The translations under genes were made by a program, and so were the position numbers. From an uncultured Flavobacteriaceae bacterium (GTDB lineage: Bacteria; Bacteroidota; Bacteroidia; Flavobacteriales; Flavobacteriaceae): a DNA stretch of 64,000 bases. The notes beneath the pieces were generated by a model. It did no database searches, was not told the origin of the DNA, and worked only from the letters and a program-made list of their open reading frames with translations. Shown here piece after piece: positions 1-64,000 of the stretch. The stretch spans positions 372,001 through 436,000 of the forward strand of contig CANKZG010000001.1 of NCBI GenBank assembly GCA_947488435.1, written 5' to 3'. How positions within the stretch are numbered: position 1 is the first letter of the stretch; the number at the start of each line of letters is the position of its first letter.

Positions 1-92
1 ATTAGATATTCAAAAAACTGAATTACGAAAAACCTTTGCTCAATTCAAACTTAACTCCATTCAACTTATACGGACTATAGAGCTGTTTTTGG

Positions 93-1412
93 CTACAAAT
101 TCATCTTATAATAGTTAATTCGATTATATAAAGTTTTCCTAGTAATCTGAAGTAATTTTGCTGCTTCGGATTTATTGAAATTTGTTTTCTTTAACGCTTT
201 CAAGATTTGCTCTTTTTCATAAACTGTTTTTGAAAAGTCTTGAGATTCATATTTTTTTAATTGCACTTGCGTTATTTCTTTAGGCAATACTTCAAGTTCT
301 ACCTGAGATTCTGTAGTTAGCAAAACTGCTCTTTTAATTACGTTTTGAAGCTCTCTTATATTACCTGGCCAATGGTATGTCTGAAAGGCATTTAAAACTT
401 CTTTGGAGAAGCTTAAAACTTCCTTTTCTAATGCATCATTGGCTTTATTTAAAAAGTACTCCATAAATAACAATAGATCATCGCCACGCCGTTTTAAAGA
501 AGGGACTTCAATACAAAATTCATTAATTCGATGAAATAAATCTTCTCTAAACCTACCGTCTTTCACAGCTTGTTTTAAATTTTCATTTGTAGCCGTCACA
601 ATACGGACATCAATTTTAATCTCCTTAGTGCCGCCTATACGTTTTATATTTCTTTCTTGAAGGACTCTTAATAATTGTACCTGATTCTCATAACTTAAGT
701 TGCCAATTTCATCTAAAAACAATGTTCCCTTATGTGCAGTTTCGAAATAGCCTTTTTTATCTTCTATTGCACCCGTAAAGCTTCCTTTGATATGACCAAA
801 AAAAGCACTAGTGGCTAACTCTTTTGGAATTGCTCCACAATCTACAGCAACAAAATCATATTTCTTTCTTTTACTCGTGTTATGGATAGCCCTAGCTGTT
901 ACCTCTTTCCCTGTACCGCTATCCCCATGAATTAATACAGACATTGCTGTTGGTGCCACCAAAACAATATGTTCCTTTAATTGCAACGTAGCCTCACTCG
1001 TTCCAATAATAACCGTATCTGATTTGATTTTAGCGAGAACTTCTTCTTTGTCTATAGTTGTCAATGCATCATTAAGCTTCATTAAAATTTCCTCAGGACG
1101 GAAAGGTTTAGATATGTAATCAAAAGCCCCCTTTTTCATTGCGAGTACAGCCGTCTCGACCTGAGCATAACTTGTCATTACAAGCACGGGTATTGATACA
1201 TCTCTTTTTTTAATAAAAGACAGCAGATCAATTCCATTGGAATTCGAAAACCTTAGATCGGTAAGAACCAAATCGAATACGGTGGTCGCGAATTTGGTTT
1301 TTGCAATTTCTATAGTATGACATATCACTACTTCAAAACCTTTCTTGATCAGATACTTTTGTAGCATCAGACAAAAAGAAGCATCATCTTCAATGATTAA
1401 GATTTTGGGCAT
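93..1412 (-). CDS. Sigma-54-dependent response regulator (NtrC family)
   Basis: A 439-residue phosphorelay transcription activator that opens sigma-54 promoters by ATP hydrolysis. Three domains are visible in order. A receiver domain (about 1-120) has acidic pocket residues Asp9/Asp10, phospho-acceptor Asp52, Thr80 and Lys102. The AAA+ domain (about 135-375) has a Walker A at 163-170 (GDSGTGKE), the sigma-54-contacting loop at 210-215 (GSFTGA, a common variant of GAFTGA) and a Walker B at 231-237 (LFLDEIG). A Fis-type helix-turn-helix ends the protein (about 395-435). Length and order are standard for the family. No histidine kinase lies next to it in the window, so the partner must be elsewhere or to the left. 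Its targets cannot be told from sequence; I found no convincing -24/-12 sigma-54 promoter beside the neighbouring PepSY genes. Confidence 0.95.
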   Translation of the reverse strand: MPKILIIEDDASFCLMLQKYLIKKGFEVVICHTIEIAKTKFATTVFDLVLTDLRFSNSNGIDLLSFIKKRDVSIPVLVMTSYAQVETAVLAMKKGAFDYISKPFRPEEILMKLNDALTTIDKEEVLAKIKSDTVIIGTSEATLQLKEHIVLVAPTAMSVLIHGDSGTGKEVTARAIHNTSKRKKYDFVAVDCGAIPKELATSAFFGHIKGSFTGAIEDKKGYFETAHKGTLFLDEIGNLSYENQVQLLRVLQERNIKRIGGTKEIKIDVRIVTATNENLKQAVKDGRFREDLFHRINEFCIEVPSLKRRGDDLLLFMEYFLNKANDALEKEVLSFSKEVLNAFQTYHWPGNIRELQNVIKRAVLLTTESQVELEVLPKEITQVQLKKYESQDFSKTVYEKEQILKALKKTNFNKSEAAKLLQITRKTLYNRINYYKMNL

Positions 1413-1483
1413 TTGAGGTTTTCTAGCTACTATATCTACGCAGGAAAACTCTAAATAGCTTATTATTTTTATTTAAAATTATC

Positions 1484-1522
1484 ATAAAAAGAGCGAGATT
1501 GTAAATCATCAATCCCGCTCTT
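1484..1522 (-). terminator. Rho-independent terminator of the first PepSY-like gene
   Basis: A 13-bp hairpin (arms at 1489-1501 and 1510-1522, 8-nt loop) is followed on the minus strand by a T5 run. The single non-Watson-Crick position is A-C in plus-strand RNA but a tolerated G-U in minus-strand RNA, so it works for the leftward gene just upstream. Confidence 0.8.
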
Positions 1523-1557
1523 ACCAAACCAACTCTACTAAAATGGTGCTATTTTCC

Positions 1558-1860
1558 TTATAATTCTATCCAGTTTCCGTTTTCATCAGCATATAACGTA
1601 CCTTTTGTTCCATCTCTTAAGGAAACTTCTAACTTATATTGTTTAGCCTCGTTAACAAAAGCTTTATCAATAGTTGCCGTTGGGTAGTTCTTAGATAAAG
1701 CTGTTCCTATAGGCTCTGGCAGTTCTTCAACTGGAATTTCAGTAAATCCATCTTGAGTGATCCCAACTTCTAACAATACCAAATCGGTCGCTTGAACTTG
1801 CTGTCCAGATAAAATGAAACTCCCTAGTACTAAAATCGCAACTAAACTTAATGTCTTCAT
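1558..1860 (-). CDS. Small secreted PepSY-like protein (paralogue 1)
   Basis: A 100-residue protein with a signal peptide (about 1-24, ending near VQA) followed by a single PepSY-like domain of the PF11396 type. Family hallmarks are a Leu-Pro motif before an amphipathic helix (LPEPIGTALSKNYP), a lysine-rich strand, and the closing DGT...YADENGNW motif. The function of the family is unknown; such domains are thought to be periplasmic inhibitors or binding modules. The protein resembles the next gene to the right along its whole mature part, with the same C-terminal motif, so the two are tandem duplicates. Each has its own terminator and a long upstream spacer, so they are probably separate transcripts. 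Confidence 0.8.
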   Translation of the reverse strand: MKTLSLVAILVLGSFILSGQQVQATDLVLLEVGITQDGFTEIPVEELPEPIGTALSKNYPTATIDKAFVNEAKQYKLEVSLRDGTKGTLYADENGNWIEL

Positions 1861-2084
1861 AACTTTTATTTTTCTATTAAACGTATACTACGAAAGAAAA
1901 TATAATACCACTTGTACTCGATAATAAAAATAACAATCAACACCCTGTTAATCAGTTATTTATTGTTTTTTTTGAATTTTTTCATCTGGATACTTATGGG
2001 TATTCCATAGCAGCACTGTGTAACACTTACCCAACTTTTTACATCTGAATATCTGTTTTATATAGGTTTATTCTTTAGGTATCA

Positions 2085-2113
2085 TAAAAAAGGTCGCCAA
2101 AAGCGACCTTTTT
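2085..2113 (-). terminator. Terminator of the second PepSY-like gene
   Basis: A near-perfect hairpin with GGTCGC/GCGACC core (arms about 2091-2097 and 2103-2109, 5-nt loop) flanked by A6 on the left and T5 on the right. On the minus strand the left A run becomes the U tract, fitting the leftward gene that ends at 2156. Confidence 0.85.
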
Positions 2114-2155
2114 AACCAAACTAACCAAAAAATTAATACTACTGGAAATAATTAT

Positions 2156-2455
2156 CTATAACGATATCCAGTTACCTTCGGCATCAGCATATAGGGTTGC
2201 TGAAGTGCCATCTTCTTTTGTTACTTCCAATTTAAACTGACCGTCTTCATTAACATAAGCTTTATTAATTGCGGCTCCTGGATGGTCTTTGTCTAACGCA
2301 TCCATAATTGCTTTTGGCAAATCGGCCACTTTTATTTCGGTAAAGTCTTGAACCATAACTACCGCTGTATCGAAACTATTAAAATCCGATGTGTTTCCTA
2401 AAACTGTGCACAAGCTCCCCAATACGAAAGCTAGTGTTACTACTACTTTTTTCAT
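2156..2455 (-). CDS. Small secreted PepSY-like protein (paralogue 2)
   Basis: A 99-residue protein with a signal peptide (about 1-21) and one PepSY-like domain (PF11396 type). The mature part shares with its left neighbour the layout FTEI-x-V-x-x-LP, a Pro-Gly/Pro-Thr turn, INKAYVNE and the ending TLYADAEGNW. Codon use and base composition look like the rest of the window, so a local duplication is more likely than separate acquisition. Function is unknown; a periplasmic binding or inhibitory role is only inferred from the fold. The 244-bp stretch to its right (2456-2699) is AT-rich and shows no gene. Confidence 0.8.
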   Translation of the reverse strand: MKKVVVTLAFVLGSLCTVLGNTSDFNSFDTAVVMVQDFTEIKVADLPKAIMDALDKDHPGAAINKAYVNEDGQFKLEVTKEDGTSATLYADAEGNWISL

Positions 2456-2699
2456 TTTTTTAAATTTTAGATTAAATTCATTTTCAATGTTATGTAGTAT
2501 CTAAGAAAAATAATGCCAAGATATTTCACGTTCTGTAAAAACAATTAATTATCTCATAATCAATTGTTTAATTTTAATTTATTTCACAACACTTGTATAA
2601 ATATGTATAGTCATTTAAAAAAATGGGTAACCATTATACAGTAATTTAATCTACATTAGATTATTACGTACAAAGCAAAAAGTAAAATAGATGAAGAAT

Positions 2700-4244
2700 C
2701 TACAAATGCGATTGATGCGAGGGTTTTAGTAAATCATTTACTGTTTTTACTGGATTAAAGGTAGCCAAAGGAACCTCAACAAAAATTGTATTCCAAAATG
2801 CCATTGCCCCATTCCAAAGCCCAGGAAGTTCTAGGGCTTTTAGATTTTTTCCAGATTTAGTTTTTTCCGCAATAAATCCTTGTTTTGGGTCTACATAATT
2901 AAGTAAATTGTATTTTTCGCCTTTATAATTTTTTATCCCACATATAAGATCTACCGGGTTAAAGTGTGTTGCGTTTTTTAAAATGGTTGTTTGCGTATCC
3001 TGAGACATGTCTATCTGCGCAGATTCGATAATCTGAAGTGATACATTGCCCTCTGAATCTTCAATCCAAAACGGTCCTCCACCGGGTTCTCCTTCATTTT
3101 TTACCATTCCACAAACGCGAATAGGGCGATTTATTTTATCTTGCAATACTTTAATCTGATCTGCTCCATTAAGTGTTTGGAAATTATCTGAAAATCTAAC
3201 ATTAAGACGATCTTCCAAAAAGGATTTTATTTCGAGAATTTTTGCAAGTGTCATTTCTATTTCATCTAGTTCGCGGGCATATTCAAATACCTGTTCCTGA
3301 ATATTCAAAAGCAATCCCGCCAAGACTTTTTTACTCTTCGCCAATACCGTTGCGGATTCTGGCACCACAACATTGTCAATGTTTTTTATAAAAATAACAT
3401 CGGCGTCCTGATCGTTTAAGTTTTCAATTAATGCTCCATGTCCTCCGGGTCTAAAAAGTAAAGATCCATCTGAATTTCGAAATGGTGTATTATCCAGGGC
3501 TACCGCCACAGTATCGGTTGCTGATTTTTGAAAAGAATAGTCAACTTCAAAAGTGGTCCCCGTTGCATTAGAAACACTTTCATTAACGCTATTGTATTCT
3601 TCTTTAAAGAGTACAGCATGTTGCTCCGAAATAGTAAAATGTAAACGTGCTTTTCCACCAGATGCTGCATAACGACTTCCTTCAATCAAATGTTCTTCAA
3701 AAGGGGTTGCACTTCGCTTTCCATATTTATGAAAGGGAAGTAATCCCTTAGGATAAAACCCATAATTCAACCCATCTTCCAGCAGCATTTCCTTTACAAA
3801 CAAATAGGATGCTTCCGCATCAGAGCCAGCTTTACCCGCTATTCTATCTTGTACCAAATCGTAAAACGGAAGTTGTTTTTGACCTTCAAAAAACGTTGCA
3901 ATAGCCGTGTCATTTGTACGCTTGAGGTAATCCTCTAGATTTTCTTTAGAAGGATCAAAAGTTTCTAAAAAATTAAACAAGGATTTAAACATGCGAGATG
4001 CGGCACCAGAAGCAGGCACAAATTTCAACAGATTTTTAGCAGCACTGGTTGTTGTAAACTTCTGTTCTAGTTTTGCTTCCTCCTCTTCGGTGAACTTTAA
4101 GATTCCATCAGTAACAATTGCAGCTCTTTTAAGATTAATGAAAGGAATTCCTTCTTTAAACGTTTCGATTTGGTTCAACACTTTTTCTAACGCAATTCCT
4201 TTTTTTGAAAGTAACTCTAGATCATTATCGCTTATTTTGGTCAT
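2700..4244 (-). CDS. DUF4301 family protein
   Basis: A 514-residue protein recognised as DUF4301, a Bacteroidota family without an assigned reaction. Near residue 80 it has FVPASGAASRMFKSLF, which resembles the Gly-rich nucleotide-binding loop of sugar-nucleotidyltransferase-like folds, and near the middle GGHGALIENLN. That similarity suggests, but does not prove, a nucleotidyltransferase-like activity. No signal peptide or membrane segment is present, so it is cytoplasmic. Its start overlaps the end of the upstream kinase gene by 20 bp, so it is translationally coupled as the last gene of the leftward operon that starts with the phosphopantetheinyl transferase. Confidence 0.85.
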   Translation of the reverse strand: MTKISDNDLELLSKKGIALEKVLNQIETFKEGIPFINLKRAAIVTDGILKFTEEEEAKLEQKFTTTSAAKNLLKFVPASGAASRMFKSLFNFLETFDPSKENLEDYLKRTNDTAIATFFEGQKQLPFYDLVQDRIAGKAGSDAEASYLFVKEMLLEDGLNYGFYPKGLLPFHKYGKRSATPFEEHLIEGSRYAASGGKARLHFTISEQHAVLFKEEYNSVNESVSNATGTTFEVDYSFQKSATDTVAVALDNTPFRNSDGSLLFRPGGHGALIENLNDQDADVIFIKNIDNVVVPESATVLAKSKKVLAGLLLNIQEQVFEYARELDEIEMTLAKILEIKSFLEDRLNVRFSDNFQTLNGADQIKVLQDKINRPIRVCGMVKNEGEPGGGPFWIEDSEGNVSLQIIESAQIDMSQDTQTTILKNATHFNPVDLICGIKNYKGEKYNLLNYVDPKQGFIAEKTKSGKNLKALELPGLWNGAMAFWNTIFVEVPLATFNPVKTVNDLLKPSHQSHL

Positions 4245-4803
4245 GGTTTAAAAGTTTATCTATATGCTGAATTGCTGTTTGTAATCTCGTTTTTCTATCT
4301 CCTTTCAAAATAACAAAATTCCTAGTATATTTCTCAAGAGTTTCCTTAAAATACGAAAACATTTGTTCCCTTTCTTCAGGTTTATCTCTAAGATCATCCT
4401 TTTCCCAAGGAATATCAATATAGGTTAGTAAATACAGGTCATAGGTATTGGTCAAGGCGTACTTTTCCAAAACTGGATCACAATGACCAATATAATAGGC
4501 TTCTGAATATACTTTAGTTTCTAATAAATCGGTATCACATATTAAAACCCTATTGGCCGTTTTACTTAAGTTATTTTCCGATCTAATTTGCCCTTCCGCA
4601 ATAGGTAAAAGATCATGAGGTTCGCAAGTTTTCTGTTCTTCGTTCCATTTATTTTGCAAATATTCACGAGCATATTCAGGCACCCATTCCGTTTTGTAAT
4701 AGGATGCTAATTGCTTTGAAAGTGTTGTTTTACCCGTTGATTCAGGGCCAAATAATACTATTTTAACTAGGCTTGAAGGTTCTTGTCTAAACTTTTCTTC
4801 CAT
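4225..4803 (-). CDS. NadR-like P-loop kinase (nicotinamide riboside kinase type)
   Basis: A 192-residue AAA/P-loop protein matching the C-terminal kinase domain of NadR, without the adenylyltransferase and DNA-binding parts of the enterobacterial protein. The P-loop is GPESTGKT close to the N terminus, followed by the family's EYAREYL stretch and a Walker B-like LICDTD. I chose the Met that begins MEEKFRQ; the longer frame starts with 21 residues inside the pnuC coding region that look non-conserved. With this start the gene overlaps pnuC by 37 bp. The expected reaction is phosphorylation of the vitamin brought in by the PnuC transporter, trapping it in the cell. Nicotinamide riboside is the usual substrate, but the neighbouring thiamine-binding protein leaves thiamine open. 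Confidence 0.85.
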   Translation of the reverse strand: MEEKFRQEPSSLVKIVLFGPESTGKTTLSKQLASYYKTEWVPEYAREYLQNKWNEEQKTCEPHDLLPIAEGQIRSENNLSKTANRVLICDTDLLETKVYSEAYYIGHCDPVLEKYALTNTYDLYLLTYIDIPWEKDDLRDKPEEREQMFSYFKETLEKYTRNFVILKGDRKTRLQTAIQHIDKLLNHDQNKR

Positions 4804-5396
4804 GTAATATAAGCTTGAATAGCTAAAATTGTAAATATTAAATACTGTAAGGAGAACATTCCCCAACCTCTATACGCATATAAGGGAACCGTTATAATAT
4901 CTGCAAAAATCCATAACGTCCAATTTTCAATCTTCTTATTTGCCATATACCACATTGCCGTAAAAAATACTCCTGAAGTAAATATATCAATGTAATTGGA
5001 GGCCTTGATTTCCGTTCCAGAAAGTCTGTAAACATAGTACGTTACTAATAGCGTACAGATAAATAATAGAAATCCGATCCACTTTTCTTTAGTATTTGTT
5101 CTGGAGATACGTACCACTTTGGTATTGTTTTTTCTTCTGGCCCAATTCCACCATCCGTATATACTCATAATGGAATAGTAGAAATTCATCATCATGTCTC
5201 CCAAAAGTTCGTCTATAAAAAAAATGTATACCGTTATAACCGTAGCCACCAAACCTGTTGGATACACCAAAATATTTTCCTTTTTAGCATATATTACACT
5301 TGCAATTCCAAAAAAGAATGCTATTGCTTCAAGAACGATAAGGTGGACTTCCCTATTTTGATACGATTCGAAAAAGAAATCAAAAATGTGGTTCAT
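4767..5396 (-). CDS. pnuC: PnuC-family vitamin transporter
   Basis: A 209-residue inner-membrane protein with about seven hydrophobic segments and the PnuC signature region (IYGWWNW followed later by the aromatic-rich NWTLWIFADIITVPLYAYRG). PnuC proteins carry out facilitated diffusion of vitamins that are trapped by phosphorylation; the classical cargo is nicotinamide riboside, while Bacteroidota also have a thiamine-specific branch called PnuT. The gene lies between a kinase and a small thiamine-binding-like gene, overlapping both (37 bp and 17 bp), so the three are co-translated. The cargo cannot be decided from sequence by eye. No TPP riboswitch precedes the operon. Confidence 0.9.
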   Translation of the reverse strand: MNHIFDFFFESYQNREVHLIVLEAIAFFFGIASVIYAKKENILVYPTGLVATVITVYIFFIDELLGDMMMNFYYSIMSIYGWWNWARRKNNTKVVRISRTNTKEKWIGFLLFICTLLVTYYVYRLSGTEIKASNYIDIFTSGVFFTAMWYMANKKIENWTLWIFADIITVPLYAYRGWGMFSLQYLIFTILAIQAYITWKKSLDKNLQA

Positions 5397-5640
5397 AATC
5401 GCTGCGATCAGATTTTACGATTTTTATATAAAGTAGTCCATTGTCTACCATTTCGAGTACCGCTTTCATTTCCACCTGAAGCACCCGCATTACCACATCG
5501 TAATCCCCATAAACTTGAGTACTAAGAGGGTTTTCTAACACAGTAAGGTCAGATGCTCTTAACTTTTTAATGAAATGAATAATTGGAGCTTCAAAAGTAT
5601 CTTGTAAAGGAGTTAGGGTAAGTTCAACTGAAATATCCAT
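5380..5640 (-). CDS. Thiamine-binding-like protein (MTH1187/YkoF family)
   Basis: An 86-residue cytoplasmic protein that fits the MTH1187/YkoF-like thiamine-binding family (PF01910) in length and opening (MDISVELTLTPL, a short beta strand) and in the central tail TQVYGDYDVVMRVL. Members fold as ferredoxin-like dimers or tetramers, and some bind thiamine or its precursors. It overlaps the start of pnuC by 17 bp, which ties it to vitamin uptake. Direct thiamine binding is inferred from family membership only; binding residues were not verified. Confidence 0.75.
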   Translation of the reverse strand: MDISVELTLTPLQDTFEAPIIHFIKKLRASDLTVLENPLSTQVYGDYDVVMRVLQVEMKAVLEMVDNGLLYIKIVKSDRSDYEPHF

Positions 5641-5679
5641 AAATAGTCTTTAAAATAAATTGGAGGTATTAGGTTTTAA

Positions 5680-6324
5680 TTATTCGTGATCGACCTGTTT
5701 AATCGCATATGCTAATGAGAACCCTTCCATCTCTGAAAAACAAATTAAATAACCTGTTTTTATTCCCTTATAAATAATCTCCCCCGTAGTGGTGTTATCA
5801 GTGATAGAAAAGTCTTTAATATAGATATGATGCAGAAAACTAAGCCCCTTAGTGGCATAAATTTTATATAAAGACTCTTTTGCTCCCCAGACCATTGTTA
5901 ACTTCGTTACCAACGCTTCCGTATTTGCCAAGGTTTTATATTCTTCAATTGGCGTGAACTTGTGGGCAATTCGCAATATCTTATCGCGTTGTTTTTCAAT
6001 ATCCACTCCAACCTCATCTCTTCGGCTAACAATAATACTTGTAAAATTATAGGAATGTGTAATGGAAATATGAGTTCCATCCTTTAGGTGAGGTTTTCCC
6101 AAGGTGTCATAAAACAAATCATGATCGGTATAACCTGCCTCTGCTAACAGATGCCGAATACTTAAAAATCCGCGTCGATGTAATTCGGATTTCATTCCAT
6201 CCAGACGTTTCTGGCAATTTTTGGTTAAAACCACAGGTTTTGCCAATACCTCTTCCGTTTCATCTACACGCCATATGTAGACTTTAATGTCTTGATTTAC
6301 TGTTATTGTTTTGTAAAGAGGCAT
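5680..6324 (-). CDS. 4'-phosphopantetheinyl transferase (Sfp/HetI type)
   Basis: A 214-residue enzyme that moves the phosphopantetheine arm of CoA onto a conserved Ser of carrier proteins. The Mg-binding motif GVDIE (Asp108, Glu110) and the second motif W-x-x-KE (Trp146, Lys149, Glu150 followed by SLYK) are both intact, as is a basic CoA-contacting residue after ITHS (about 87-91). The length is typical of the Sfp type rather than the shorter AcpS. It is the first gene of a leftward operon and starts only 88 bp from the divergent ahcY start. It may serve fatty-acid ACP or a specialised carrier; the sequence does not tell which. Confidence 0.9.
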
Positions 6325-6346
6325 ATACTTTATAACATGGAATTCT

Positions 6347-6354
6347 TACCTTTG
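6347..6354 (+). promoter_or_regulatory. Candidate -7 element of the ahcY promoter
   Basis: TACCTTTG is an exact match to the Bacteroidota -7 consensus TAnnTTTG and lies 58 bp before the chosen ahcY start. No clear TTG at the -33 position is visible, so the call rests on one element. Confidence 0.45.
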
Positions 6355-6412
6355 TCCCCAGCAATACTTTAATTCATTGCTGAACAACGAAAGTAAAAAT
6401 AAAATTCCACAG

Positions 6413-7729
6413 ATGAATACCAAAACAATGCCTTATGTGCCCTTTAAGGTAAAAGATATCACCCTCGCTGATTGGGGAAGAAAAGAAATTGCGCTAGCAG
6501 AAGCAGAAATGCCTGGACTTATGGCACTTCGAGAAGAGTACAAGGATGAGCAGCCCCTAAAAGGAGCAAAAATTGCAGGTTGCCTTCACATGACTATTCA
6601 AACAGCGGTTTTAATTGAAACACTAGTAGCTTTAGGTGCTGATGTTACCTGGAGTTCTTGTAATATTTTTTCAACACAAGACCATGCAGCTGCGGCAATT
6701 GCAGCAGCTGGAATCCCAGTTTACGCTTGGAAAGGAATGAATGAAGAAGAATTTGATTGGTGTATTGAACAAACCTTATTTTTTGGTGAAGATCGCGAAC
6801 CTTTGAATATGATTTTAGATGATGGAGGGGATTTAACCAATATGGTTTTAGATCGCTTTCCGGAACTTGCTGAAAATATTAAAGGATTGTCCGAAGAAAC
6901 AACTACTGGAGTTCACCGTTTGTATGAGCGGGTAAAAAATGGAACACTTCCGATGCCGGCTATCAATGTAAATGATTCCGTTACCAAATCTAAATTTGAC
7001 AACAAATATGGTTGTCGTGAAAGTGCTGTAGATGCTATTCGTCGCGCTACAGATACAATGCTTGCAGGTAAACGAGTTGTTGTAGCTGGCTATGGAGATG
7101 TGGGGAAAGGTACTGCAGCCTCGTTTCGTGGTGCAGGCGCCATAGTTACTGTTACAGAAATAGATCCTATTTGTGCGTTGCAGGCAGCTATGGATGGCTA
7201 TGAAGTGAAACGCATGGAAACTGTAATCAACAAAGCAGATGTTGTTATTACCACTACCGGGAATAAAGACATTATACGAGGAGAACATTTTAAAGCGCTT
7301 AAAGACAAAGCAATAGTTTGTAATATTGGCCATTTTGATAATGAGATCGATATGGCTTGGTTAAATACCAATTACGGACATAGTAAAGATGAGATCAAAC
7401 CTCAAGTAGATAAATATATTGTAGATGGCAAAGATGTAATTGTTTTAGCTGAAGGCCGTTTGGTAAATCTTGGTTGTGCAACCGGACATCCTAGTTTTGT
7501 TATGAGTAATTCATTTACCAATCAAACACTGGCGCAAATTGAGCTTTGGAACAATAGTTCTAATTACCAAAATGAAGTATATATGCTTCCCAAGCATTTG
7601 GATGAAAAAGTTGCAAAACTTCATTTAGCTCGCTTAGGGGTAGAGTTAGAAACACTAAACCCAGATCAGGCTGCATATATTGGTGTTACGGTAGAAGGCC
7701 CATATAAGCCAGACTATTATAGGTACTAA
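6413..7729 (+). CDS. ahcY: S-adenosylhomocysteine hydrolase
   Basis: A 438-residue cytoplasmic enzyme that splits S-adenosylhomocysteine into adenosine and homocysteine, relieving product inhibition of methyltransferases. The NAD-binding Rossmann motif is [12 protein letters not shown], with the family signatures [14 protein letters not shown] and the C-terminal KPDYYRY that reaches into the neighbouring subunit's NAD site. I chose the ATG that gives [11 protein letters not shown]; the longer frame would need a TTG and adds 12 low-complexity residues. The size equals the usual bacterial 430-470 residues. It is monocistronic: a -7 element lies upstream and a hairpin with T6 follows. Confidence 0.97.
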
Positions 7730-7751
7730 ATTCATTGCTATAACTAAAATA

Positions 7752-7781
7752 AAATCCCTGCCAGAAACGGTGGGGTTTTTT
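7752..7781 (+). terminator. Terminator of ahcY
   Basis: The stem CCCTGCC/GGTGGGG, with two G-U pairs in plus-strand RNA, encloses a short loop and is followed directly by T6. It starts about 25 bp after the ahcY stop codon. Confidence 0.7.
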
Positions 7782-7830
7782 ATGCTAAGAATTTCTTACT
7801 TTCCATATTTTAAATATACTTTTAAGTGCT

Positions 7831-8442
7831 ATGAAGAAAAATATTCTACTAACATTTTTGGTGTTTATTACTACGGTAACTAGCCTGTTCGCACAAGATG
7901 ATTCTGGTCCAGCTGCTTTTATGAGCATTAGTGGAACCCTTGGCAGACATACCATTAATTTTAAAAACTTCGCAAAATCACCAGGGTTTAGTTTTGGTTT
8001 TAGTGTTAGCGCAGGAATCTATGCCGTTAACAATGAAGACTATCGCGGAGGTATTCAAATAACCCTTCTTGAGGGGGCATCACGAAATGAAGAACGTAGA
8101 GCTACAAGTGAGGCCTTTATGCCTCCACACGACGAATTTGATAAACATATTATTTTTAAGTTCGCACAATTTCGAAGTGCTACTATTGGTTGGTTTAGCG
8201 AATTCGACACTTCAGACAATTTTACAATATATCATCAATTGGGTTTTGGAATCTTTGGAACAACAGAAAGTGATCAACTATTAGATTTTGGTATGTCTAA
8301 TCAATTAGGTGCGCTAACAGGAGATCCTGAAAATTTTAGAGGACGTTTTGGTCTAAACTATGATACTACTTTTGGTACGGGGAATCCAAATTATACTCAA
8401 AATAATATAGGCTTTACCTTTGGTGGGTTCCGAAGCTTTTAA
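7831..8442 (+). CDS. Secreted or outer-membrane protein of unknown function
   Basis: I do not recognise the family. The 203-residue product has a clear signal peptide (about 1-21, ending FAQ). The mature part alternates short hydrophobic stretches with glycines and aromatics (for example FSFGFSVSAGIYA and YHQLGFGIFGTTE) and ends in phenylalanine, which fits a small outer-membrane beta-barrel. No cysteine lipobox is present. It stands between the ahcY terminator and a DUF302 lipoprotein gene 51 bp downstream, with which it may be co-transcribed. The barrel assignment is an inference from strand-like patterning. Confidence 0.6.
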   Translation: MKKNILLTFLVFITTVTSLFAQDDSGPAAFMSISGTLGRHTINFKNFAKSPGFSFGFSVSAGIYAVNNEDYRGGIQITLLEGASRNEERRATSEAFMPPHDEFDKHIIFKFAQFRSATIGWFSEFDTSDNFTIYHQLGFGIFGTTESDQLLDFGMSNQLGALTGDPENFRGRFGLNYDTTFGTGNPNYTQNNIGFTFGGFRSF

Positions 8443-8493
8443 ACATTTTTAATGCTTTTGTAGCTTTTATTACTTCCCTCCGACTAAGTAATT

Positions 8494-9384
8494 ATGTTTC
8501 GTAAAATTAATTTCAATTTTGTACTATTCCTGTTGATAACAGCCTGTACTGTAACACCAAAAAAAGTCATGATTACAAAAGATTCCAACCAATTAATAAC
8601 AAATACAAAAGAGAATAGTGTCTCTGAATTGGCAGAGGCTATTGTTGAACAAGTTCAAAGTAAAGGCTTTAAAGTTGTAGCGAATATAGATCATGCTGCA
8701 GCCGCCTCTAAGGTAGGTTTAACGTTACGTCCCACACAAACCATTATTTTTGGAAATCCTCTTGGAGGTACTAAATTAATGCAACAAAATCAATCAATTG
8801 GGTTAGATTTACCATTAAAAATATTGGTTTGGGAAGATGAGACTGGAAAAGCGAATCTGAGCTATTATAATGGAACCGCCTTAACACAACGGTATCAGAT
8901 TGAAGAACCCCAAGCAGTTATTTCAAAAGTTAATGGGGCTTTAGCTAAATTTACCGGCTCACCAGAAAGCATCGAAATAACGGCAGTTGATTCTGCTAAT
9001 GACCTTGTTATCAAGAAGAGTTTACATAGTACAGATAGTACTTTTACTAAACTAAAAGAGACAATCACCTCCAAAGGTTTAACCATTATGGCAGAAGTTG
9101 CTCATGACAAGGCAGCTGCTTCAGTTGATTTAGAATTACGTCCTACGCGACTTTTAATCTTTGGAAACCCTAAAATCGGCACTATGTTAATGCAAAGCGA
9201 CCAGAAAATTGGCATTGATCTGCCACTTAAGATTTTAGTACACGAAACAGCGGAAGGGGAAGTTCTCGTTTCCTATTTTAATGCTTCTACCCTAAGTGAA
9301 CGCTACAATATTGTTGATAAAGAGGCTGTTATAACTAAAGTGAATGGTGCACTAAATGCTATTACAGATGCTGCTATTAATTAA
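8494..9384 (+). CDS. Lipoprotein with two tandem DUF302 domains
   Basis: A 296-residue lipoprotein. The signal peptide ends in a lipobox (LITAC, Cys at about 18), so the protein is anchored in a membrane facing the periplasm. Two DUF302 domains follow, about 45-150 and 180-290. Both contain the family core: a helix with VxSKGF or ITSKGL, then HxxAAA, LRPT, FGNP, LMQ, and the DLPLKILV strand. The repeats are similar enough to suggest an internal duplication. DUF302 proteins are small alpha/beta proteins of unknown function, sometimes near thiol or metal stress genes. Nothing around this gene narrows the role. Confidence 0.85.
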   Translation: MFRKINFNFVLFLLITACTVTPKKVMITKDSNQLITNTKENSVSELAEAIVEQVQSKGFKVVANIDHAAAASKVGLTLRPTQTIIFGNPLGGTKLMQQNQSIGLDLPLKILVWEDETGKANLSYYNGTALTQRYQIEEPQAVISKVNGALAKFTGSPESIEITAVDSANDLVIKKSLHSTDSTFTKLKETITSKGLTIMAEVAHDKAAASVDLELRPTRLLIFGNPKIGTMLMQSDQKIGIDLPLKILVHETAEGEVLVSYFNASTLSERYNIVDKEAVITKVNGALNAITDAAIN

Positions 9385-9471
9385 CGTTTATTGATAGATA
9401 GTTAAAAAGCTTCTTTTATAACCAGAGTTGTTGTTTTAAAAATTTCGAAGCAATTAACTAAATAGAAAAGC

Positions 9472-9507
9472 AAAAAACCCTATTTCGAGCTTTCGAAATA
9501 GGGTTTT
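9472..9507. terminator. Bidirectional terminator between the DUF302 gene and rpmA
   Basis: A long perfect stem (CCCTATTTCGA / TCGAAATAGGG, 4-nt loop) has an A run on its left and a T run on its right. It sits between two convergent genes and can end transcription from both sides. Confidence 0.9.
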
Positions 9508-9528
9508 ATATTGTATAAAATATAACCG

Positions 9529-9789
9529 TTAAGCCTCAAATGGCTCTATAGAAACATATGATTTCCCTCCGGCTTTTTTATCAAATTTTACGATACCATC
9601 CACTCTAGCATGCAAGGTATGATCTTTACCTGCATACACATTCTCTCCAGGATTGTGTTTTGTACCACGTTGTCTCACGATGATATTCCCAGCAATAGCA
9701 GCCTGACCTCCATAAATCTTAACCCCTAAGCGTTTCGATTCTGATTCTCTACCGTTTTTAGAACTACCTACACCTTTTTTATGTGCCAT
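9529..9789 (-). CDS. rpmA: 50S ribosomal protein bL27
   Basis: An 86-residue protein with the full L27 pattern: the N-terminal [16 protein letters not shown] that reaches toward the peptidyl-transferase centre, then [15 protein letters not shown] and the ending IVKFDKK. The N terminus starts directly at MAHKKG, so there is no cleaved leader of the kind known in Firmicutes. It follows rplU by 41 bp in the conserved L21-L27 order and ends in a strong shared terminator. Confidence 0.98.
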
Positions 9790-9830
9790 GATATAATATT
9801 TTATGAATCCACTTTGGATTCGATGAATTC

Positions 9831-10382
9831 TTATTTACTTAACGCTTCAATTAAATCAGCTTTTTTCATGGAAGAAATTCCTGTAACTCCTTTAGCTTTA
9901 GCCAATTCTTTTAATTCAGCAACTGTTTTCTTACTCAAATCTGCAGTTGGTTTAGCTTCAACTTTCTCTGTTTTAACAGCTGGTTTAGCCTTAGGAGCTT
10001 CTTTTTTAGGAGCTACCTTTTCTTCAACTACTTTTGGAGCTGCTGCTTTTTTAGCAACTTTCTTAGCTCCTGAAGCGACAATACTTTCAATAACCAACTC
10101 CGTTAAACTCTGACGGTGTCCGTTTTTTGTTTTATATCCCTTACGTCTTTTTTTCTTGAAGACGATTACTTTATCACCTTTAAGGTGCTTAACGACTTTA
10201 GCCTGAACAGCTGCGCCGTCTATAGCCGGGGCGCCAATAGTAATGTTCTTTCCATCTTCTACAAGAAGTACATTGTTAAAGGTAACTTTCTTTCCTTCTT
10301 CTTCTTGCAAACGGTGAACATATACTTTTTGGTCTTTCGCAACTTTAAATTGCTGCCCTGCTATCTCTACAATTGCGTACAT
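9831..10382 (-). CDS. rplU: 50S ribosomal protein bL21 with C-terminal extension
   Basis: A 183-residue protein. Residues 1-103 are ordinary L21, including [13 protein letters not shown] and the rRNA-binding [17 protein letters not shown]. Normal L21 ends there. Here a Lys/Ala/Pro-rich linker (about 105-147) follows, then a compact helical domain (148-183) with [18 protein letters not shown] and [12 protein letters not shown], a pattern like the Rho N-terminal/SAP-like (HeH) nucleic-acid-binding fold. The extension is in frame with no sign of a frameshift. Similar tails are, as far as I know, common in flavobacterial L21, so it is probably a lineage trait. It heads the rplU-rpmA pair. Confidence 0.97.
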
Positions 10383-10486
10383 AGCGTGTATATTAAATTT
10401 TTAAATCAAATAACAAACCTATTTTCATAGGCGGGTGCAAATATAAGGCTAAATGCATAATCTACAAGACTTTTTTAAAAATAAAT

Positions 10487-10936
10487 CTACTTTCTTTTAA
10501 GGTTGTTTGAAGCCTTAAACAACTGCATAAATGCGAGGGTAAGTACTAATGTGGTTGCAAAACCCATAATTGCCACGGTAAAAAAAACAATTCCTTCTGA
10601 AGTATTATAAGTTTTAAACCATACTTCAGAAAGTGAACCCAAAAAATCCGTATTGAGCTCCGTGGTATAAACGGCAAAAAATAAAGTAAAAACAAAGGTA
10701 GCCACAAAACCGGTAATAACGCCTGCTACAAATCCTCCACTGTACTCAAATGTGTCTGAATACTTTAATTTATAGTATTTTATAGTTTCGTAAATTCCAA
10801 AGCCCGTAATAATCCCGTTAAATAAGCTATAGAAAATATTGGTATGTAAATTAAACAAGGCTAGAACAAGAAAATAGGCAATAAGGCATCCTCCGGTAAC
10901 TATTCCAAAACGAATAGGTAATGCAAACTGTTTCAT
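10487..10936 (-). CDS. DUF4199 family membrane protein
   Basis: A 149-residue inner-membrane protein with four hydrophobic segments (about 10-28, 33-50, 68-90, 115-138) and a short charged C-terminal tail. The pattern YSGGFVAGVITGF after segment two, and overall size, fit DUF4199, a Bacteroidota membrane family of unknown role. It is transcribed on its own between the L21 gene and the divergent M16 peptidase operon. Confidence 0.8.
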   Translation of the reverse strand: MKQFALPIRFGIVTGGCLIAYFLVLALFNLHTNIFYSLFNGIITGFGIYETIKYYKLKYSDTFEYSGGFVAGVITGFVATFVFTLFFAVYTTELNTDFLGSLSEVWFKTYNTSEGIVFFTVAIMGFATTLVLTLAFMQLFKASNNLKRK

Positions 10937-11123
10937 CCTGTAAAGTTTTAGTAGTGTGCCTTTTAAGATACAAAATAATACTCAAATTTTGTTTTAAAAG
11001 CTCGTTAAAGAAACTCCTATTCTATTATAAAAACATAAAAAAATCTATATTCGCGTAACAAAATAAGAAAAGATAATACTTACTTAAGGACTAGAAAAAC
11101 ACATTTAATTAAACACTATTGAA

Positions 11124-12446
11124 ATGAAAAAAAAATTGACTATTGGTCTACTAGGGCTTTTTGGGGCTATTTCACTTACAGCTCAGGAAGTGAAATACGA
11201 AGAATACGACCTTAGTAATGGCCTGCATGTTATCCTTCATCAGGATAACGGAGCCCCTGTAGTAACCACCTCCGTTATGTATCATGTTGGAGGAAAGGAC
11301 AGAACTGAAGGACGAACTGGGTTCGCTCACTTTTTTGAACACTTACTTTTTGAGGGAACAAAAAATATTGAACGAGGTAAATGGTTTGAAATTGTTTCTT
11401 CCAATGGAGGACAAAATAATGCAAATACCTCTCAAGATCGCACCTATTATTATGAAGTTTTCCCTTCCAACAACCTAAAACTAGGTTTATGGATGGAATC
11501 AGAGCGTATGCTACACCCTGTGATCGATCAAACTGGAGTTGATACACAGCAGGAAGTTGTGAAAGAAGAGAAAAGGTTACGATATGATAATTCTCCTTAT
11601 GGCCAATTACTTCCTGTATTAGGGAGTAGTCTTTTTAAAGTGCATCCTTATAAGGATCCTAACATCGGATACATGAAAGACTTGGATGCAGCAACTTTAG
11701 AAGATGTTATTGCCTATAACAAGAAATATTATGTTCCTAATAATGCCGTACTTATTGTTGCAGGGGATATTGATATCGCCGAAACAAAAAAACTAGTAAA
11801 AGATTATTTTGAACCTATTCCTAAGGGAGCGGATATTGCTAGAAATTATCCAAAGGAAGAACCCATAACCACCGAGCAAAAAACTACTGCTTATGATGCA
11901 AATATTCAAATTCCTGCAGCAGGTATAGCTTATAGAATTCCAGGTTTTAAAGAACGAGATGCTTATGTTTTGGATATGATTTCTACTTATTTAAGTGATG
12001 GAAAGAGTTCCAAGCTTTACAAAAAAATGGTAGACGAACAAAAACAAGCTTTACAAGTGGGTGCTTTTAGTATTCCTCAAGAAGATTATGGGATGTATTT
12101 GGTATTTGCACTTCCTGTGGGAGAAACTACTTTGGATGTTTTAACAACTGAAATGGAAGAAGAAATTGAAAAAGTGAGAAGCGAGTTAATTTCTGAAAAA
12201 GATTATCAAAAACTGCAAAACAAATTTGAAAATCAGTTTGTAAATTCTAATTCCAGTATTCAGGGAATAGCAAACTCTTTAGCAAGATATTATATGCTAT
12301 ACGGCGATACAGATTTGATTAATAAAGAAATTGAAATATATCGATCAATCACAAGAGAGGAAATTAAAAGTGTTGCTGAAAAGCATCTAAAGCCAAATCA
12401 AAGGGTTGTTATTGAGTATTTACCAAAAGATAAAAGTGATAATTAA
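11124..12446 (+). CDS. M16 zinc peptidase, catalytic subunit
   Basis: A 440-residue exported peptidase. The signal peptide is about 1-20 (ending LTAQ). The inverted zinc motif HFFEH is at 69-73, and the third ligand is a Glu in VVKEEKR (about 144-149), so the active site is complete. The C-terminal half is the second M16 structural domain without zinc ligands. The following M16 gene, 6 bp away, lacks the motif. This active-plus-inactive pairing is the normal M16B heterodimer, which forms a closed chamber for small proteins and peptides. The location is periplasm or outer membrane surface, inferred from the signal peptide. Confidence 0.93.
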   Translation: MKKKLTIGLLGLFGAISLTAQEVKYEEYDLSNGLHVILHQDNGAPVVTTSVMYHVGGKDRTEGRTGFAHFFEHLLFEGTKNIERGKWFEIVSSNGGQNNANTSQDRTYYYEVFPSNNLKLGLWMESERMLHPVIDQTGVDTQQEVVKEEKRLRYDNSPYGQLLPVLGSSLFKVHPYKDPNIGYMKDLDAATLEDVIAYNKKYYVPNNAVLIVAGDIDIAETKKLVKDYFEPIPKGADIARNYPKEEPITTEQKTTAYDANIQIPAAGIAYRIPGFKERDAYVLDMISTYLSDGKSSKLYKKMVDEQKQALQVGAFSIPQEDYGMYLVFALPVGETTLDVLTTEMEEEIEKVRSELISEKDYQKLQNKFENQFVNSNSSIQGIANSLARYYMLYGDTDLINKEIEIYRSITREEIKSVAEKHLKPNQRVVIEYLPKDKSDN

Positions 12447-12452
12447 GAACAA

Positions 12453-14528
12453 ATGAAAAAGTTATATTTTACGATATTATTTGCCTTTTTGGCAATAGGT
12501 ACACAGGCGCAAATAGATCGTTCTGTGATGCCAGAACCAGGGCCTTCTCCACAGATTAATTTGGACGAAGCGCAACGTTTTGAACTAAAAAACGGTCTTA
12601 AGGTATTGGTAGTAGAGAACCATAAGTTACCTCGTGTTTCAATTCAGCTTACTATTGACAACCCTCCTATTTTAGAGGGGCAAAAAGCAGGGGTTTCCAC
12701 TTTAACAGCAAGTCTTTTAGGAAACGGATCTAAATCCATTCCTAAAGATGATTTCAATGAAGAGGTGGATTTTCTTGGAGCTCGTGTTAATTTTGGCTCT
12801 CAGAGCGCTTTTGCAAGTTCTCTTTCAAAATATTTTCCAAGATTATTGGAGTTAATGTCTGACGCTGCTATAAATCCAAATTTCACGCAGGAAGAGTTTG
12901 ATAAGGAAAAAGAAAAATTGCTAACAGGTCTTAAAACACAGGACAAAGATGTTTCGGCAATTGCTAGTAGAGTACAATTGGCTTTGGCCTATGGCACCGA
13001 TCATCCTAACGGAGAGTTTACAACAGCAGAGACAGTCAATAATGTTACATTGGCCGATGTTAAAAAATTCTATTCTAATTACTTTGTTCCTGCAAATGCC
13101 TATTTGGTGGTTATTGGAGATGTTAGCTTTAAAGACGTTGAGGAACTTACGCAAAAGAACTTTACGTCTTGGACAAAAGCTGCTCCACCGTCTTTTACGT
13201 ATTCAAACCCGTCTGATGCTCAATATACACAGATCGACTTTGTAGATGTTCCAAATGCAGTTCAATCGGAGATTGCGGTTCAGAATCTGGTAAATCTTCA
13301 GATGAAAGATGATGATTACCTACCTGCATTAGTGGCTAACCAAATTTTAGGTGGTGGAGGTGAAGCTCGTCTTTTCCTTAACCTTAGAGAAGACAAAGGC
13401 TATACCTATGGATCGTATTCTCGTTTGGGTTCAAGTAAATATACGGCATCAAGATTTCGAGCTACTGCGAGTGTTAGAAATGCAGTTACCGATAGTTCTA
13501 TTGTAGAGCTTTTATCTGAAATTGATCGAATTTCTAAAGAACCCGTTTCAGAAAAAGAGCTTAAAAATACAAAGGCAAAGTATGTAGGTAATTTTGTTTT
13601 AGCGCTTGAAAGACCACAGACCATTGCGCGCTATGCTTTAAATATTGAGACTGAAGGTCTTCCAAAAGATTTTTATAAAACATATTTGGAGCGTATCAAT
13701 GCTATTACTATAGAAGATGTGCAAAAAGCTTCCCAGAAATATTTTAATGCCAAGAATGCTCGCATTGTTGTGGCGGGGAAAGGTAGTGATGTTATTGAGT
13801 CCTTAGAAAAGGTAAGCTTCAATGGTAAAAAAGTACCGACACTCTATTTCGACAAATACGCTGCAAAAACGGAAAAACCAAGTTACGAAACGGCACCAGA
13901 AGGAATTACTGTAAAAGCAATAGTTGATAATTATTTTAAGGCTATTGGAGGGAAAGATGCAATCGACAAAATTAAATCTTTGAAATTGGTTTATGAAGGG
14001 TCTATAAATGGTTCTACTATCAAAGTGGAGGAAAAGAGAACAGCCACCAATTATGCGCAAACGACCTTTCAAAACGACAATGCGCTTCAAGGAGTTATTG
14101 CCAAAGGTGATGAATTATTTATGAAGCAAGGACCTAACAAATTTCCATTGCCTCCTGCTATGAAAGAAGATCTTAAAAGTGCCTTAGGGATTCTTCCAGA
14201 GCATGGATTTGTGGGTAGTGCTAAGGCTAAAGTAGCTGGAATAGAAAAAGTTGATGGCAATGATGCTTATAAAATTGATGTTTCCGGAGAGGCAGTATCC
14301 TTTAGCTATTATTATGATGTAGCTACGGGACTAAAAGTTAAGGAAGCTCAGGTTATTAATTTTGGAGGGCAAACTCAAAATAGCGAAACTTCACTTAAAG
14401 ATTATAAAGCTGTAGATGGAATTTTATTCCCAGCTGTTAAAGTGGGTTCTGCTTTAGGTCAAACTATGGAAAGTAAACTGATAGAAGCCGTAATTAATAA
14501 AGATATTACTGACGAAGATTTTAACTAA
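12453..14528 (+). CDS. M16 family protein, non-catalytic subunit with C-terminal lipoprotein-sorting-like domain
   Basis: A 691-residue exported protein, signal peptide about 1-19 (ending AQA/AQI). Residues about 40-450 are two M16 domains. Where the zinc motif should be it reads GVSTLTASLLGNG, so no HxxEH is present and the subunit cannot cut on its own. The substrate-binding Arg-Tyr pair typical of the partner subunit is kept in LREDKGYTYG. Residues about 490-691 form an extra domain (starting near YFKAIGGKDAIDKI and ending before the last helix) that looks like the beta-rich LolA/outer-membrane-lipoprotein-sorting fold seen at the end of some Bacteroidota M16 proteins. It is co-transcribed with the active subunit. 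Confidence 0.9.
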   Translation: MKKLYFTILFAFLAIGTQAQIDRSVMPEPGPSPQINLDEAQRFELKNGLKVLVVENHKLPRVSIQLTIDNPPILEGQKAGVSTLTASLLGNGSKSIPKDDFNEEVDFLGARVNFGSQSAFASSLSKYFPRLLELMSDAAINPNFTQEEFDKEKEKLLTGLKTQDKDVSAIASRVQLALAYGTDHPNGEFTTAETVNNVTLADVKKFYSNYFVPANAYLVVIGDVSFKDVEELTQKNFTSWTKAAPPSFTYSNPSDAQYTQIDFVDVPNAVQSEIAVQNLVNLQMKDDDYLPALVANQILGGGGEARLFLNLREDKGYTYGSYSRLGSSKYTASRFRATASVRNAVTDSSIVELLSEIDRISKEPVSEKELKNTKAKYVGNFVLALERPQTIARYALNIETEGLPKDFYKTYLERINAITIEDVQKASQKYFNAKNARIVVAGKGSDVIESLEKVSFNGKKVPTLYFDKYAAKTEKPSYETAPEGITVKAIVDNYFKAIGGKDAIDKIKSLKLVYEGSINGSTIKVEEKRTATNYAQTTFQNDNALQGVIAKGDELFMKQGPNKFPLPPAMKEDLKSALGILPEHGFVGSAKAKVAGIEKVDGNDAYKIDVSGEAVSFSYYYDVATGLKVKEAQVINFGGQTQNSETSLKDYKAVDGILFPAVKVGSALGQTMESKLIEAVINKDITDEDFN

Positions 14529-14546
14529 TCAAGATCTTCTATACTT

Positions 14547-14590
14547 ATAAAATAGGAGTTACACTTTAAAGTGTAACCCCTATTTTATTT
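14547..14590. terminator. Bidirectional terminator between the M16 operon and the GIN-domain gene
   Basis: An 18-bp interrupted palindrome (arms about 14549-14567 and 14568-14586) carries AAAA on the left and TTTT on the right. The one mismatch (A57/C78 of the 145xx numbering) is A-C in plus RNA and G-U in minus RNA, so the fold is best for the leftward gene, but both directions are served. Confidence 0.8.
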
Positions 14591-15332
14591 ATGATCTAAT
14601 TTTTCGAATTCTGGTTTCTCCTAAAATAATCCCTTTATTCACATTAGGACTACCTTCATAGTTAATCTTTGCTTCCCCGAAAGAAGTAACTTTAAGCCGT
14701 TCCGATACATTTACCTTAAAATCACTCTCCCCGTAAGAGGTTATTTTTGTAGATCTGTTTGCCATTCCTAATGCATTTACTTCGCTATCTCCATAAGTTC
14801 TATAGCGCTGATATTGCACATCTCCTTCTCTTATTTCCAAATAACTTTCTCCATATATGGCAACGGTAAACTCGTCTGTTCTTAGCGACTCAAGAAATAC
14901 ATCTGATTCTCCATAAATACTCAAATGAAATTCCTCCTGATCAATAGGGCTGTTTAATTTTGCTTCTTGTTCTCCACGTATTGAAAGGTTCTCTAGTGTT
15001 TTATACGTTATAGTAACTTCCAATATTTTACCTTGATAAATTGAACGTTTTCCTTTCCAACGCTCGTTTTTAACCCGCTCGGATTTAGTGGTTGTTTTGG
15101 CGCCATCTAAATATACTCTTAACGTTCGCCCTGAAACTTCAATGTTTATTTTATCTTCCGAAATACTGGCGTGGTCTATCGTTACCTTCTCTTCATCTCC
15201 TTGGACGAAAGTTGCTTCAATATGAGGACTAATAATCACCTTCTTGAAAGCATCAACGGTTACACTTTTTTGTGCGCTTAATGTGGCTATTCCTATAAGG
15301 CTTAATATCGCAATTAATAGATTTTTTTTCAT
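14589..15332 (-). CDS. Secreted GIN-domain (DUF2807) protein
   Basis: A 247-residue protein with a signal peptide (about 1-20, ending LSAQ). The rest is a GIN/DUF2807 beta-helix-like domain: it opens with FKKVIISPHIEATFVQGDEEKVTI and then repeats short strands around YGES/YGDSEV motifs (near 150, 165, 182, 202). Members are common in Bacteroidota and of unknown function; the repeating strands suggest a solenoid that binds a ligand or sits at the cell surface. The gene stands alone, ending in a terminator shared with the M16 operon. Confidence 0.85.
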   Translation of the reverse strand: MKKNLLIAILSLIGIATLSAQKSVTVDAFKKVIISPHIEATFVQGDEEKVTIDHASISEDKINIEVSGRTLRVYLDGAKTTTKSERVKNERWKGKRSIYQGKILEVTITYKTLENLSIRGEQEAKLNSPIDQEEFHLSIYGESDVFLESLRTDEFTVAIYGESYLEIREGDVQYQRYRTYGDSEVNALGMANRSTKITSYGESDFKVNVSERLKVTSFGEAKINYEGSPNVNKGIILGETRIRKIRS

Positions 15333-15441
15333 TGTGTTCGTTTTTTATGATGCTTAAATTTGATGTATTTTTAATTGACTGGAAGTCATTTATATTAGGA
15401 AAGACGGTCTCCTATGCTATTTGTTACAGTAATCCGTTATT

Positions 15442-16329
15442 TTAGGTTTTACGGGCAGTCGTCGTTCTATTTACCAGATATACTCCAATTAACACCACCA
15501 TACCACCTAAAAGTTGATATACCCCAAGGTTTTCGTCATCCCAAACTCCCCATACAACTGCCACTAACGGTGCCGTATAGGTAACAGAAGCAGCAAACAC
15601 AGGGCTAGCAACTTTAATCAGTTTATTAAAATACATATTAGCCAATGCCGTCCCTAAAATAGCAAGCACAATTACATAAACTACCGCTACTTGCATTTCA
15701 GCGTTTTCTCCAACAACAGTAAAAAAGCCAGAATCCCAAACCAAAACTAAAGCGGGAATTATGACTACTCCAAAGCTAGCAGTGGTAACTGTCAACGGAC
15801 TTAGGTGAGATAAGTACTTTTTAATAATATTAATATTTCCGGCATATCCCAAAGAAGATAACACTATGAACACTGCATATCTATAATCTTGATTGACTGA
15901 AAATTTAGCCCCTGCGATTATTAACACTATGGTTCCAAGAAGTCCCACCATTACCCCTAAGATCTGTTTCTTGGTAATTAAAATACCAAAAAAGAGCGCT
16001 CCAACTATTGTAGTATTTAAGGGCGTCAGGGCATTAAAAATTGAGGCAATACTACTGTCTATTTCTGTTTGTGCTAATGCAAATAAAAATGGTGGAAAAA
16101 AAGAACTTAAAAACCCTGCCAAAAAAATCCATTTCCAATCTTTGGATTGAATCTCCTTCAGGCTATTGAAACCAATAATCAAAAGAAAAGAAGCGGCAAA
16201 AGTAATACGAAGACCTCCTAATTGAATGGGGGACAATCCTAAAAGTGCTCTTTTAATTAGAATAAAAGAAGATCCCCAAACTAGCGATAGTAGCGTTAAG
16301 TAATACCATTTGTTGCGTCCGCTCTTCAT
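15442..16329 (-). CDS. DMT-superfamily (EamA) transporter, copy 1
   Basis: A 295-residue inner-membrane protein with ten predicted helices in two EamA halves (about 10-140 and 150-290). Typical features are SLVWGSSFILIKRAL at the start of the first half and the Pro/Ala-rich SVTYTAPLVAVVWG in the ninth helix. These carriers export metabolites such as amino acids; the substrate is not predictable. The next gene upstream is a close paralogue with the same motifs, 3 bp away, so the two form a tandem duplication in one operon. Confidence 0.88.
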   Translation of the reverse strand: MKSGRNKWYYLTLLSLVWGSSFILIKRALLGLSPIQLGGLRITFAASFLLIIGFNSLKEIQSKDWKWIFLAGFLSSFFPPFLFALAQTEIDSSIASIFNALTPLNTTIVGALFFGILITKKQILGVMVGLLGTIVLIIAGAKFSVNQDYRYAVFIVLSSLGYAGNINIIKKYLSHLSPLTVTTASFGVVIIPALVLVWDSGFFTVVGENAEMQVAVVYVIVLAILGTALANMYFNKLIKVASPVFAASVTYTAPLVAVVWGVWDDENLGVYQLLGGMVVLIGVYLVNRTTTARKT

Positions 16330-16332
16330 CTG

Positions 16333-17247
16333 CTATTTTAATTTTGACCCGCTAGATTTTCGAACTGTAACCAAGTATACCCCAAAAAGAATAAGTCCAG
16401 TTGCTAGCAACTGCGTTCCACCAAACTTCTCTCCATCCAAAATACCCCAAAAAAGTCCTACTAAGGGGATAAGGTATGTTACCGATACCGAAAATACAGG
16501 AGTAGCTATTTTTACCAATTTATTGAACAAGACTTTAGCAATACAGGTCCCAAAAAAACCTAAAAGTGCCAAATACCCTAGAGCTTCCCAAAAATGCGGT
16601 CCCTCTCGAACTTCAATACTAAGTGCATCAGAAAACCATAAAGCAACTATTGCGGGAAAAAGAATAACGGTAAAATTTCCAACAGCAATTCCCATAGGAG
16701 AAACAGTTTGTAACTTATTTTTAATAATATTTACATTAAAAGCATACCCTATTGCTGCAATAATAATTAAACCTGCATACCAATAATTTTGCGAGGTATT
16801 AATAGTAGCGCCAAAATAAATCAATAGTGCGGTTCCCAATAGTCCAATAAGCACTCCAACCATTTGATTTTTCGTAAATAAGGTTTTAAAAAAAAACAAT
16901 CCCACAAATAGCGTAAACAGTGGCACTAAAGAATTCAGGATTGATGCTATACCACTGTCAATTTCAGTTTCTGCAAACGCAAAAAGAAATACCGGAAAAA
17001 AACTTCCTACAAACCCAGATATCGCAATCCATTTCCACTGTTGTTTTGAAATGGTTTTAAGGGCTCTAAAACCTATGGCATATAAAAAAACTGTTGTAAG
17101 TACAATGCGAACAGCTCCAAGTTGTATTGGACTAAATCCTATCAGGGCTTTTTTAATAAGAATATATGAAGTTCCCCAAATTATTGAAAGTACAATCAAA
17201 TAAATCCACTTGATTTCTATATTTTTCAAGGTGAAAAAGTTTAACAC
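16333..17247 (-). CDS. DMT-superfamily (EamA) transporter, copy 2
   Basis: A 304-residue, ten-helix EamA transporter and the first gene of a two-gene operon. It shares with its downstream partner the opening SIIWGTSYILIKKALIGFSPIQLG, the AETEIDSGIASILNSL loop and the SVTYLIPLVGLFWG helix. The pair could work as a heterodimer, as known for some small DMT pairs, but each already has both halves, so two independent carriers are as likely. Confidence 0.88.
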   Translation of the reverse strand: MLNFFTLKNIEIKWIYLIVLSIIWGTSYILIKKALIGFSPIQLGAVRIVLTTVFLYAIGFRALKTISKQQWKWIAISGFVGSFFPVFLFAFAETEIDSGIASILNSLVPLFTLFVGLFFFKTLFTKNQMVGVLIGLLGTALLIYFGATINTSQNYWYAGLIIIAAIGYAFNVNIIKNKLQTVSPMGIAVGNFTVILFPAIVALWFSDALSIEVREGPHFWEALGYLALLGFFGTCIAKVLFNKLVKIATPVFSVSVTYLIPLVGLFWGILDGEKFGGTQLLATGLILFGVYLVTVRKSSGSKLK

Positions 17248-17438
17248 AAAAGTGATGCTTTTTCATGAGATCTAAGCATAATTAATCCGTAATTTTGATA
17301 TCGGAAAGGGTGCTGACCTGCGCTAATATTAATTCTGTAAAAAGTTAGATGCGGTGTTTCAGAGAACATTATTAAATTCGTTTCTAGACGTCTTAATTTA
17401 GGTTCCATAATTTTATTTCAATCATAACTATTAAAACT

Positions 17439-17870
17439 ATGAATAAACTAAAACTATTTTTTGCACTAGTATGCCTTGCCCTTATTCTATTTTCTTGCAA
17501 GGACGAAAAGAAATCTCCAGAACATCTGACACAAATGGAAAGAGTAATGGAAATTCATGATGAAGTGATGCCAAAAATGGGGACAGTAGGTCGCTTGGCT
17601 TCACGTGTTGGTGCTAAGGTTAATGACACCGAATTGGGAAAGCAATTTAAAACTGCCCAACATGATTTAGAAAACGCGAATGAAGCCATGATGGATTGGA
17701 TGGTAACCTTTGGAGAGAAATTCGATACAGACGAGATTGTAAGAGGGAAAGTGTTAACACCAGAAAAACAGGCGCTTTTAGATGCAGAAGAGGAAAAAAT
17801 AAAGGTCGTTAGAGATAAAATTAATATCAGTATTGCTAATGCAGAAGAACTGCTAAAAAAGGTAGACTAG
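17439..17870 (+). CDS. Small helical lipoprotein of unknown function
   Basis: A 143-residue protein with a lipoprotein signal (lipobox LFSC, Cys at about 20). The mature part is almost fully helical and rich in Glu/Lys/Met, for example HDEVMPKMGTVGRLASRV and two helices ending in AEELLKKV, consistent with a short coiled-coil bundle. I know it only as a flavobacterial hypothetical, sometimes misnamed after viral inclusion proteins. The 191-bp spacer on its left (17248-17438) has no gene or recognisable riboswitch. Confidence 0.75.
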   Translation: MNKLKLFFALVCLALILFSCKDEKKSPEHLTQMERVMEIHDEVMPKMGTVGRLASRVGAKVNDTELGKQFKTAQHDLENANEAMMDWMVTFGEKFDTDEIVRGKVLTPEKQALLDAEEEKIKVVRDKINISIANAEELLKKVD

Positions 17871-17883
17871 TTTTCCACAACTA

Positions 17884-18447
17884 TTACTTGTTCTTCCATC
17901 GAAACGTTTCCATGATTTTTCGAATATCCTCTTGCAAATATGCCGCAGCAGGAAGGATAGAATCGTAATTAGGTTTGGCATAAAAATAAAGTGATCCGGT
18001 AACAAAATGATGAATGCTGTCTGTTACGTAAAACTGGGATTGACTGGCAGCATCTCCAATTACTTCATAATACATTCCGTACACCTTATCTTCTGAATTA
18101 ACAAAAGGTTGTTCTAAAATATCATCAGCCTTAATAGCATGTTCAAATGATAGTTTTTGGGCATCTGAAAGTAATTTGTTTAGATTATTATTTATCGCCT
18201 TATAGGTAATAAATAAAGTCCCTTTAACGCCTGGATAGTTTAACTCGAAAGAGCATTCTTTTACATTTTCTATCCTTGCCAATTGATTATATCTAAACGT
18301 GTACATACAATCTAATTCTAACTGTTTAGAAGCTGTCGCAGGATACTCTAAGCGCAGAGCAGCATTTGGTTTAGGCAATACATCTTCTTTACAGCCCAGC
18401 ACAAAAAGACAGCACAACAAAAGGATATTACATTTATTTAGTTCCAT
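17884..18447 (-). CDS. gldD: Gliding motility lipoprotein GldD
   Basis: A 187-residue lipoprotein (lipobox FVLGC, Cys at about 19) matching GldD, with PKPNAALRLEYP just after the anchor and a conserved C-terminal region ending IRKIMETFRWKN. GldD is required for gliding in Flavobacterium johnsoniae and is linked to the type IX secretion/gliding apparatus; its exact role is not known. It overlaps the end of gldE by 14 bp, the same arrangement as in other flavobacteria, which supports the name. Confidence 0.9.
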   Translation of the reverse strand: MELNKCNILLLCCLFVLGCKEDVLPKPNAALRLEYPATASKQLELDCMYTFRYNQLARIENVKECSFELNYPGVKGTLFITYKAINNNLNKLLSDAQKLSFEHAIKADDILEQPFVNSEDKVYGMYYEVIGDAASQSQFYVTDSIHHFVTGSLYFYAKPNYDSILPAAAYLQEDIRKIMETFRWKNK

Positions 18448-19762
18448 TAGGTAAGGTAACTTTTATTCGTTTTAATCTTTTTTTATCCAAACTTTCTACT
18501 ACAAATTGAAATTCTTTAAAAAGCACTTTCTCTCCAATTTTTGGAAAACTTCCTGCTATTTCCAAGACAAAACCAGCTATGGTTTCTGATTCTCCTTTTT
18601 TCTCTTCAAAATCTTCATCTTCCACTTTAACTACCCGATAGAAATCCCTTAGCGCTGTTTTTCCATCAAATACGTAATTGTATTCATCTAGTTTAGAATA
18701 TATGAGGTCATCATCATCAAACTCATCGCTAATATCACCCACAATTTCCTCAATAATATCTTCAAGCGTAACAATTCCAGAGGTTCCGCCATATTCATCA
18801 ACCACCACGGCAAGATGATTTTTCTTTTCTTGAAATTCTGAAAGCAAATCATCTAGCTTTTTATTTTCAGGTACAAAATACGGTTCTCGAATTAAGCTGG
18901 TCCAATTAAATGTTTTTCGGTCAATATAGGGCAATAGATCCTTTACATATAGCACCCCTGAAACATGATCTACATTTTCAGCAAAAACCGGAATTCGGGA
19001 ATACCCACTATCCATAATTTCAGATAAAACTTCAGTAAATTTCAGTTCTTCATTTAAGGCAAATATATCGATACGCGGGCGCATCACTTGCTTAGTATCT
19101 GTATTTCCAAAAGAAACAATTCCTTCCAATATTTTCTGTTCTTCCTTTGTGGTATCACTTTCAGAAGTAAGCTCTAAAGCTTGTGAAAGGTGATCCACAC
19201 TTAAATTAGACTTCTGTTTTCCTAATTTATGATACAAAAACAAGGTGACAGAACGCATAGGAGTGCTTATTGGCGTAAAAAGAATATCCAGTAGTCGGAT
19301 TGGGTAAGCCATAAAGTGAGAAAAACTATGCTTGTTTCTATTGGCATAGATTTTAGGAACAATCTCTCCAAACATTAAAATCAAAAAAGTTGCAACTCCA
19401 ACTTCTAAAACAAAGCGAATGGAAATAAAATCTAAAACGATGTAATTGATGTTTGCAAAAATGGTATCTCCAATAGTTTTAAAAAGTAAAACTATTCCAA
19501 TATTAATCATATTGTTTGCGATCAAGATTGTAGCTAGCAATTTCTTGGGGCGATTCAAGAGTTTAACAACAATTGTTCCAGTAGCTGTTTTTTTCTCTCC
19601 AATTGCGTTAAGATCTGTTCCTGAAAGTCCAAAAAAGGCCACCTCTGCTCCTGAAATTAATGCTGAACAACAAAGCAAAACTATAAGTACTATTGTATTA
19701 ATAGCTAATACTCCATCGAAGTGGACAGTAGATAAAAGTAAACTAAGGGGGTCAGGGTCCAA
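18434..19762 (-). CDS. gldE: GldE, CNNM/CBS-domain gliding-associated membrane protein
   Basis: A 442-residue protein. The N-terminal CNNM/DUF21 domain (about 15-190) has three to four membrane segments and the signature ALISGAEVAFFGLS. A CBS pair follows (about 205-330; MRPRIDIFALNE and VVDEYGGTSGIVTLEDIIEEIVGDI), then a CorC/HlyC C-terminal domain (about 345-435). Relatives act in Mg/Co efflux or membrane-ion sensing. In flavobacteria the protein next to gldD is GldE, whose overexpression can compensate partial gldD defects. It is co-transcribed with ssb upstream (19-bp gap). Confidence 0.9.
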   Translation of the reverse strand: MDPDPLSLLLSTVHFDGVLAINTIVLIVLLCCSALISGAEVAFFGLSGTDLNAIGEKKTATGTIVVKLLNRPKKLLATILIANNMINIGIVLLFKTIGDTIFANINYIVLDFISIRFVLEVGVATFLILMFGEIVPKIYANRNKHSFSHFMAYPIRLLDILFTPISTPMRSVTLFLYHKLGKQKSNLSVDHLSQALELTSESDTTKEEQKILEGIVSFGNTDTKQVMRPRIDIFALNEELKFTEVLSEIMDSGYSRIPVFAENVDHVSGVLYVKDLLPYIDRKTFNWTSLIREPYFVPENKKLDDLLSEFQEKKNHLAVVVDEYGGTSGIVTLEDIIEEIVGDISDEFDDDDLIYSKLDEYNYVFDGKTALRDFYRVVKVEDEDFEEKKGESETIAGFVLEIAGSFPKIGEKVLFKEFQFVVESLDKKRLKRIKVTLPNGTK

Positions 19763-19781
19763 TAGTTATAATTTAATTTGT

Positions 19782-20249
19782 CTAGAATGGTAAATCATCT
19801 TCCTGTTCAGGCTCATTTGCAACCTGCGTTTCATTTCCCGTACTTATGTTAGTCGGTGCTTGTTCATGAGATACATTCGCCGCTTTAGGTTGGGCATTCG
19901 CCAAACTTTCACTTTTAGTTGAAAGAAAGGTGAAATCCTGAACATGTACTTCCGTAGTATAACGCGTAGCACCATCTTCCCCTTGCCATTGTCTATTTTT
20001 CAATCTTCCTTCAACATAAATTTTATCTCCTTTATTGAGGTATTTTTCACACACCTCTGCCGCTTTATTTCGTACGACTATATTGTGCCAATCTGTATTG
20101 GTTACTTTCTCTCCGGTTTGCCTATTGGTATAGGTTTCATTTGTTGCAAGTGGAAACCTTCCAACACAGTTTCCCCCCTCAAAATAATGCATCTTTATTT
20201 CATCTCCTAAATGCCCAATCAGCATTACTTTGTTTAACGTTCCACTCAT
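19782..20249 (-). CDS. ssb: Single-stranded DNA-binding protein
   Basis: A 155-residue SSB. The OB-fold (about 1-105) has KVMLIGHLGDEI, TDWHNIVVRNKAAEVCEKYL and KGDKIYVEGRLKNRQW. A disordered Asn/Gln/Glu-rich linker then leads to the acidic tip EQEDDLPF, the peptide that recruits replication and repair partners. It sits between mutY and gldE, the conserved flavobacterial order. Whether it is the main SSB or an accessory copy cannot be told from this window. Confidence 0.95.
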   Translation of the reverse strand: MSGTLNKVMLIGHLGDEIKMHYFEGGNCVGRFPLATNETYTNRQTGEKVTNTDWHNIVVRNKAAEVCEKYLNKGDKIYVEGRLKNRQWQGEDGATRYTTEVHVQDFTFLSTKSESLANAQPKAANVSHEQAPTNISTGNETQVANEPEQEDDLPF

Positions 20250-20274
20250 AATAATTGTCTAATAGTCAAAAGTA

Positions 20275-21312
20275 CTAAAATTTAAATGTTTTTATAAAAT
20301 CTGCGATTAAAACTGGAACCGGATAGGCATTTAATTCGGAAATAGAAACGCCCGAAGATAACTCCGTATTTAACGATACGATCCAAAATTTGGTGTATAA
20401 ATGCTGATGAGATAGCTTGTGTATAATTTCTTTAGACTGGTATTCCTCTACTTTGGTAATATTTTGGTACAACGATTCCTTTTTTAGTATCTTGATTATG
20501 CTATCCAGACCAGTAGATGATTCTGTTTCTATTAAAGGAAATTCATATAAATTTTGCCAAATTCCTTTTGCCTTCCTCTGCTGCAGTAACGCTTTTTTAT
20601 TCTGATCCTTAACTACGATATAGTTAAAGTAGCGCTTACGTATTTTTGTTTTATTAATCTTAATAGGTAATTCACTTGTTCTTCCTTTTTGCAAGGCTAC
20701 ACAGCTCTCATTAATTGGACAGTGTAAGCAATACGGTTTTTTGGGCGCACATTGAATCGCTCCAAATTCCATAATCCCCTGATTGTAATCTCTAATTTGC
20801 GCAACATGCATTACTTCATGTGCCAGTTTTTTGAAGTATTTTATTCCTGCTGTGCTATTAATTGGGAGGTCTACACCAAAATAGCGAGCCAAAACCCGAT
20901 ACACATTTCCATCTACTACGGGTTGTGCTTCATTAAAACAAATGGAGGCAATAGCACTTGCGGTATAATCTCCAATACCTTTTAGTTTTATCAGTTCTTT
21001 GTATGAGCCAGGAAACTCCCCCTGATAATCATTCACGACAATTTTAGCAGTAGTATGTAAATTTCTTGCGCGGGAATAATATCCTAAACCTTGCCATAAT
21101 TTTAAGATTTTTTCTTCCGAAGCGTTAGCCAGTTCATAAACCGTTGGAAAATGTTCAATAAACTTCAAGTAATATGGGATTCCTTGTGCAACTCTGGTTT
21201 GCTGTAACATAATTTCTGAAAGCCAAATTTTATAGGGATCGGAAGTACTTCGCCACGGAAGTTCCCGTTTATTTTTAGCATACCACAGTAAGATTTTTTC
21301 AGAAAAAGACAT
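20275..21312 (-). CDS. mutY: A/G-specific adenine DNA glycosylase
   Basis: A 345-residue base-excision enzyme that removes adenine opposite 8-oxoguanine. The helix-hairpin-helix is LKGIGDYTASA (about 110-120), followed by catalytic Asp134 in VVDGNVYRV; the second catalytic acid is Glu33 (SEIMLQQT). The [4Fe-4S] cluster ligands Cys188, Cys195, Cys198 and Cys204 show the canonical 6-2-5 spacing. The C-terminal third is the NUDIX-like domain that reads 8-oxoguanine. It is the first gene of the mutY-ssb-gldE-gldD operon, and its start lies 127 bp from the divergent HU gene. Confidence 0.97.
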   Translation of the reverse strand: MSFSEKILLWYAKNKRELPWRSTSDPYKIWLSEIMLQQTRVAQGIPYYLKFIEHFPTVYELANASEEKILKLWQGLGYYSRARNLHTTAKIVVNDYQGEFPGSYKELIKLKGIGDYTASAIASICFNEAQPVVDGNVYRVLARYFGVDLPINSTAGIKYFKKLAHEVMHVAQIRDYNQGIMEFGAIQCAPKKPYCLHCPINESCVALQKGRTSELPIKINKTKIRKRYFNYIVVKDQNKKALLQQRKAKGIWQNLYEFPLIETESSTGLDSIIKILKKESLYQNITKVEEYQSKEIIHKLSHQHLYTKFWIVSLNTELSSGVSISELNAYPVPVLIADFIKTFKF

Positions 21313-21393
21313 TCAAAAAATACTAAAGGGTAAAAGTATGTGTTTATATTCCTAAAATTAAGTTCTTTAGAAGAAAAAATTGAATTTAATTTA

Positions 21394-21401
21394 TATATTT
21401 G
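21394..21401 (+). promoter_or_regulatory. Candidate -7 element of the HU promoter
   Basis: TATATTTG fits the Bacteroidota consensus TAnnTTTG exactly and lies 38 bp before the HU start codon. The -33 TTG is not at a standard distance, and the region is very AT-rich, so the match could be partly chance. Confidence 0.45.
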
Positions 21402-21439
21402 CAAGCCTTAAAATTAAACTTATTCAATAATTATTTAAA

Positions 21440-21730
21440 ATGACGAAAGCGGACATCGTAACAAAGATCTCGGAAAAATTAGGAATTGAAAAAGGTGACG
21501 TACAAGCTACGGTTGAATCCTTTATGGAAGAGGTGAAGAATTCTTTGGAAAATGGAGATAATGTATATCTGAGAGGATTTGGCAGCTTTATTATAAAAAC
21601 TAGAGCGGAAAAAACTGGAAGAAATATTTCCAAAAATACCACCATAAAAATTCCTGCTCACAATATTCCAGCATTTAAACCTGCAAAGGTTTTTGTAGAA
21701 GGCGTTAAAAGTAACGTGCAGGTAAAATAA
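21440..21730 (+). CDS. HU/IHF-family DNA-bending protein
   Basis: A 96-residue histone-like protein. The two-helix dimer base is MTKADIVTKISEKLG and following, the arm carries GDNVYLRGFGSFIIKTR and the DNA-intercalating tip is around NTTIKIPAHNIPAFKPAK, where the conserved Pro is kept. Length and pattern fit HU or one IHF subunit; the sequence alone does not separate them. It is transcribed rightward and is followed after 26 bp by a tiny basic gene and then rng, probably one transcript. Confidence 0.95.
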   Translation: MTKADIVTKISEKLGIEKGDVQATVESFMEEVKNSLENGDNVYLRGFGSFIIKTRAEKTGRNISKNTTIKIPAHNIPAFKPAKVFVEGVKSNVQVK

Positions 21731-21756
21731 AATACTAATCAAAAAAAAACAATCTT

Positions 21757-21846
21757 ATGCCGAGTGGTAAGAAAAGAAAAAGACATAAGGTAGCTACTCA
21801 TAAGCGCAAGAAGCGCAGGAGAGCTAACCGACACAAGAAAAAGTAG
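21757..21846 (+). CDS. 29-residue highly basic protein (possible Bacteroidota-specific ribosome component)
   Basis: An ATG-to-TAG frame of 30 codons. The product starts MPSGKKRKRHKVATHKRK and contains 18 Lys/Arg and 4 His residues; only four residues are hydrophobic. Size and composition resemble tiny ribosomal proteins such as bTHX and bL36. From memory, near-identical short frames occur between an HU gene and rng in many Bacteroidota, which argues that it is translated. It is not bTHX by sequence. A role in ribosome structure or RNA binding is inference; a nucleic-acid-neutralising peptide is the alternative. Confidence 0.75.
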   Translation: MPSGKKRKRHKVATHKRKKRRRANRHKKK

Positions 21847-22004
21847 TTGTTTAACTACTTTTTCCATTTTTTACGTTCATTGACATAGAAATCTATAGAG
21901 ATTTTCGCAGGTTAGTAAATTAACCTGTTTCGATAAATTGTTTAACCATTCGTCCTAATAGTTTTTTGATATTATACTATTGGACTGAATATAAATTAAA
22001 TCAG

Positions 22005-23552
22005 GTGAATAGAGAATTGATCGTAAGATCTGGTTCTTCTGCAGTTGATTTTGCCTTACTTAAAGATGGAAAGCTCATTGAGCTTCATAAAGAGGAAGAT
22101 AAAAATAACTTTTCCGTTGGTGATATTCTAATTGCCAAAGTACGTAAGCCGGTGACTGGCTTAAATGCTGCTTTTGTGAATGTAGGTTATGAAAAAGATG
22201 CTTTTTTGCATTATCATGATTTAGGTCCACAATTATCTTCATTATTGAAGTTTGTTAAGATGGTGAGCACAGGAAAGCTTAGAGATTATTCTTTAAAAGA
22301 CTTTCCCTTTGAAAAAGATATTGATAAAAATGGTAGCATTAACGATGTTATCAAGGCCAATCAATCCTTATTGGTACAAATTGTAAAAGAACCAATTTCT
22401 ACCAAAGGTCCAAGAATTAGCTCGGAACTTTCCATAGCCGGGCGATATTTGGTTATGGTTCCTTTTTCTGATCGCGTTTCCGTTTCGCAAAAAATTGGAA
22501 GTAAAGAAGAAAAGGACCGACTAAAGATTCTTATAAAAAGTATCAAACCTAAAGGTTTTGGTGTTATTATAAGAACTGTGGCCGAGGGCAAAAAAGTTGC
22601 AGAACTAGATAAAGACTTACAAAATTTGATGACCAAATGGTCAGCAATGTGTAAAAAATTGTATAAAGCACCGCATCCGTCAAAAGTACTTGTAGAACTT
22701 AACAGAGCATCTTCCATTTTAAGAGATGTATTTAATGATTCTTTTACAGGTATTCAAGTGGATGATGAAACGCTTTATGATCAAATCAAAGATTATGTGC
22801 ATGAAATTGCACCTGCAAAAGAATCCATTGTAAAATTATACAGTGCCTCAGTACCTATTTTTGAAAAATTTGGAATTGAACGCCAAATAAAAACCTCTTT
22901 TGGTCGCACAGCCTCCATGAGTAAAGGTGCTTATTTAGTGATAGAACATACCGAAGCGCTACATGTTATTGATGTAAATAGCGGGAATCGTTCTAACAAA
23001 GCCAAAAATCAAGAGGATACAGCCTTAGAAGTTAATCTATTGGCTGCCTCTGAAATTGCACGACAACTGCGACTTCGAGATATGGGAGGGATAATTGTTG
23101 TTGATTTTATTGACATGGGTAAATCTGAGCATCGTAGAAAACTTTTTGATCATCTTCGAGATGAAATGAAAGAAGATCGAGCCAAACACAAAATATTACC
23201 CCCAAGTAAGTTTGGACTCATACAGATTACACGACAACGGGTAAGACCAGAAATGAATATTAAAACTAGTGAAGCAAATCCGAATGATAGTAGTCAGGAA
23301 GTTGAAGCTCCAATCGTTTTAATTGATAAAATAAATGCAGATCTGGAAAAACTTTTAAAAGGTCCGGCAAGTGATAATGGAATTATATTAAACATACATC
23401 CATTTATTGCAGCTTACCTAAACAAAGGCTTCCCATCCATACGTCAAAAATGGTTCTTAGAGCATAAAAAACGAATTAAAATTCAACCCAGAGATGCTTA
23501 CACGTATCTCGAATATCGTTTTAAAGATAAAGATGGTAAAACCATTTATTAA
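22005..23552 (+). CDS. rng: Ribonuclease G/E family endoribonuclease
   Basis: A 515-residue enzyme. The S1-like RNA-binding region (about 30-110) has VGDILIAKVRKPVTGLNAAFVNVG, and the catalytic core has VIDVNSGN and VVDFIDM, the two Asp-bearing motifs that hold the catalytic Mg (equivalents of Asp303 and Asp346 in E. coli RNase E). The protein lacks the long C-terminal scaffold of RNase E and so is closer to RNase G in build. I start it at GTG, giving VNRELIVRSG, which matches family N termini; the longer frame uses TTG and adds 13 residues that look unrelated. It follows the HU gene and the 29-residue gene and ends in a strong terminator. Confidence 0.95.
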   Translation: MNRELIVRSGSSAVDFALLKDGKLIELHKEEDKNNFSVGDILIAKVRKPVTGLNAAFVNVGYEKDAFLHYHDLGPQLSSLLKFVKMVSTGKLRDYSLKDFPFEKDIDKNGSINDVIKANQSLLVQIVKEPISTKGPRISSELSIAGRYLVMVPFSDRVSVSQKIGSKEEKDRLKILIKSIKPKGFGVIIRTVAEGKKVAELDKDLQNLMTKWSAMCKKLYKAPHPSKVLVELNRASSILRDVFNDSFTGIQVDDETLYDQIKDYVHEIAPAKESIVKLYSASVPIFEKFGIERQIKTSFGRTASMSKGAYLVIEHTEALHVIDVNSGNRSNKAKNQEDTALEVNLLAASEIARQLRLRDMGGIIVVDFIDMGKSEHRRKLFDHLRDEMKEDRAKHKILPPSKFGLIQITRQRVRPEMNIKTSEANPNDSSQEVEAPIVLIDKINADLEKLLKGPASDNGIILNIHPFIAAYLNKGFPSIRQKWFLEHKKRIKIQPRDAYTYLEYRFKDKDGKTIY

Positions 23553-23557
23553 TCTAC

Positions 23558-23592
23558 AAAAGCGACCTTGGAAACAGGGTCGCTTTTTTTAT
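23558..23592 (+). terminator. Terminator of rng
   Basis: The perfect 8-bp stem AAGCGACC/GGTCGCTT with a 10-nt loop is followed by T6 on the plus strand, starting about six bases after the rng stop. Confidence 0.9.
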
Positions 23593-23639
23593 TTAAGCGA
23601 TCGAGAGTTTAAACCGACAATCTTTTTTAATTTTAAACC

Positions 23640-24116
23640 GTGAATTCTAAATCTTACTATAGTTTTACTGAAGCATTAAAACGGATGGAGCGATATTGTG
23701 CGTATCAAGAACGCTGTCACAAAGAAGTACAACAAAAGCTTCGAGAAATGCGCATGATCCCAGAAGCAATTGATAAAATCATGGTACATCTTGTACAAAA
23801 TAATTACCTTAATGAGGAACGTTTTGCCCGCAGTTTCGCAAGAGGAAAATTTAATGTAAAAAAGTGGGGGAAAAAAAGAATTATAAATGAGTTAAAGCAA
23901 CGTGATATATCTCCTTACAATATTAAAAGTGCTTTAAACGAAATAGACCCGCAAAGTTATCAAGAGACATTAAATCACCTCGCTTTAAAACGGGTTAATG
24001 AAATTAAAGAAACTTCACTTCAAAAACGCCGAAAAAAATTAGCAGATTACTTACTCTACAGAGGTTGGGAAAGTGAGCTTGTATATGCAAAAGTGATGGA
24101 GTTAGTTAAAAGTTAA
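23640..24116 (+). CDS. recX: RecX-family regulator of RecA
   Basis: A 158-residue, all-helical protein with the three RecX repeats. The first is ALKRMERYCAYQERCHKEVQQKL, the second YLNEERFARSFARGKF, and the third ends RKKLADYLLYRGWESELVYAKV. RecX binds in the RecA filament groove and limits strand exchange. Start codon is GTG; no ATG lies further upstream in frame within the terminator. recA is not adjacent, as is usual in this phylum. Its stop lies 2 bp from that of the convergent cupin gene, and no terminator is visible between them. Confidence 0.9.
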   Translation: MNSKSYYSFTEALKRMERYCAYQERCHKEVQQKLREMRMIPEAIDKIMVHLVQNNYLNEERFARSFARGKFNVKKWGKKRIINELKQRDISPYNIKSALNEIDPQSYQETLNHLALKRVNEIKETSLQKRRKKLADYLLYRGWESELVYAKVMELVKS

Positions 24117-24118
24117 AA

Positions 24119-24997
24119 CTACTTCTTATTTGACGAAACAAAAGCTAAGTTAGTTTTATAGATGGCGCGTTCATTTTTCCAATCAATCCATTTTTGCCCC
24201 CTTATTCTTCGCATCAAGTTATCAAAGTATCGCATAATCAAAACATTGTAAACGGCTTTTCCCAAATTCTTAGGGTTTCTTGCAATTGCTCGTAAACTCA
24301 TCGAAAAACCAGGAGTTAAATAACGCATATAATGCCAGTATCCTTCTGGCATATACAATACTTCGCCATGATTTAAATAGGTCTTAAAACCTTGCACATT
24401 TTTAAGTGCCGGCCATTTTTCAAAATCCGGCTTAGCAAAGTCTATACTCTCGTGAGTTATTAAAGAATGTGGTACTTTATAGAGAAATTTATTTTCGGTT
24501 TGGGGAAAGAGGATACATTCTTTTTTACCTGCAAAATGAAAATGAAAAATGTTCGCCAAATCAATATCATAGTGCATAAATGTATAGGAGTTTTTTCCCC
24601 CAAAAAAAAGCATCGGTAATTGCTTCATCAATCGCAATCCAAAATCCGGATAACTAAAATCTTTCTGTAGCTGTGGCACTTCTTTTAAAATGTTCCAAAG
24701 AAAGATTCGATAACGAGTGGGTTGATTTTTAAGAAGATCAATATACTCCGACATTTGCATTTTCGCATGAGGCTCATTAAAACCGTCCTCATGATGCACT
24801 GGACGATCGTCGTATAACGGAACAATCTTGTTTCCTGCTACCTGTTTTATATAGTCCAGGTCCCATTTTGAAAAAGCAGGCCAATCTTCAATCATATTTT
24901 CTATAACCACGGGTTTTTGTGGTTTAAAATACAATTGCATAAAATCTTCCTTCGTAATGCTTTTTACGCGAGGTATGTCCTGTAAGTTCAATTGCAA
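24119..24997 (-). CDS. Cupin-like (JmjC-type) 2-oxoglutarate/iron oxygenase
   Basis: A 292-residue protein of the cupin_8/JmjC-related family. The iron-binding triad is visible: His142-x-Asp144 (MHYDIDLAN) and His222 (GYWHYMRYL). Lys158-159 and the FHFHFAGKKECILFP stretch fit the 2-oxoglutarate pocket of these hydroxylases. Bacterial members are expected to hydroxylate protein side chains, including ribosomal proteins in known cases, or small molecules; the substrate here is unknown. There is no signal peptide. It is transcribed alone between recX (convergent) and bioB upstream (81-bp gap), with which it might share a transcript. Confidence 0.85.
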   Translation of the reverse strand: MQLNLQDIPRVKSITKEDFMQLYFKPQKPVVIENMIEDWPAFSKWDLDYIKQVAGNKIVPLYDDRPVHHEDGFNEPHAKMQMSEYIDLLKNQPTRYRIFLWNILKEVPQLQKDFSYPDFGLRLMKQLPMLFFGGKNSYTFMHYDIDLANIFHFHFAGKKECILFPQTENKFLYKVPHSLITHESIDFAKPDFEKWPALKNVQGFKTYLNHGEVLYMPEGYWHYMRYLTPGFSMSLRAIARNPKNLGKAVYNVLIMRYFDNLMRRIRGQKWIDWKNERAIYKTNLAFVSSNKK

Positions 24998-25078
24998 TTT
25001 GGTGCGTTTATATTTCCAAATTTAAAAAAACTTAACCATAAAGTTACATTATTATAATAGGCATTGTTGCACGAGGTA

Positions 25079-26161
25079 CTATGCCTTGGCTTTTGCAGTC
25101 TCATTACGCTCTATGGTATGCTTTGGCCTAGTCCATTTTGGTTTTTCCCCCAAAGCTCCATATTGTGAATCTTTCGCTTCCACCGTATCTGGTTGCATAG
25201 CTTTTACAAAAGGTTTTTGTGGCGTCAATCCTAATAATTCGAACATTTTCATGTCTTCATTTACATCAGGATTTGGAGTGGTCAGTAATTTATCTCCCGC
25301 AAAAATAGAATTTGCACCTGCAAAAAAGCACAAAGCTTGCCCTTCTCTACTCATCTCTGTTCTTCCGGCTGACAATCGCACCTGAGTCTTAGGCATAATT
25401 ATTCTGGTGGTTGCCACCATTCGAATCATATCCCAAATTGCTACAGGCTCCATGTCTTCCATAGGAGTACCTTCTATCGCGACTAATGCATTTATTGGAA
25501 CCGATTCAGGTTGTGGGTCTAAGGTAGCCAATGCGACCAGCATTCCAGCCCTATCTTCCAATGCTTCTCCCATACCTATAATACCGCCACTGCAAACAGT
25601 GACATTACTCTTGCGAACGTTATCAATAGTTTCCAATCGATCTTCGAAGGCACGAGTAGAAATTACATCTTTATAATAGTCTTCAGAAGTATCGAGATTA
25701 TGATTATAAGCATATAACCCCGCTTCTGCCAATCGTTTTGCCTGTTGTTCTGTGAGCATTCCGAGCGTACAACACACTTCCATATCCAATTTATTGATCG
25801 TTCGTACCATTTCAAGCACTTGATCAAATTCTGGTCCATCTTTCACATTTCTCCATGCCGCACCCATACACACTCTAGAGCTTCCTGAAGCTTTAGCACG
25901 TAAAGCTTGAGCTTTAACATGAGGAACACTCATCAAATCATTCCCTTCAATATCGGTATGGTAACGTGCAGCCTGTGGGCAATAACCGCAATCTTCAGGA
26001 CAGCCTCCTGTTTTAATGGAAAGCAAAGTAGACACCTGAACGGTGTTCGGATCGTGGTATTTACGATGAATAGTTGCTGCATCATACAGCAACTCCATTA
26101 ACGGTTTGTTATAAATAGCTAAGACTTCTTCTGATGTCCAATTGTGTTTTGTTTCGCTCAT
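25079..26161 (-). CDS. bioB: Biotin synthase
   Basis: A 360-residue radical-SAM enzyme that inserts sulfur into dethiobiotin. The radical SAM cluster ligands are Cys54, Cys58 and Cys61 (GGCPEDCGYCPQ). The [2Fe-2S] region includes Cys of SRVCMGAAW and of VCCTLGML, and the conserved Arg is in VRLSAGR. I chose the ATG giving MSETKHNWTSEEV; the longer frame adds 15 hydrophobic residues not typical of BioB. The other biotin genes of the window (bioA, bioD, bioF) lie 12-17 kb away, so the pathway is split. Confidence 0.97.
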   Translation of the reverse strand: MSETKHNWTSEEVLAIYNKPLMELLYDAATIHRKYHDPNTVQVSTLLSIKTGGCPEDCGYCPQAARYHTDIEGNDLMSVPHVKAQALRAKASGSSRVCMGAAWRNVKDGPEFDQVLEMVRTINKLDMEVCCTLGMLTEQQAKRLAEAGLYAYNHNLDTSEDYYKDVISTRAFEDRLETIDNVRKSNVTVCSGGIIGMGEALEDRAGMLVALATLDPQPESVPINALVAIEGTPMEDMEPVAIWDMIRMVATTRIIMPKTQVRLSAGRTEMSREGQALCFFAGANSIFAGDKLLTTPNPDVNEDMKMFELLGLTPQKPFVKAMQPDTVEAKDSQYGALGEKPKWTRPKHTIERNETAKAKA

Positions 26162-26236
26162 AAATACTGACTCCTTTGAGATGCCAAAAATACTAAATAA
26201 ATACAAAAGAGACCTACAGTATATGTTTTCAGAAAC

Positions 26237-29200
26237 TTATTTATCAAGTCCTTTTTGAAGGACATCTTGAATCCCCTCAAGATGCTCACTAAATTTCATC
26301 ATCTGATTCAGTACTTGGGCCATATTATTATTTCCAAGACCTTTCAATTTGTTATTTTTAACAAAGGTTTCCTTGATGTGTAACCATCTGTTTTTTTCTT
26401 CTTTGGTCAAAACCTCTGCCAACTCCTTATATTTTAACAAGTTTGCTTCAGCTGCATTGGTAAGTGTTTGCGACTCGTTTTCATAGTGCGACAACAGTAA
26501 TGTTTCTAACTCCTCGTCATTCATCACCGGAACAATTTTAGCGACCAATTTATTCATATCGCGATAGGAACCTTGAAGTTTAAACGCGGGTTCTAACCTG
26601 TTTGCTTCATCCATTGCAGCGGACTTAATATAGTTTGTGTTCACTAACATGATCCGCTCTCTTACCTGTATTACCTTTTCCAAAACAGAAATATAATCAT
26701 TGATTTCCTGCTTTGTATAATTACCTTGTAACTCTGTTCCTTCCCTATTTCCAGATTCCGCCATGGTGATAAATTGATAAACATCATCAAAATACTTACT
26801 CCCCAACTGGTGTAAAACGGGATTGGAGGTAAGGGAGTTTTCTACCAAGCTCAACTCAAATAAGGCTTTAGTATTTCCAATAATATCGCCCAAATTATAG
26901 ATGTCCGCTCTGTTGGCCAGCATATCAGGTATTCTAAACTTATCCCCACTTTCGGTATAGGGATTACCCGCCATCACAACACAAAACTTTTTACTCCGGA
27001 AATCATAGGTTTTAGACTCTCCCTCGTAAACACCCTCTATCCTTCTTGTTCCATCTGCGAGTGAAATAAATTTTTGTAAAAACTCTGGATTGCAATGCTG
27101 AATATCATCCAAATACAACATAACATTGTTCCCCATTTCGAATGCCAGATTGAGTTTTTTAAGCTCCTCCCTGGCGGCTATATTTGTTGCTGCCATAGGA
27201 TCGACTGAAGTGATCTCGTGGCCTATTGCGGGACCATTTATTTTCATAAATACAAGTCCTAAACGATTAGCAAGATATTCCATTAAAGTTGTCTTTCCAT
27301 AGCCAGGTGGGGAAACCAACAATAACATCCCCATACGGTCAGTTCGTTTGCTATCACCCATGCTCCCCAATTGTTTGGACAAATTATCTCCAAAAAGTGG
27401 GAGGTACACTTGATCAATTAGTTTGTTTCGCACAAAAGAAGATAGCACTCCTGGTTTAAACTCGTTAAGTCGCAATTCTTTTTTGTAGGACGTCATAAGC
27501 GATCTTTTTGTAGAACGGAATAACTCAAAAGCAGGTACTTCTTCAACAACAAAATTATGCAACTGACTTACAAATTGATGGTAATCAAATTCATAAGTTC
27601 CATTTTCTATCAATCGATGTCCTCCTTTAAGTTCTGAAATGGTTTCTTGAGGACTGATATATTTTGTTTTATCAACAGATTCATCATTAAACAATAACAA
27701 ACAAACAACTTCTTGAAGGTAAGCGCTATCTGTTGATCCTTCAATTTCTAAATAAGAAGATACCCATTGCAGAGCCAGATTAATTCTTTCGGCAATATTT
27801 GCCATGTTTTCCAGCTTAGTATTTAGTTTGGTATATATTTTTTTGCTTTTTAATTTTTTAATAAAGCTTTCAAAAATTCCCCAGGCATGATGACTTACTG
27901 TAAATGTATCGTCTGTAAGTAATTCTTTAAATAGATATTGTGCAATTTCCGTCTTAAGTGATTCCGTATACCCATCTATACCTAATAATTGGGTCGTAAA
28001 CACCTCTTGGATTTTGCCCTCCAGACCTGCAATAATTCTTCTATTCGTATTCGCTCCAGGAAAGGCTGAAAGTACTTCCCCCGAGGCTTTTATCGCAGTA
28101 TTGTAATAGGTATGCTCTTCTTTAGAAATACAATTCCAAAAAAACTGTGCAAAAGCACGTATTGGGGAAGGAAAACGCAATAAACCAAGGTCTCGTTCTT
28201 TTTGCTTAAGTATCGTTAAAATATGGTAAGCGTCTACATCATGCACTCCTTTTACATAACCCTCAGTATACCGTTTGCTACTTTCTTCCTTTACAAGCGC
28301 CTTTAATTTACTCTCATTATAGGTTAAAAGTTCTTCCGTTCCGTACTCTTCGTATATAGAATAAGCAAGATAAGCTCCTCTATAAATCGTATCGCTTTCC
28401 GATATAAGTTCACGATCCCAAAGGTTTTTGGTTTCAGCTAAATTGGCATCCTTAATTTCTTTATAAAAATCTGTCCCAGTTAAGTGATAAAATAACGCCT
28501 CTTCTCGGTAAACAATGGTTAAATCTAAGGCTTGCTTGTTAACTCCAAATTTATGTTTTCCAAGCTTTATTACATTTTCACCATCTTCATATAGGTCTTG
28601 TTTATCTTTAAGCTTTCTAGCTGCATCTTCCTTAGCTGTTTTTAATTGTGTTTGAATCCGTTCTGCCTTTCCTACGTCATCCAATTCAAACAATTGCGCA
28701 ACAATATCTCTTAGCTTACTCACCATTAAATCTGCAGCGAAATACCCATTAATTTCTGTCTGGGTTTTAAAGCTTAGTGCTTTGGTTCGAATACCTTTTA
28801 AAATCCGTTCCCCAGAACTTTCTAGTGCAACAGCTTTTCTATTTCTTCCTTCAAGGATACTACTCTTTCGGGTTTCAAATGCATTATATATTTCCTCTCT
28901 TTTTTCAATAATACTTGAAATAAAATCGGGAAAATCAGCAAATTTACCCTCCAGTTCTTCCAGCTGAATTGCTATTTTATTCTGAAAATCCTCTACCTTT
29001 TCAGGAGTATCAGCTAAGTCTAAATAATTAATAATACTTTGATCTATTAATTTTATTTGAGCAGAAAAATCAGCACTAGCCTCTTTTCCTCCCAAAGATT
29101 TTAACGAATTTTTTATTTCCGATTTCAACTGATTTATAGTTGCAAAAATCAAGGAAATATTATCAATTATTTTTGTGGAATGTGCGGTGTCTTCTATTTC

Positions 29201-31114
29201 AAGGTTAGAAACGATTTCAATAAGCATTTCCAAATCGGCAACAATTTGATTTACTTCTTTTTCTAAATTTTTTGCATCGAGTACCTTTTTAATTGTGGGT
29301 AGCAATTCTTGTTTTTCTTGCACTCTTTTATGATAAGGCTGTAATGCTTTATCGTCGAGTAAAAATTGCACGCATCGCTTAGAAATTTTATCACTATTTT
29401 CTGCAATTTGAGTTTCAGAATCGGTGATAAAGTCAGGATCTACATAACGCACTTCTTTTAAGCCAATAACCTCGCCTCGTACTGTTCTCAGTTGAGATAG
29501 CACAAATACAAAGTCATCTATCGTTTTAAACGAGCTGCTTTTTATTTTACTAAAAATAGAAGCGGTCTTTTCCTCCATTTCCTTAGCCAACCGAACCGCT
29601 GTTTTACGAAGTTGAACAACCTTCTCAAATTCGTCAATTGCTGTATTGGCTGCTTGATTAATTTCTAATAAGGGCGTAGAAAGTAAAAATGTTTCTTTTT
29701 CTCTTATCCAATAGTAACTGTCTAGGATATCCAAAGACTGTTTGGAGATGTCGTCATATAAACCATCATAGCTATCTTCTTTATTAAGCAGTGTAATTAA
29801 CCCCTGGCATTCTGCCATAGCTTTTACGATATCTTTATTCCCGATTTTATACAATAAAGAGTCCGTATTTTCTGATGAAGCTGCACTTTGTTTAGCAAAT
29901 GGTGTTTGCCAAATTTGAATGACATGATGTTTTGTTTGCTCCTCTTCCGTTCTAAAGTAACAAAGTTCTCCTGTCTCCAGTAAGGTAAAGCCATTACATA
30001 TGATTGGTGTTTTTACCTCTTGTTCAATTATATTATAAGGCATTAAAATATAAAGCCCCATCTCGCTTTGATAGAATACAAATAAAAAATCTTCTCCATT
30101 TGACGCTACAATCTGCTGTTCAAATTTAACGGCATTAATTCCATGATCAAATACTTTATACGCTCCTGATTGCAGGTAATACCCGTTGGGGAAAATTATT
30201 CCCTGATCATCAGGCAACAAAATAGCGGCATCCTTAATACTTGCTATTTTTTCAACTTCCTGAATTTTATGGTTGTATACAAAATATCGCGCGTCTTCCT
30301 GAAAAGGCTTGATTTCCAACACGATTAGATTTCCTAAATCTGCATAACGGTATTGCCCATCATCAAGCGTCTGATCTACCTGAGCTACGGGTTCATCATA
30401 AATTCCTTTACCATCTTCAGTATTATCTTCTATTTTAATGGTAAGATCGCCTCCTATAGTTTCAACAAATACCTTATCTAAAATTGCAATATGCGGATAA
30501 GTTCCATAACGTTGCGCATCTCTCCCAGCTTCTATCCAATTAAACTCATGCTGTTTGGGAAATTTAAATTCGTGTTCACTCCTATTATCAACATATTTAA
30601 GTTGATCTTCTTTAATAAGCCATTTAAAGGTTTTAATGTCTGTAATACTGTCACTCAGTTGGAATACCATGTGTAAATAGTTTCCAACAATGGCGAATTT
30701 GGTGAAAATTGTATTGCGATAATACTTGTATAGGTTTTTAAAATCGGTTAAAAAGGTAGCGTCTTCGATTAGCGTTAAAGGTTGTTCTACAAAGTGATCT
30801 TCGTCATAAGTATATATACTAAAAACATCATTTAGGGTAATCTCAGTCCGCAATCCAAAATGAACGTTATATCCGAAAATAGAATTGCCTTTTATGGTTA
30901 CAATATCTCGAGCAATACAATTGTTACTTGTGTTAATTCTGTTATTAGCAATGAGTTTAGTTTCCACATTACCAAATACTATGGTTCTTTCGTCGTTTAA
31001 CTGTTTGAGACGATTTTGCAAATCTGATTTTTGTTTTTGCAATCTCGTTTGGATGATTTCATAAGTACCTCCATCGAGATGCATCTCAGCTTTACTGGAT
31101 TCTTGCTCTTGCAT
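26237..31114 (-). CDS. Giant DUF3686/AAA+ ATPase (annotated elsewhere as DNA repair ATPase)
   Basis: A 1,625-residue cytoplasmic protein. Residues about 20-60 form a coiled coil, about 100-480 look like DUF3686, a beta-rich region named from proteins called DNA-repair ATPases, and about 480-900 are long coiled-coil helices. One AAA+ module lies near the C terminus: Walker A at about 1265 (SPPGYGKTTL), Walker B at about 1335 (LYLDDIQ), sensor Asn near 1383 (VMAGNPYT) and an Arg-finger-like NRADIYN near 1401. The DNA-repair name is inherited and unsupported here. It is the last gene of the PspA-YqiJ-flotillin operon, so remodelling of membrane-bound PspA or flotillin assemblies, as Vps4 does for ESCRT-III, is a better hypothesis. 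A 139-bp spacer with two hairpins separates it from the flotillin gene. Confidence 0.88.
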   Translation of the reverse strand: MQEQESSKAEMHLDGGTYEIIQTRLQKQKSDLQNRLKQLNDERTIVFGNVETKLIANNRINTSNNCIARDIVTIKGNSIFGYNVHFGLRTEITLNDVFSIYTYDEDHFVEQPLTLIEDATFLTDFKNLYKYYRNTIFTKFAIVGNYLHMVFQLSDSITDIKTFKWLIKEDQLKYVDNRSEHEFKFPKQHEFNWIEAGRDAQRYGTYPHIAILDKVFVETIGGDLTIKIEDNTEDGKGIYDEPVAQVDQTLDDGQYRYADLGNLIVLEIKPFQEDARYFVYNHKIQEVEKIASIKDAAILLPDDQGIIFPNGYYLQSGAYKVFDHGINAVKFEQQIVASNGEDFLFVFYQSEMGLYILMPYNIIEQEVKTPIICNGFTLLETGELCYFRTEEEQTKHHVIQIWQTPFAKQSAASSENTDSLLYKIGNKDIVKAMAECQGLITLLNKEDSYDGLYDDISKQSLDILDSYYWIREKETFLLSTPLLEINQAANTAIDEFEKVVQLRKTAVRLAKEMEEKTASIFSKIKSSSFKTIDDFVFVLSQLRTVRGEVIGLKEVRYVDPDFITDSETQIAENSDKISKRCVQFLLDDKALQPYHKRVQEKQELLPTIKKVLDAKNLEKEVNQIVADLEMLIEIVSNLEIEDTAHSTKIIDNISLIFATINQLKSEIKNSLKSLGGKEASADFSAQIKLIDQSIINYLDLADTPEKVEDFQNKIAIQLEELEGKFADFPDFISSIIEKREEIYNAFETRKSSILEGRNRKAVALESSGERILKGIRTKALSFKTQTEINGYFAADLMVSKLRDIVAQLFELDDVGKAERIQTQLKTAKEDAARKLKDKQDLYEDGENVIKLGKHKFGVNKQALDLTIVYREEALFYHLTGTDFYKEIKDANLAETKNLWDRELISESDTIYRGAYLAYSIYEEYGTEELLTYNESKLKALVKEESSKRYTEGYVKGVHDVDAYHILTILKQKERDLGLLRFPSPIRAFAQFFWNCISKEEHTYYNTAIKASGEVLSAFPGANTNRRIIAGLEGKIQEVFTTQLLGIDGYTESLKTEIAQYLFKELLTDDTFTVSHHAWGIFESFIKKLKSKKIYTKLNTKLENMANIAERINLALQWVSSYLEIEGSTDSAYLQEVVCLLLFNDESVDKTKYISPQETISELKGGHRLIENGTYEFDYHQFVSQLHNFVVEEVPAFELFRSTKRSLMTSYKKELRLNEFKPGVLSSFVRNKLIDQVYLPLFGDNLSKQLGSMGDSKRTDRMGMLLLVSPPGYGKTTLMEYLANRLGLVFMKINGPAIGHEITSVDPMAATNIAAREELKKLNLAFEMGNNVMLYLDDIQHCNPEFLQKFISLADGTRRIEGVYEGESKTYDFRSKKFCVVMAGNPYTESGDKFRIPDMLANRADIYNLGDIIGNTKALFELSLVENSLTSNPVLHQLGSKYFDDVYQFITMAESGNREGTELQGNYTKQEINDYISVLEKVIQVRERIMLVNTNYIKSAAMDEANRLEPAFKLQGSYRDMNKLVAKIVPVMNDEELETLLLSHYENESQTLTNAAEANLLKYKELAEVLTKEEKNRWLHIKETFVKNNKLKGLGNNNMAQVLNQMMKFSEHLEGIQDVLQKGLDK

Positions 31115-31152
31115 AAGCTATTCTTTCAATTCTTTGCTAAATTTATATGAGA

Positions 31153-31229
31153 ATTCTAAAAAGGAATATCGTTTTAATAATTCCTTAGAATATCCTAGAA
31201 ACTTACTTAAATCATAAATCTCTAGGATA
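31153..31229 (-). other. Two intercistronic hairpins between the flotillin and AAA+ genes
   Basis: Hairpin 1 (arms from 31153 and to 31191) pairs ATTCTAA...GGAAT with ATTCCTTAGAAT with a 3-nt bulge. Hairpin 2 (31191-31199 with 31221-31229) pairs TATCCTAGA with TCTAGGATA around a 21-nt loop. Neither is followed by a U run on the minus strand, so they are not classical terminators. Processing or expression-tuning sites are possible. Their arms touch at 31191. Confidence 0.5.
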
Positions 31230-31253
31230 ATTATTGTCTGTTGACCTTAGGAC

Positions 31254-33320
31254 CTACTTTAGTTTCTTATCGGATAAGCCCAAACCTTTTGCCAAGTTTA
31301 AAAGGTTACTAAACAAGGTATTCTCTTCCGTATCTGATGTTTTTTGCTTTAGGTTAAGCAGGATATTAGCTATCGTTAGATTTTTAATATCTTCTGAAGA
31401 AACACCATATTTGGTTGCAAATTCCCTGATCTTAAGCAGTAGATTCCCTTTCACATCTTCGCTACCTAAGATGGCATCTTTAATATCCTGAATATTATCC
31501 GAATGCTGCACTAGTCTGTCGAATCCTTTGGCATTGGTTATCTGACCCACAATTTTATCAAAGAACATTGTTTCACCTCCAACAATATCGATATTGGCTG
31601 CTTTCAATGCCTCTCCGATAACTGCGGCTTGGGCATCGGCAATCTCTTTTTGAATATTAATTTCAGCCAAGTCTACCTGCAGTTCCTTATCTAAACGCAA
31701 TTTAAATTCTTCGTGTTCTTTTCCAACACCATCTAATTTCTTCATTGCCTCTGCTTTCTCCTCTATTCCTGCAGCATCAGCTAGCGCTTTTTCCTTAATC
31801 ACTTCCGCTTCAGCCAAACCTTCTTCTTTTAACGCATCAGCTTTAGCTAAAATACCTGAAGCTTCTGCTTTGGCTTTCTTCTCTATGATAAGTGCATCTA
31901 CCAGACCTTGACGTTCATGTGCATCGGCTTTGGCATGCATTACTTGTGCTTCAGACATACCAATAGTTGCCTCTTCTTTGGCTTGTGCTTCAGCTAAAAT
32001 CTTACGCGCTTCAGCTTCTTTTTCACTAGCCTGTTTCTTCGCCAAGGCTTCAATATTAATTTCTTCTGCTTGTTGCTTCGCCGCTTCTTTTTGTGCTTCC
32101 GCTGCTTTGGTGGTTTTAATAAGCCCCTCCTGAGCGTCGGCTTCAGCAATGGTTATTTTTACTTGTTTCTCTCGATCTGCAGTTTTAAAAGCTTCAATAT
32201 CCTTCATGTTCTCTCGCTCTTCAACTACGCCTTTTTCTAACATAACGCGATCTCTAATAACATCTTGAATGTTTTTCTTTTCTACTTCTACTACTTTTTC
32301 TTTTTCTATTTGCGCCAGTGTAACAATACGTTCTCTTTCGGTAGCTTCCAACATCCGGTCTTTTTCTACACGTTCTGTTTCAACTGCATCGGTACGTTGT
32401 TTATTTTTTGCCGCAACGATTACCTGTCTTTGCTTATTTTCTTCCGCTACCTGTACTTTTTCTTCCGTAGCAATACGGGCAGTTTCTGATTTTAAACGCT
32501 CTTCTTCAGCTACTTTTAGAATATCTGCTCCTTCTCGCGCTTTAATATTGGCAATTTCCCGTTTCTGTTGTTCTTCTTTCTCCGCCAATTGTTTGTCTAA
32601 CTCCAAAATAGCTTCCTGAGCTTCAACATCTTGCTTGCGAATAGTTTTCTCTTCATCTCTGCGGATTAAATTGGCCTTTACATTCTGTGCTGCCGTGAGC
32701 TCTGTAATTTTCTTAATCCCCTCGGCATCCAAAATATTATCGGATTTCAGAAACTCCAGACTTGTTTGTTCCAAGTCATCAATAGCACAATCATCCAATA
32801 CATAGCCATTTAAATCGGTGCCAATAATATTTACAATTTCATCTCGAAATTCTCTTCGCGCCTCATAGAGTTCTATAAACTCAAACTTCTTTCCAACTGT
32901 TTTTAAAGCTTCAGAAAACTTTGCATCGAAAAGACTGCGCAGTGTTTCTATATCCGAAGCACGCTCGCAACCAATAGTCTGTGCCACATTTATGATATCG
33001 TCCTTTGACTTATTAACACGTACAAAAAAGGCGACATTAATATCAGCTCGAATATTGTCTTTACAAATAAGACCATTTACCCCGGTACGTGCAATTACAA
33101 TCTTTTTTACGGAGATATCCATAATTTCTACACGGTGAAAAACAGGAACAACGTAGAGTCCTTTATCAAAAGCAACATGAGTCCCTTTAAACCCCGTTCG
33201 AACCAATGCCTGTCCTTGTGGGATTTTCTTATAAAAAAGAGCTATGATTATAAAATAAATTACAATCAGAAAAACGATTGAGCCTATTATTATGCCGACT
33301 ATGCCTGATAAAAATTCCAT
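31254..33320 (-). CDS. Flotillin/SPFH-domain membrane protein (YqiK-like)
   Basis: A 688-residue protein. One N-terminal membrane segment (about 5-30) is followed by an SPFH/Band-7 domain (about 35-220; GLYVVPVFHRVEIMDISVKK, INVAFFVRV). About 240-590 is a very long Lys/Glu/Ala-rich helical stretch with repeated KAEA/ADAxE units, the flotillin domain that builds rings and microdomains. A globular tail ends the protein. Size, one anchor and the pairing with a YqiJ-like gene fit YqiK (about 550 residues in E. coli, here longer by the helical stretch). It probably forms a membrane scaffold. It lies 9 bp after the YqiJ-like gene in the same operon. Many plus-strand reading frames inside it are by-products of the repetitive coding. 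Confidence 0.93.
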   Translation of the reverse strand: MEFLSGIVGIIIGSIVFLIVIYFIIIALFYKKIPQGQALVRTGFKGTHVAFDKGLYVVPVFHRVEIMDISVKKIVIARTGVNGLICKDNIRADINVAFFVRVNKSKDDIINVAQTIGCERASDIETLRSLFDAKFSEALKTVGKKFEFIELYEARREFRDEIVNIIGTDLNGYVLDDCAIDDLEQTSLEFLKSDNILDAEGIKKITELTAAQNVKANLIRRDEEKTIRKQDVEAQEAILELDKQLAEKEEQQKREIANIKAREGADILKVAEEERLKSETARIATEEKVQVAEENKQRQVIVAAKNKQRTDAVETERVEKDRMLEATERERIVTLAQIEKEKVVEVEKKNIQDVIRDRVMLEKGVVEERENMKDIEAFKTADREKQVKITIAEADAQEGLIKTTKAAEAQKEAAKQQAEEINIEALAKKQASEKEAEARKILAEAQAKEEATIGMSEAQVMHAKADAHERQGLVDALIIEKKAKAEASGILAKADALKEEGLAEAEVIKEKALADAAGIEEKAEAMKKLDGVGKEHEEFKLRLDKELQVDLAEINIQKEIADAQAAVIGEALKAANIDIVGGETMFFDKIVGQITNAKGFDRLVQHSDNIQDIKDAILGSEDVKGNLLLKIREFATKYGVSSEDIKNLTIANILLNLKQKTSDTEENTLFSNLLNLAKGLGLSDKKLK

Positions 33321-33329
33321 ATAATGTTT

Positions 33330-34037
33330 TTAGTTTAAAGGTTCGATTAAATATATTTTTTTATCACTGGTGTGATTTACAATTTCTACTTTAGAATGCG
33401 CAGGAATGGTTTTTCCATTTTTAGATCTCACATACACTTTTATTGGACTTCCGTCTACAACCACTTCAAGTGTTGTCATTTTATCACCTGAAATTTCAGA
33501 CCCTAAACTACCTTGTCTTCCTAAAAGTTCAATCGCATGTTCCCCATCATGACTTAGGTTCTTAAAAAAGCGTTTAAAAGGCGTGGTAATTATTTTGGTG
33601 ATTATTAAGGAAACAGGTATTGCTCCAAAGAAAAATGCAAATCCAAAAACGGTATTATAACTTTGTGTAACATAGGTTCCTATCATACTTAAGGCCCACC
33701 AAAAAAGCACCCAAAAAGTAAGTGTAAACATAAAAGGTAGTCCCACAAAATTAAAGTAGATAAGAAATACTTGAAATACATTAAGTTTTCCACGTCTGCG
33801 AAGCACATCTTCTTTTTTTACTTCCGTATTGGAAACATCGTTGACATCAATACTTGTTCGAGCATCGAATTCCGTATCCATATCCATGTCGATATCCACG
33901 TCGACATCTACGTCCATATCCATGTCGAAATCCAATCCCGAAATGGTGGTGACGATCCAATACAAAAGCAGCAATCCAAATAATATGGTAAGCGAGATAT
34001 TTACTTTTGAAAATGCTATTTCTATAATTTGTTCCAA
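33330..34037 (-). CDS. YqiJ-like membrane protein with C-terminal OB fold (DUF1449 type)
   Basis: A 235-residue protein. It has membrane segments at about 14-33, 92-120 and 127-150, and a cytosolic C-terminal part (about 170-235) with short strands (RQGSLGSEISG, VVVDGSPIKVYVRSKNG) resembling the OB/NfeD-like domain of YqiJ. Just after the first helix is a striking acidic run of alternating Asp with Met, Val or Ile (residues 36-54). NfeD/YqiJ proteins partner with flotillins, here the next gene. A role in anchoring or gating the flotillin assembly is inferred from that pairing. It follows the PspA gene by 2 bp. Confidence 0.87.
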   Translation of the reverse strand: MEQIIEIAFSKVNISLTILFGLLLLYWIVTTISGLDFDMDMDVDVDVDIDMDMDTEFDARTSIDVNDVSNTEVKKEDVLRRRGKLNVFQVFLIYFNFVGLPFMFTLTFWVLFWWALSMIGTYVTQSYNTVFGFAFFFGAIPVSLIITKIITTPFKRFFKNLSHDGEHAIELLGRQGSLGSEISGDKMTTLEVVVDGSPIKVYVRSKNGKTIPAHSKVEIVNHTSDKKIYLIEPLN

Positions 34038-34039
34038 TA

Positions 34040-34756
34040 TTAACTGTCTTTTTTATCGTTAAAACCCAACTGCTCTTTTAGTTTCGCCAAATCATCTTCT
34101 GCATTAGCATCTGTTACGTCAATTGCTTTATCAATTTCTTCGTCAATCGATTTTGACGCATTTGCAATATCACCATACGCTTCAGCCAGAGCTTCTTCTT
34201 GATTTACTTTATCTTTCATTCGCTCCAACATAGAAACTGTACCTGAACTATCAATTTCCGCCATTTGTTTATTTAGGTTCTTTGTAGCTTTCGATACTTT
34301 CACGCGGGCCTTTAATGTTTTTAATTCATTTTCCCATTTGGTGATATTTTGTTTTATCTCCTGAATATTATTCTCCAACTGTGCTACAGATTTATTGAAC
34401 TTCTCAGATTCACCTCTGCTTTGATCTGCTTGTTTTTGAGCCGCTTCCTTTTTCATTAACGCTTCTTTAGCCAAACGATCCGCTTCGGTCATTTCTAAAT
34501 CTCCAGCTTGCGCTTTTTTAAGAATAAGCATTGCTTTCTGCTGATAATCTTCTGTTTTAGTAATAAAACTTTCTGTATCATTTTTTGCTCGTATAGCAAG
34601 TGCTTTTACTTGAGCTAAAGCTTCTACGCTTTTCTCTAAATCGCTCTTCATATCTCTGATCCCTTGTTCTGTCATATTGATTGGATCTTCCATTTTGTCA
34701 ATTGTAGCATTCGCTTCTGCCTGACCTATTTTAAATAATCGTTTAAAAAAATTCAT
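34040..34756 (-). CDS. PspA/IM30-family protein
   Basis: A 238-residue helical protein of the PspA/IM30 (ESCRT-III superfamily) type. The N-terminal amphipathic helix (MNFFKRLFKIGQAEANATID) is the membrane-insertion element; it is followed by the EDPINMTEQGIRDMKSDLEKS region and a long hairpin of coiled coils (about 25-190). The short helices at the end are charged. PspA family proteins polymerise on stressed membranes and limit proton leakage or repair bilayers. No PspF/PspB/PspC genes are nearby; instead it is co-transcribed with flotillin and an AAA+ ATPase. The spacing to its neighbours is 2 and 4 bp. Confidence 0.93.
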   Translation of the reverse strand: MNFFKRLFKIGQAEANATIDKMEDPINMTEQGIRDMKSDLEKSVEALAQVKALAIRAKNDTESFITKTEDYQQKAMLILKKAQAGDLEMTEADRLAKEALMKKEAAQKQADQSRGESEKFNKSVAQLENNIQEIKQNITKWENELKTLKARVKVSKATKNLNKQMAEIDSSGTVSMLERMKDKVNQEEALAEAYGDIANASKSIDEEIDKAIDVTDANAEDDLAKLKEQLGFNDKKDS

Positions 34757-34760
34757 CTGT

Positions 34761-35156
34761 TTAATATTTTGAAAAGTTTATAATTTGTTCTGAATATTCG
34801 CTTAAAAGGAGACTTAAAGAGTTCAAAGAACCTTCTAATTCGTTAAGATCTAGATTTTCTACCTGTAAGGTATCTCTAAAAATTACTTTTTCTCCAGTTT
34901 CATCTAAGACAAATGCACCATGTACAATGTCTCTATTTTTTTGCAACAAGTTCTTGTAGATAGTTTCATTACCATTTTTAATATCAAAAATATGTTGCTC
35001 TAAAATTAAAATTGGAGATGCTACTCCTACAATTAGGTTTTTAATTCCTTCATGTTCTTTACTTATCATCAAGATACTATCTGCTCCATTTTCATGGAGA
35101 ATATTGAAATTGAGTTGCAGTAAAAAGTTTTTTACTATTATATAATGGTCCTTCAT
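34761..35156 (-). CDS. YbjN-like (Tir-chaperone-like) protein, first gene of the PspA operon
   Basis: A 131-residue cytoplasmic protein with an alpha/beta pattern of the YbjN or secretion-chaperone-like fold: a helix (YIIVKNFLLQLNFNILH), then strands (SILMISKEH, KNLIVGVASPILILEQHIFDIK), then two helices. Bacteroidota homologues are often labelled YbjN or molecular chaperone Tir. It precedes PspA by 4 bp, so co-expression is certain in practice. A chaperone or regulator of PspA is a plausible inference, not shown by sequence. The assignment of the fold is moderate. Confidence 0.7.
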   Translation of the reverse strand: MKDHYIIVKNFLLQLNFNILHENGADSILMISKEHEGIKNLIVGVASPILILEQHIFDIKNGNETIYKNLLQKNRDIVHGAFVLDETGEKVIFRDTLQVENLDLNELEGSLNSLSLLLSEYSEQIINFSKY

Positions 35157-35280
35157 AGAATTTGTTAGTTTTTAGGTTAGATTTCTTTTCCAGGCGATCT
35201 CTTATCAATATTACAAAAAGCCACATAATTTTAAGACTAGTTTAAAGATAAAAGCCACCAAGTAATATACAATAACTGTC

Positions 35281-35456
35281 ATTAGTAAAGATTAGTTCGT
35301 TTTATTTTGCTAATTATTTTAGTTTTTCGGTAATTTTATTAGACAGGATGTTTTTTATTTCAAAAAAACCACCTAAATTAGCATTGTATAATAGATTTCG
35401 CTAATAATATTAGTGTAAATATACAAAAATAATTGATATTAGCAAATAAAATTAGC
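35281..35456. promoter_or_regulatory. Operator-like array: repeated C/GTAAT-N3-ATTAG sites in the divergent spacer
   Basis: The 304-bp spacer 35157-35460 holds no gene but several copies of one 13-bp inverted repeat. The best is 35401-35413 (CTAAT-AAT-ATTAG, perfect arms). Near copies are 35310-35322 (CTAAT-TAT-TTTAG), 35330-35342 (GTAAT-TTT-ATTAG) and 35443-35455 (CAAAT-AAA-ATTAG), each with one arm mismatch. Extra ATTAG half-sites lie at 35281, 35291, 35377 and 35438. The first two sites are 20 bp apart and the perfect and last sites 42 bp apart, close to whole helical turns. The last ends five bases before the XRE start codon. The adjacent XRE protein is the obvious binder. A chance background from AT richness cannot be excluded for half-sites. 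Confidence 0.65.
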
Positions 35457-35460
35457 AATT

Positions 35461-36219
35461 ATGTCGTTTTTTGGAAAAAATATTCGAAAAATCAGAAGTG
35501 TAAAAGGTTTGAGTCAACAAGGTTTTGCGGAGCTATTTGACTTAAAACGTGGTACTTTAGGAGCTTACGAAGAGGGAAGAAGTGAACCGAAAATTGAAAC
35601 GCTAATTAAAATAGCTAATCATTTTAGCATTAAAATAGATAATTTATTAACACGGGAAATTACAGTTAATGAGCTATTAAAGTTTAAAAGCAATCTTACC
35701 ACAAATACCAAAGATGCTGAAGAAGCTACTTTAGCTACTATTCCATGTATTACGGATCAAAATCTTACCGACTATCTGTCGTTATATGACAATGAAAATT
35801 TTATACGGGAACTCCCTAAATTGACGCTTCCTATTAACCCTACAAAAACATTTAGAGCGTATACGATTTCAAGCTTAGAGATGACGCATCATGACAATGG
35901 TTTTTTTCCAGGGGATATTGTCATTGGAGAGAAAACCCCTATCTCCGTTCTCAAAAAACTAACCAACGGTACACTAGTTTTTTTAATGGTTAGTAATAAA
36001 ATTATTTTCCGCCGGCTTTATATTTTAAAAAATCAGGTGACTTTAAGAGCTGATCATAAAAATATAGAGGATGAACAATTTCCGATATCGGAAGTAAAAG
36101 AATTATGGCGGGTTCGTTATGTTTTTTGCAAACGTATTCCTGACTTTACACACACTTTTGACGATAAAATATCATTTATCGAACAAGAATTGGAAAAAAT
36201 AAAGAACAAATTAAATTGA
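35461..36219 (+). CDS. XRE-family repressor with S24-like sensor domain
   Basis: A 252-residue regulator. The N-terminal helix-turn-helix (about 5-60) reads NIRKIRSVKGLSQQGFAELF with AYEEGRSEPKIETL as recognition and support helices. The C-terminal part (about 120-220) has the layout of a LexA/CI S24 domain (FRAYTISSLEM...FFPGDIVIGE...FRRLYI), but the usual Ser of the GDSM motif is replaced by Glu140 and the usual Lys by Arg at about 184. It therefore looks like a non-cleaving sensor. It faces the PspA-flotillin-AAA operon across the operator array and probably controls both itself and the operon. The last 9 bp overlap the convergent ketosynthase gene. Confidence 0.88.
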   Translation: MSFFGKNIRKIRSVKGLSQQGFAELFDLKRGTLGAYEEGRSEPKIETLIKIANHFSIKIDNLLTREITVNELLKFKSNLTTNTKDAEEATLATIPCITDQNLTDYLSLYDNENFIRELPKLTLPINPTKTFRAYTISSLEMTHHDNGFFPGDIVIGEKTPISVLKKLTNGTLVFLMVSNKIIFRRLYILKNQVTLRADHKNIEDEQFPISEVKELWRVRYVFCKRIPDFTHTFDDKISFIEQELEKIKNKLN

Positions 36220-37410
36220 TACAATTACTGAGACTGCATTTCCTCCAAATCCTACTGCATTAATTAGCACCTTATTAATTTTTTGAGGGATCTCTGCATT
36301 TGAAATAAAAGGTACTCCAATGAATTCCTGATGCTGTAACATTAATACACCTAATTCCAAACTTAACATTCCAGAAGCTCCAAACGTATGACCTAACTTC
36401 CACTTGTTGGTGGTAAGCGCAGGGGTTTTGTTTGCAAACACCTTTTCTATTGCTCTATTCTCTGCCAGATCACCTTTTATAGTACCTGGTGCATGCATCA
36501 CAATAACATCAATTTCATCGGGTTCCAAAACTCCTAATGCCATTTTCATGGAATCCTGAAAACATTGTGCATCCGTAGATATAGAAATATTATGTGTCAA
36601 TGGTTCCGTCGCATAACCAACTCCTTCAATAACGGCCAAACTATGTTTTTTTCTACCTAGCTCCAGACATGCCATTGCCGCTCCTTCTCCAAGTACCATC
36701 GTGTTCCTTTTTTTGCCAAGATCCATAGCACGACAGGGGTATTCCTCTTCAATCGTTTTATCATTTTTATTAGCTTCGACCCGACTTTCTAATTCCGCAT
36801 AAATTTTTAAAGCTTGCATTTGAGCGATAGTAAACGAAGTTAAAGGGGCTTCACATCCTCCCACTAAAAATTTATCGCACATCCCACTTTGCAACCAGGC
36901 TATGCCATTTAACAAGGCGTGTAGGGCTGTAGAACACGTTATGGAATGCGAAATTGTCGGTCCTTTGCTTTTTAAATCGTGTGCTACCCATGAGGAAATA
37001 TTACCTAAGGTAGTTGTAGGCGAAGCAAGAGTCGCTGCTTTACCTGCTTCTAAAAACGTCTTATAATGTTGTTCAAATAGCGCTGTAGCTCCACGTGATG
37101 ATCCAATGTTTACACCAAAATCTGCTGTCCCGCCCCATTTTGAAATTTCCAAAGCTTTTCTGGACGCATATAACGCATATAATACACTTTGGTCCAAACT
37201 TTTATATTTCGTCTCTTCTGCTTGTAGGGACGCTATTTCTATTCGTGCCGCAGCTGATATTTCTGAAACCCACGCATCTTTATTTTCGAAAGGCTTGACA
37301 GTTAAAAAATGCCGCTCTTTTTTATACGCATTCCATACGGCTTCGGGAGAAGTTCCTAAAGCAGAAATAGTGGTTAAAGCGGTAATAGATATGATCTGAT
37401 TCATCTGCAT
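36211..37410 (-). CDS. FabF-like beta-ketoacyl synthase in the biotin region
   Basis: A 399-residue condensing enzyme. The Cys-His-His triad is intact: Cys159 (HSITCSTALHALLNG), His306 (VMHAPGT) and His341 (KLGHTFGASG). This is the decarboxylating FabF/FabB type, not the FabH type. It lies near the biotin genes bioA, bioD and bioF on the same strand, with no carrier-protein gene beside it. No bioC or bioH is seen, so a role in building the pimeloyl chain is possible. Another specialised fatty-acid or polyketide use cannot be excluded. A second in-frame ATG occurs two codons after the chosen start and is equally possible. Confidence 0.85.
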   Translation of the reverse strand: MQMNQIISITALTTISALGTSPEAVWNAYKKERHFLTVKPFENKDAWVSEISAAARIEIASLQAEETKYKSLDQSVLYALYASRKALEISKWGGTADFGVNIGSSRGATALFEQHYKTFLEAGKAATLASPTTTLGNISSWVAHDLKSKGPTISHSITCSTALHALLNGIAWLQSGMCDKFLVGGCEAPLTSFTIAQMQALKIYAELESRVEANKNDKTIEEEYPCRAMDLGKKRNTMVLGEGAAMACLELGRKKHSLAVIEGVGYATEPLTHNISISTDAQCFQDSMKMALGVLEPDEIDVIVMHAPGTIKGDLAENRAIEKVFANKTPALTTNKWKLGHTFGASGMLSLELGVLMLQHQEFIGVPFISNAEIPQKINKVLINAVGFGGNAVSVIVSI

Positions 37411-37554
37411 GTTCTACAATAGCGCAAATCTAGGATATTTGTAAATCCCCATGATACTTTTTTTTAATTATTCATAGGTACACTTCAAATTTGTACATTG
37501 CGCGAATAAACCCTTAGCACCCATATTTTGGAAATTGTATTGGATGATGTGGAA

Positions 37555-38307
37555 ATGATTATTGTAATTCCTTGTTATAATGAATACAATAGATTACCCA
37601 TAGCAGATTTTACAGCTTTTTTAAGCAAACATCCTCAGATTGGACTGTGTTTTGTAAATGATGCTTCCACCGATCAAACCGAGGTGATGTTATTGGAATT
37701 ACAAGCATCTTTTTTAAGTCAAATTTTAGTACTTCGCAATACCAAAAATTTAGGGAAGGCAGGATCTGTAAGACATGGTATTTTACACTGTCACAGCACA
37801 ACTAAGGCAGCAACTTTAGCCTATCTAGATGCTGATTTGGCAACTTCTTTAGAAGAGTGTGTTTCCTATACCTCGTATTTGAATGATACCACCAAATTTG
37901 TTTTTGCTTCGCGAATATTAAAAATTGGTTCCGTTGTAGAACGAAAGTTCTCCAGATTTATATCCGGTCGAATTATAGCAACTTTAATTTCCAACCTATT
38001 GGATATTAAAGTTTACGATACACAATGTGGCTGTAAGGTGTTTCAAAAAGACCTCGCAGCGATACTATTTCAAAAAACTTTTATTTCGAAATGGTTATTT
38101 GATGTGGAGCTTTTTAGTCGGCTATTGGTGTTTTATGGAAAAGAAGATGCGCTTCAAATGATGAATGAAATCCCAGTAAAACGCTGGGTAGATCAAGGAG
38201 ATTCTAAAGTTAAACTTTCTTATTTTTTTAGATTATGGTATGATCTCTACTTGATTCGAAAAAATCATTCCGATCAAATTAAATCCAAAACGGAAAAAAT
38301 TGCCTGA
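37555..38307 (+). CDS. Family 2 glycosyltransferase (dolichyl/undecaprenyl-phosphate type)
   Basis: A 250-residue GT-A enzyme. Key motifs are PCYNE near the start, FVNDAS-TDQT for the nucleotide, YLDADLAT as the DxD-type metal site and a late DTQCGCKVF. The sequence is close to dolichyl-phosphate glucosyl/mannosyl transferase-like proteins that make lipid-linked sugar donors. I begin at the ATG giving MIIVIPCYNE; the longer frame depends on a TTG and adds nine acidic residues. It is rightward, against the biotin genes, and its end overlaps bioA by 34 bp in a convergent way. Confidence 0.85.
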   Translation: MIIVIPCYNEYNRLPIADFTAFLSKHPQIGLCFVNDASTDQTEVMLLELQASFLSQILVLRNTKNLGKAGSVRHGILHCHSTTKAATLAYLDADLATSLEECVSYTSYLNDTTKFVFASRILKIGSVVERKFSRFISGRIIATLISNLLDIKVYDTQCGCKVFQKDLAAILFQKTFISKWLFDVELFSRLLVFYGKEDALQMMNEIPVKRWVDQGDSKVKLSYFFRLWYDLYLIRKNHSDQIKSKTEKIA

Positions 38308-39545
38308 TAGACTTGTTCCAATTCTTCATCTGATATTACAAAGGGTGCTGAAATATAAATGGTATTTCCAAGAGGTCTTAAAAAAACACCTTTATCCATA
38401 AAATGTTTAAAGAGTTGATCTCTCAAATTACCATAGCGCTCCATTTCAAGGTTTAAATCAAGGGCATAAATAATGCCTTTTTGCCTTGTTCTTGACACCT
38501 TTGGGTGATTGCTAATCCTTTCATCAAATTTTGCATGAGCCTTTATAACCCGATCTATATTGCGTTGCATTTCTTCTGTTTGCAATAATTCAATGCAAGA
38601 TAATGCAGCTATGCACGCCAAAGGGTTAGCCGTATAGGTATGCCCATGAAAGAGGCCTTTTGCTAATTCATCGCTATAAAAAGCATTATATATCTTTTGC
38701 GAACAACTGGTTATAGCCATAGGTAACAACCCTCCGGTTAGCGCTTTAGAAAGACAAATAATGTCGGGCTTTGTATCTATTTGATCCGAAGCAAAATAGG
38801 TTCCTGTCTTTCCAAAACCCGTCATAACTTCATCCGCAATAGTAATGACGTCATTCGCTTGCAAAATTTGCAAAATCCGATTCAGGTGATCAGCTTCATG
38901 CATTTGCATCGCCGCTGCACCTTGAACTAAAGGCTCATATATAAATCCTGCCACATTTAAGTGCTGTAAACGCTGTTCTAACTGAGCCAGAATAGTATTA
39001 ATATTTTCTTTGGTTGGTGCCGGTATGCGTTCTACTTCTAAAAAATAATCTTCAAAAGAACCGTTATACACAGACAAGCCCGAAACGGACATTGATCCAA
39101 ACGTATCTCCATGAAATCCATCCTCAAAAGCCAATAGGACATTTCTTTTCTCTCCTTTGTTAAAATGGTATTGCAAAGCCATTTTAAGTCCTATTTCGGT
39201 TGCAGTAGATCCATTATCCGAAAAAAAAAGTTTTTGTTGATTCTCTGGCAGAATAGCGATGAGTGCTTCGGATAGTTGTACCGCAGGTTCGTGTGTAAAT
39301 CCACTGAAAACGATTTGATCTAACTGTTGCATTTGACCATATACACGATCTAAAATATAGGGATTGCAATGTCCATACATACAGGTATACCAGGAAGCAA
39401 TTCCATCGATATATGACTTCCCTTCCTCATCAAAAAGAAGGGTTCCTTTAGCCCGGGATATTCCTAAAGCCTCCGGGTGCAATTTATGCTGCGTTAACGG
39501 ATGCCAAATGTGCTTTTTATCGCGTTGGGAAAGATTTTTCAACAC
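38274..39545 (-). CDS. bioA: Adenosylmethionine-8-amino-7-oxononanoate aminotransferase
   Basis: A 423-residue PLP enzyme (fold type I) that converts KAPA to DAPA with SAM as amino donor. PLP Lys267 sits in CLSKALTGGLLPM, the phosphate-binding turn is DNGSTATEIGLKMA, and HIWHPLTQH near the N terminus is a BioA feature. Start codon is GTG (or the TTG directly after), since no ATG fits; both are just before KNLSQRD, the usual BioA beginning. Its end overlaps the convergent GT2 by 34 bp. The other biotin genes follow at 41-43 kb, separated by a rightward GT-C gene. Confidence 0.95.
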   Translation of the reverse strand: MLKNLSQRDKKHIWHPLTQHKLHPEALGISRAKGTLLFDEEGKSYIDGIASWYTCMYGHCNPYILDRVYGQMQQLDQIVFSGFTHEPAVQLSEALIAILPENQQKLFFSDNGSTATEIGLKMALQYHFNKGEKRNVLLAFEDGFHGDTFGSMSVSGLSVYNGSFEDYFLEVERIPAPTKENINTILAQLEQRLQHLNVAGFIYEPLVQGAAAMQMHEADHLNRILQILQANDVITIADEVMTGFGKTGTYFASDQIDTKPDIICLSKALTGGLLPMAITSCSQKIYNAFYSDELAKGLFHGHTYTANPLACIAALSCIELLQTEEMQRNIDRVIKAHAKFDERISNHPKVSRTRQKGIIYALDLNLEMERYGNLRDQLFKHFMDKGVFLRPLGNTIYISAPFVISDEELEQVYQAIFSVLDLI

Positions 39546-39611
39546 TTACAGATTTAATGAAACCTACTTTTTATCTATCTTGCAAAGATGAGAATTAATA
39601 CGAAATAAATA

Positions 39612-41099
39612 ATGCTTCAGAAAGTAATTGAATTTTTAACTCCTCGCTATAAGCAGTTAAAAAATCGTACCGTTTTTGGAATTCTCTTTGTTCTTGCTTT
39701 TTTTATTCGTTTTCCATTTTTCTTTAGAGATTATATAGATCGTGATGAAAGTACTTTTATCTTAATAGGTCAGTCTTGGGCCAACGGACATCTTCCCTTT
39801 ACAGAGCTTTGGGATGTAAAACCTCCGCTAACTTTTCTTTTTTTTGCAGCTATCATCTACATATTTGGCAAAAGCCTATTGGCTATTCGTTTTTTTGGGG
39901 TCGTATTAGTGGTGGTTACTTCCTTTTTTACGTATAAAATCGGCAGCACGGTAGCCTCAAAAAAAATTGGATTTTGGGCAGCCATGGGAAGTGTTATACT
40001 TCAAAGTATGTTTGGAAGTGTACAAGGCGTAATGTCTGAGCATATATGTATGGCTTTTTTTATGACCGGTTTATATCTTTTAGTGCGATACAAAAGCCTG
40101 TACACCCATTTTTTAAGTGGTCTTCTATTTGGAGTAGCGGTTATGGTAAAACTAAATATCGCGTATGCTCTACTATTTCTGGGGATTTATATTAGCTATC
40201 AATATCTACGAAAACGTGAATTCCGAGATGGTATTCGCAATACCGTTGGCTATGGTCTGGGGATATTACTTATCATAGGTTTGGCCATTCTACCATATTA
40301 CTTGAATGATTTACTTCCGTTGTGGTGGGGTTCTGTAATAGAAGCTCCTTTGGACTACGCAGCCGCACGGAGAAACTCTCCACTAAAAATGGCACCAATA
40401 TTTGTTCTTTTAGGGTTGTTTTTTTTCATCTGTTGGAGAACCAAAAAAATCGATTTCCAAAACCCCGCTGTGCAATTGCTTTTAGTAGCGATTGTAGGTG
40501 TTTTAGTGTCTTTTATAAAAGGTGGTAGAATTAATGGTCATTATCTAATTCAATTGTATCCTCTACTTTTAGTATTTGTTGCTACAGCTATTGCAGGAAT
40601 CTCTAGTATACAAAAACTAAATTATCGGCCCTACCTTTTCTTTATCGCGCTACTTTTGCCTATGGAGAGTTATTTAGAATATTACAATGTGGGCAAAAAC
40701 CGTATTCAAAAAGGGCGTTTTTTTAATGGTGAGGGAATAGACGCACCTGCTTATATTACGAAAAATAAACTTTCAACAAAGAACATCTTATTCTTAGAAT
40801 ACCATATTGGTTATTGGGTCTTAGACGTAAATCCTCCTACCAAAGCGGCAACACATCCAAGCAATATTTGCAAAGCTGAAATGTTTCCTTATTATGATAA
40901 TCCCCGCACTACATCACTTGAAGAAATCCAATATATTCTAGAAGAATTGCAACCTAAAACAATCGTAGCAAGAAGTAATGCTGCGATTTTTGACAAGAAA
41001 CTTATCGAAGAAAACATCTATATTAATACCTATTTGGCACAGCACTATACGCTCTTAAATACCATCGATCGTGCATTAATATACCAACGCTTAGAATAG
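39612..41099 (+). CDS. GT-C-type membrane glycosyltransferase (GT39/ArnT-like)
   Basis: A 495-residue inner-membrane protein with about eleven membrane helices and a periplasmic C-terminal domain (about 380-495). The catalytic acidic motif of GT-C enzymes is visible in the first loop (DYIDRDESTFILIGQSW, with FTELWDVKPPLTF after it). Enzymes of this build move sugars from a polyprenyl-phosphate donor, which fits the GT2 1.3 kb away that would make such a donor. The acceptor is unknown. The start lies 66 bp from bioA's start, divergent; the end overlaps bioD by 9 bp in a convergent way. Confidence 0.82.
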   Translation: MLQKVIEFLTPRYKQLKNRTVFGILFVLAFFIRFPFFFRDYIDRDESTFILIGQSWANGHLPFTELWDVKPPLTFLFFAAIIYIFGKSLLAIRFFGVVLVVVTSFFTYKIGSTVASKKIGFWAAMGSVILQSMFGSVQGVMSEHICMAFFMTGLYLLVRYKSLYTHFLSGLLFGVAVMVKLNIAYALLFLGIYISYQYLRKREFRDGIRNTVGYGLGILLIIGLAILPYYLNDLLPLWWGSVIEAPLDYAAARRNSPLKMAPIFVLLGLFFFICWRTKKIDFQNPAVQLLLVAIVGVLVSFIKGGRINGHYLIQLYPLLLVFVATAIAGISSIQKLNYRPYLFFIALLLPMESYLEYYNVGKNRIQKGRFFNGEGIDAPAYITKNKLSTKNILFLEYHIGYWVLDVNPPTKAATHPSNICKAEMFPYYDNPRTTSLEEIQYILEELQPKTIVARSNAAIFDKKLIEENIYINTYLAQHYTLLNTIDRALIYQRLE

Positions 41100-41708
41100 T
41101 TCCATATTTGTTTTAAAACGATTTGCATATTTCTTTACAACAGCACGGTCAAATTTAGATTCTTCATCTATTCGTCCGAGGCATTGAACTCCCGTTTTTT
41201 TAAGAATAATATGCTCTGTTGTGGGATGCTCTGCGCCACTAAACAATAAGACTACTTGATGTCCTCTTTGTTGCAATTTATCCACTGTTAATAAGGTGTG
41301 ATTAATACTTCCCAAATAGTGTCTTGAAACTACAACAACAACATCATTAGGTTGTATCAAATCTAAAATGGTATCTGAATTGTTTAAAGGAACCAACAAA
41401 CCTCCTGCTCCTTCAATAACAAGTGTATTGCTAGTTTTAGGTCTTGTGATCTTATCTAAATGTATGGTAACCCCATCTATTTCCGCAGCAGCATGAGGGC
41501 TCATAGGCGTATGTAACGCATAGCTGTTTGGATGAAAAATTGTTTTTGAATTGGATATTAGATTTTTTACTTTATCCTGATCAGAAGCATCGAGTTCTCC
41601 TGCCTGTACAGGTTTCCAGTAATCCGCTTCTAACGCTTCTACCAAAATTGCAGCGGCCATCGTTTTTCCAACCTCTGTAGATATTCCAGTGACAAAAAAA
41701 TGCTTCAT
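41091..41708 (-). CDS. bioD: Dethiobiotin synthetase
   Basis: A 205-residue ATP-dependent carboxylase that closes the ureido ring of dethiobiotin. The P-loop is GISTEVGKT (8-16), shifted from the common GTDTGVGKT in two residues. The substrate lysine is in YWKPVQAG, and EGAGGLLVPLN carries the conserved acidic loop. The length is at the short end (E. coli 225). It is followed upstream by a DUF2007 gene 4 bp away and by bioF, so the three form one operon. Confidence 0.94.
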   Translation of the reverse strand: MKHFFVTGISTEVGKTMAAAILVEALEADYWKPVQAGELDASDQDKVKNLISNSKTIFHPNSYALHTPMSPHAAAEIDGVTIHLDKITRPKTSNTLVIEGAGGLLVPLNNSDTILDLIQPNDVVVVVSRHYLGSINHTLLTVDKLQQRGHQVVLLFSGAEHPTTEHIILKKTGVQCLGRIDEESKFDRAVVKKYANRFKTNMELF

Positions 41709-41712
41709 TGCT

Positions 41713-42090
41713 TTAAGGCCTTGTTATCATTTGACAATTCAGGCATTTATATTTTCGTTTCTCGAAAAAGGGAAACAGTTTGTAAAAAATAGTTTTTCGA
41801 TCATAATAAACTTCAGATTTTTCTGCCTTACAATTGGGGCAAACAATAGGGTTTCCATTGTCATCAATAGCATAATTTCTAATTTCATTATAGATTTTTA
41901 ATGCCTTTTCCATATCGCTTGTATAAACCTGCAATTTTACACCCCCTATTGCATTACTAATGAGTGGATCTGAATTTAAAGTGTTCTCGTCTCTCAAAAA
42001 AACTGGTATCCCTTCAGATTCCAGTTTCCCTTTAATGATTTGTACATCTGCAACATATTCAAAAGAGCCTAGCGTATAGAATTCTTGCAT
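41713..42090 (-). CDS. DUF2007 protein with C-terminal zinc ribbon
   Basis: A 125-residue protein. The N-terminal 70 residues are a DUF2007-type domain (YTLGSFEYVADVQIIKGKLESEGIPVFLRDEN, with VKLQVYTSDMEKAL), described as a putative signal-transducing fold. A four-cysteine motif follows (CPNC near 86 and CLNC near 118), which should bind zinc. Its last base shares the stop region with bioF's end and the gap to bioD is 4 bp, so it is inside the bioF-bioD operon. A link to biotin is only positional. Confidence 0.8.
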   Translation of the reverse strand: MQEFYTLGSFEYVADVQIIKGKLESEGIPVFLRDENTLNSDPLISNAIGGVKLQVYTSDMEKALKIYNEIRNYAIDDNGNPIVCPNCKAEKSEVYYDRKTIFYKLFPFFEKRKYKCLNCQMITRP

Positions 42091-43253
42091 TATTTAATCT
42101 CCATAAAATTAGGCAGTAAAGATAACATACTTTTAATTTCTTCTTGAGTATTAAAGCTATGCAAACAGATGCGTATTCGCTCTTCGCCAGAAGGAACCGT
42201 CGGTGCCATAATCGCTCGAACATCAAAGTTTTTTTCTTGAAGTAATTTTGCCAGCAACTGAACATTTTGGTTCCCAGCAATTTTACAACATTGTATTCCA
42301 GATTCACTCGGAATAAAATAAGGTTCTAGCTTTAATTTTTTCAACTCTTGTTTAAAAAAATGTATAGTTTCCAAAAGTTGCTTTTGGCGGTGCTTTCCTT
42401 TTTTTGTTTTAAAAAAATCATGTGCGACAAATATGGTGGCTAGAGCATGAGGGGGTAAGGCAGTGGTATATATAAAAGAGCGAGCAAAATTAATAAGGTA
42501 CTCTTTTAAAGCGTTACTTCCCAATACCGCTGCTCCATGACAACCAAAAGATTTTCCAAAGGTGATCACTCGAGCAAATATTTGATTATTCACATTAAAC
42601 TCCTCCATTCGTCCAGATCCCATTTCTCCAAATATGCCTATGGCATGTGCTTCATCTACAATAAATCTATACCCATGTGTTGTACAAAAATTAGAGAAAG
42701 CCAAAAGATCGGGAGAATCTCCATCCATAGAAAACACGGATTCCGTCACAATATAAATTTCCGAATCCGTATTTTCGAGACTATTGCGCTGTATACTAAA
42801 CATTAGATCCTCCAGATTGTTATGGGCAAATTTATAGGCTTTAGCAGCACTCATTCGAATCCCGTCGCGTATACTTGCATGAATTAACTCGTCATAAAAA
42901 ATAAAATCTCCCTTCTGTGGAACGGTGGCAAACAGTCCCAAATTGGCATTATAACCGGAATTAAAAATAAGTGCAGCCTCCGCCTTATAAAAGGCGTTGA
43001 TTTCTTTTTCTACCTGCTCATATAACGGGTAATTTCCTGATAATAGCCGTGAACCTGAAGCTCCATTCCGCTGCCACTCATTTTTTTTGAGATATTCCAA
43101 GGTATTCTCATAAATCTCATATTCTCTGGCAAAACCTAAATAATCATTGGACGAAAAATCTACCTTTTTTTCAGAAACATTTAAAGTTCGTAATGCTGCA
43201 TTTTTCTTGCGTTGCATTACTATCTTTTCTAATTTTCTAGGAAAATCTGACAT
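42090..43253 (-). CDS. bioF: 8-amino-7-oxononanoate synthase
   Basis: A 387-residue PLP enzyme joining pimeloyl thioester and alanine. The PLP Lys234 is in TFGKSFGCHGAAVLG, and the catalytic base motif is DEAHAIGIFG. N-terminal features SSNDYLG and GSGSRLLSGN (here GASGSRLLSGN) are typical. I chose the ATG giving MSDFPRKLEK; the longer frame would start upstream of a TAnnTTTG element only five bases before this ATG, which suggests a transcript with almost no leader. It heads the bioF-DUF2007-bioD operon. Confidence 0.95.
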   Translation of the reverse strand: MSDFPRKLEKIVMQRKKNAALRTLNVSEKKVDFSSNDYLGFAREYEIYENTLEYLKKNEWQRNGASGSRLLSGNYPLYEQVEKEINAFYKAEAALIFNSGYNANLGLFATVPQKGDFIFYDELIHASIRDGIRMSAAKAYKFAHNNLEDLMFSIQRNSLENTDSEIYIVTESVFSMDGDSPDLLAFSNFCTTHGYRFIVDEAHAIGIFGEMGSGRMEEFNVNNQIFARVITFGKSFGCHGAAVLGSNALKEYLINFARSFIYTTALPPHALATIFVAHDFFKTKKGKHRQKQLLETIHFFKQELKKLKLEPYFIPSESGIQCCKIAGNQNVQLLAKLLQEKNFDVRAIMAPTVPSGEERIRICLHSFNTQEEIKSMLSLLPNFMEIK

Positions 43254-43257
43254 ACTA

Positions 43258-43265
43258 CAAAGGTA
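43258..43265 (-). promoter_or_regulatory. Candidate -7 element of the bioF promoter
   Basis: On the minus strand this is TACCTTTG, an exact TAnnTTTG match, ending five bases before the chosen bioF ATG. The transcription start would fall at or next to the ATG. No -33 TTG is evident. Confidence 0.45.
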
Positions 43266-43418
43266 CAGTTTCCTAAATTTAATACCTACAGAGAAGGCAT
43301 CTAGAAGCAATTAGTATCAACCCCGTTTTTCTTTTATTAAAAATACTTTCTTTCACATCTATCTATTTTCTTTTTACTAATTTGGTTTCCAATCAAAATC
43401 GCTTTAAAGTTCTGTAAA

Positions 43419-45215
43419 ATGAAAAAGTATATTTCTTTATTTGTTCTGTCCTTTGTAGTTTCCTTTGCAATTTCGCAAACTAATACTTATGAAATTTCCT
43501 TTGAAAATGCAGTACATCACGAAGCTCGTATTACTGCTTCCTTTCCTGATTTACAAGGTGACACACTTACCGTGCGAATGAGTAGAACCTCTCCTGGACG
43601 ATATGCGCTGCACGAATTTGCCAAAAATGTATATGCTTTTGTGGCTACAGATAGTAAAGGGAAGGTTTTGCCAGTAAAACGTCCAAATCCCTATGCTTGG
43701 ATCGTAACAGGTCATGATGGTACCGTAAACATCACCTATACTTTATTTGCTAATAGGGGTGGCGGTACATATTCGCAGGTAGATGAAACACATGCACATC
43801 TAAATATTCCGGCAACGTTTATGTATGCACCTGCTTTGAGAGAAAGAACGATTCATGTGAATTTTAAGCCTAGAGCGGACCTCAATTGGAAGATAGCTAC
43901 GCAATTATCGCATGTTTCTGGCACGACATTTTCTGCTCCAAATCTGTATTATTTTATGGATAGCCCTACTGAAATTAGCAATCATCAAGTACGATCCTTC
44001 GATCTTGATGGACAAACAATAAAACTCAGTTTACATCATTATGGAACTGAATCGGAAACCGATCAATATTTTGAACAAGTAAAAAAAGTTGTACTGGCTG
44101 AAAAAGCTGTCTTTGGAGAACTTCCAAACTTTGATTTTGGCACCTATAACTTTCTAGCTTGTTATATTCCAAATGCATCTGGTGATGGGATGGAACATCG
44201 TAATTCTACTATTTTAACTAGTACTCGAAGTCTAGAAAATGGTGGAATGGAACGCAATATTGGAACCGTTTCGCATGAATTTTTCCATGCGTGGAATGTG
44301 GAACGTATTCGTCCAAAAACCTTAGAACCTTTTGATTTTAAAGCGGCCAATATGAGCGGAGCTTTATGGTTTGCCGAAGGATTTACCAGTTATTATACGA
44401 ATCTTATTCTATGTAGGGCGGGTATTATTAGCCCAGAAAAATATGTTGAAGGACTTAGTGGGGCTATTAATTATGTTTGGAATTCTCCAGCAAGACAATT
44501 TTTTAATCCTATTGAAATGAGTTATCAGGCCCCCTTTGTTGATGCCGCCACTTCTGTTGATCCAGTGAACCGAGAGAATACTTTTATATCGTATTATTCT
44601 TATGGCAGTGTACTTGGATTAGCCTTGGACCTATCTTTGCGGAACCAAGGGTTACATTTAGATGGTTTTATGAAATCAGTATGGGAAGTCTATGGTAAAA
44701 GAGAAATTCCATACACTATACAGGATCTGCATAAAAGTCTTATTGATTATGCTGGAAATGATTTCGGAAATACCTTTTTTAGCAATTTCATTTATACTAG
44801 TGGTATGCCTAATTATAAAAAGTTATTAGCTTCGGTTGGAGTTACCATTACACAAGACAGCACGGTTCCTTCTTTCGGTGCCAATGTTTTTATCCGTGAT
44901 GATGGTACAGGTTTGATACGGCAAAATACCAAAATGGGAAGTGCTGCTTATCATTCTGGTCTAGATAAAGGAGATATTATCACCGCTATCAATAAAACTC
45001 CTTTAGCAAGTGGACAAAAATTCCCTGAGCTAATCAAACAATTCAGTCCTGGTGATATTTTAACCGTTGACTTCACCAGATATGGTCTTAAAAAAAGTGT
45101 TACTGTACAATTACAACCTAGTTCTTCGTATAGCATTCAATTACAAGAGAAAAATGGCGAAATCCCCGACGAAAATATATTGAAAAACCGGACTTCATGG
45201 CTTAAAACTAACTAG
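43419..45215 (+). CDS. M61 family aminopeptidase with PDZ domain
   Basis: A 598-residue exported metallopeptidase with a signal peptide (about 1-20, ending ISQ). The zinc site is HEFFH (286-290, Glu287 the base) and the third ligand Glu lies in WFAEGFTSYYT about 19 residues downstream of the family spacing. Residues about 20-200 are the M61 N-terminal beta domain; about 490-570 form a PDZ domain (AYHSGLDKGDIITAINKTPL). The build is that of glycyl aminopeptidases. The location is periplasmic or surface. The GNAT gene starts one base after it, so they are co-transcribed. Confidence 0.94.
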   Translation: MKKYISLFVLSFVVSFAISQTNTYEISFENAVHHEARITASFPDLQGDTLTVRMSRTSPGRYALHEFAKNVYAFVATDSKGKVLPVKRPNPYAWIVTGHDGTVNITYTLFANRGGGTYSQVDETHAHLNIPATFMYAPALRERTIHVNFKPRADLNWKIATQLSHVSGTTFSAPNLYYFMDSPTEISNHQVRSFDLDGQTIKLSLHHYGTESETDQYFEQVKKVVLAEKAVFGELPNFDFGTYNFLACYIPNASGDGMEHRNSTILTSTRSLENGGMERNIGTVSHEFFHAWNVERIRPKTLEPFDFKAANMSGALWFAEGFTSYYTNLILCRAGIISPEKYVEGLSGAINYVWNSPARQFFNPIEMSYQAPFVDAATSVDPVNRENTFISYYSYGSVLGLALDLSLRNQGLHLDGFMKSVWEVYGKREIPYTIQDLHKSLIDYAGNDFGNTFFSNFIYTSGMPNYKKLLASVGVTITQDSTVPSFGANVFIRDDGTGLIRQNTKMGSAAYHSGLDKGDIITAINKTPLASGQKFPELIKQFSPGDILTVDFTRYGLKKSVTVQLQPSSSYSIQLQEKNGEIPDENILKNRTSWLKTN

Positions 45216-45216
45216 G

Positions 45217-45750
45217 ATGTCAATACAATTCCATCAGACAAAATCTATTACGGAATTGAAACAAATTCTAGCATTGCAGCAAAAAAATCTATCCCAACAA
45301 CTAACCAAAGAAGAGCGATCTAAGGAAGGCTTTGTAACCGTCACCCATTCGTTAGCTTTGTTGGAACGTATGCACACCATGTGCCCCCATATCGTGGCCA
45401 AAGACAAAAATAATGTAATTGGTTATGCCCTTTGTATGCATCCTAGTTTTGCAGATGATATTGCCATACTAAAACCTTTAGTGATTCAGATTAACAGTTG
45501 TATCCCAAAAGAAGTTTCTTATATAATTATGGGACAAATTTGTATTGCAAAGGAATATCGCAAACGAGGGGTTTTTAGAAATCTATATGCAGCTATGCAA
45601 CAATTAACACAACCTCAATATCAAACTATAATTACGGCAGTAGACACCGCCAATACCCGCTCTTTGCAAGCGCACTACGCTACCGGTTTTCAAGATTTAA
45701 AGTCCTATACCAGTCGAGGGCAAGATTGGAAATTGATCCAATTATCTTGA
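45217..45750 (+). CDS. GNAT-family acetyltransferase
   Basis: A 177-residue protein with the GNAT fold pattern: a strand ending MGQICIAKEYRKRGVFRNLYAAM, whose Arg-Gly-x-x loop contacts the acetyl-CoA pyrophosphate, and a closing region VDTANTRSLQAHYATGFQDL. The substrate is unknown. It overlaps no gene but starts directly after the M61 stop, so it shares that transcript. A strong terminator follows. Confidence 0.83.
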   Translation: MSIQFHQTKSITELKQILALQQKNLSQQLTKEERSKEGFVTVTHSLALLERMHTMCPHIVAKDKNNVIGYALCMHPSFADDIAILKPLVIQINSCIPKEVSYIIMGQICIAKEYRKRGVFRNLYAAMQQLTQPQYQTIITAVDTANTRSLQAHYATGFQDLKSYTSRGQDWKLIQLS

Positions 45751-45762
45751 AACTATATGCAA

Positions 45763-45802
45763 TAAAAAAAGCCACTTATTTAATTAAATAAGTGGCTTTT
45801 CT
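45763..45802. terminator. Bidirectional terminator between the GNAT gene and atpC
   Basis: A perfect 15-bp or longer palindrome with core AAGCCACTTATTTAA and its inverse, centred near 45783, with A7 on the left and T4 on the right. It serves the two convergent genes. Confidence 0.88.
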
Positions 45803-45819
45803 AGATTTATTAAACTAGC

Positions 45820-46098
45820 TTAATCTGCCAGTACAATTACTTTATTGTCCTTCATTTCTATAGTACCGCTAGAAATTTCCAAGATTGTTTTTCCACCTGC
45901 TTCTTTAGAAAATTTATTTTCAAAAGCTTCATCGATCTCTACATCTCCCTGAATCACAACCTTGCCTGCTTGCAATAACGATACAATAGGAGCGTGATTT
46001 GTAAGCATCTGGAATTCTCCATTAACACCAGGTACAGTAACCGAGGTAACATCTCCTGCAAATAAAGTCGCTTCCGGCGATACAATTTCTAAGTACAT
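45820..46098 (-). CDS. atpC: ATP synthase F1 epsilon subunit, short form
   Basis: A 92-residue protein with only the N-terminal beta-sandwich: LEIVSPEATLFAGDVTSVTVPGVNGEFQMLTNHAP and the closing strand GTIEMKDNKVIVLAD. The usual C-terminal two-helix domain, which inhibits ATP hydrolysis in E. coli, is absent; the stop codon comes right after the sandwich. The frame is intact and the gap to atpD is 78 bp, so it is not a truncation artefact. A short epsilon is typical of Bacteroidota as far as I know. It is the second gene of an atpD-atpC pair, apart from the rest of the atp operon. Confidence 0.95.
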   Translation of the reverse strand: MYLEIVSPEATLFAGDVTSVTVPGVNGEFQMLTNHAPIVSLLQAGKVVIQGDVEIDEAFENKFSKEAGGKTILEISSGTIEMKDNKVIVLAD

Positions 46099-46176
46099 AT
46101 TCTTTAGTTGTTATTTATATTGGTTATTAGTTGTTTGCCTATTTTTAGGCAACTATCAACGCTAACCTTCAACAAA

Positions 46177-47700
<1,524 letters not shown>

Positions 47701-47822
47701 TTAAAAGAATTTATAGCGTTTATCAAAATCAACCACACTAATGCTTTCATGTTTGATTTTCAGGCTGCAAAGATATAGTATTCATCTTAAAATAGGAACT
47801 ACTCTCTTGATTTTTTGTCATT

Positions 47823-47854
47823 AAAAAAGGTGTTGTTTTCACAACACCTTTTAA
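47823..47854 (-). terminator. Terminator of the TonB-dependent receptor gene
   Basis: A perfect 10-bp stem (AAGGTGTTGT/ACAACACCTT) with a TTTC loop; the left A6 run gives the U tract on the minus strand. It lies just beyond the receptor's stop codon. Confidence 0.9.
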
Positions 47855-47875
47855 ACGGTAACCTTAATGGATTTT

Positions 47876-50626
47876 TTATGGATTAAATGACCAAGAAACG
47901 AAGTACTGAGAACCGATTAAACCTGTCCCTACTGCGGTAAAATATTCATCATTTAAAATATTCGACGCACCAACTTTAATTATTGATTTAATTTTTGGTA
48001 AAGCATAATTGAATTGAGCATCTAAAACCGTAAATGCAGGAACATCTCCATCGGCAAAACTAGCTTGCCAGAAGAAAGAATCGCTCCATCTATAGTTTAT
48101 ATTAAATCCGAAATTTTTAAATAATTCTGTATTTCCAAAAGAAGCTTTTACTTTATGGTTAGCTGTATTAAAACTAGTTCTAAAATCAGGGAACGCTTGC
48201 TGATCAAAATCAAGATCCGCATACGTATAGTTCACTCCGATATCGAAATTTCCAAAAATCTTAGCATCTATACCTGCTGTAACTCCATAGGATGTTATAT
48301 CTGCTGGAGAGTTTGTTGTGGTTCTGTAGGGTTCAAAATCTCCATTTTGAATAGCTAACAACGATAAAGCATTATCTCCAGGTGTACCATATAAAGGAAC
48401 TACAACATCTACTGTAGAAATAAAATTCTCGAATTCATTAACATATGCGCTTGCATCGATCGTCACTTTTCCAATTTGTGCCCGATATCCTATCTCATAA
48501 GCTACAATTTCCTCTGGTTGTACTATTGGAGTAGTTACGGCCTCAGGGGCTCCTCCTAATACTGAATTTAACGAGAATGCATTTTCGTATGCTTGTCTTC
48601 CTACTACTTCAACTGTAGATTGCCCAATAAGCTGTTGTCCAGCAGTACTGACATCAAAAGTTCTAACATCCCGATCTAGGTTATCCGGAGCTCCACCGAC
48701 TAGAACAATATTTCCTACATTAAGCCCAATGAACAGATCCTGAGTCGTTGGATTTCTAAATCCAGTCTGAACAGATACCCGAATATTATGATTCTTTTTC
48801 TCTCCTAGAGAATATCCTACCGCAAAACGTGGAGAAACAAAACCATCGAAGAATTCATTTTTATCAAAACGTAAAGACCCTGTAAGCTTTAAGCGATCAT
48901 CTAGAAACTTCTTTTGAGCTTGTGTATATAATCCAAACTCACTATAACTGATAGGGCCATCAAAATCAGTAAAAATTGTGCCCTCAGAATCCAAACGATA
49001 TTGTCTCCAAGAACCTCCGACCTGAAGTTCAACAGCATCATTAAGAAGGTGAGAAAAGTTATAATTAGCATCTACATGGCGTAGTTGACTCTGATCAATA
49101 AAACGAGCTCCGGTAGCAAGGTCTCCATCTGCAATCACCTGATCGAAAGCTTGTTGAAATTCTGGTGTTCCTGGTGCAAATCTACCAGCATCTGCAGCCG
49201 CACGGGCAGCAGCATGAGCGGTTGCTTCATCAGCCAAAATTCCTGTTCCCACTCCTAAACGAGCTCCAATAAAGGTTTGCGCATAATCAGTAAACCATTG
49301 CACATCTGACTTAAAAACTCTGTTCACATTAATTCCAGCAAATCGACTGTCATAGGAATCTCCGGAATCCTCAGCAGTGATATACCCTCTAACAAAGAAG
49401 TTATCATTACGAAACTCTAATTTATGTTGTTGCAGTACAAAATCGTCGATACGGTTTCTATTCGTTGCTTGGAAGATTGTACTTCCAGTACCAAACCTTC
49501 CATTATAAATAATTTCAAAATCTCCTCCGGTAGGTCTGTAATGTAGGGCAATATCAGCCTTAACACTCTCCGCATTATAATCAATTAAATCTTGTTCTGC
49601 ATATCCCGTACGAGATACTTGGGCTGATCCAACTGTTCCTGAAGGTAGTCCTGCCAACACATCGAAGTTTAACAAGGTTGAAACTTCGTCACCATAGATA
49701 TTAAGACCATCAAAATTAGGGTCTGCCCTTGTTGAACCTGGGTTGTTTATATCCTGATTATTAACAGCATGCCAATCTTCTCCGCTTAAAATGGAAAAGT
49801 TAATTTTTGCAGCAAACTTATCACTAAATTTATGTGCCAAACGAACACCAAAATCTACGAAATTATTATCTCCTGCAGCCACCTGAGAAGTAAGTCCCGT
49901 TTTAGCATATGCACTTATTCCTTGAAAATCGAATGGACTTTTACTTCGAATAAATAAACTTCCATTAAACGCTCCTGCTCCGTATAAGGCAGAAGATGCT
50001 CCTGGAAGAATCTCCACACTTTGCACATCCAATTCAGATAATCCTACAAGGTTTCCAATAGCAAAGTTTAGTCCCGGTGCTGCATTATCCGCTCCATCTA
50101 TCAATTGTAGAAAACGGTTATTAGCAAAGTTGGCAAAACCACGGGTGTTTACCGATTGGAACGTTAAACTGTTCGTGTTAATATCAACTCCTTTTAAATT
50201 CTCAAGACCTCCATAAAAAGAGGGAGAGGAAGTATTTTTAATTTCTTTAAGACCAAACCGTTCTACCGAAACTGGGGATTCAAAAATACGTTCCGGAGTT
50301 CTAGACGCAGAAAGTACAATTTCATCTAAAAAAGTTTGAGCTTCTTGCAGTGTAATATTTATAGTCTCATTAGCAGATGTGATTTCAGTAGTAAAATCCG
50401 CATACCCAAGACTTGTAACTCTAATCTGAAATGGGGGAACTTCAGATGTATTGAGGGTAAAATTACCATCAAAATCGGTAACCGTACCTATTGCTTTTCC
50501 CGTAATTACCACATTTGCACCTGGTATGGGCTGTTCATTCTGATCCACAACTTTACCTTTTATGGTTGTTTGCGCCATTGCCATAAATCCAAACAACAAA
50601 AAGGGTAAAAGAAATATTCTTTTCAT
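47876..50626 (-). CDS. TonB-dependent outer-membrane receptor with carboxypeptidase-like domain
   Basis: A 916-residue receptor. The signal peptide (about 1-18, ending AMAQ) is followed by a CarboxypepD-reg-like domain (about 20-105; TIKGKVVDQNEQPIPGANVVITG), a plug domain (about 115-230) and a 22-strand barrel ending SWSFNP. No SusD gene lies beside it and the plug lacks the SusC-type N-terminal box, so it is probably a general TonB receptor rather than a polysaccharide-utilisation SusC. Likely cargo is iron complexes, vitamins or peptides. It is monocistronic, with its own terminator; 227 bp of gene-free sequence lies upstream. Confidence 0.93.
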   Translation of the reverse strand: MKRIFLLPFLLFGFMAMAQTTIKGKVVDQNEQPIPGANVVITGKAIGTVTDFDGNFTLNTSEVPPFQIRVTSLGYADFTTEITSANETINITLQEAQTFLDEIVLSASRTPERIFESPVSVERFGLKEIKNTSSPSFYGGLENLKGVDINTNSLTFQSVNTRGFANFANNRFLQLIDGADNAAPGLNFAIGNLVGLSELDVQSVEILPGASSALYGAGAFNGSLFIRSKSPFDFQGISAYAKTGLTSQVAAGDNNFVDFGVRLAHKFSDKFAAKINFSILSGEDWHAVNNQDINNPGSTRADPNFDGLNIYGDEVSTLLNFDVLAGLPSGTVGSAQVSRTGYAEQDLIDYNAESVKADIALHYRPTGGDFEIIYNGRFGTGSTIFQATNRNRIDDFVLQQHKLEFRNDNFFVRGYITAEDSGDSYDSRFAGINVNRVFKSDVQWFTDYAQTFIGARLGVGTGILADEATAHAAARAAADAGRFAPGTPEFQQAFDQVIADGDLATGARFIDQSQLRHVDANYNFSHLLNDAVELQVGGSWRQYRLDSEGTIFTDFDGPISYSEFGLYTQAQKKFLDDRLKLTGSLRFDKNEFFDGFVSPRFAVGYSLGEKKNHNIRVSVQTGFRNPTTQDLFIGLNVGNIVLVGGAPDNLDRDVRTFDVSTAGQQLIGQSTVEVVGRQAYENAFSLNSVLGGAPEAVTTPIVQPEEIVAYEIGYRAQIGKVTIDASAYVNEFENFISTVDVVVPLYGTPGDNALSLLAIQNGDFEPYRTTTNSPADITSYGVTAGIDAKIFGNFDIGVNYTYADLDFDQQAFPDFRTSFNTANHKVKASFGNTELFKNFGFNINYRWSDSFFWQASFADGDVPAFTVLDAQFNYALPKIKSIIKVGASNILNDEYFTAVGTGLIGSQYFVSWSFNP

Positions 50627-50853
50627 GCTATACGAGGGTTAAATTAAAGTTAAATTAGTTTGCGAGGCAATATACATTTTTTTTTAAGTCCTCTAAAAGA
50701 AAAATAAAAAAATTATGCATGCATAGTATTATTTTAACAATGAATCATTGCTAAAAATCTATTATCATCAAACAAATCTACTTAAAAGTAACAATTTAAT
50801 GCTTTGTGTAAGCAAAATCAAACTGTTTTTAGAGAAGACTACTTTTACAACTA

Positions 50854-52701
50854 TTATTCTACTGTAACTGATTTTGCCAAATTTCGTGGTTGGTCTACAT
50901 TACAATTTCGCATTACCGCGATATGATACGATAATAACTGTAAAGGAATAGTTGTCAATAGTGGTGTAAGACTTTCAATTGTTTCAGGAATTTCGATAAC
51001 ATGATCTGCAAGGGATTTAACTGTTTCATCTCCTTCAGTTACAATGGCAATAATTTTTCCCTTCCTTGATTTAATTTCCTGAATATTGCTTACTACTTTT
51101 TCGTAATGTCCTTTTTTAGTAGCAATTACAAAAACCGGCATTTGATCATCTATTAGGGCAATTGGACCATGTTTCATTTCTGCAGCTGGATAACCTTCTG
51201 CATGAATATAACTTATCTCTTTTAATTTTAAAGCACCTTCTAAAGCCACTGGGAAATTATAGCCTCTTCCTAAATACAGACAATTTGAGGAATCTTTGTA
51301 TACATTGGCAACTTCTTCCACAATATTATTGGAGTCCAACGCTTTCTCCACTTTTCCGGGAATATTTTCCAATTCTGTCAAAAACTCATGGAACTTAGAA
51401 GCAGAAAACTCTCCTTTTTCCTTTGCTATTTTCAGAGCAATAAGGGTTAATACGGTTATCTGAGTAGTAAATGCTTTTGTAGAGGCAACTCCAATTTCCG
51501 GTCCAGCATGTGTGTATGCTCCTGCATGAGTTTCCCTAGAAATAGAGGATCCAACAACGTTACAAACTCCAAATACAAAAGCATCACGTTCTTTTGCCAA
51601 TTTAATTGCGGCTAAGGTATCCGCTGTTTCTCCAGATTGGGATATAGCAATCACAACATCATTGTGCGTAATTACAGGATTTCTATATCTAAATTCTGAT
51701 GCATACTCCACCTCAACTGGTATTCTGGCAAGATCTTCAAAGATATATTCGGCAACTAAACCAGCATGCCAGGAAGTTCCGCATGCTACAATTATAATTC
51801 GGTTCGCATTAAGGAATTTCTCAATATGTTGATCTAAACCTGCCATCTTTACCAGACCTTGATCTGGTAATAAACGACCTCTATAGGTATCCAAAATTGC
51901 TCGTGGTTGTTCATAGATCTCTTTAAGCATAAAGTGATCATAACCTCCTTTTTCAATCTCTTCTAAATTTAGCTTTAACTCTAAAACGTCAGGATATGCA
52001 ATAGCATCATCTTTTATTTTTCGAAGTTTGATTTCCTTACCAAGTCTAATAATCGCCATCTCCTCATCTTCTAAGTAAACCGCATTATTTGTAAACTCAA
52101 TAAATGGAGAAGCATCGGAAGCAATGAAATATTCATTTTCTCCAATTCCTACAGCTAGCGGGCTTCCCAATTTAGCAACTACGATTTCATCAGGCTTCTG
52201 GCGATCAAAAACCGCTATAGCATAAGCACCAACCACTTCGTTCAAAGCAATTTGAACAGCCTTACCTAATTTTACACCTTCTTTCTTTTTAACCTCTTCA
52301 ATTAAATTGATTAAAACTTCGGTATCCGTATCCGATTCGAAAGTATACCTTCTTTTTGTCAAGGCTTTTTTTATGGTATCGTAGTTCTCAATAATACCAT
52401 TGTGAATAATCACCAAATCCCCAGAATTCGAGTAATGCGGATGCGAGTTAACGTCATTGGGAACTCCGTGAGTTGCCCATCTTGTATGCCCAATGCCCAA
52501 ATTTCCAGTAAGGTTATTAGCGACTTCAGCTTTTTGTTTGAGGTCTTCTACTTTTCCCTTAGTTTTTGAGATTTTGATATCTTCCCCATCAAATAACGCT
52601 ATTCCCGCACTATCATAACCTCTATATTCTAATCGTTGTAATCCTTTTACAATAATGGGGTAAGCATCTCTATGCCCTATATAACCTACAATTCCGCACA
52701 T
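50854..52701 (-). CDS. glmS: Glucosamine-fructose-6-phosphate aminotransferase (isomerizing)
   Basis: A 615-residue enzyme making glucosamine-6-phosphate for peptidoglycan. The N-terminal glutamine amidotransferase has Cys2 as nucleophile (CGIVGYIGHRDA) and HNGIIENYD. Two SIS domains follow (about 285-430 and 460-600), with SQSGETADTLAA and the sugar-phosphate loop; the terminus DQPRNLAKSVTVE is standard. No glmS ribozyme motif is obvious upstream. Its start is preceded by a candidate -7 element and it follows the DUF4270 gene after 139 bp. Confidence 0.98.
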   Translation of the reverse strand: MCGIVGYIGHRDAYPIIVKGLQRLEYRGYDSAGIALFDGEDIKISKTKGKVEDLKQKAEVANNLTGNLGIGHTRWATHGVPNDVNSHPHYSNSGDLVIIHNGIIENYDTIKKALTKRRYTFESDTDTEVLINLIEEVKKKEGVKLGKAVQIALNEVVGAYAIAVFDRQKPDEIVVAKLGSPLAVGIGENEYFIASDASPFIEFTNNAVYLEDEEMAIIRLGKEIKLRKIKDDAIAYPDVLELKLNLEEIEKGGYDHFMLKEIYEQPRAILDTYRGRLLPDQGLVKMAGLDQHIEKFLNANRIIIVACGTSWHAGLVAEYIFEDLARIPVEVEYASEFRYRNPVITHNDVVIAISQSGETADTLAAIKLAKERDAFVFGVCNVVGSSISRETHAGAYTHAGPEIGVASTKAFTTQITVLTLIALKIAKEKGEFSASKFHEFLTELENIPGKVEKALDSNNIVEEVANVYKDSSNCLYLGRGYNFPVALEGALKLKEISYIHAEGYPAAEMKHGPIALIDDQMPVFVIATKKGHYEKVVSNIQEIKSRKGKIIAIVTEGDETVKSLADHVIEIPETIESLTPLLTTIPLQLLSYHIAVMRNCNVDQPRNLAKSVTVE

Positions 52702-52751
52702 AAATCAATTAAATCTTTAGAGGTATTTATATTCTTTTTGGTGTCTCATCG

Positions 52752-52759
52752 CAAATTTA
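52752..52759 (-). promoter_or_regulatory. Candidate -7 element of the glmS promoter
   Basis: On the minus strand it reads TAAATTTG, an exact TAnnTTTG match, 50 bp before the glmS ATG. No -33 TTG at a standard distance is seen, so confidence is modest. Confidence 0.4.
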
Positions 52760-52840
52760 ATAGAAGTATATAGATCTCCTTATCATTTTTGATAAATAAC
52801 ATATAAATCTTATTAACGTAACTTTAAAAAAGTTATTTCG

Positions 52841-54730
52841 TTAATTCACCTGAGTATAAAAAATTTCGAGTTGAAGTCGTTGCTCTTCGTTTTCCGGACC
52901 AACATTACTTCCAAAAAGTACTGTTCCTGATGGATTAACGGTTGACATTAGAGGAAGGTCTCTTGCCACATCGCCATTAAGCATGGCATTTGCTACATTA
53001 GTAACTCGAATATCAGAAGTAACGGTAAGTGCCAGAGTTGCATTTTCCGCTTCTCGTAAGATGAGTTCATTCATATATTCCGTAATCCTAATGGTATACG
53101 TAACTCCCTGATCATTTTCTTCTTCAATAATACCGTCATGATTTAAAAGAACGGCAAATCGAGAATCGCCAGGGTTATTATCCAACAAAATATTAAATAT
53201 TGGAAGGTTTTGATCGATATCATAAAGATACAGTCTAAACGGTTCCAATAAGTTCCCTCCAGCCGCATCTATGGTTGCACGATCGATATGAAAAACTAGA
53301 TTTGCTTCATTGATAATCCAGTTATTCGCAATTATTTCCTCAATAGTTTCTCTTCCATTTTCCTCATCAAAAAGCCGTATTTCTGCATAAGAACCTGCGC
53401 CTCCTTTAAGGTAAATTCGCTCTGCATTTTCACCTGTATCTAATTGATCTGTAATTTCAGCCGGATAGGCATCATTAATTAAGGTATTAACCGCATTTCC
53501 AACAATCGGGGTTGGATTAAGCCCCAATATGTTGCTTGGACCGCCTCCCGTAAGCAAGTTTATTACAAATTCCCGTTCTTCTTGTTCTACAAAATCATCG
53601 CTAGGATCTGCCAAAATTTCTCCTGAATTTAAACGATCATTTTCATAGGTTATGGTAATATTGGCTTGCGTAAGGTCTAGCAGCAACAACATCTCTTGCC
53701 CTGCAGCTGGAGTTATTGAAAGATGAATTCCTCTTAAAAACTCCCTAAAGTTAGCAGCACTTAGCAGTTCTGATTGTCCTTCCCTATCTATCAAATTTTG
53801 CTGAAAAAAATCAATATCTAATGGAACTCTAATTCCTGGATTCAATCGAGTAGCAATTTCCAAAGACTCGTCAATGTCTGTGTCCGGATTGTCTTCTTCA
53901 AAGAAAATCAATTCTTCATCATTTATGGTAATATCACCATCGAATAAAGTTTCCGAAACAAAAGTTGGCGCAAATTCCTGCGTTGAGAAAAATTCCTGAG
54001 CTTCTTCAAAATTAGTATCAGGATCCAAGTCTCTTAAAAAGAAGGTGGATCTTTGAACTGTTAGGCGAAAAGGTTGTGTTCGATCACCAAAAATACTGTC
54101 CAATTGAAAACGTCGAGGAAATCTATTCGGAAGCGTTCCTTCGTCCTCAAAATCTGAGATTCCATCGCCATCAGTATCTGTATTTAAGGGATCCGTTCCT
54201 AATGCTCGTTCTTGGTTATTCGTAAGTCCATCTCCATCACTATCATTATCAGGGTTGTTGGGCTCTGCATCAAACTCATCTTGTACTCCATCTCCATCAC
54301 TATCTCGGATGGTCGCATCTCTTGTTAAATAAGGGATGTATAAGAATACTTCTGTAACTGTTTCGTTTTCCTGAGTAATTAATGCATCTGGATCTGATTC
54401 ATTCGCATCTTCCGAAGATTGACTTATGGAACCAAAAATTGGATTGTTCGAAGACAATTGCAATTGAGAAGTAATGGATGCTTCGGTACGTCCATAAACA
54501 GGGTCATTTAAAACACCCAGCTGGTATACCGGCAATCTATTGGTTTGAACAGCATTTATTCTTCTGTTAAAAGCAAAAACATCAAAGGTTTCTCTTCCGG
54601 TAACAAAAGGTTCTTCCGCTATGATTCCATCCCCTCCAATAGAAGTTAAATCTTCTTCACAAGAAATTAAGCTTGTAGAAAACAAAGTTCCTACTAGAAC
54701 AGCAAAAACAAATCTATTCAAAAAATTCAT
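52841..54730 (-). CDS. DUF4270 lipoprotein with embedded TSP3-like calcium repeats
   Basis: A 629-residue lipoprotein (lipobox SLISC, Cys24). The N-terminal part (about 45-130) and the C-terminal part (about 200-629) are DUF4270, a Bacteroidota surface family of unknown role. Between them, at 143-197, is a run of three Asp-rich repeats (DSDGDGVQDEFD, DSDGDGLTNNQE, DTDGDGISDFED), the thrombospondin type 3 calcium-binding pattern. The insertion is in frame and splits the domain. It may stiffen or fold in calcium. The gene is in an operon with the GT5-like gene upstream (5-bp gap). Confidence 0.9.
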   Translation of the reverse strand: MNFLNRFVFAVLVGTLFSTSLISCEEDLTSIGGDGIIAEEPFVTGRETFDVFAFNRRINAVQTNRLPVYQLGVLNDPVYGRTEASITSQLQLSSNNPIFGSISQSSEDANESDPDALITQENETVTEVFLYIPYLTRDATIRDSDGDGVQDEFDAEPNNPDNDSDGDGLTNNQERALGTDPLNTDTDGDGISDFEDEGTLPNRFPRRFQLDSIFGDRTQPFRLTVQRSTFFLRDLDPDTNFEEAQEFFSTQEFAPTFVSETLFDGDITINDEELIFFEEDNPDTDIDESLEIATRLNPGIRVPLDIDFFQQNLIDREGQSELLSAANFREFLRGIHLSITPAAGQEMLLLLDLTQANITITYENDRLNSGEILADPSDDFVEQEEREFVINLLTGGGPSNILGLNPTPIVGNAVNTLINDAYPAEITDQLDTGENAERIYLKGGAGSYAEIRLFDEENGRETIEEIIANNWIINEANLVFHIDRATIDAAGGNLLEPFRLYLYDIDQNLPIFNILLDNNPGDSRFAVLLNHDGIIEEENDQGVTYTIRITEYMNELILREAENATLALTVTSDIRVTNVANAMLNGDVARDLPLMSTVNPSGTVLFGSNVGPENEEQRLQLEIFYTQVN

Positions 54731-54735
54731 GTACT

Positions 54736-55545
54736 TTATTTTAAAACTTCGGTGCTATAAAAGTTTGCATACGCTTCCTCAAATTCTTGCAAGGGTACAT
54801 ATGATAACACAGGTTTTTTAAGGTTGGAAATGTAGTTTTTTAAATCTTCTGGAATTTCTTCCGAAGCTAAAATAACAGCATCGGAAAAATCTACCGCCAC
54901 TTTTAACAAATTATTATAGTTAGGTACTGTTAAAGCGGTTATACTTTCACTAGAAATACCGTCAAAAGTAATTTTCTTTTGCATCTCACTATCCAATTCT
55001 TCCTCAAAGCCTGGACTATATACAGAAGTTACTATTTTACTTTCGCTAAATAGTGGTTCATCTGCATAATACTGCTTTAAGTATAGCGGCAATAATGATG
55101 CCATCCAACCATGTACGTGAATAATATCAGGAGTCCAATTCAATTTTTTAACCGTTTCAACAACTCCTTTTGCAAAAAAGATAGCACGTTCGTCATTGTC
55201 AGGAAATAAATTACCTTCTTCATCTGAAAAAGTTGCTTTTCTTTTAAAGTATTCTTCGTTATCAATAAAATAAACCTGAATACGTTCTTTTGGAATTGAG
55301 GCCACTTTAATAATTAATGGCATATCAACGTCATTAATCACCAAATTCATTCCAGATAATCGTATCACCTCGTGCAACTGATGCCTGCGCTCATTGATAT
55401 TTCCAAACCTTGGCATAAAAATCCTAATTTGGCCGCCATTGCTGTTGACCATTCTAGGAGCTTCATAAGACATTAAAGAGACTTCATTCTCTGGTAGGTA
55501 GGGTACTAATTCTGAAGATACAAACAATATCTTTTTACCATTCAT
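54736..55545 (-). CDS. GT5 glycogen-synthase-like protein, N-terminal domain only
   Basis: A 269-residue protein similar to the N-terminal Rossmann half of glycogen/starch synthase (GT5): KILFVSSELVPYL at the start, IFMPRFGNI, and DIIHVHGWMASLLPLYLK. The C-terminal half with the sugar-nucleotide site is missing, and the ADP-glucose KxGG motif is not present. The short length is reported widely in flavobacteria as far as I know, so it is probably not a broken gene. It cannot be a normal glycogen synthase; a binding or regulatory role is possible. It is the first gene of the operon with DUF4270. Confidence 0.85.
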   Translation of the reverse strand: MNGKKILFVSSELVPYLPENEVSLMSYEAPRMVNSNGGQIRIFMPRFGNINERRHQLHEVIRLSGMNLVINDVDMPLIIKVASIPKERIQVYFIDNEEYFKRKATFSDEEGNLFPDNDERAIFFAKGVVETVKKLNWTPDIIHVHGWMASLLPLYLKQYYADEPLFSESKIVTSVYSPGFEEELDSEMQKKITFDGISSESITALTVPNYNNLLKVAVDFSDAVILASEEIPEDLKNYISNLKKPVLSYVPLQEFEEAYANFYSTEVLK

Positions 55546-55647
55546 AAACGCTTTGTTTTGTTAATCGTGCAAACGTGGCTGCAAAATTACAAAAATTATG
55601 TAGATTCCCAGTATTTGTAGTAAGTTTGCTCGCTTTATATTGTTTTT

Positions 55648-56493
55648 ATGTATGCTTTTCAATTAAAAAAGGACCTTCAGTCCTATCTAAATCCCTCCAA
55701 AAAACACAATACAACTGTGGGTTTAGTACCTACAATGGGCGCTTTGCATCAAGGTCATTTGGCTCTGGTTTCCAGAGCTTTAGAAGAAAATACTATTGTT
55801 GTTGTGAGTATATTTGTGAATCCTGCACAGTTTAATAAAGCGGAAGATTTAAACAAATACCCTAAAACGTTAGCAAAAGATTTAGAATTGCTGGAAGCAC
55901 TATCTGATCGTATTGTGGTCTTCAATCCAGAGGTCTCTGAGATGTATCCCAAGGGTTCAAAAGGAAATAGTTACGATTTTGGGGGGCTTGAAAAAGTAAT
56001 GGAAGGTGAATTTAGACCAGGTCATTTTGAAGGTGTGGGAACAATTGTAGAGGCGTTATTGAAACTTGTATTGCCGGATAGAGCTTATTTTGGTGAAAAA
56101 GATTTTCAACAGCTACAAATTGTACGAAAAATGGTTTCATTAAAAAAAATAACAACGCAAATTGTGGGCTGTCCCATAGTTCGTGAACCTCATGGGTTAG
56201 CAATGAGTTCCCGAAACGAAAGACTATCTGCCAGCACCAGAGTAGCAGCCAGTTTTATATATGAAACTCTTGTAGCTGCTAAAGAAGCATTTCGATCTAA
56301 AAGTGCTTCTTCTGTTATACAATGGGTTAAAAAAAGATTTGAAAGTCATTCACTTTTTACCTTAGAATATATTGATATAAGAACTGTAAAATACTTAAAA
56401 CCAGTAAAAAGAAAGCATAAAAATGGAAGTTATCGGGCTTTTATTGCTGTCTATGCAGATGGCGTACGCCTAATTGATAACATAGCTTTGTAA
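55648..56493 (+). CDS. panC: Pantothenate synthetase
   Basis: A 281-residue ligase joining pantoate and beta-alanine with ATP. The HIGH-like motif is VPTMGALHQGHLAL, the second nucleotide motif AMSSRNERL (KMSKS-like), and the GEKDFQQLQIVRKMV loop is typical. The start ATG is fixed by the beginning MYAFQLKKDL. It is divergent from the GT5-like gene. panD, often next to panC in relatives, is not in the window. Confidence 0.96.
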   Translation: MYAFQLKKDLQSYLNPSKKHNTTVGLVPTMGALHQGHLALVSRALEENTIVVVSIFVNPAQFNKAEDLNKYPKTLAKDLELLEALSDRIVVFNPEVSEMYPKGSKGNSYDFGGLEKVMEGEFRPGHFEGVGTIVEALLKLVLPDRAYFGEKDFQQLQIVRKMVSLKKITTQIVGCPIVREPHGLAMSSRNERLSASTRVAASFIYETLVAAKEAFRSKSASSVIQWVKKRFESHSLFTLEYIDIRTVKYLKPVKRKHKNGSYRAFIAVYADGVRLIDNIAL

Positions 56494-56548
56494 ATCAGTA
56501 ACTTTGCATTCTGCGCTGCGGGAGTTTTAATTAACCAACTATTCAATT

Positions 56549-57514
56549 TTGAAAATTTCGATTAAAAAAAGTTTAAAAATTTTCCTTCCAATCATTTTTG
56601 GTCTTTTTCTAATTTGGTATTCATACGATCTTACTACGCCTGAGGATAGAGCGCAAATTATTCGATACATTAAAGAAGCGGATTTATTTTGGGTAAGTCT
56701 ATCGATAATTTTAGGTGTTTTAAGTCATGTTTCTCGGGCCATACGCTGGAATTATCTGCTAAAGCCTTTAGGCTATCAACCCAAAATTTTTACTAATTTC
56801 CTACTCATTCTTATCGCATATTTTACCAATTTAGGAATCCCAAGGTCGGGAGAAGTTCTTCGAGCAACTGCACTTACTACATATGAAGGTGTTCCTTTTG
56901 AAAAAGGTTTTGGTACGATCGTCACCGAAAGAGTTATTGATCTTATCATGCTACTCCTTATTATCACGATTACTTTGTTTTTACAAACCGATCTGATTCT
57001 TGGATTATTACAAGATAAAGGCCTAGATACCACGAAGATTTTAATTGCATTGGGTATTGGACTCGTTGGGATGGTGTTTTTCTTTACGGTAATCAAAAAA
57101 TCAAAACATGCATTTGCGCTAAAAATCAAAGCCTTTATAAACGGTCTTTTGGAGGGAGTATTTAGTATCTTTAAAATGAAACGTAAATGGGCATTTATAC
57201 TTCATACTCTTTTTATATGGACGGCCTATATTGTTATGTTTTGGGTAATTAAATTTACTGTTTTGGAGACTATAGATCTCACTGTTGGACAGATTCTAGT
57301 TGCCTTTATAGCAGGTGCATTTGCAATGTCTGCAACAAATGGAGGACTGGGGCTTTTCCCAATTGCAGTAAGTAAATCCTTAGCTATTTTTGGAATTAGT
57401 TCGGTATCTGGCGATGCTTATGGCTGGATCATGTGGATTTCGCAAACGCTTATGGTTGTTATTGTTGGTGCAATATCTTTTCTGGTATTACCGTTATGGA
57501 AGAGAAAACAGTAG
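56549..57514 (+). CDS. YbhN/LPG-synthase-like flippase-type membrane protein
   Basis: A 321-residue inner-membrane protein with about eight helices of the lysylphosphatidylglycerol-synthase transmembrane (UPF0104) family. Diagnostic parts are RAIRWNYLLKPLGY, then FTNLGIPRSGEVLRATALTTYEG, and NGGLGLFPIAVSKSLAIFG near the end. The synthase domain of true MprF is absent, so it may flip a lipid or act as an accessory protein. The start codon is TTG; no ATG with a better N terminus is available. It follows panC by 55 bp. Confidence 0.85.
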   Translation: MKISIKKSLKIFLPIIFGLFLIWYSYDLTTPEDRAQIIRYIKEADLFWVSLSIILGVLSHVSRAIRWNYLLKPLGYQPKIFTNFLLILIAYFTNLGIPRSGEVLRATALTTYEGVPFEKGFGTIVTERVIDLIMLLLIITITLFLQTDLILGLLQDKGLDTTKILIALGIGLVGMVFFFTVIKKSKHAFALKIKAFINGLLEGVFSIFKMKRKWAFILHTLFIWTAYIVMFWVIKFTVLETIDLTVGQILVAFIAGAFAMSATNGGLGLFPIAVSKSLAIFGISSVSGDAYGWIMWISQTLMVVIVGAISFLVLPLWKRKQ

Positions 57515-57538
57515 TTAGCTGCACCAAACTTTTATGTT

Positions 57539-58687
57539 ATGAGACTTCTTTTAGGCTTTTTTGCCTTCTTAATATTATGCAATCTTAACGCACAGGAAAA
57601 ACAAGAGATTTTTGAATCTTTTAAATTACAGGAACGAAGAACAGTTCGTTATTATATTCCTGAATCTAATGAGGAGGAAAAAAGCAACGAGAAGCATCCC
57701 TTAATATTAGTGCTTGATGCAGAATATTTATTTGATCAAGTTGTAGCTCAGGTTAAATTTTATCACAATTTTTCAGGAATGCCTGAGGCAATTGTTGTAG
57801 GTGTTAATCAAGGAGATGGGCTTCGTTTCGATGATACTGCCTTTGAAGAAAACACGGGTTTACCTGATGAAAATTCCAAATTATTCTTTGAGTTTCTCGG
57901 AATGGAACTAATTCCTTTTGTTGCCACTGAATATAATGCCGCTCCATTTAAAATGATAGTAGGTTATGATATGTCGGCAAATTTTGAGAATTTCTTTCTA
58001 TTTAAAGAGAAGCCTTTATTTAACGCTTATGTAAGTATTTCTCCTGTGCTAGCTCCGGAAATGGAAACTAGAATTCCGTCAAGAATCCAAGATATTGAAC
58101 AACCGATTTTTTATCACCTTGTCTTGGAAGGTTCGAAAAACAAGAAAAGCGACCAAATTATAGCGCTAGATAAAGCCTTGAAAGAAATTAAAAAGGAATC
58201 TTTTCAGTACGCTTTTCATAAATATCCCGATGCAGATCACACCTCAATAGCATCCTACAGCCTTGGTAAAGCAATAGATCAAATTTTTAAAATATTTAAA
58301 CCTATTAGCCCTAAAGAATACCGAGAAAACATATTAACTTCAGATGCTCCTGCATATGACTATTTAGAGGAGAAATATGCAATGATTGAAACCCTCTTTG
58401 GATTCGAAAAAAACGTGGAACTCAATGATATTATGGCTATTTATGCTGCAAGCCGAAAAAAAGAAGATTTCGAATCTTTAAAACCTTTATCTGATTTATG
58501 TAAAAAGGAGTTTCCAAAAACCATGTTGGGTTTCTTTTTTGAAGGCGAGTATTACGAGCAAATGGGGGAACCTAAAAAAGCGCTACGAACCTTTGAAAAG
58601 GCATTTGGTATGGAAGAAATAGATTTTCTAACCAAGGACTTAGCTTTGGAAAAAATGGATGCTCTCAAAGCAGATTTTGGTTTTTAA
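57539..58687 (+). CDS. Esterase-like alpha/beta protein with altered nucleophile elbow
   Basis: A 382-residue exported protein; signal peptide about 1-18 (ending LNAQ). Residues about 20-260 have the esterase D/Fes-like fold (HPLILVLDAEYLFDQ; PEAIVVGVNQGDG). At the nucleophile elbow the usual G-x-S-x-G reads GYDMS: Asp144 replaces the catalytic Ser. A His is kept at 234 (DADHTS). The last 100 residues are helical and resemble TPR repeats (FFEGEYYEQMGEPKKALRTFEKAF). The substitution argues for a non-esterase or an Asp-nucleophile enzyme. It follows the YbhN gene by 24 bp. Confidence 0.8.
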   Translation: MRLLLGFFAFLILCNLNAQEKQEIFESFKLQERRTVRYYIPESNEEEKSNEKHPLILVLDAEYLFDQVVAQVKFYHNFSGMPEAIVVGVNQGDGLRFDDTAFEENTGLPDENSKLFFEFLGMELIPFVATEYNAAPFKMIVGYDMSANFENFFLFKEKPLFNAYVSISPVLAPEMETRIPSRIQDIEQPIFYHLVLEGSKNKKSDQIIALDKALKEIKKESFQYAFHKYPDADHTSIASYSLGKAIDQIFKIFKPISPKEYRENILTSDAPAYDYLEEKYAMIETLFGFEKNVELNDIMAIYAASRKKEDFESLKPLSDLCKKEFPKTMLGFFFEGEYYEQMGEPKKALRTFEKAFGMEEIDFLTKDLALEKMDALKADFGF

Positions 58688-58828
58688 AATAGCATTAAAT
58701 CGAGCTTTTTATTTGTAAAAGAATAGGGGTCAATCTAAAGAGAATTCAACTTTTTACTGCTTCAAATTAAAAACGTTAATTCGTTTTCAAACTTCTTATT
58801 ACCTTTAGCCAAACCATTAAATATAGGA

Positions 58829-60187
58829 ATGGCCAAAACAAAAACAGCTTATTTTTGTCAAAGCTGCGGAACGCAATATGCCAAGTGGATTGGACAATGC
58901 ACAGCGTGCAAACAATGGAATACCATAGTTGAAGAATTGGTTCAAAAAACCGTAAAAACAGATTGGACCAATAACGAAACTAGTAAGAAGGTTGCTCAAC
59001 CTTTACGTATTCATGAAATAAGTACCGAAAAAGAAGTACGCCTAAACACTCAGGATCTTGAACTTAATCGGGTGTTAGGAGGAGGACTTGTACCCGGTTC
59101 TCTTGTCCTTTTGGGAGGTGAACCTGGTATTGGCAAGAGCACATTGGTACTGCAAATGGCGCTTAAACTTCCATATACTACCTTATATGTTTCGGGAGAA
59201 GAGAGTCAAAAACAAATCAAAATGCGCGCCGATCGATTAAATGAACCTAGTGAAAACTGCTATATCCTTACCGAAACCAAAACGCAAAATATTTTTCGCC
59301 AAATTGTTAAAACCGAACCAGATATTGTAGTAATCGATTCGATACAAACATTGCATTCAGATCACATTGAATCTGCTGCAGGTAGTATATCACAAATTCG
59401 AGAGTGCACATCCGAACTTATAAAATTTGCTAAAGAAACACATACTCCTATTTTACTCATTGGTCATATCACTAAAGATGGTTCTATTGCTGGTCCAAAA
59501 ATTCTAGAGCATATGGTGGATACTGTCCTACAATTTGAGGGGGATCGAAATTATGTCTATCGCATATTGCGGGCGCTAAAAAATCGTTTTGGTTCTACCG
59601 CGGAATTAGGCATTTACGAAATGCAAGGAAATGGTTTGCGTGAAGTAAATAATCCATCGGAGATTTTAATTTCAAAAAATGATAGCCCTAGAAGTGGCAC
59701 TGCAATTGCGGGAACTCTTGAGGGAATGCGGCCGTTAATGATCGAGATTCAGGCTTTGGTGAGCACTGCCGTTTATGGAACGCCCCAACGTTCTACTACC
59801 GGATTTAATGCAAAGCGCCTTAATATGTTACTGGCAGTTTTAGAAAAACGAGCCGGTTTTAAACTCGGAGTGAAGGATGTTTTTTTGAATATAACTGGAG
59901 GCATTAGTATAGATGATCCGGCACTTGACCTTGCTGTTGTAGTTGCAATTTTGTCTAGTAATTTTGATATTCCAATAGCAAAAGAAATTTGTTTTGCTGC
60001 GGAAGTAGGATTGGCAGGGGAAATCCGCCCTGTACAACGTGTTGACCAACGTATTTTAGAGGCTGAAAAATTAGGGTTCACTACCATTTATGTGGCAAAA
60101 AACAACACCATAACCTTTACAGATCCTAAAATTAAAATACAGCTAATTTCAAAAATTGAAGATCTAGTTATTGCTTTGTTTAGATGA
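58829..60187 (+). CDS. radA: DNA repair protein RadA
   Basis: A 452-residue branch-migration ATPase. The zinc finger is Cys10, Cys13, Cys24 and Cys27 (YFCQSCG, GQCTACK). The RecA-like domain has Walker A at 97-104 (GEPGIGKS) and the RadA-specific KNRFG motif at 251-255. The C-terminal part is the Lon-like domain (about 300-450). It processes recombination intermediates. The gene is followed by a hydrolase whose longer frame would overlap its end, but the chosen start does not. Confidence 0.97.
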   Translation: MAKTKTAYFCQSCGTQYAKWIGQCTACKQWNTIVEELVQKTVKTDWTNNETSKKVAQPLRIHEISTEKEVRLNTQDLELNRVLGGGLVPGSLVLLGGEPGIGKSTLVLQMALKLPYTTLYVSGEESQKQIKMRADRLNEPSENCYILTETKTQNIFRQIVKTEPDIVVIDSIQTLHSDHIESAAGSISQIRECTSELIKFAKETHTPILLIGHITKDGSIAGPKILEHMVDTVLQFEGDRNYVYRILRALKNRFGSTAELGIYEMQGNGLREVNNPSEILISKNDSPRSGTAIAGTLEGMRPLMIEIQALVSTAVYGTPQRSTTGFNAKRLNMLLAVLEKRAGFKLGVKDVFLNITGGISIDDPALDLAVVVAILSSNFDIPIAKEICFAAEVGLAGEIRPVQRVDQRILEAEKLGFTTIYVAKNNTITFTDPKIKIQLISKIEDLVIALFR

Positions 60188-60231
60188 TCTTGTTGAAATT
60201 ACATGTACCTTTAAATAAATCATCTAAAAAC

Positions 60232-61275
60232 ATGAAATCTTATCTTATTTTATTTGCCGTATTTCTTTTTTTAAGTTGTAATCATAAGCAAACTACAAAA
60301 GCTGAAAAAGTAGTTTCTACTGATTATTTTAGTTTTGAAGATAGAGATGATCGGTTTACGGGAGGTGTTAAAATGATTCCAATTACAACAGCAAAAGGAA
60401 CTTTCAATGTTTGGACCAAACGTATGGGTAATAATCCAACTAAAAAAGTATTGTTATTGCATGGTGGTCCTGGAATGACACATGAAATTTATACTTGTTT
60501 TGATGGGTATTTCCCTCAGGAAAACATCGAATACATTTACTACGATCAATTGGGTTCTTATTATAGTGATCAACCTGATGACTTAAGTTTATGGACCACG
60601 GAACGGTTTGTAGAAGAGGTAGAACAGGTTCGAAAAGCGCTACATTTAGACAGCAATAACTTTTATATTTTAGGTCAATCTTGGGGTGGCATTTTAGCCA
60701 TGGAATATGCCTTGAAATATCAGCAAAATTTAAAAGGGCTAATTATATCGAATATGGTTTCCAGTATTCCAGAATATAATAAATATGCCAAAGAAGTGCT
60801 TGGCCCACAACTAGATCCTGAAGTCTTGGAGGAGATTGAAGCTATTGAAGCGAAAGAAGACTTTTCAAACCCTAGATATGAAGCGTTATTGTTTGAACAT
60901 TTCTATACAAAGCATGTTTTGCGAATGCCTCCAGAGGAATGGCCTGAAGCTATTCTAAGAACGTTTAAACATGCAAATAGTCAGGTATACGTGCACATGC
61001 AAGGTCATAGTGAATTCGGTATTACTGGGAATGCTACTTTAAAAGAATGGGATGTTCAAGATCGTCTTAAAGAACTTGAAATTCCTACCTTAGTTATAGG
61101 TGCTCGGTATGACACTATGGACCCAGTCCATATGGAATGGATGTCTAAAGAAGTACAAAATGGAAGATATTTATTTTGTTCTAATGGCAGTCATTTATCG
61201 CAATATGATGATCAAGAGGTTTATTTTGATGGTGTAGTTCAATTTATTAATGATGTGGACACCAAGGTTTTTTAA
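60232..61275 (+). CDS. Proline iminopeptidase-like alpha/beta hydrolase, lipoprotein
   Basis: A 347-residue hydrolase with a lipoprotein signal (lipobox LFLSC, Cys16). The oxyanion motif is HGGPGMTH, the nucleophile Ser150 is in GQSWGGILAMEYA, the acid is near ARYDTMDP and the His in NGSHLSQYDD, so the triad looks intact. The family includes proline iminopeptidases acting on N-terminal Pro. I chose the ATG giving MKSYLILFAV, because the longer frame adds 16 residues that overlap radA and hide the signal peptide. It is 44 bp after radA and may be co-transcribed. Confidence 0.88.
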   Translation: MKSYLILFAVFLFLSCNHKQTTKAEKVVSTDYFSFEDRDDRFTGGVKMIPITTAKGTFNVWTKRMGNNPTKKVLLLHGGPGMTHEIYTCFDGYFPQENIEYIYYDQLGSYYSDQPDDLSLWTTERFVEEVEQVRKALHLDSNNFYILGQSWGGILAMEYALKYQQNLKGLIISNMVSSIPEYNKYAKEVLGPQLDPEVLEEIEAIEAKEDFSNPRYEALLFEHFYTKHVLRMPPEEWPEAILRTFKHANSQVYVHMQGHSEFGITGNATLKEWDVQDRLKELEIPTLVIGARYDTMDPVHMEWMSKEVQNGRYLFCSNGSHLSQYDDQEVYFDGVVQFINDVDTKVF

Positions 61276-61278
61276 GTT

Positions 61279-62319
61279 TTAAGGTCCAGGATTAGGCATT
61301 TCATTATGAATCTTCTCAATTCCTTTTAATACTTCCTCGCTCAATTCAACATCAATACTGGCAATATTTTCTTTGAGTTGTTCCATACTAGTTGCCCCAA
61401 TAATATTACTGGTTACAAAGGGTCTACTATTTACAAAAGCTAGAGACATCTGCGCAAGAGATAGGTCGTGTGCTTGAGCCAGATCATAATATTTTTGAGT
61501 AGCGGCTACTGCTACCGGATTGCTATATCTATTATAATTGGGAAATAACGTAACTCTAGCATTTTTAGGTTGCTTGCCACCAAGATATTTCCCGCTTAAC
61601 ACTCCAAAACCTAATGGTGAATACGGAAGTAGTCCAATATTCTCTCGATGTGAAATTTCAGACATGCCAACTTCATATAATCTATTTAATAAACTATAAG
61701 GATTTTGAACCGTAATCATGCGGGGAAGGCTTGAATGCACTTTGCTTTCCTCTAAAAATCGCATTGTTCCCCAAGGCGTTTCATTGGATAATCCCACGTG
61801 TTTTATTTTGCCTTGTTCTATTAAATCCCTTAAGGTTTCTAATACTTGATGAATGTTATCTTCCCAATAATCCGCAGCATCATGTTGATATCCACGTTGA
61901 CCAAAAAAATTGGTTTTTCGTTCAGGCCAGTGCAACTGATACACATCAATATAATCGGTTTGTAAACGCCGAAGACTTCCTTCAACGGCTTCTATTATAG
62001 ATTCTTTTTTAAACCCAGTGGTCCTTATAAACTTTGTAAAATCTCCTCTTCCAGCAATTTTAGAAGCTAAAACAATTTTATTTCTATTGCCAGTTTTCTT
62101 AAACCATTTACCTATTATTTCCTCTGTAACTGCATATAACTCTTTCATAGCAGGCACCGGGTACAACTCTGCGGTATCAAAAAAATTAACCCCTTGATCA
62201 AGGGCATAGTCCATTTGTTGATGACCTTCAGCTTCTGTATTTTGTCGACCCCAGGTCATTGTTCCCAAGCAGATATCACTTACTTTAATATCAGTATGTG
62301 GGAGTGTAGAATATTTCAT
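61279..62319 (-). CDS. Aldo/keto reductase (Tas-like)
   Basis: A 346-residue NADPH-dependent reductase with the family tetrad Asp48, Tyr53, Lys87 and His130 (FFDTAELYP, LASKIAG, YQLHWPE). The C-terminal NADPH-binding region (IIGATSMEQLKENI) is present. Length and the extended N-terminal part fit the E. coli Tas subgroup, whose substrates are poorly known. Its end is 3 bp from that of the convergent hydrolase, without a visible terminator. Confidence 0.9.
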   Translation of the reverse strand: MKYSTLPHTDIKVSDICLGTMTWGRQNTEAEGHQQMDYALDQGVNFFDTAELYPVPAMKELYAVTEEIIGKWFKKTGNRNKIVLASKIAGRGDFTKFIRTTGFKKESIIEAVEGSLRRLQTDYIDVYQLHWPERKTNFFGQRGYQHDAADYWEDNIHQVLETLRDLIEQGKIKHVGLSNETPWGTMRFLEESKVHSSLPRMITVQNPYSLLNRLYEVGMSEISHRENIGLLPYSPLGFGVLSGKYLGGKQPKNARVTLFPNYNRYSNPVAVAATQKYYDLAQAHDLSLAQMSLAFVNSRPFVTSNIIGATSMEQLKENIASIDVELSEEVLKGIEKIHNEMPNPGP

Positions 62320-62400
62320 AGCAATTTATATTCAAAAAAGATTTATAACGGGCGCAAATTTATGAATTAATCGTCCTTTTCCCTTCTAAACTTGAGATTA

Positions 62401-63165
62401 TTATCTTTCTATTTCCACAAGTATTGGACAATGATCACTATGCTTCGCTTCTGAAAGAATAATTCCTCGTTTAAGACGCGCTTGAAGATCCGTACTTACC
62501 ATTGCATAATCTAATCGCCACCCTTTATTATTCGCTCGAGCGTTTGCACGATAACTCCACCAAGTATAATTATCAGGTTCCGGATTAAAATGTCTAAAAC
62601 TATCAATAAATCCGCTTTGAATAAAGTTGCCGATCCACTCCCTTTCTACAGGCAAAAAACCGGAAACATTCTTATTTCGCACGGGGTCATGAATATCGAT
62701 AGCTTCATGACAAATATTATAATCCCCACAAACAATAAGATTAGGTCTTGTTTTTTTTAATGTATTCACGTACTCTTGAATATCCGACATGTATTTTAAC
62801 TTATGGGCAATTCGATCAACATTAGAACCTGACGGTAAATACATACTCATTACAGAAATATCTCCAAAATCTGCTCGTATATTTCGTCCTTCAAAATCCA
62901 TATAGTCTATTCCTGTCCCTACTTCTATATGATCTGGTTTTTCTTTTGCCAGTATAGCCACCCCACTATACCCTTTTTTTTGAGCACTAAACCAAAAGTT
63001 ATGACCATAACCTGCAGCCTCAAAAACTGAAAGATCTAATTGTTCTTTATTGGCTTTTATTTCCTGTAGGCATATTACGTCTGGGTTTACCGCTACTAAC
63101 CACTCCAAAAAACCCTTATTTAAAGCTGCACGAATACCATTAACATTGTAAGAAACTATCTTCAT
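62401..63165 (-). CDS. xth: Exodeoxyribonuclease III
   Basis: A 254-residue AP endonuclease/3'-exonuclease of the ExoIII type. Metal ligands are visible: Asn7 (SYNVNGIRA) and Glu35 (ICLQEIKAN), the catalytic Asp-x-Asn is GDYNICHEA, and the C-terminal His is in SDHCPILVEI. The helix W-x-L-D-Y (WRLDYAMVS) is typical. It has a roomy 261-bp spacer (63166-63426) on its right side where I see no gene. Confidence 0.96.
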   Translation of the reverse strand: MKIVSYNVNGIRAALNKGFLEWLVAVNPDVICLQEIKANKEQLDLSVFEAAGYGHNFWFSAQKKGYSGVAILAKEKPDHIEVGTGIDYMDFEGRNIRADFGDISVMSMYLPSGSNVDRIAHKLKYMSDIQEYVNTLKKTRPNLIVCGDYNICHEAIDIHDPVRNKNVSGFLPVEREWIGNFIQSGFIDSFRHFNPEPDNYTWWSYRANARANNKGWRLDYAMVSTDLQARLKRGIILSEAKHSDHCPILVEIER

Positions 63166-63426
63166 TGAAAAAAATTTAGTTAAAAATAATGACTATTTTT
63201 TGATGAAACATCAGCTTTTTACAATTTAAATATTCTTTCGTTTGTGATCTGTATCAAATGGTCCTACCCAACAATTTTTGAAACAAGTTATAGCTAAGAC
63301 AGTTGTTTTTTTATTACGCTTAAGTTTTATTGGTATTTTCTATTCTTTTTCTTCGCATTTTATATGGAAAGTATAATTGTTTATCGCTTTATTTTGTTAT
63401 TTTGACACAATAAATGATAATGCATT

Positions 63427-64000
63427 ATGCTCAAAACGGATCAGCCCGTAATTGACTTTGTTAACGAAATTAAAGACTACCTTCCTGGTAATTCTATTGA
63501 TTGTGTTGTTTTTGGGTTCGATGCACAACAACTTAAAGTTTTATTACTTGAATGGAAAGATGAAGAAGCATGGTGTCTTCCCGGGGGATTTATAAAAATT
63601 TCTGAATCTATGGACGATGCGGCTCATCGTATTTTACATCAACGCACAAGTTTAAACTCTATTTTTCTGAATCAGTTTTTCACTTTTGGTAGCACCGCTC
63701 GCTACGGCCCTAAATTCAAAGATCATATAAAAAAAACACAAAAAGTATTACAAAATAAGGGCGTTTCGGATAAAAAAACCCTTGGTTGGATTGCTTCTCG
63801 ATTTATAACAACAGGGTATTTTGCCCTTGTTGATTTAAGAAAAACACACCCTCAACCTGATTTTTTTAGTGAAACCTGTCAGTGGATAGCAATAGATAAA
63901 CTCCCAGAACTAATTATAGATCATAACCATATTGTTACAAAAGCTTTGGAACATTTAAGAGTCCAATTAAATTATCTCCCTATCGGAATTTCCCTGCTCC
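63427..64000 (+). CDS. NrtR-like transcription regulator with degenerate Nudix domain (partial, runs off the window)
   Basis: An open frame of at least 191 codons, cut by the window end. Residues about 1-140 match a Nudix fold (MLKTDQPVIDFVNEIKDYL, CVVFGFDAQQLKVLLLEWKD, CLPGGFIKISESMDDAAHRIL). In the Nudix box the REuxEE motif is replaced by RILHQR, so pyrophosphohydrolase activity is probably lost. This is the state seen in NrtR/AraR-type regulators, in which the domain senses a sugar or ADP-ribose ligand. A winged-helix DNA-binding part should follow beyond position 190, mostly outside the window. The start is ATG, giving the frame stated. Confidence 0.8.
   Translation, partial: MLKTDQPVIDFVNEIKDYLPGNSIDCVVFGFDAQQLKVLLLEWKDEEAWCLPGGFIKISESMDDAAHRILHQRTSLNSIFLNQFFTFGSTARYGPKFKDHIKKTQKVLQNKGVSDKKTLGWIASRFITTGYFALVDLRKTHPQPDFFSETCQWIAIDKLPELIIDHNHIVTKALEHLRVQLNYLPIGISLL

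What the first reader, a model, noticed from the sequence alone, without database searches (positions are those of the whole stretch)
26237..36219. PspA-YqiJ-flotillin-giant AAA+ operon with a divergent dedicated switch
Five tightly spaced leftward genes (gaps 4, 2, 9 and 139 bp) encode a YbjN-like protein, PspA/IM30, a YqiJ-like OB membrane protein, a YqiK-like flotillin and a 1,625-residue DUF3686/AAA+ ATPase. The order places an ESCRT-III-superfamily polymer (PspA), a flotillin scaffold and an AAA+ ATPase in one transcript, resembling the ESCRT-III/Vps4 division of labour. No PspF, PspB or PspC is present; control seems to come from the facing XRE/S24-like gene instead. The ATPase's DNA-repair name is unsupported here. 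Established: PspA and flotillins act on membranes, and comparative studies of PspA neighbourhoods describe flotillins and AAA ATPases nearby. Inference: this is a self-contained membrane repair or defence module. Its novelty as a whole is not established.
Basis: partly seen in the sequence, partly recalled or inferred. Interest (0 to 1): 0.8.

Follow-up and report, generated by a model that had tools for sequence, protein, structure and literature searches.

The report
Two-module PspA–flotillin membrane stress operon
The genes are real and form a membrane-stress operon whose five-gene make-up is already published; what is added here is that it behaves as two separable modules joined together, that its facing regulator belongs to the PspA half, and that a terminator-like hairpin sits in front of the giant ATPase gene.

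Summary
The five leftward genes, their gaps and the facing XRE gene are confirmed. The first gene is CesT/Tir-like, not YbjN. The five-gene operon is already described (Ravi et al. 2024, PMC11237479), so this is a new member of a known kind.

Added here: (1) Two modules. In 149 family genomes (one per genus), CesT and PspA occur in the same 14; all 15 with the flotillin have the ATPase; PspA and ATPase overlap in 13. In ten records from other phyla flotillin always adjoins the ATPase, PspA is linked in one. The ATPase's constant partner is thus flotillin. (2) The XRE gene goes with CesT-PspA (34 of 35 loci). Its operator overlaps a promoter and has one exact copy in the genome. (3) An unannotated 15-27-residue hydrophobic leader ORF occurs in 19 of 27 testable leaders (1.5 expected by shuffling). 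(4) A terminator-like hairpin precedes the ATPase gene in 27 of 34 gaps (three phyla; both Deinococcus gaps fail), weakening 'one transcript'. (5) The cassette interrupts a biotin gene cluster that is uninterrupted in many relatives.

Vps4 membership is not supported: no MIT or Vps4_C domain. ESCRT-like function remains an analogy. No protein step was tested.

The parts
26237..31114 (-). Giant AAA+ ATPase: N-terminal coiled coil, DUF3686 (possible beta-propeller), DUF7902 and long helices, C-terminal AAA+
   Evidence: Pfam DUF3686, DUF7902, AAA_5; AlphaFold models of the two halves, low to middling confidence; conserved AAA+ motifs in 52 aligned sequences, one of them a duplicate
31191..31229 (-). 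Terminator-like hairpin (16-bp stem, 7-nt loop) between flotillin and ATPase
   Evidence: RNA fold of the whole gap, z=-2.57, 4 of 200 shuffles as low; best 44-nt window z=-5.75, 0 of 60 shuffles; hairpins with z<-2 in 27 of 34 gaps; controls
31254..33320 (-). Flotillin/SPFH scaffold protein (YqiK-like)
   Evidence: Alignment A3, 3 of 21 members hit Band_7; part of the profile matches QmcA in the PDB at E=5.4e-4
33330..34037 (-). YqiJ/NfeD-like membrane protein with an acidic alternating-Asp stretch
   Evidence: Alignment A4; 2 of 18 members hit YqiJ_N and 1 of 18 NfeD
34040..34756 (-). PspA/IM30, the only match in the genome
   Evidence: Pfam E=9.2e-43; single match genome-wide
34761..35156 (-). 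CesT/Tir-type chaperone-like protein
   Evidence: PF22550 E=3.9e-55; the same 14 of 149 genomes as PspA over its cut-off
35205..35219 (-). Conserved motif TTTTYGTAWTATTRA upstream of CesT; possible second promoter or RNA element
   Evidence: First 13 bases within 1 mismatch in 17 of 35 leaders, 16 of them within 61 bp of CesT; one exact site in the genome, none for the control pattern
35211..35282 (-). Unannotated 23-residue hydrophobic leader ORF
   Evidence: Comparable ORF in 19 of 27 testable leaders against 1.5 expected from shuffles
35305..35342 (.). Two operator-like repeats (35305-35322 and 35325-35342)
   Evidence: Direct-repeat family D1
35396..35413 (.). Operator-like repeat downstream of the presumed -7 box
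   Evidence: Direct-repeat family D1; a similar palindrome is seen in many of the leaders listed
35440..35459 (.). Main operator O1, overlapping the presumed -33 element of the operon promoter and lying one base before the XRE start codon
   Evidence: 30 of 35 leaders within 4 mismatches, 20 within 1; single exact site in the genome
35461..36219 (+). XRE-family regulator with a weak S24-like C-terminal domain
   Evidence: Pfam; alignment A5 of 28 sequences

Best explanation
This is a chromosomal envelope-stress cassette made of two modules. Module A is the XRE regulator facing CesT-PspA; module B is the YqiJ/NfeD-like protein, the flotillin and the DUF3686 AAA+ ATPase. Proposed mechanism: the XRE protein binds O1 and neighbouring repeats and holds down both itself and the operon (inferred from position). 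A signal sensed through its C-terminal domain relieves this (inferred). CesT keeps PspA soluble and delivers it, and PspA polymerises on damaged inner membrane (inferred from the families). YqiJ and flotillin build a membrane scaffold that anchors PspA (inferred, by analogy to YdjI with YdjG/H and PspA in Bacillus subtilis, PMC8581546 abstract). The ATPase is made in a different, probably smaller, amount because of the hairpin before its gene, and disassembles or resets the flotillin/YqiJ scaffold, with PspA as a secondary client. Shown by computation: gene content, module co-occurrence, conserved operator, leader ORF, hairpin. Inferred: every protein-protein step, the signal, the repression, and the ATPase's client.
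For: Co-occurrence over the same 149 one-per-genus genomes: ATPase 16; flotillin 15, each with ATPase; PspA over its cut-off 14; CesT in exactly those 14; PspA and ATPase share 13, hypergeometric 4.6e-15, kinship not corrected. Split genomes: G033 and G003 carry module B (L044, L048) and module A with XRE (L097, L096) on different contigs, neither at a contig edge in the stretches read. The four Bacteroidota loci with module B alone (L044, L045, L046, L048) have no XRE or CesT in the stretch. XRE stands beside CesT-PspA in 34 of 35 such Bacteroidota loci, L099 being the exception. In 10 of 10 ATPase loci from other phyla flotillin is adjacent, in 1 of 10 PspA is linked. O1 conserved and unique. 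The XRE HTH is conserved while its C-terminal part is replaced in L064-L067. FLO-ATP gaps carry hairpins (z<-2) as often as convergent flanking gaps (20 of 24 and 24 of 30), more than same-strand flanking gaps (17 of 45).
Against: No experiment, and no protein contact is tested. The genomes are related, so the P value overstates independence. Neither module needs the other: G019, G079 and G121 have the ATPase and no PspA (G079 is 81% complete), G016 has CesT-PspA and no ATPase and no XRE beside it. In the two split genomes no strong operator lies upstream of YqiJ, only a weak site 229 bases before it in L048, so control of module B by XRE is not general. The Hymenobacter-type loci L059 and L068 have XRE but no O1-like site. 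Seven of 34 FLO-ATP gaps, both Deinococcus ones included, lack a significant hairpin; the fold of the window's whole gap is less striking (z=-2.57); many hairpins have no clear U-run. A separate ATPase promoter was neither found nor excluded.
Confidence: 0.52

Rival explanations
1. Bacterial ESCRT-III/Vps4 analogue: the ATPase directly disassembles PspA polymers, flotillin being only the platform (the first reader's view; Ravi et al. 2024 also suggest ESCRT-like roles for PspA partners in general).
For: PspA is the only match in the genome and sits in the operon. In the family sample 13 of 14 PspA genomes also hold the ATPase. Ravi et al. propose ESCRT-like roles for PspA-AAA+ associations.
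Against: The ATPase occurs without a linked PspA in 9 of 10 records from other phyla and without any PspA match in G019 and G121, with flotillin next to it. No MIT or Vps4_C hit at E<=1.
Confidence: 0.25
2. Assembly chaperone rather than disassembler: CesT, flotillin and the ATPase together help to build or control other membrane complexes, with PspA as a membrane sealant.
For: Ravi et al. read CesT, Band-7 and AAA+ partners as chaperones for sub-membrane complexes. Foldseek's first matches to the AAA+ half include NorQ and CbbQ, at E of 0.002 to 0.06 only (that NorQ is a MoxR-type assembly ATPase is recalled).
Against: No constant further gene is seen beside the operon; flanking genes differ between loci. 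The fold match is weak, and VIA-align does not separate the AAA+ clades.
Confidence: 0.15
3. Two neighbouring transcription units, with the ATPase expressed from its own promoter and doing something unrelated to PspA.
For: Terminator-like hairpin before the ATPase; unrelated genes inserted in that gap in several loci.
Against: Flotillin and ATPase go together in 15 of 16 ATPase genomes of the family sample, the sixteenth (G079) being 81% complete with the ATPase near a contig end, and in 10 of 10 records from three other phyla; in the joint Bacteroidota operon the gene order is fixed.
Confidence: 0.1
4. Anti-phage defence island.
For: Patchy distribution (16 of 149 genera; 10 of 395 genomes of a phylum sample); insertion inside a metabolic cluster; a putative abortive-infection gene lies in the FLO-ATP gap of L047.
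Against: PADLOC matches are generic HTH, coiled-coil or P-loop ones. The viral-contig scan found no relative, though it reaches close relatives only. The annotated flanks of six plasmid records name no defence system, apart from a DNA methyltransferase beside the pQBR103 operon; flanks of the other loci are not annotated.
Confidence: 0.04

Closest known systems
CesT/Tir-PspA + Band-7/flotillin + YqiJ/YuaF + beta-propeller AAA+ operon of Ravi et al. 2024 (PMC11237479; example ANH61663.1)
   Same: [quoted passage not shown] Shorter versions without PspA are noted there too.
   Different: The main text has no occurrence of XRE, LexA or S24. The facing regulator, operator, leader ORF, hairpin before the ATPase and the module counts are added here. 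Figures and supplementary tables were not seen, so the regulator may be drawn there.
PspA with the SPFH protein YdjI and YdjG/H of Bacillus subtilis (PMC8581546; abstract and outline seen)
   Same: An SPFH-domain protein and membrane proteins bring PspA to the membrane.
   Different: The abstract names no DUF3686-type ATPase or CesT protein.
E. coli YqiJ-YqiK (PMC2636767; passages seen)
   Same: Flotillin in an operon with a NfeD-like membrane protein.
   Different: The passages seen name no ATPase, PspA or CesT in the unit.
ESCRT-III/Vps4
   Same: A PspA/ESCRT-III superfamily polymer protein and an AAA+ ATPase encoded near each other.
   Different: No MIT or Vps4_C domain; second Walker B acid is Asp; the ATPase's constant neighbour is flotillin, not PspA.
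pQBR103 operon of Pseudomonas fluorescens SBW25 (L069)
   Same: PspA, YqiJ-like, SPFH and DUF3686 ATPase genes in one run.
   Different: YjfI in place of CesT_Tir_1; extra rhomboid, DUF2491, DUF350, DUF1190 and glutathionylspermidine-synthase genes; no XRE of this family.

Membership tests
Ravi 2024 CesT/Tir-PspA-Band-7-YqiJ-AAA+ operon | CesT/Tir protein next to PspA | tested here: met
   PF22550 E=3.9e-55 and PspA_IM30 E=9.2e-43, 4-bp gap
Ravi 2024 CesT/Tir-PspA-Band-7-YqiJ-AAA+ operon | Flotillin/Band-7 protein in the same operon | tested here: met
   By family: 3 of 21 aligned members hit Band_7; the window protein itself has no such hit
Ravi 2024 CesT/Tir-PspA-Band-7-YqiJ-AAA+ operon | YqiJ/YuaF-type membrane protein | tested here: met
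   By family: 2 of 18 aligned members hit YqiJ_N and 1 of 18 NfeD; the window protein itself has no hit
[quoted passage not shown]
   AAA+ met. The N-terminal model has a helix 16-47 and strands in 68-404, but mean pLDDT is 61.2 and the fold search gave no useful match, so the propeller is not shown
ESCRT-III/Vps4 pair | ATPase with MIT and Vps4_C domains | tested here: not met
   Neither is among the Pfam families listed at E<=1 for the window protein
ESCRT-III/Vps4 pair | Classical AAA clade ATPase domain | tested here: inconclusive
   AAA_5 covers more of the domain than AAA in the window protein, but scores are close and AAA scores better in several relatives; structure comparison does not separate the clades
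ESCRT-III/Vps4 pair | ATPase binds the polymer's C-terminal tail | not testable with these tools
   No complex prediction or binding assay available
Classical Psp system (PspF-PspABC) | PspF, PspB and PspC beside pspA | tested here: not met
   The neighbours are CesT, YqiJ-like and an XRE gene; PspC-domain matches lie elsewhere. PspB and PspF were not searched genome-wide
LexA/S24 self-cleaving repressors | Catalytic Ser of the S24 domain | tested here: inconclusive
   Pfam match below cut-off. By eye, the residue before the Met that fits the recalled GDSM motif is Glu (LEM) in the window and several relatives; the placement rests on a recalled motif
Anti-phage defence system | Match to a described defence protein family | tested here: not met
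   PADLOC matches are generic: HTH for the XRE gene (best 4.4e-12), coiled coil for PspA (2.2e-4), P-loop for the ATPase (7.2e-4)
DNA repair ATPase | Known DNA-binding or repair domain, or repair partner | tested here: not met
   No DNA-binding Pfam domain beyond a sub-threshold RuvB P-loop match; constant neighbours are membrane-protein families. DNA binding itself was not tested

The most novel reading that the evidence does not exclude
DUF3686 proteins are a dedicated flotillin-remodelling ATPase family: a bacterial machine that takes apart or resets flotillin/NfeD membrane scaffolds in at least four phyla. In Bacteroidota it has been joined to a PspA-CesT repair module under an operon-unique XRE operator, with a hydrophobic leader microprotein as part of the control circuit and a terminator-like hairpin setting a low ATPase-to-scaffold ratio.
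Probability: 0.33. Interest if true: 0.75.

Novelty: new member of a known kind. Interest (0 to 1): 0.47.

Why it matters
Which ATPase, if any, acts on bacterial flotillin scaffolds is to my knowledge open (recall; not searched as a question). Ravi et al. write that it is unknown how PspA homologues without an associated AAA ATPase regulate assembly. The co-occurrence data name a candidate ATPase and its likely first client, flotillin, and genomes in which the two modules lie apart let them be tested separately. The operator, leader ORF and hairpin make predictions that one RNA-seq and one footprinting experiment could settle.

Tried and rejected
Defence reading: PADLOC gave only generic matches and the viral-contig scan no relative (close relatives only). 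NCBIfam gave no family over its cut-off for the six proteins. Sequence search of solved structures with the ATPase halves: matches around the P-loop only, or nothing meaningful. AlphaFold gave mean pLDDT 68.9 for residues 790-1625 and 61.2 for 1-800. Foldseek with the AAA+ half ranked a NorQ chain first at E=0.0022, none at 0.001 or better. VIA-align matches covered the AAA+ core only (residues 438-607 of the half), Clp, CbbQ, NorQ, p97, dynein and archaeal Vps4 chains lying within Z 8.1-8.9, so no clade can be named. Foldseek with the N-terminal half gave nothing useful. That O1 also controls the detached YqiJ-flotillin-ATPase units was tested: no strong site; a weak one (score 10.9, against 23-33 for the sites used to build the matrix) lies 229 bases before YqiJ in L048, and scores of 9-11 occur elsewhere too, so this is unproven. 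An ECF-type reading of the TTTTYGTAWTATT motif was considered because flavobacterial SM6 promoters carry a CGT box and drive two Band-7 genes (PMC9723704 passages); by eye no consistent upstream box was seen, and half of the sites read TGT, so it is left open. No shared direct or inverted word of 8 bases or more was found between the two cassette junctions, so the mode of insertion is unknown.

Literature: 'DUF3686' gave 0 papers; 'DNA repair ATPase' with 'flotillin' 0; PspA, flotillin, AAA ATPase and YqiJ together 1, which is Ravi et al.. RavA/ViaA/PspA gave one review, seen as a listing only. The library lacks most subscription journals.

Rows dropped before counts: L051 (duplicate of L030); 3 loci cut by contig ends (L036, L049, L056) where said; 8 of 35 leaders too short for the leader-ORF test; FLO-ATP gaps outside 40-330 bp in the hairpin test; only Bacteroidota loci were used, gaps of 45-330 bp, each category capped at 45. 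Congeneric near-copies were kept (L028/L029; L034/L037/L041; L060/L061). The 52-sequence alignment still holds the duplicate L051. 12 plasmid records matched and 11 were fetched, the second Proteus record being left out. Four further genomes had PspA matches below the Pfam cut-off and are not counted.
Full report
WHAT IS THERE. Pfam gives DUF3686, DUF7902 and AAA_5 for the 1625-aa protein, PspA_IM30 for the 238-aa protein, HTH_3 with a sub-threshold Peptidase_S24 for the facing gene, and CesT_Tir_1 (E=3.9e-55) for the first gene of the operon, which is therefore not YbjN. The flotillin and the YqiJ-like protein have no telling Pfam hit of their own; some of their relatives in the same gene position do (Band_7 3 of 21; YqiJ_N 2 of 18 and NfeD 1 of 18). 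The genome has one PspA match and one DUF3686 match; two PspC-domain matches lie elsewhere.

ALREADY IN PRINT. Ravi et al. 2024 (PMC11237479; [quoted passage not shown] That is the operon in the window. PMC9239133 (passages) reports Band-7 genes next to pspA in Bacteroidota and other phyla, and HTH regulators in PspA operons. The main text of Ravi et al. has no occurrence of XRE, LexA or S24; its figures and supplementary tables were not seen.

TWO MODULES. The order XRE< CES> PSP> YQJ> FLO> ATP holds in 31 of 41. The other ten are three cut by contig ends, three Winogradskyella loci with a divergent PspA (37-39% identity) and no CesT or XRE, and four with YQJ-FLO-ATP only. Ten records from Pseudomonadota, Actinomycetota and Deinococcota all have flotillin next to the ATPase. 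Eight have a recognised YqiJ-like gene before it, one (L070) a weak match and one (L072) none; one, plasmid pQBR103, has a linked PspA. In nine plasmid records searched whole, PspA was found linked in two (Hymenobacter, pQBR103), far from the ATPase in three, and not at all in four; two records were not searched.

Over the same 149 genomes of the family, one per genus, the ATPase is in 16, this flotillin in 15, all 15 with ATPase, PspA over its cut-off in 14, and CesT_Tir_1 in exactly those 14. PspA and ATPase share 13 genomes (hypergeometric 4.6e-15, kinship not corrected). In a wider sample of the phylum the ATPase is rare: 10 of 395 genomes. The exceptions tell: G019, G079 and G121 have the ATPase and no PspA match; G016 has CesT-PspA and no ATPase. 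In G033 and G003 the two halves lie on different contigs, and the XRE gene stays with CesT-PspA (L097, L096). Counting joint and detached units, XRE stands beside CesT-PspA in 34 of 35 Bacteroidota loci, L099 (G016) being the exception. So the hard pairs are CesT-PspA and flotillin-ATPase; the joint operon is a fusion common in the Bacteroidota copies.

THE SWITCH. In 30 of 35 XRE-CesT intergenic regions a near-palindrome TTTGCTAATTTTATTTGCAA lies before the XRE start, within 4 mismatches (20 within 1). The five exceptions are L038, L057 (within 3 on the other strand), L059, L066 and L068. In the window it is at 35440-35459; a genome search finds one exact site, the other five matches having 3 mismatches, against ten for the reversed-pattern control. 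Its right half overlaps a TTTG-N19-TATATTTA promoter pointing at CesT, read by eye; the flavobacterial -7 box TAnnTTTG is given in PMC9723704, the -33 part is recalled. Three more repeats of the kind lie downstream. The XRE HTH is strongly conserved while the C-terminal part varies and is replaced in L064-L067; by eye the S24 catalytic serine position (motif recalled) reads Glu. A non-cleaving, ligand- or protein-sensing repressor is the simplest reading (inference).

LEADER ORF AND SECOND MOTIF. Between promoter and CesT, 19 of 27 testable leaders hold an ATG ORF of 14-30 residues with mean hydropathy of 1 or more, against 1.5 expected from dinucleotide shuffles (8 of 35 leaders were too short, and related loci are not independent). 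In the window it is 35211-35282(-), 23 residues. Its sequence drifts while its hydrophobic character stays. A motif TTTTYGTAWTATT lies near its end (17 of 35 leaders within 1 mismatch, 16 of them within 61 bp of CesT); the longer form TTTTYGTAWTATTRA occurs once in the genome. Flavobacterial SM6 promoters carry a CGT box and drive two Band-7 genes (PMC9723704 passages), so a second promoter is possible but not shown.

HAIRPIN BEFORE THE ATPASE. The 139-bp gap folds into a 16-bp stem at 31191-31229; the whole gap has z=-2.57, with 4 of 200 shuffles as low, and its best 44-nt window z=-5.75. Of 34 FLO-ATP gaps of 40-330 bp, 27 have a hairpin with z below -2, in Bacteroidota, Pseudomonadota and Actinomycetota, with different sequences; the seven that do not are L057, L058, L064, L066, L067 and the two Deinococcus gaps L071 and L078. 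Controls in Bacteroidota loci (z<-2): FLO-ATP 20 of 24, convergent flanking gaps 24 of 30, same-strand flanking gaps 17 of 45, divergent flanking 9 of 42, PSP-YQJ 4 of 7, YQJ-FLO 2 of 9, XRE-CES 4 of 27. The junction looks like a transcript end or attenuator, so the ATPase is probably made in a different amount from the scaffold. Some loci have unrelated genes in this gap.

THE ATPASE. In 52 aligned sequences (one a duplicate) the Walker A residues SPPGYGKT, the Asn of MAGNP, the Arg of LANRAD and the Arg of GSYR are invariant, and the second Walker B acid, usually Glu in AAA+ proteins (recalled), is Asp in all 52 (the functional labels are mine from motif order). It is likely an ATPase, perhaps a slow one. 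No MIT or Vps4_C domain is listed; the AAA+ clade is unresolved. The N-terminal model shows a helix, then strands in 68-404, then long helices, at low confidence. Nothing found here links it to DNA.

INSERTION SITE. The cassette lies between a ketoacyl-synthase gene and bioB inside a biotin cluster (bioD, bioA, ketoacyl synthase, [cassette], bioB, cupin; names). Of 29 ketoacyl-synthase loci from relatives, 17 have bioB within 200 bp of it and one at 550 bp; the other 11 show no bioB in the 1.5 kb held. G021 (L053) has the cassette between the same two genes as the window. G002, G033 and G010 have the closed site and carry their ATPase genes elsewhere. No junction repeats were found.

HOW IT MOST LIKELY WORKS. 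A stress-relieved XRE repressor turns on CesT-PspA and, in the joint operon, the scaffold. PspA coats or seals strained membrane; YqiJ and flotillin form the platform; the ATPase, made in a different amount, resets the flotillin platform and perhaps PspA. An SPFH-PspA link has a precedent in B. subtilis YdjI (PMC8581546 abstract). This is inference from co-occurrence and needs biochemistry.

VERDICT. Real, well conserved, and mostly known as a gene set; the regulatory anatomy and the two-module structure are the useful additions.

Noticed in passing
window 24119-41708; L053; L123-L151: The cassette sits inside a biotin gene cluster between a ketoacyl-synthase gene and bioB; 17 of 29 relatives' loci have these two genes within 200 bp of each other (closed site), and G021 has the cassette at the same place.
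   Followed up: partly
L047 10919-11857; L044 11580-12011; L059 8305-8739; L050 9375-9791; L029 8582-9928: The flotillin-ATPase gap collects cargo: a putAbiC gene, DUF559 nuclease-like genes in two loci, a GIY-YIG gene, a 448-aa gene with a weak pentapeptide match.
   Followed up: partly
window 33330-34037 (after the first hydrophobic segment): The YqiJ-like protein carries an alternating-Asp stretch (DMDMDVDVDVDIDMDMD), kept as a D-rich run in many relatives; possibly metal binding.
   Followed up: no
L027 6203-6517; L033 6250-6564: A YbjQ-family gene lies between PspA and the YqiJ-like gene in two Aquimarina loci.
   Followed up: no
L069 (pQBR103): A run of ten genes joins the YjfI-PspA-DUF2491-DUF350-DUF1190-glutathionylspermidine-synthase type of PspA operon with the YqiJ-SPFH-ATPase unit.
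   Followed up: no
window 36211-36219: The XRE gene and the ketoacyl-synthase gene are convergent and overlap by 9 bp.
   Followed up: no
L034, L037, L041: Winogradskyella loci have a divergent PspA in place of the XRE-CesT-PspA set and lie next to the cupin-like gene that follows bioB in the window.
   Followed up: partly
window PspA C-terminus; alignment A6: Most PspA proteins of the operon end in a tail close to LxKLKxQLG, which the divergent Winogradskyella PspA shares; a possible docking motif, untested.
   Followed up: no
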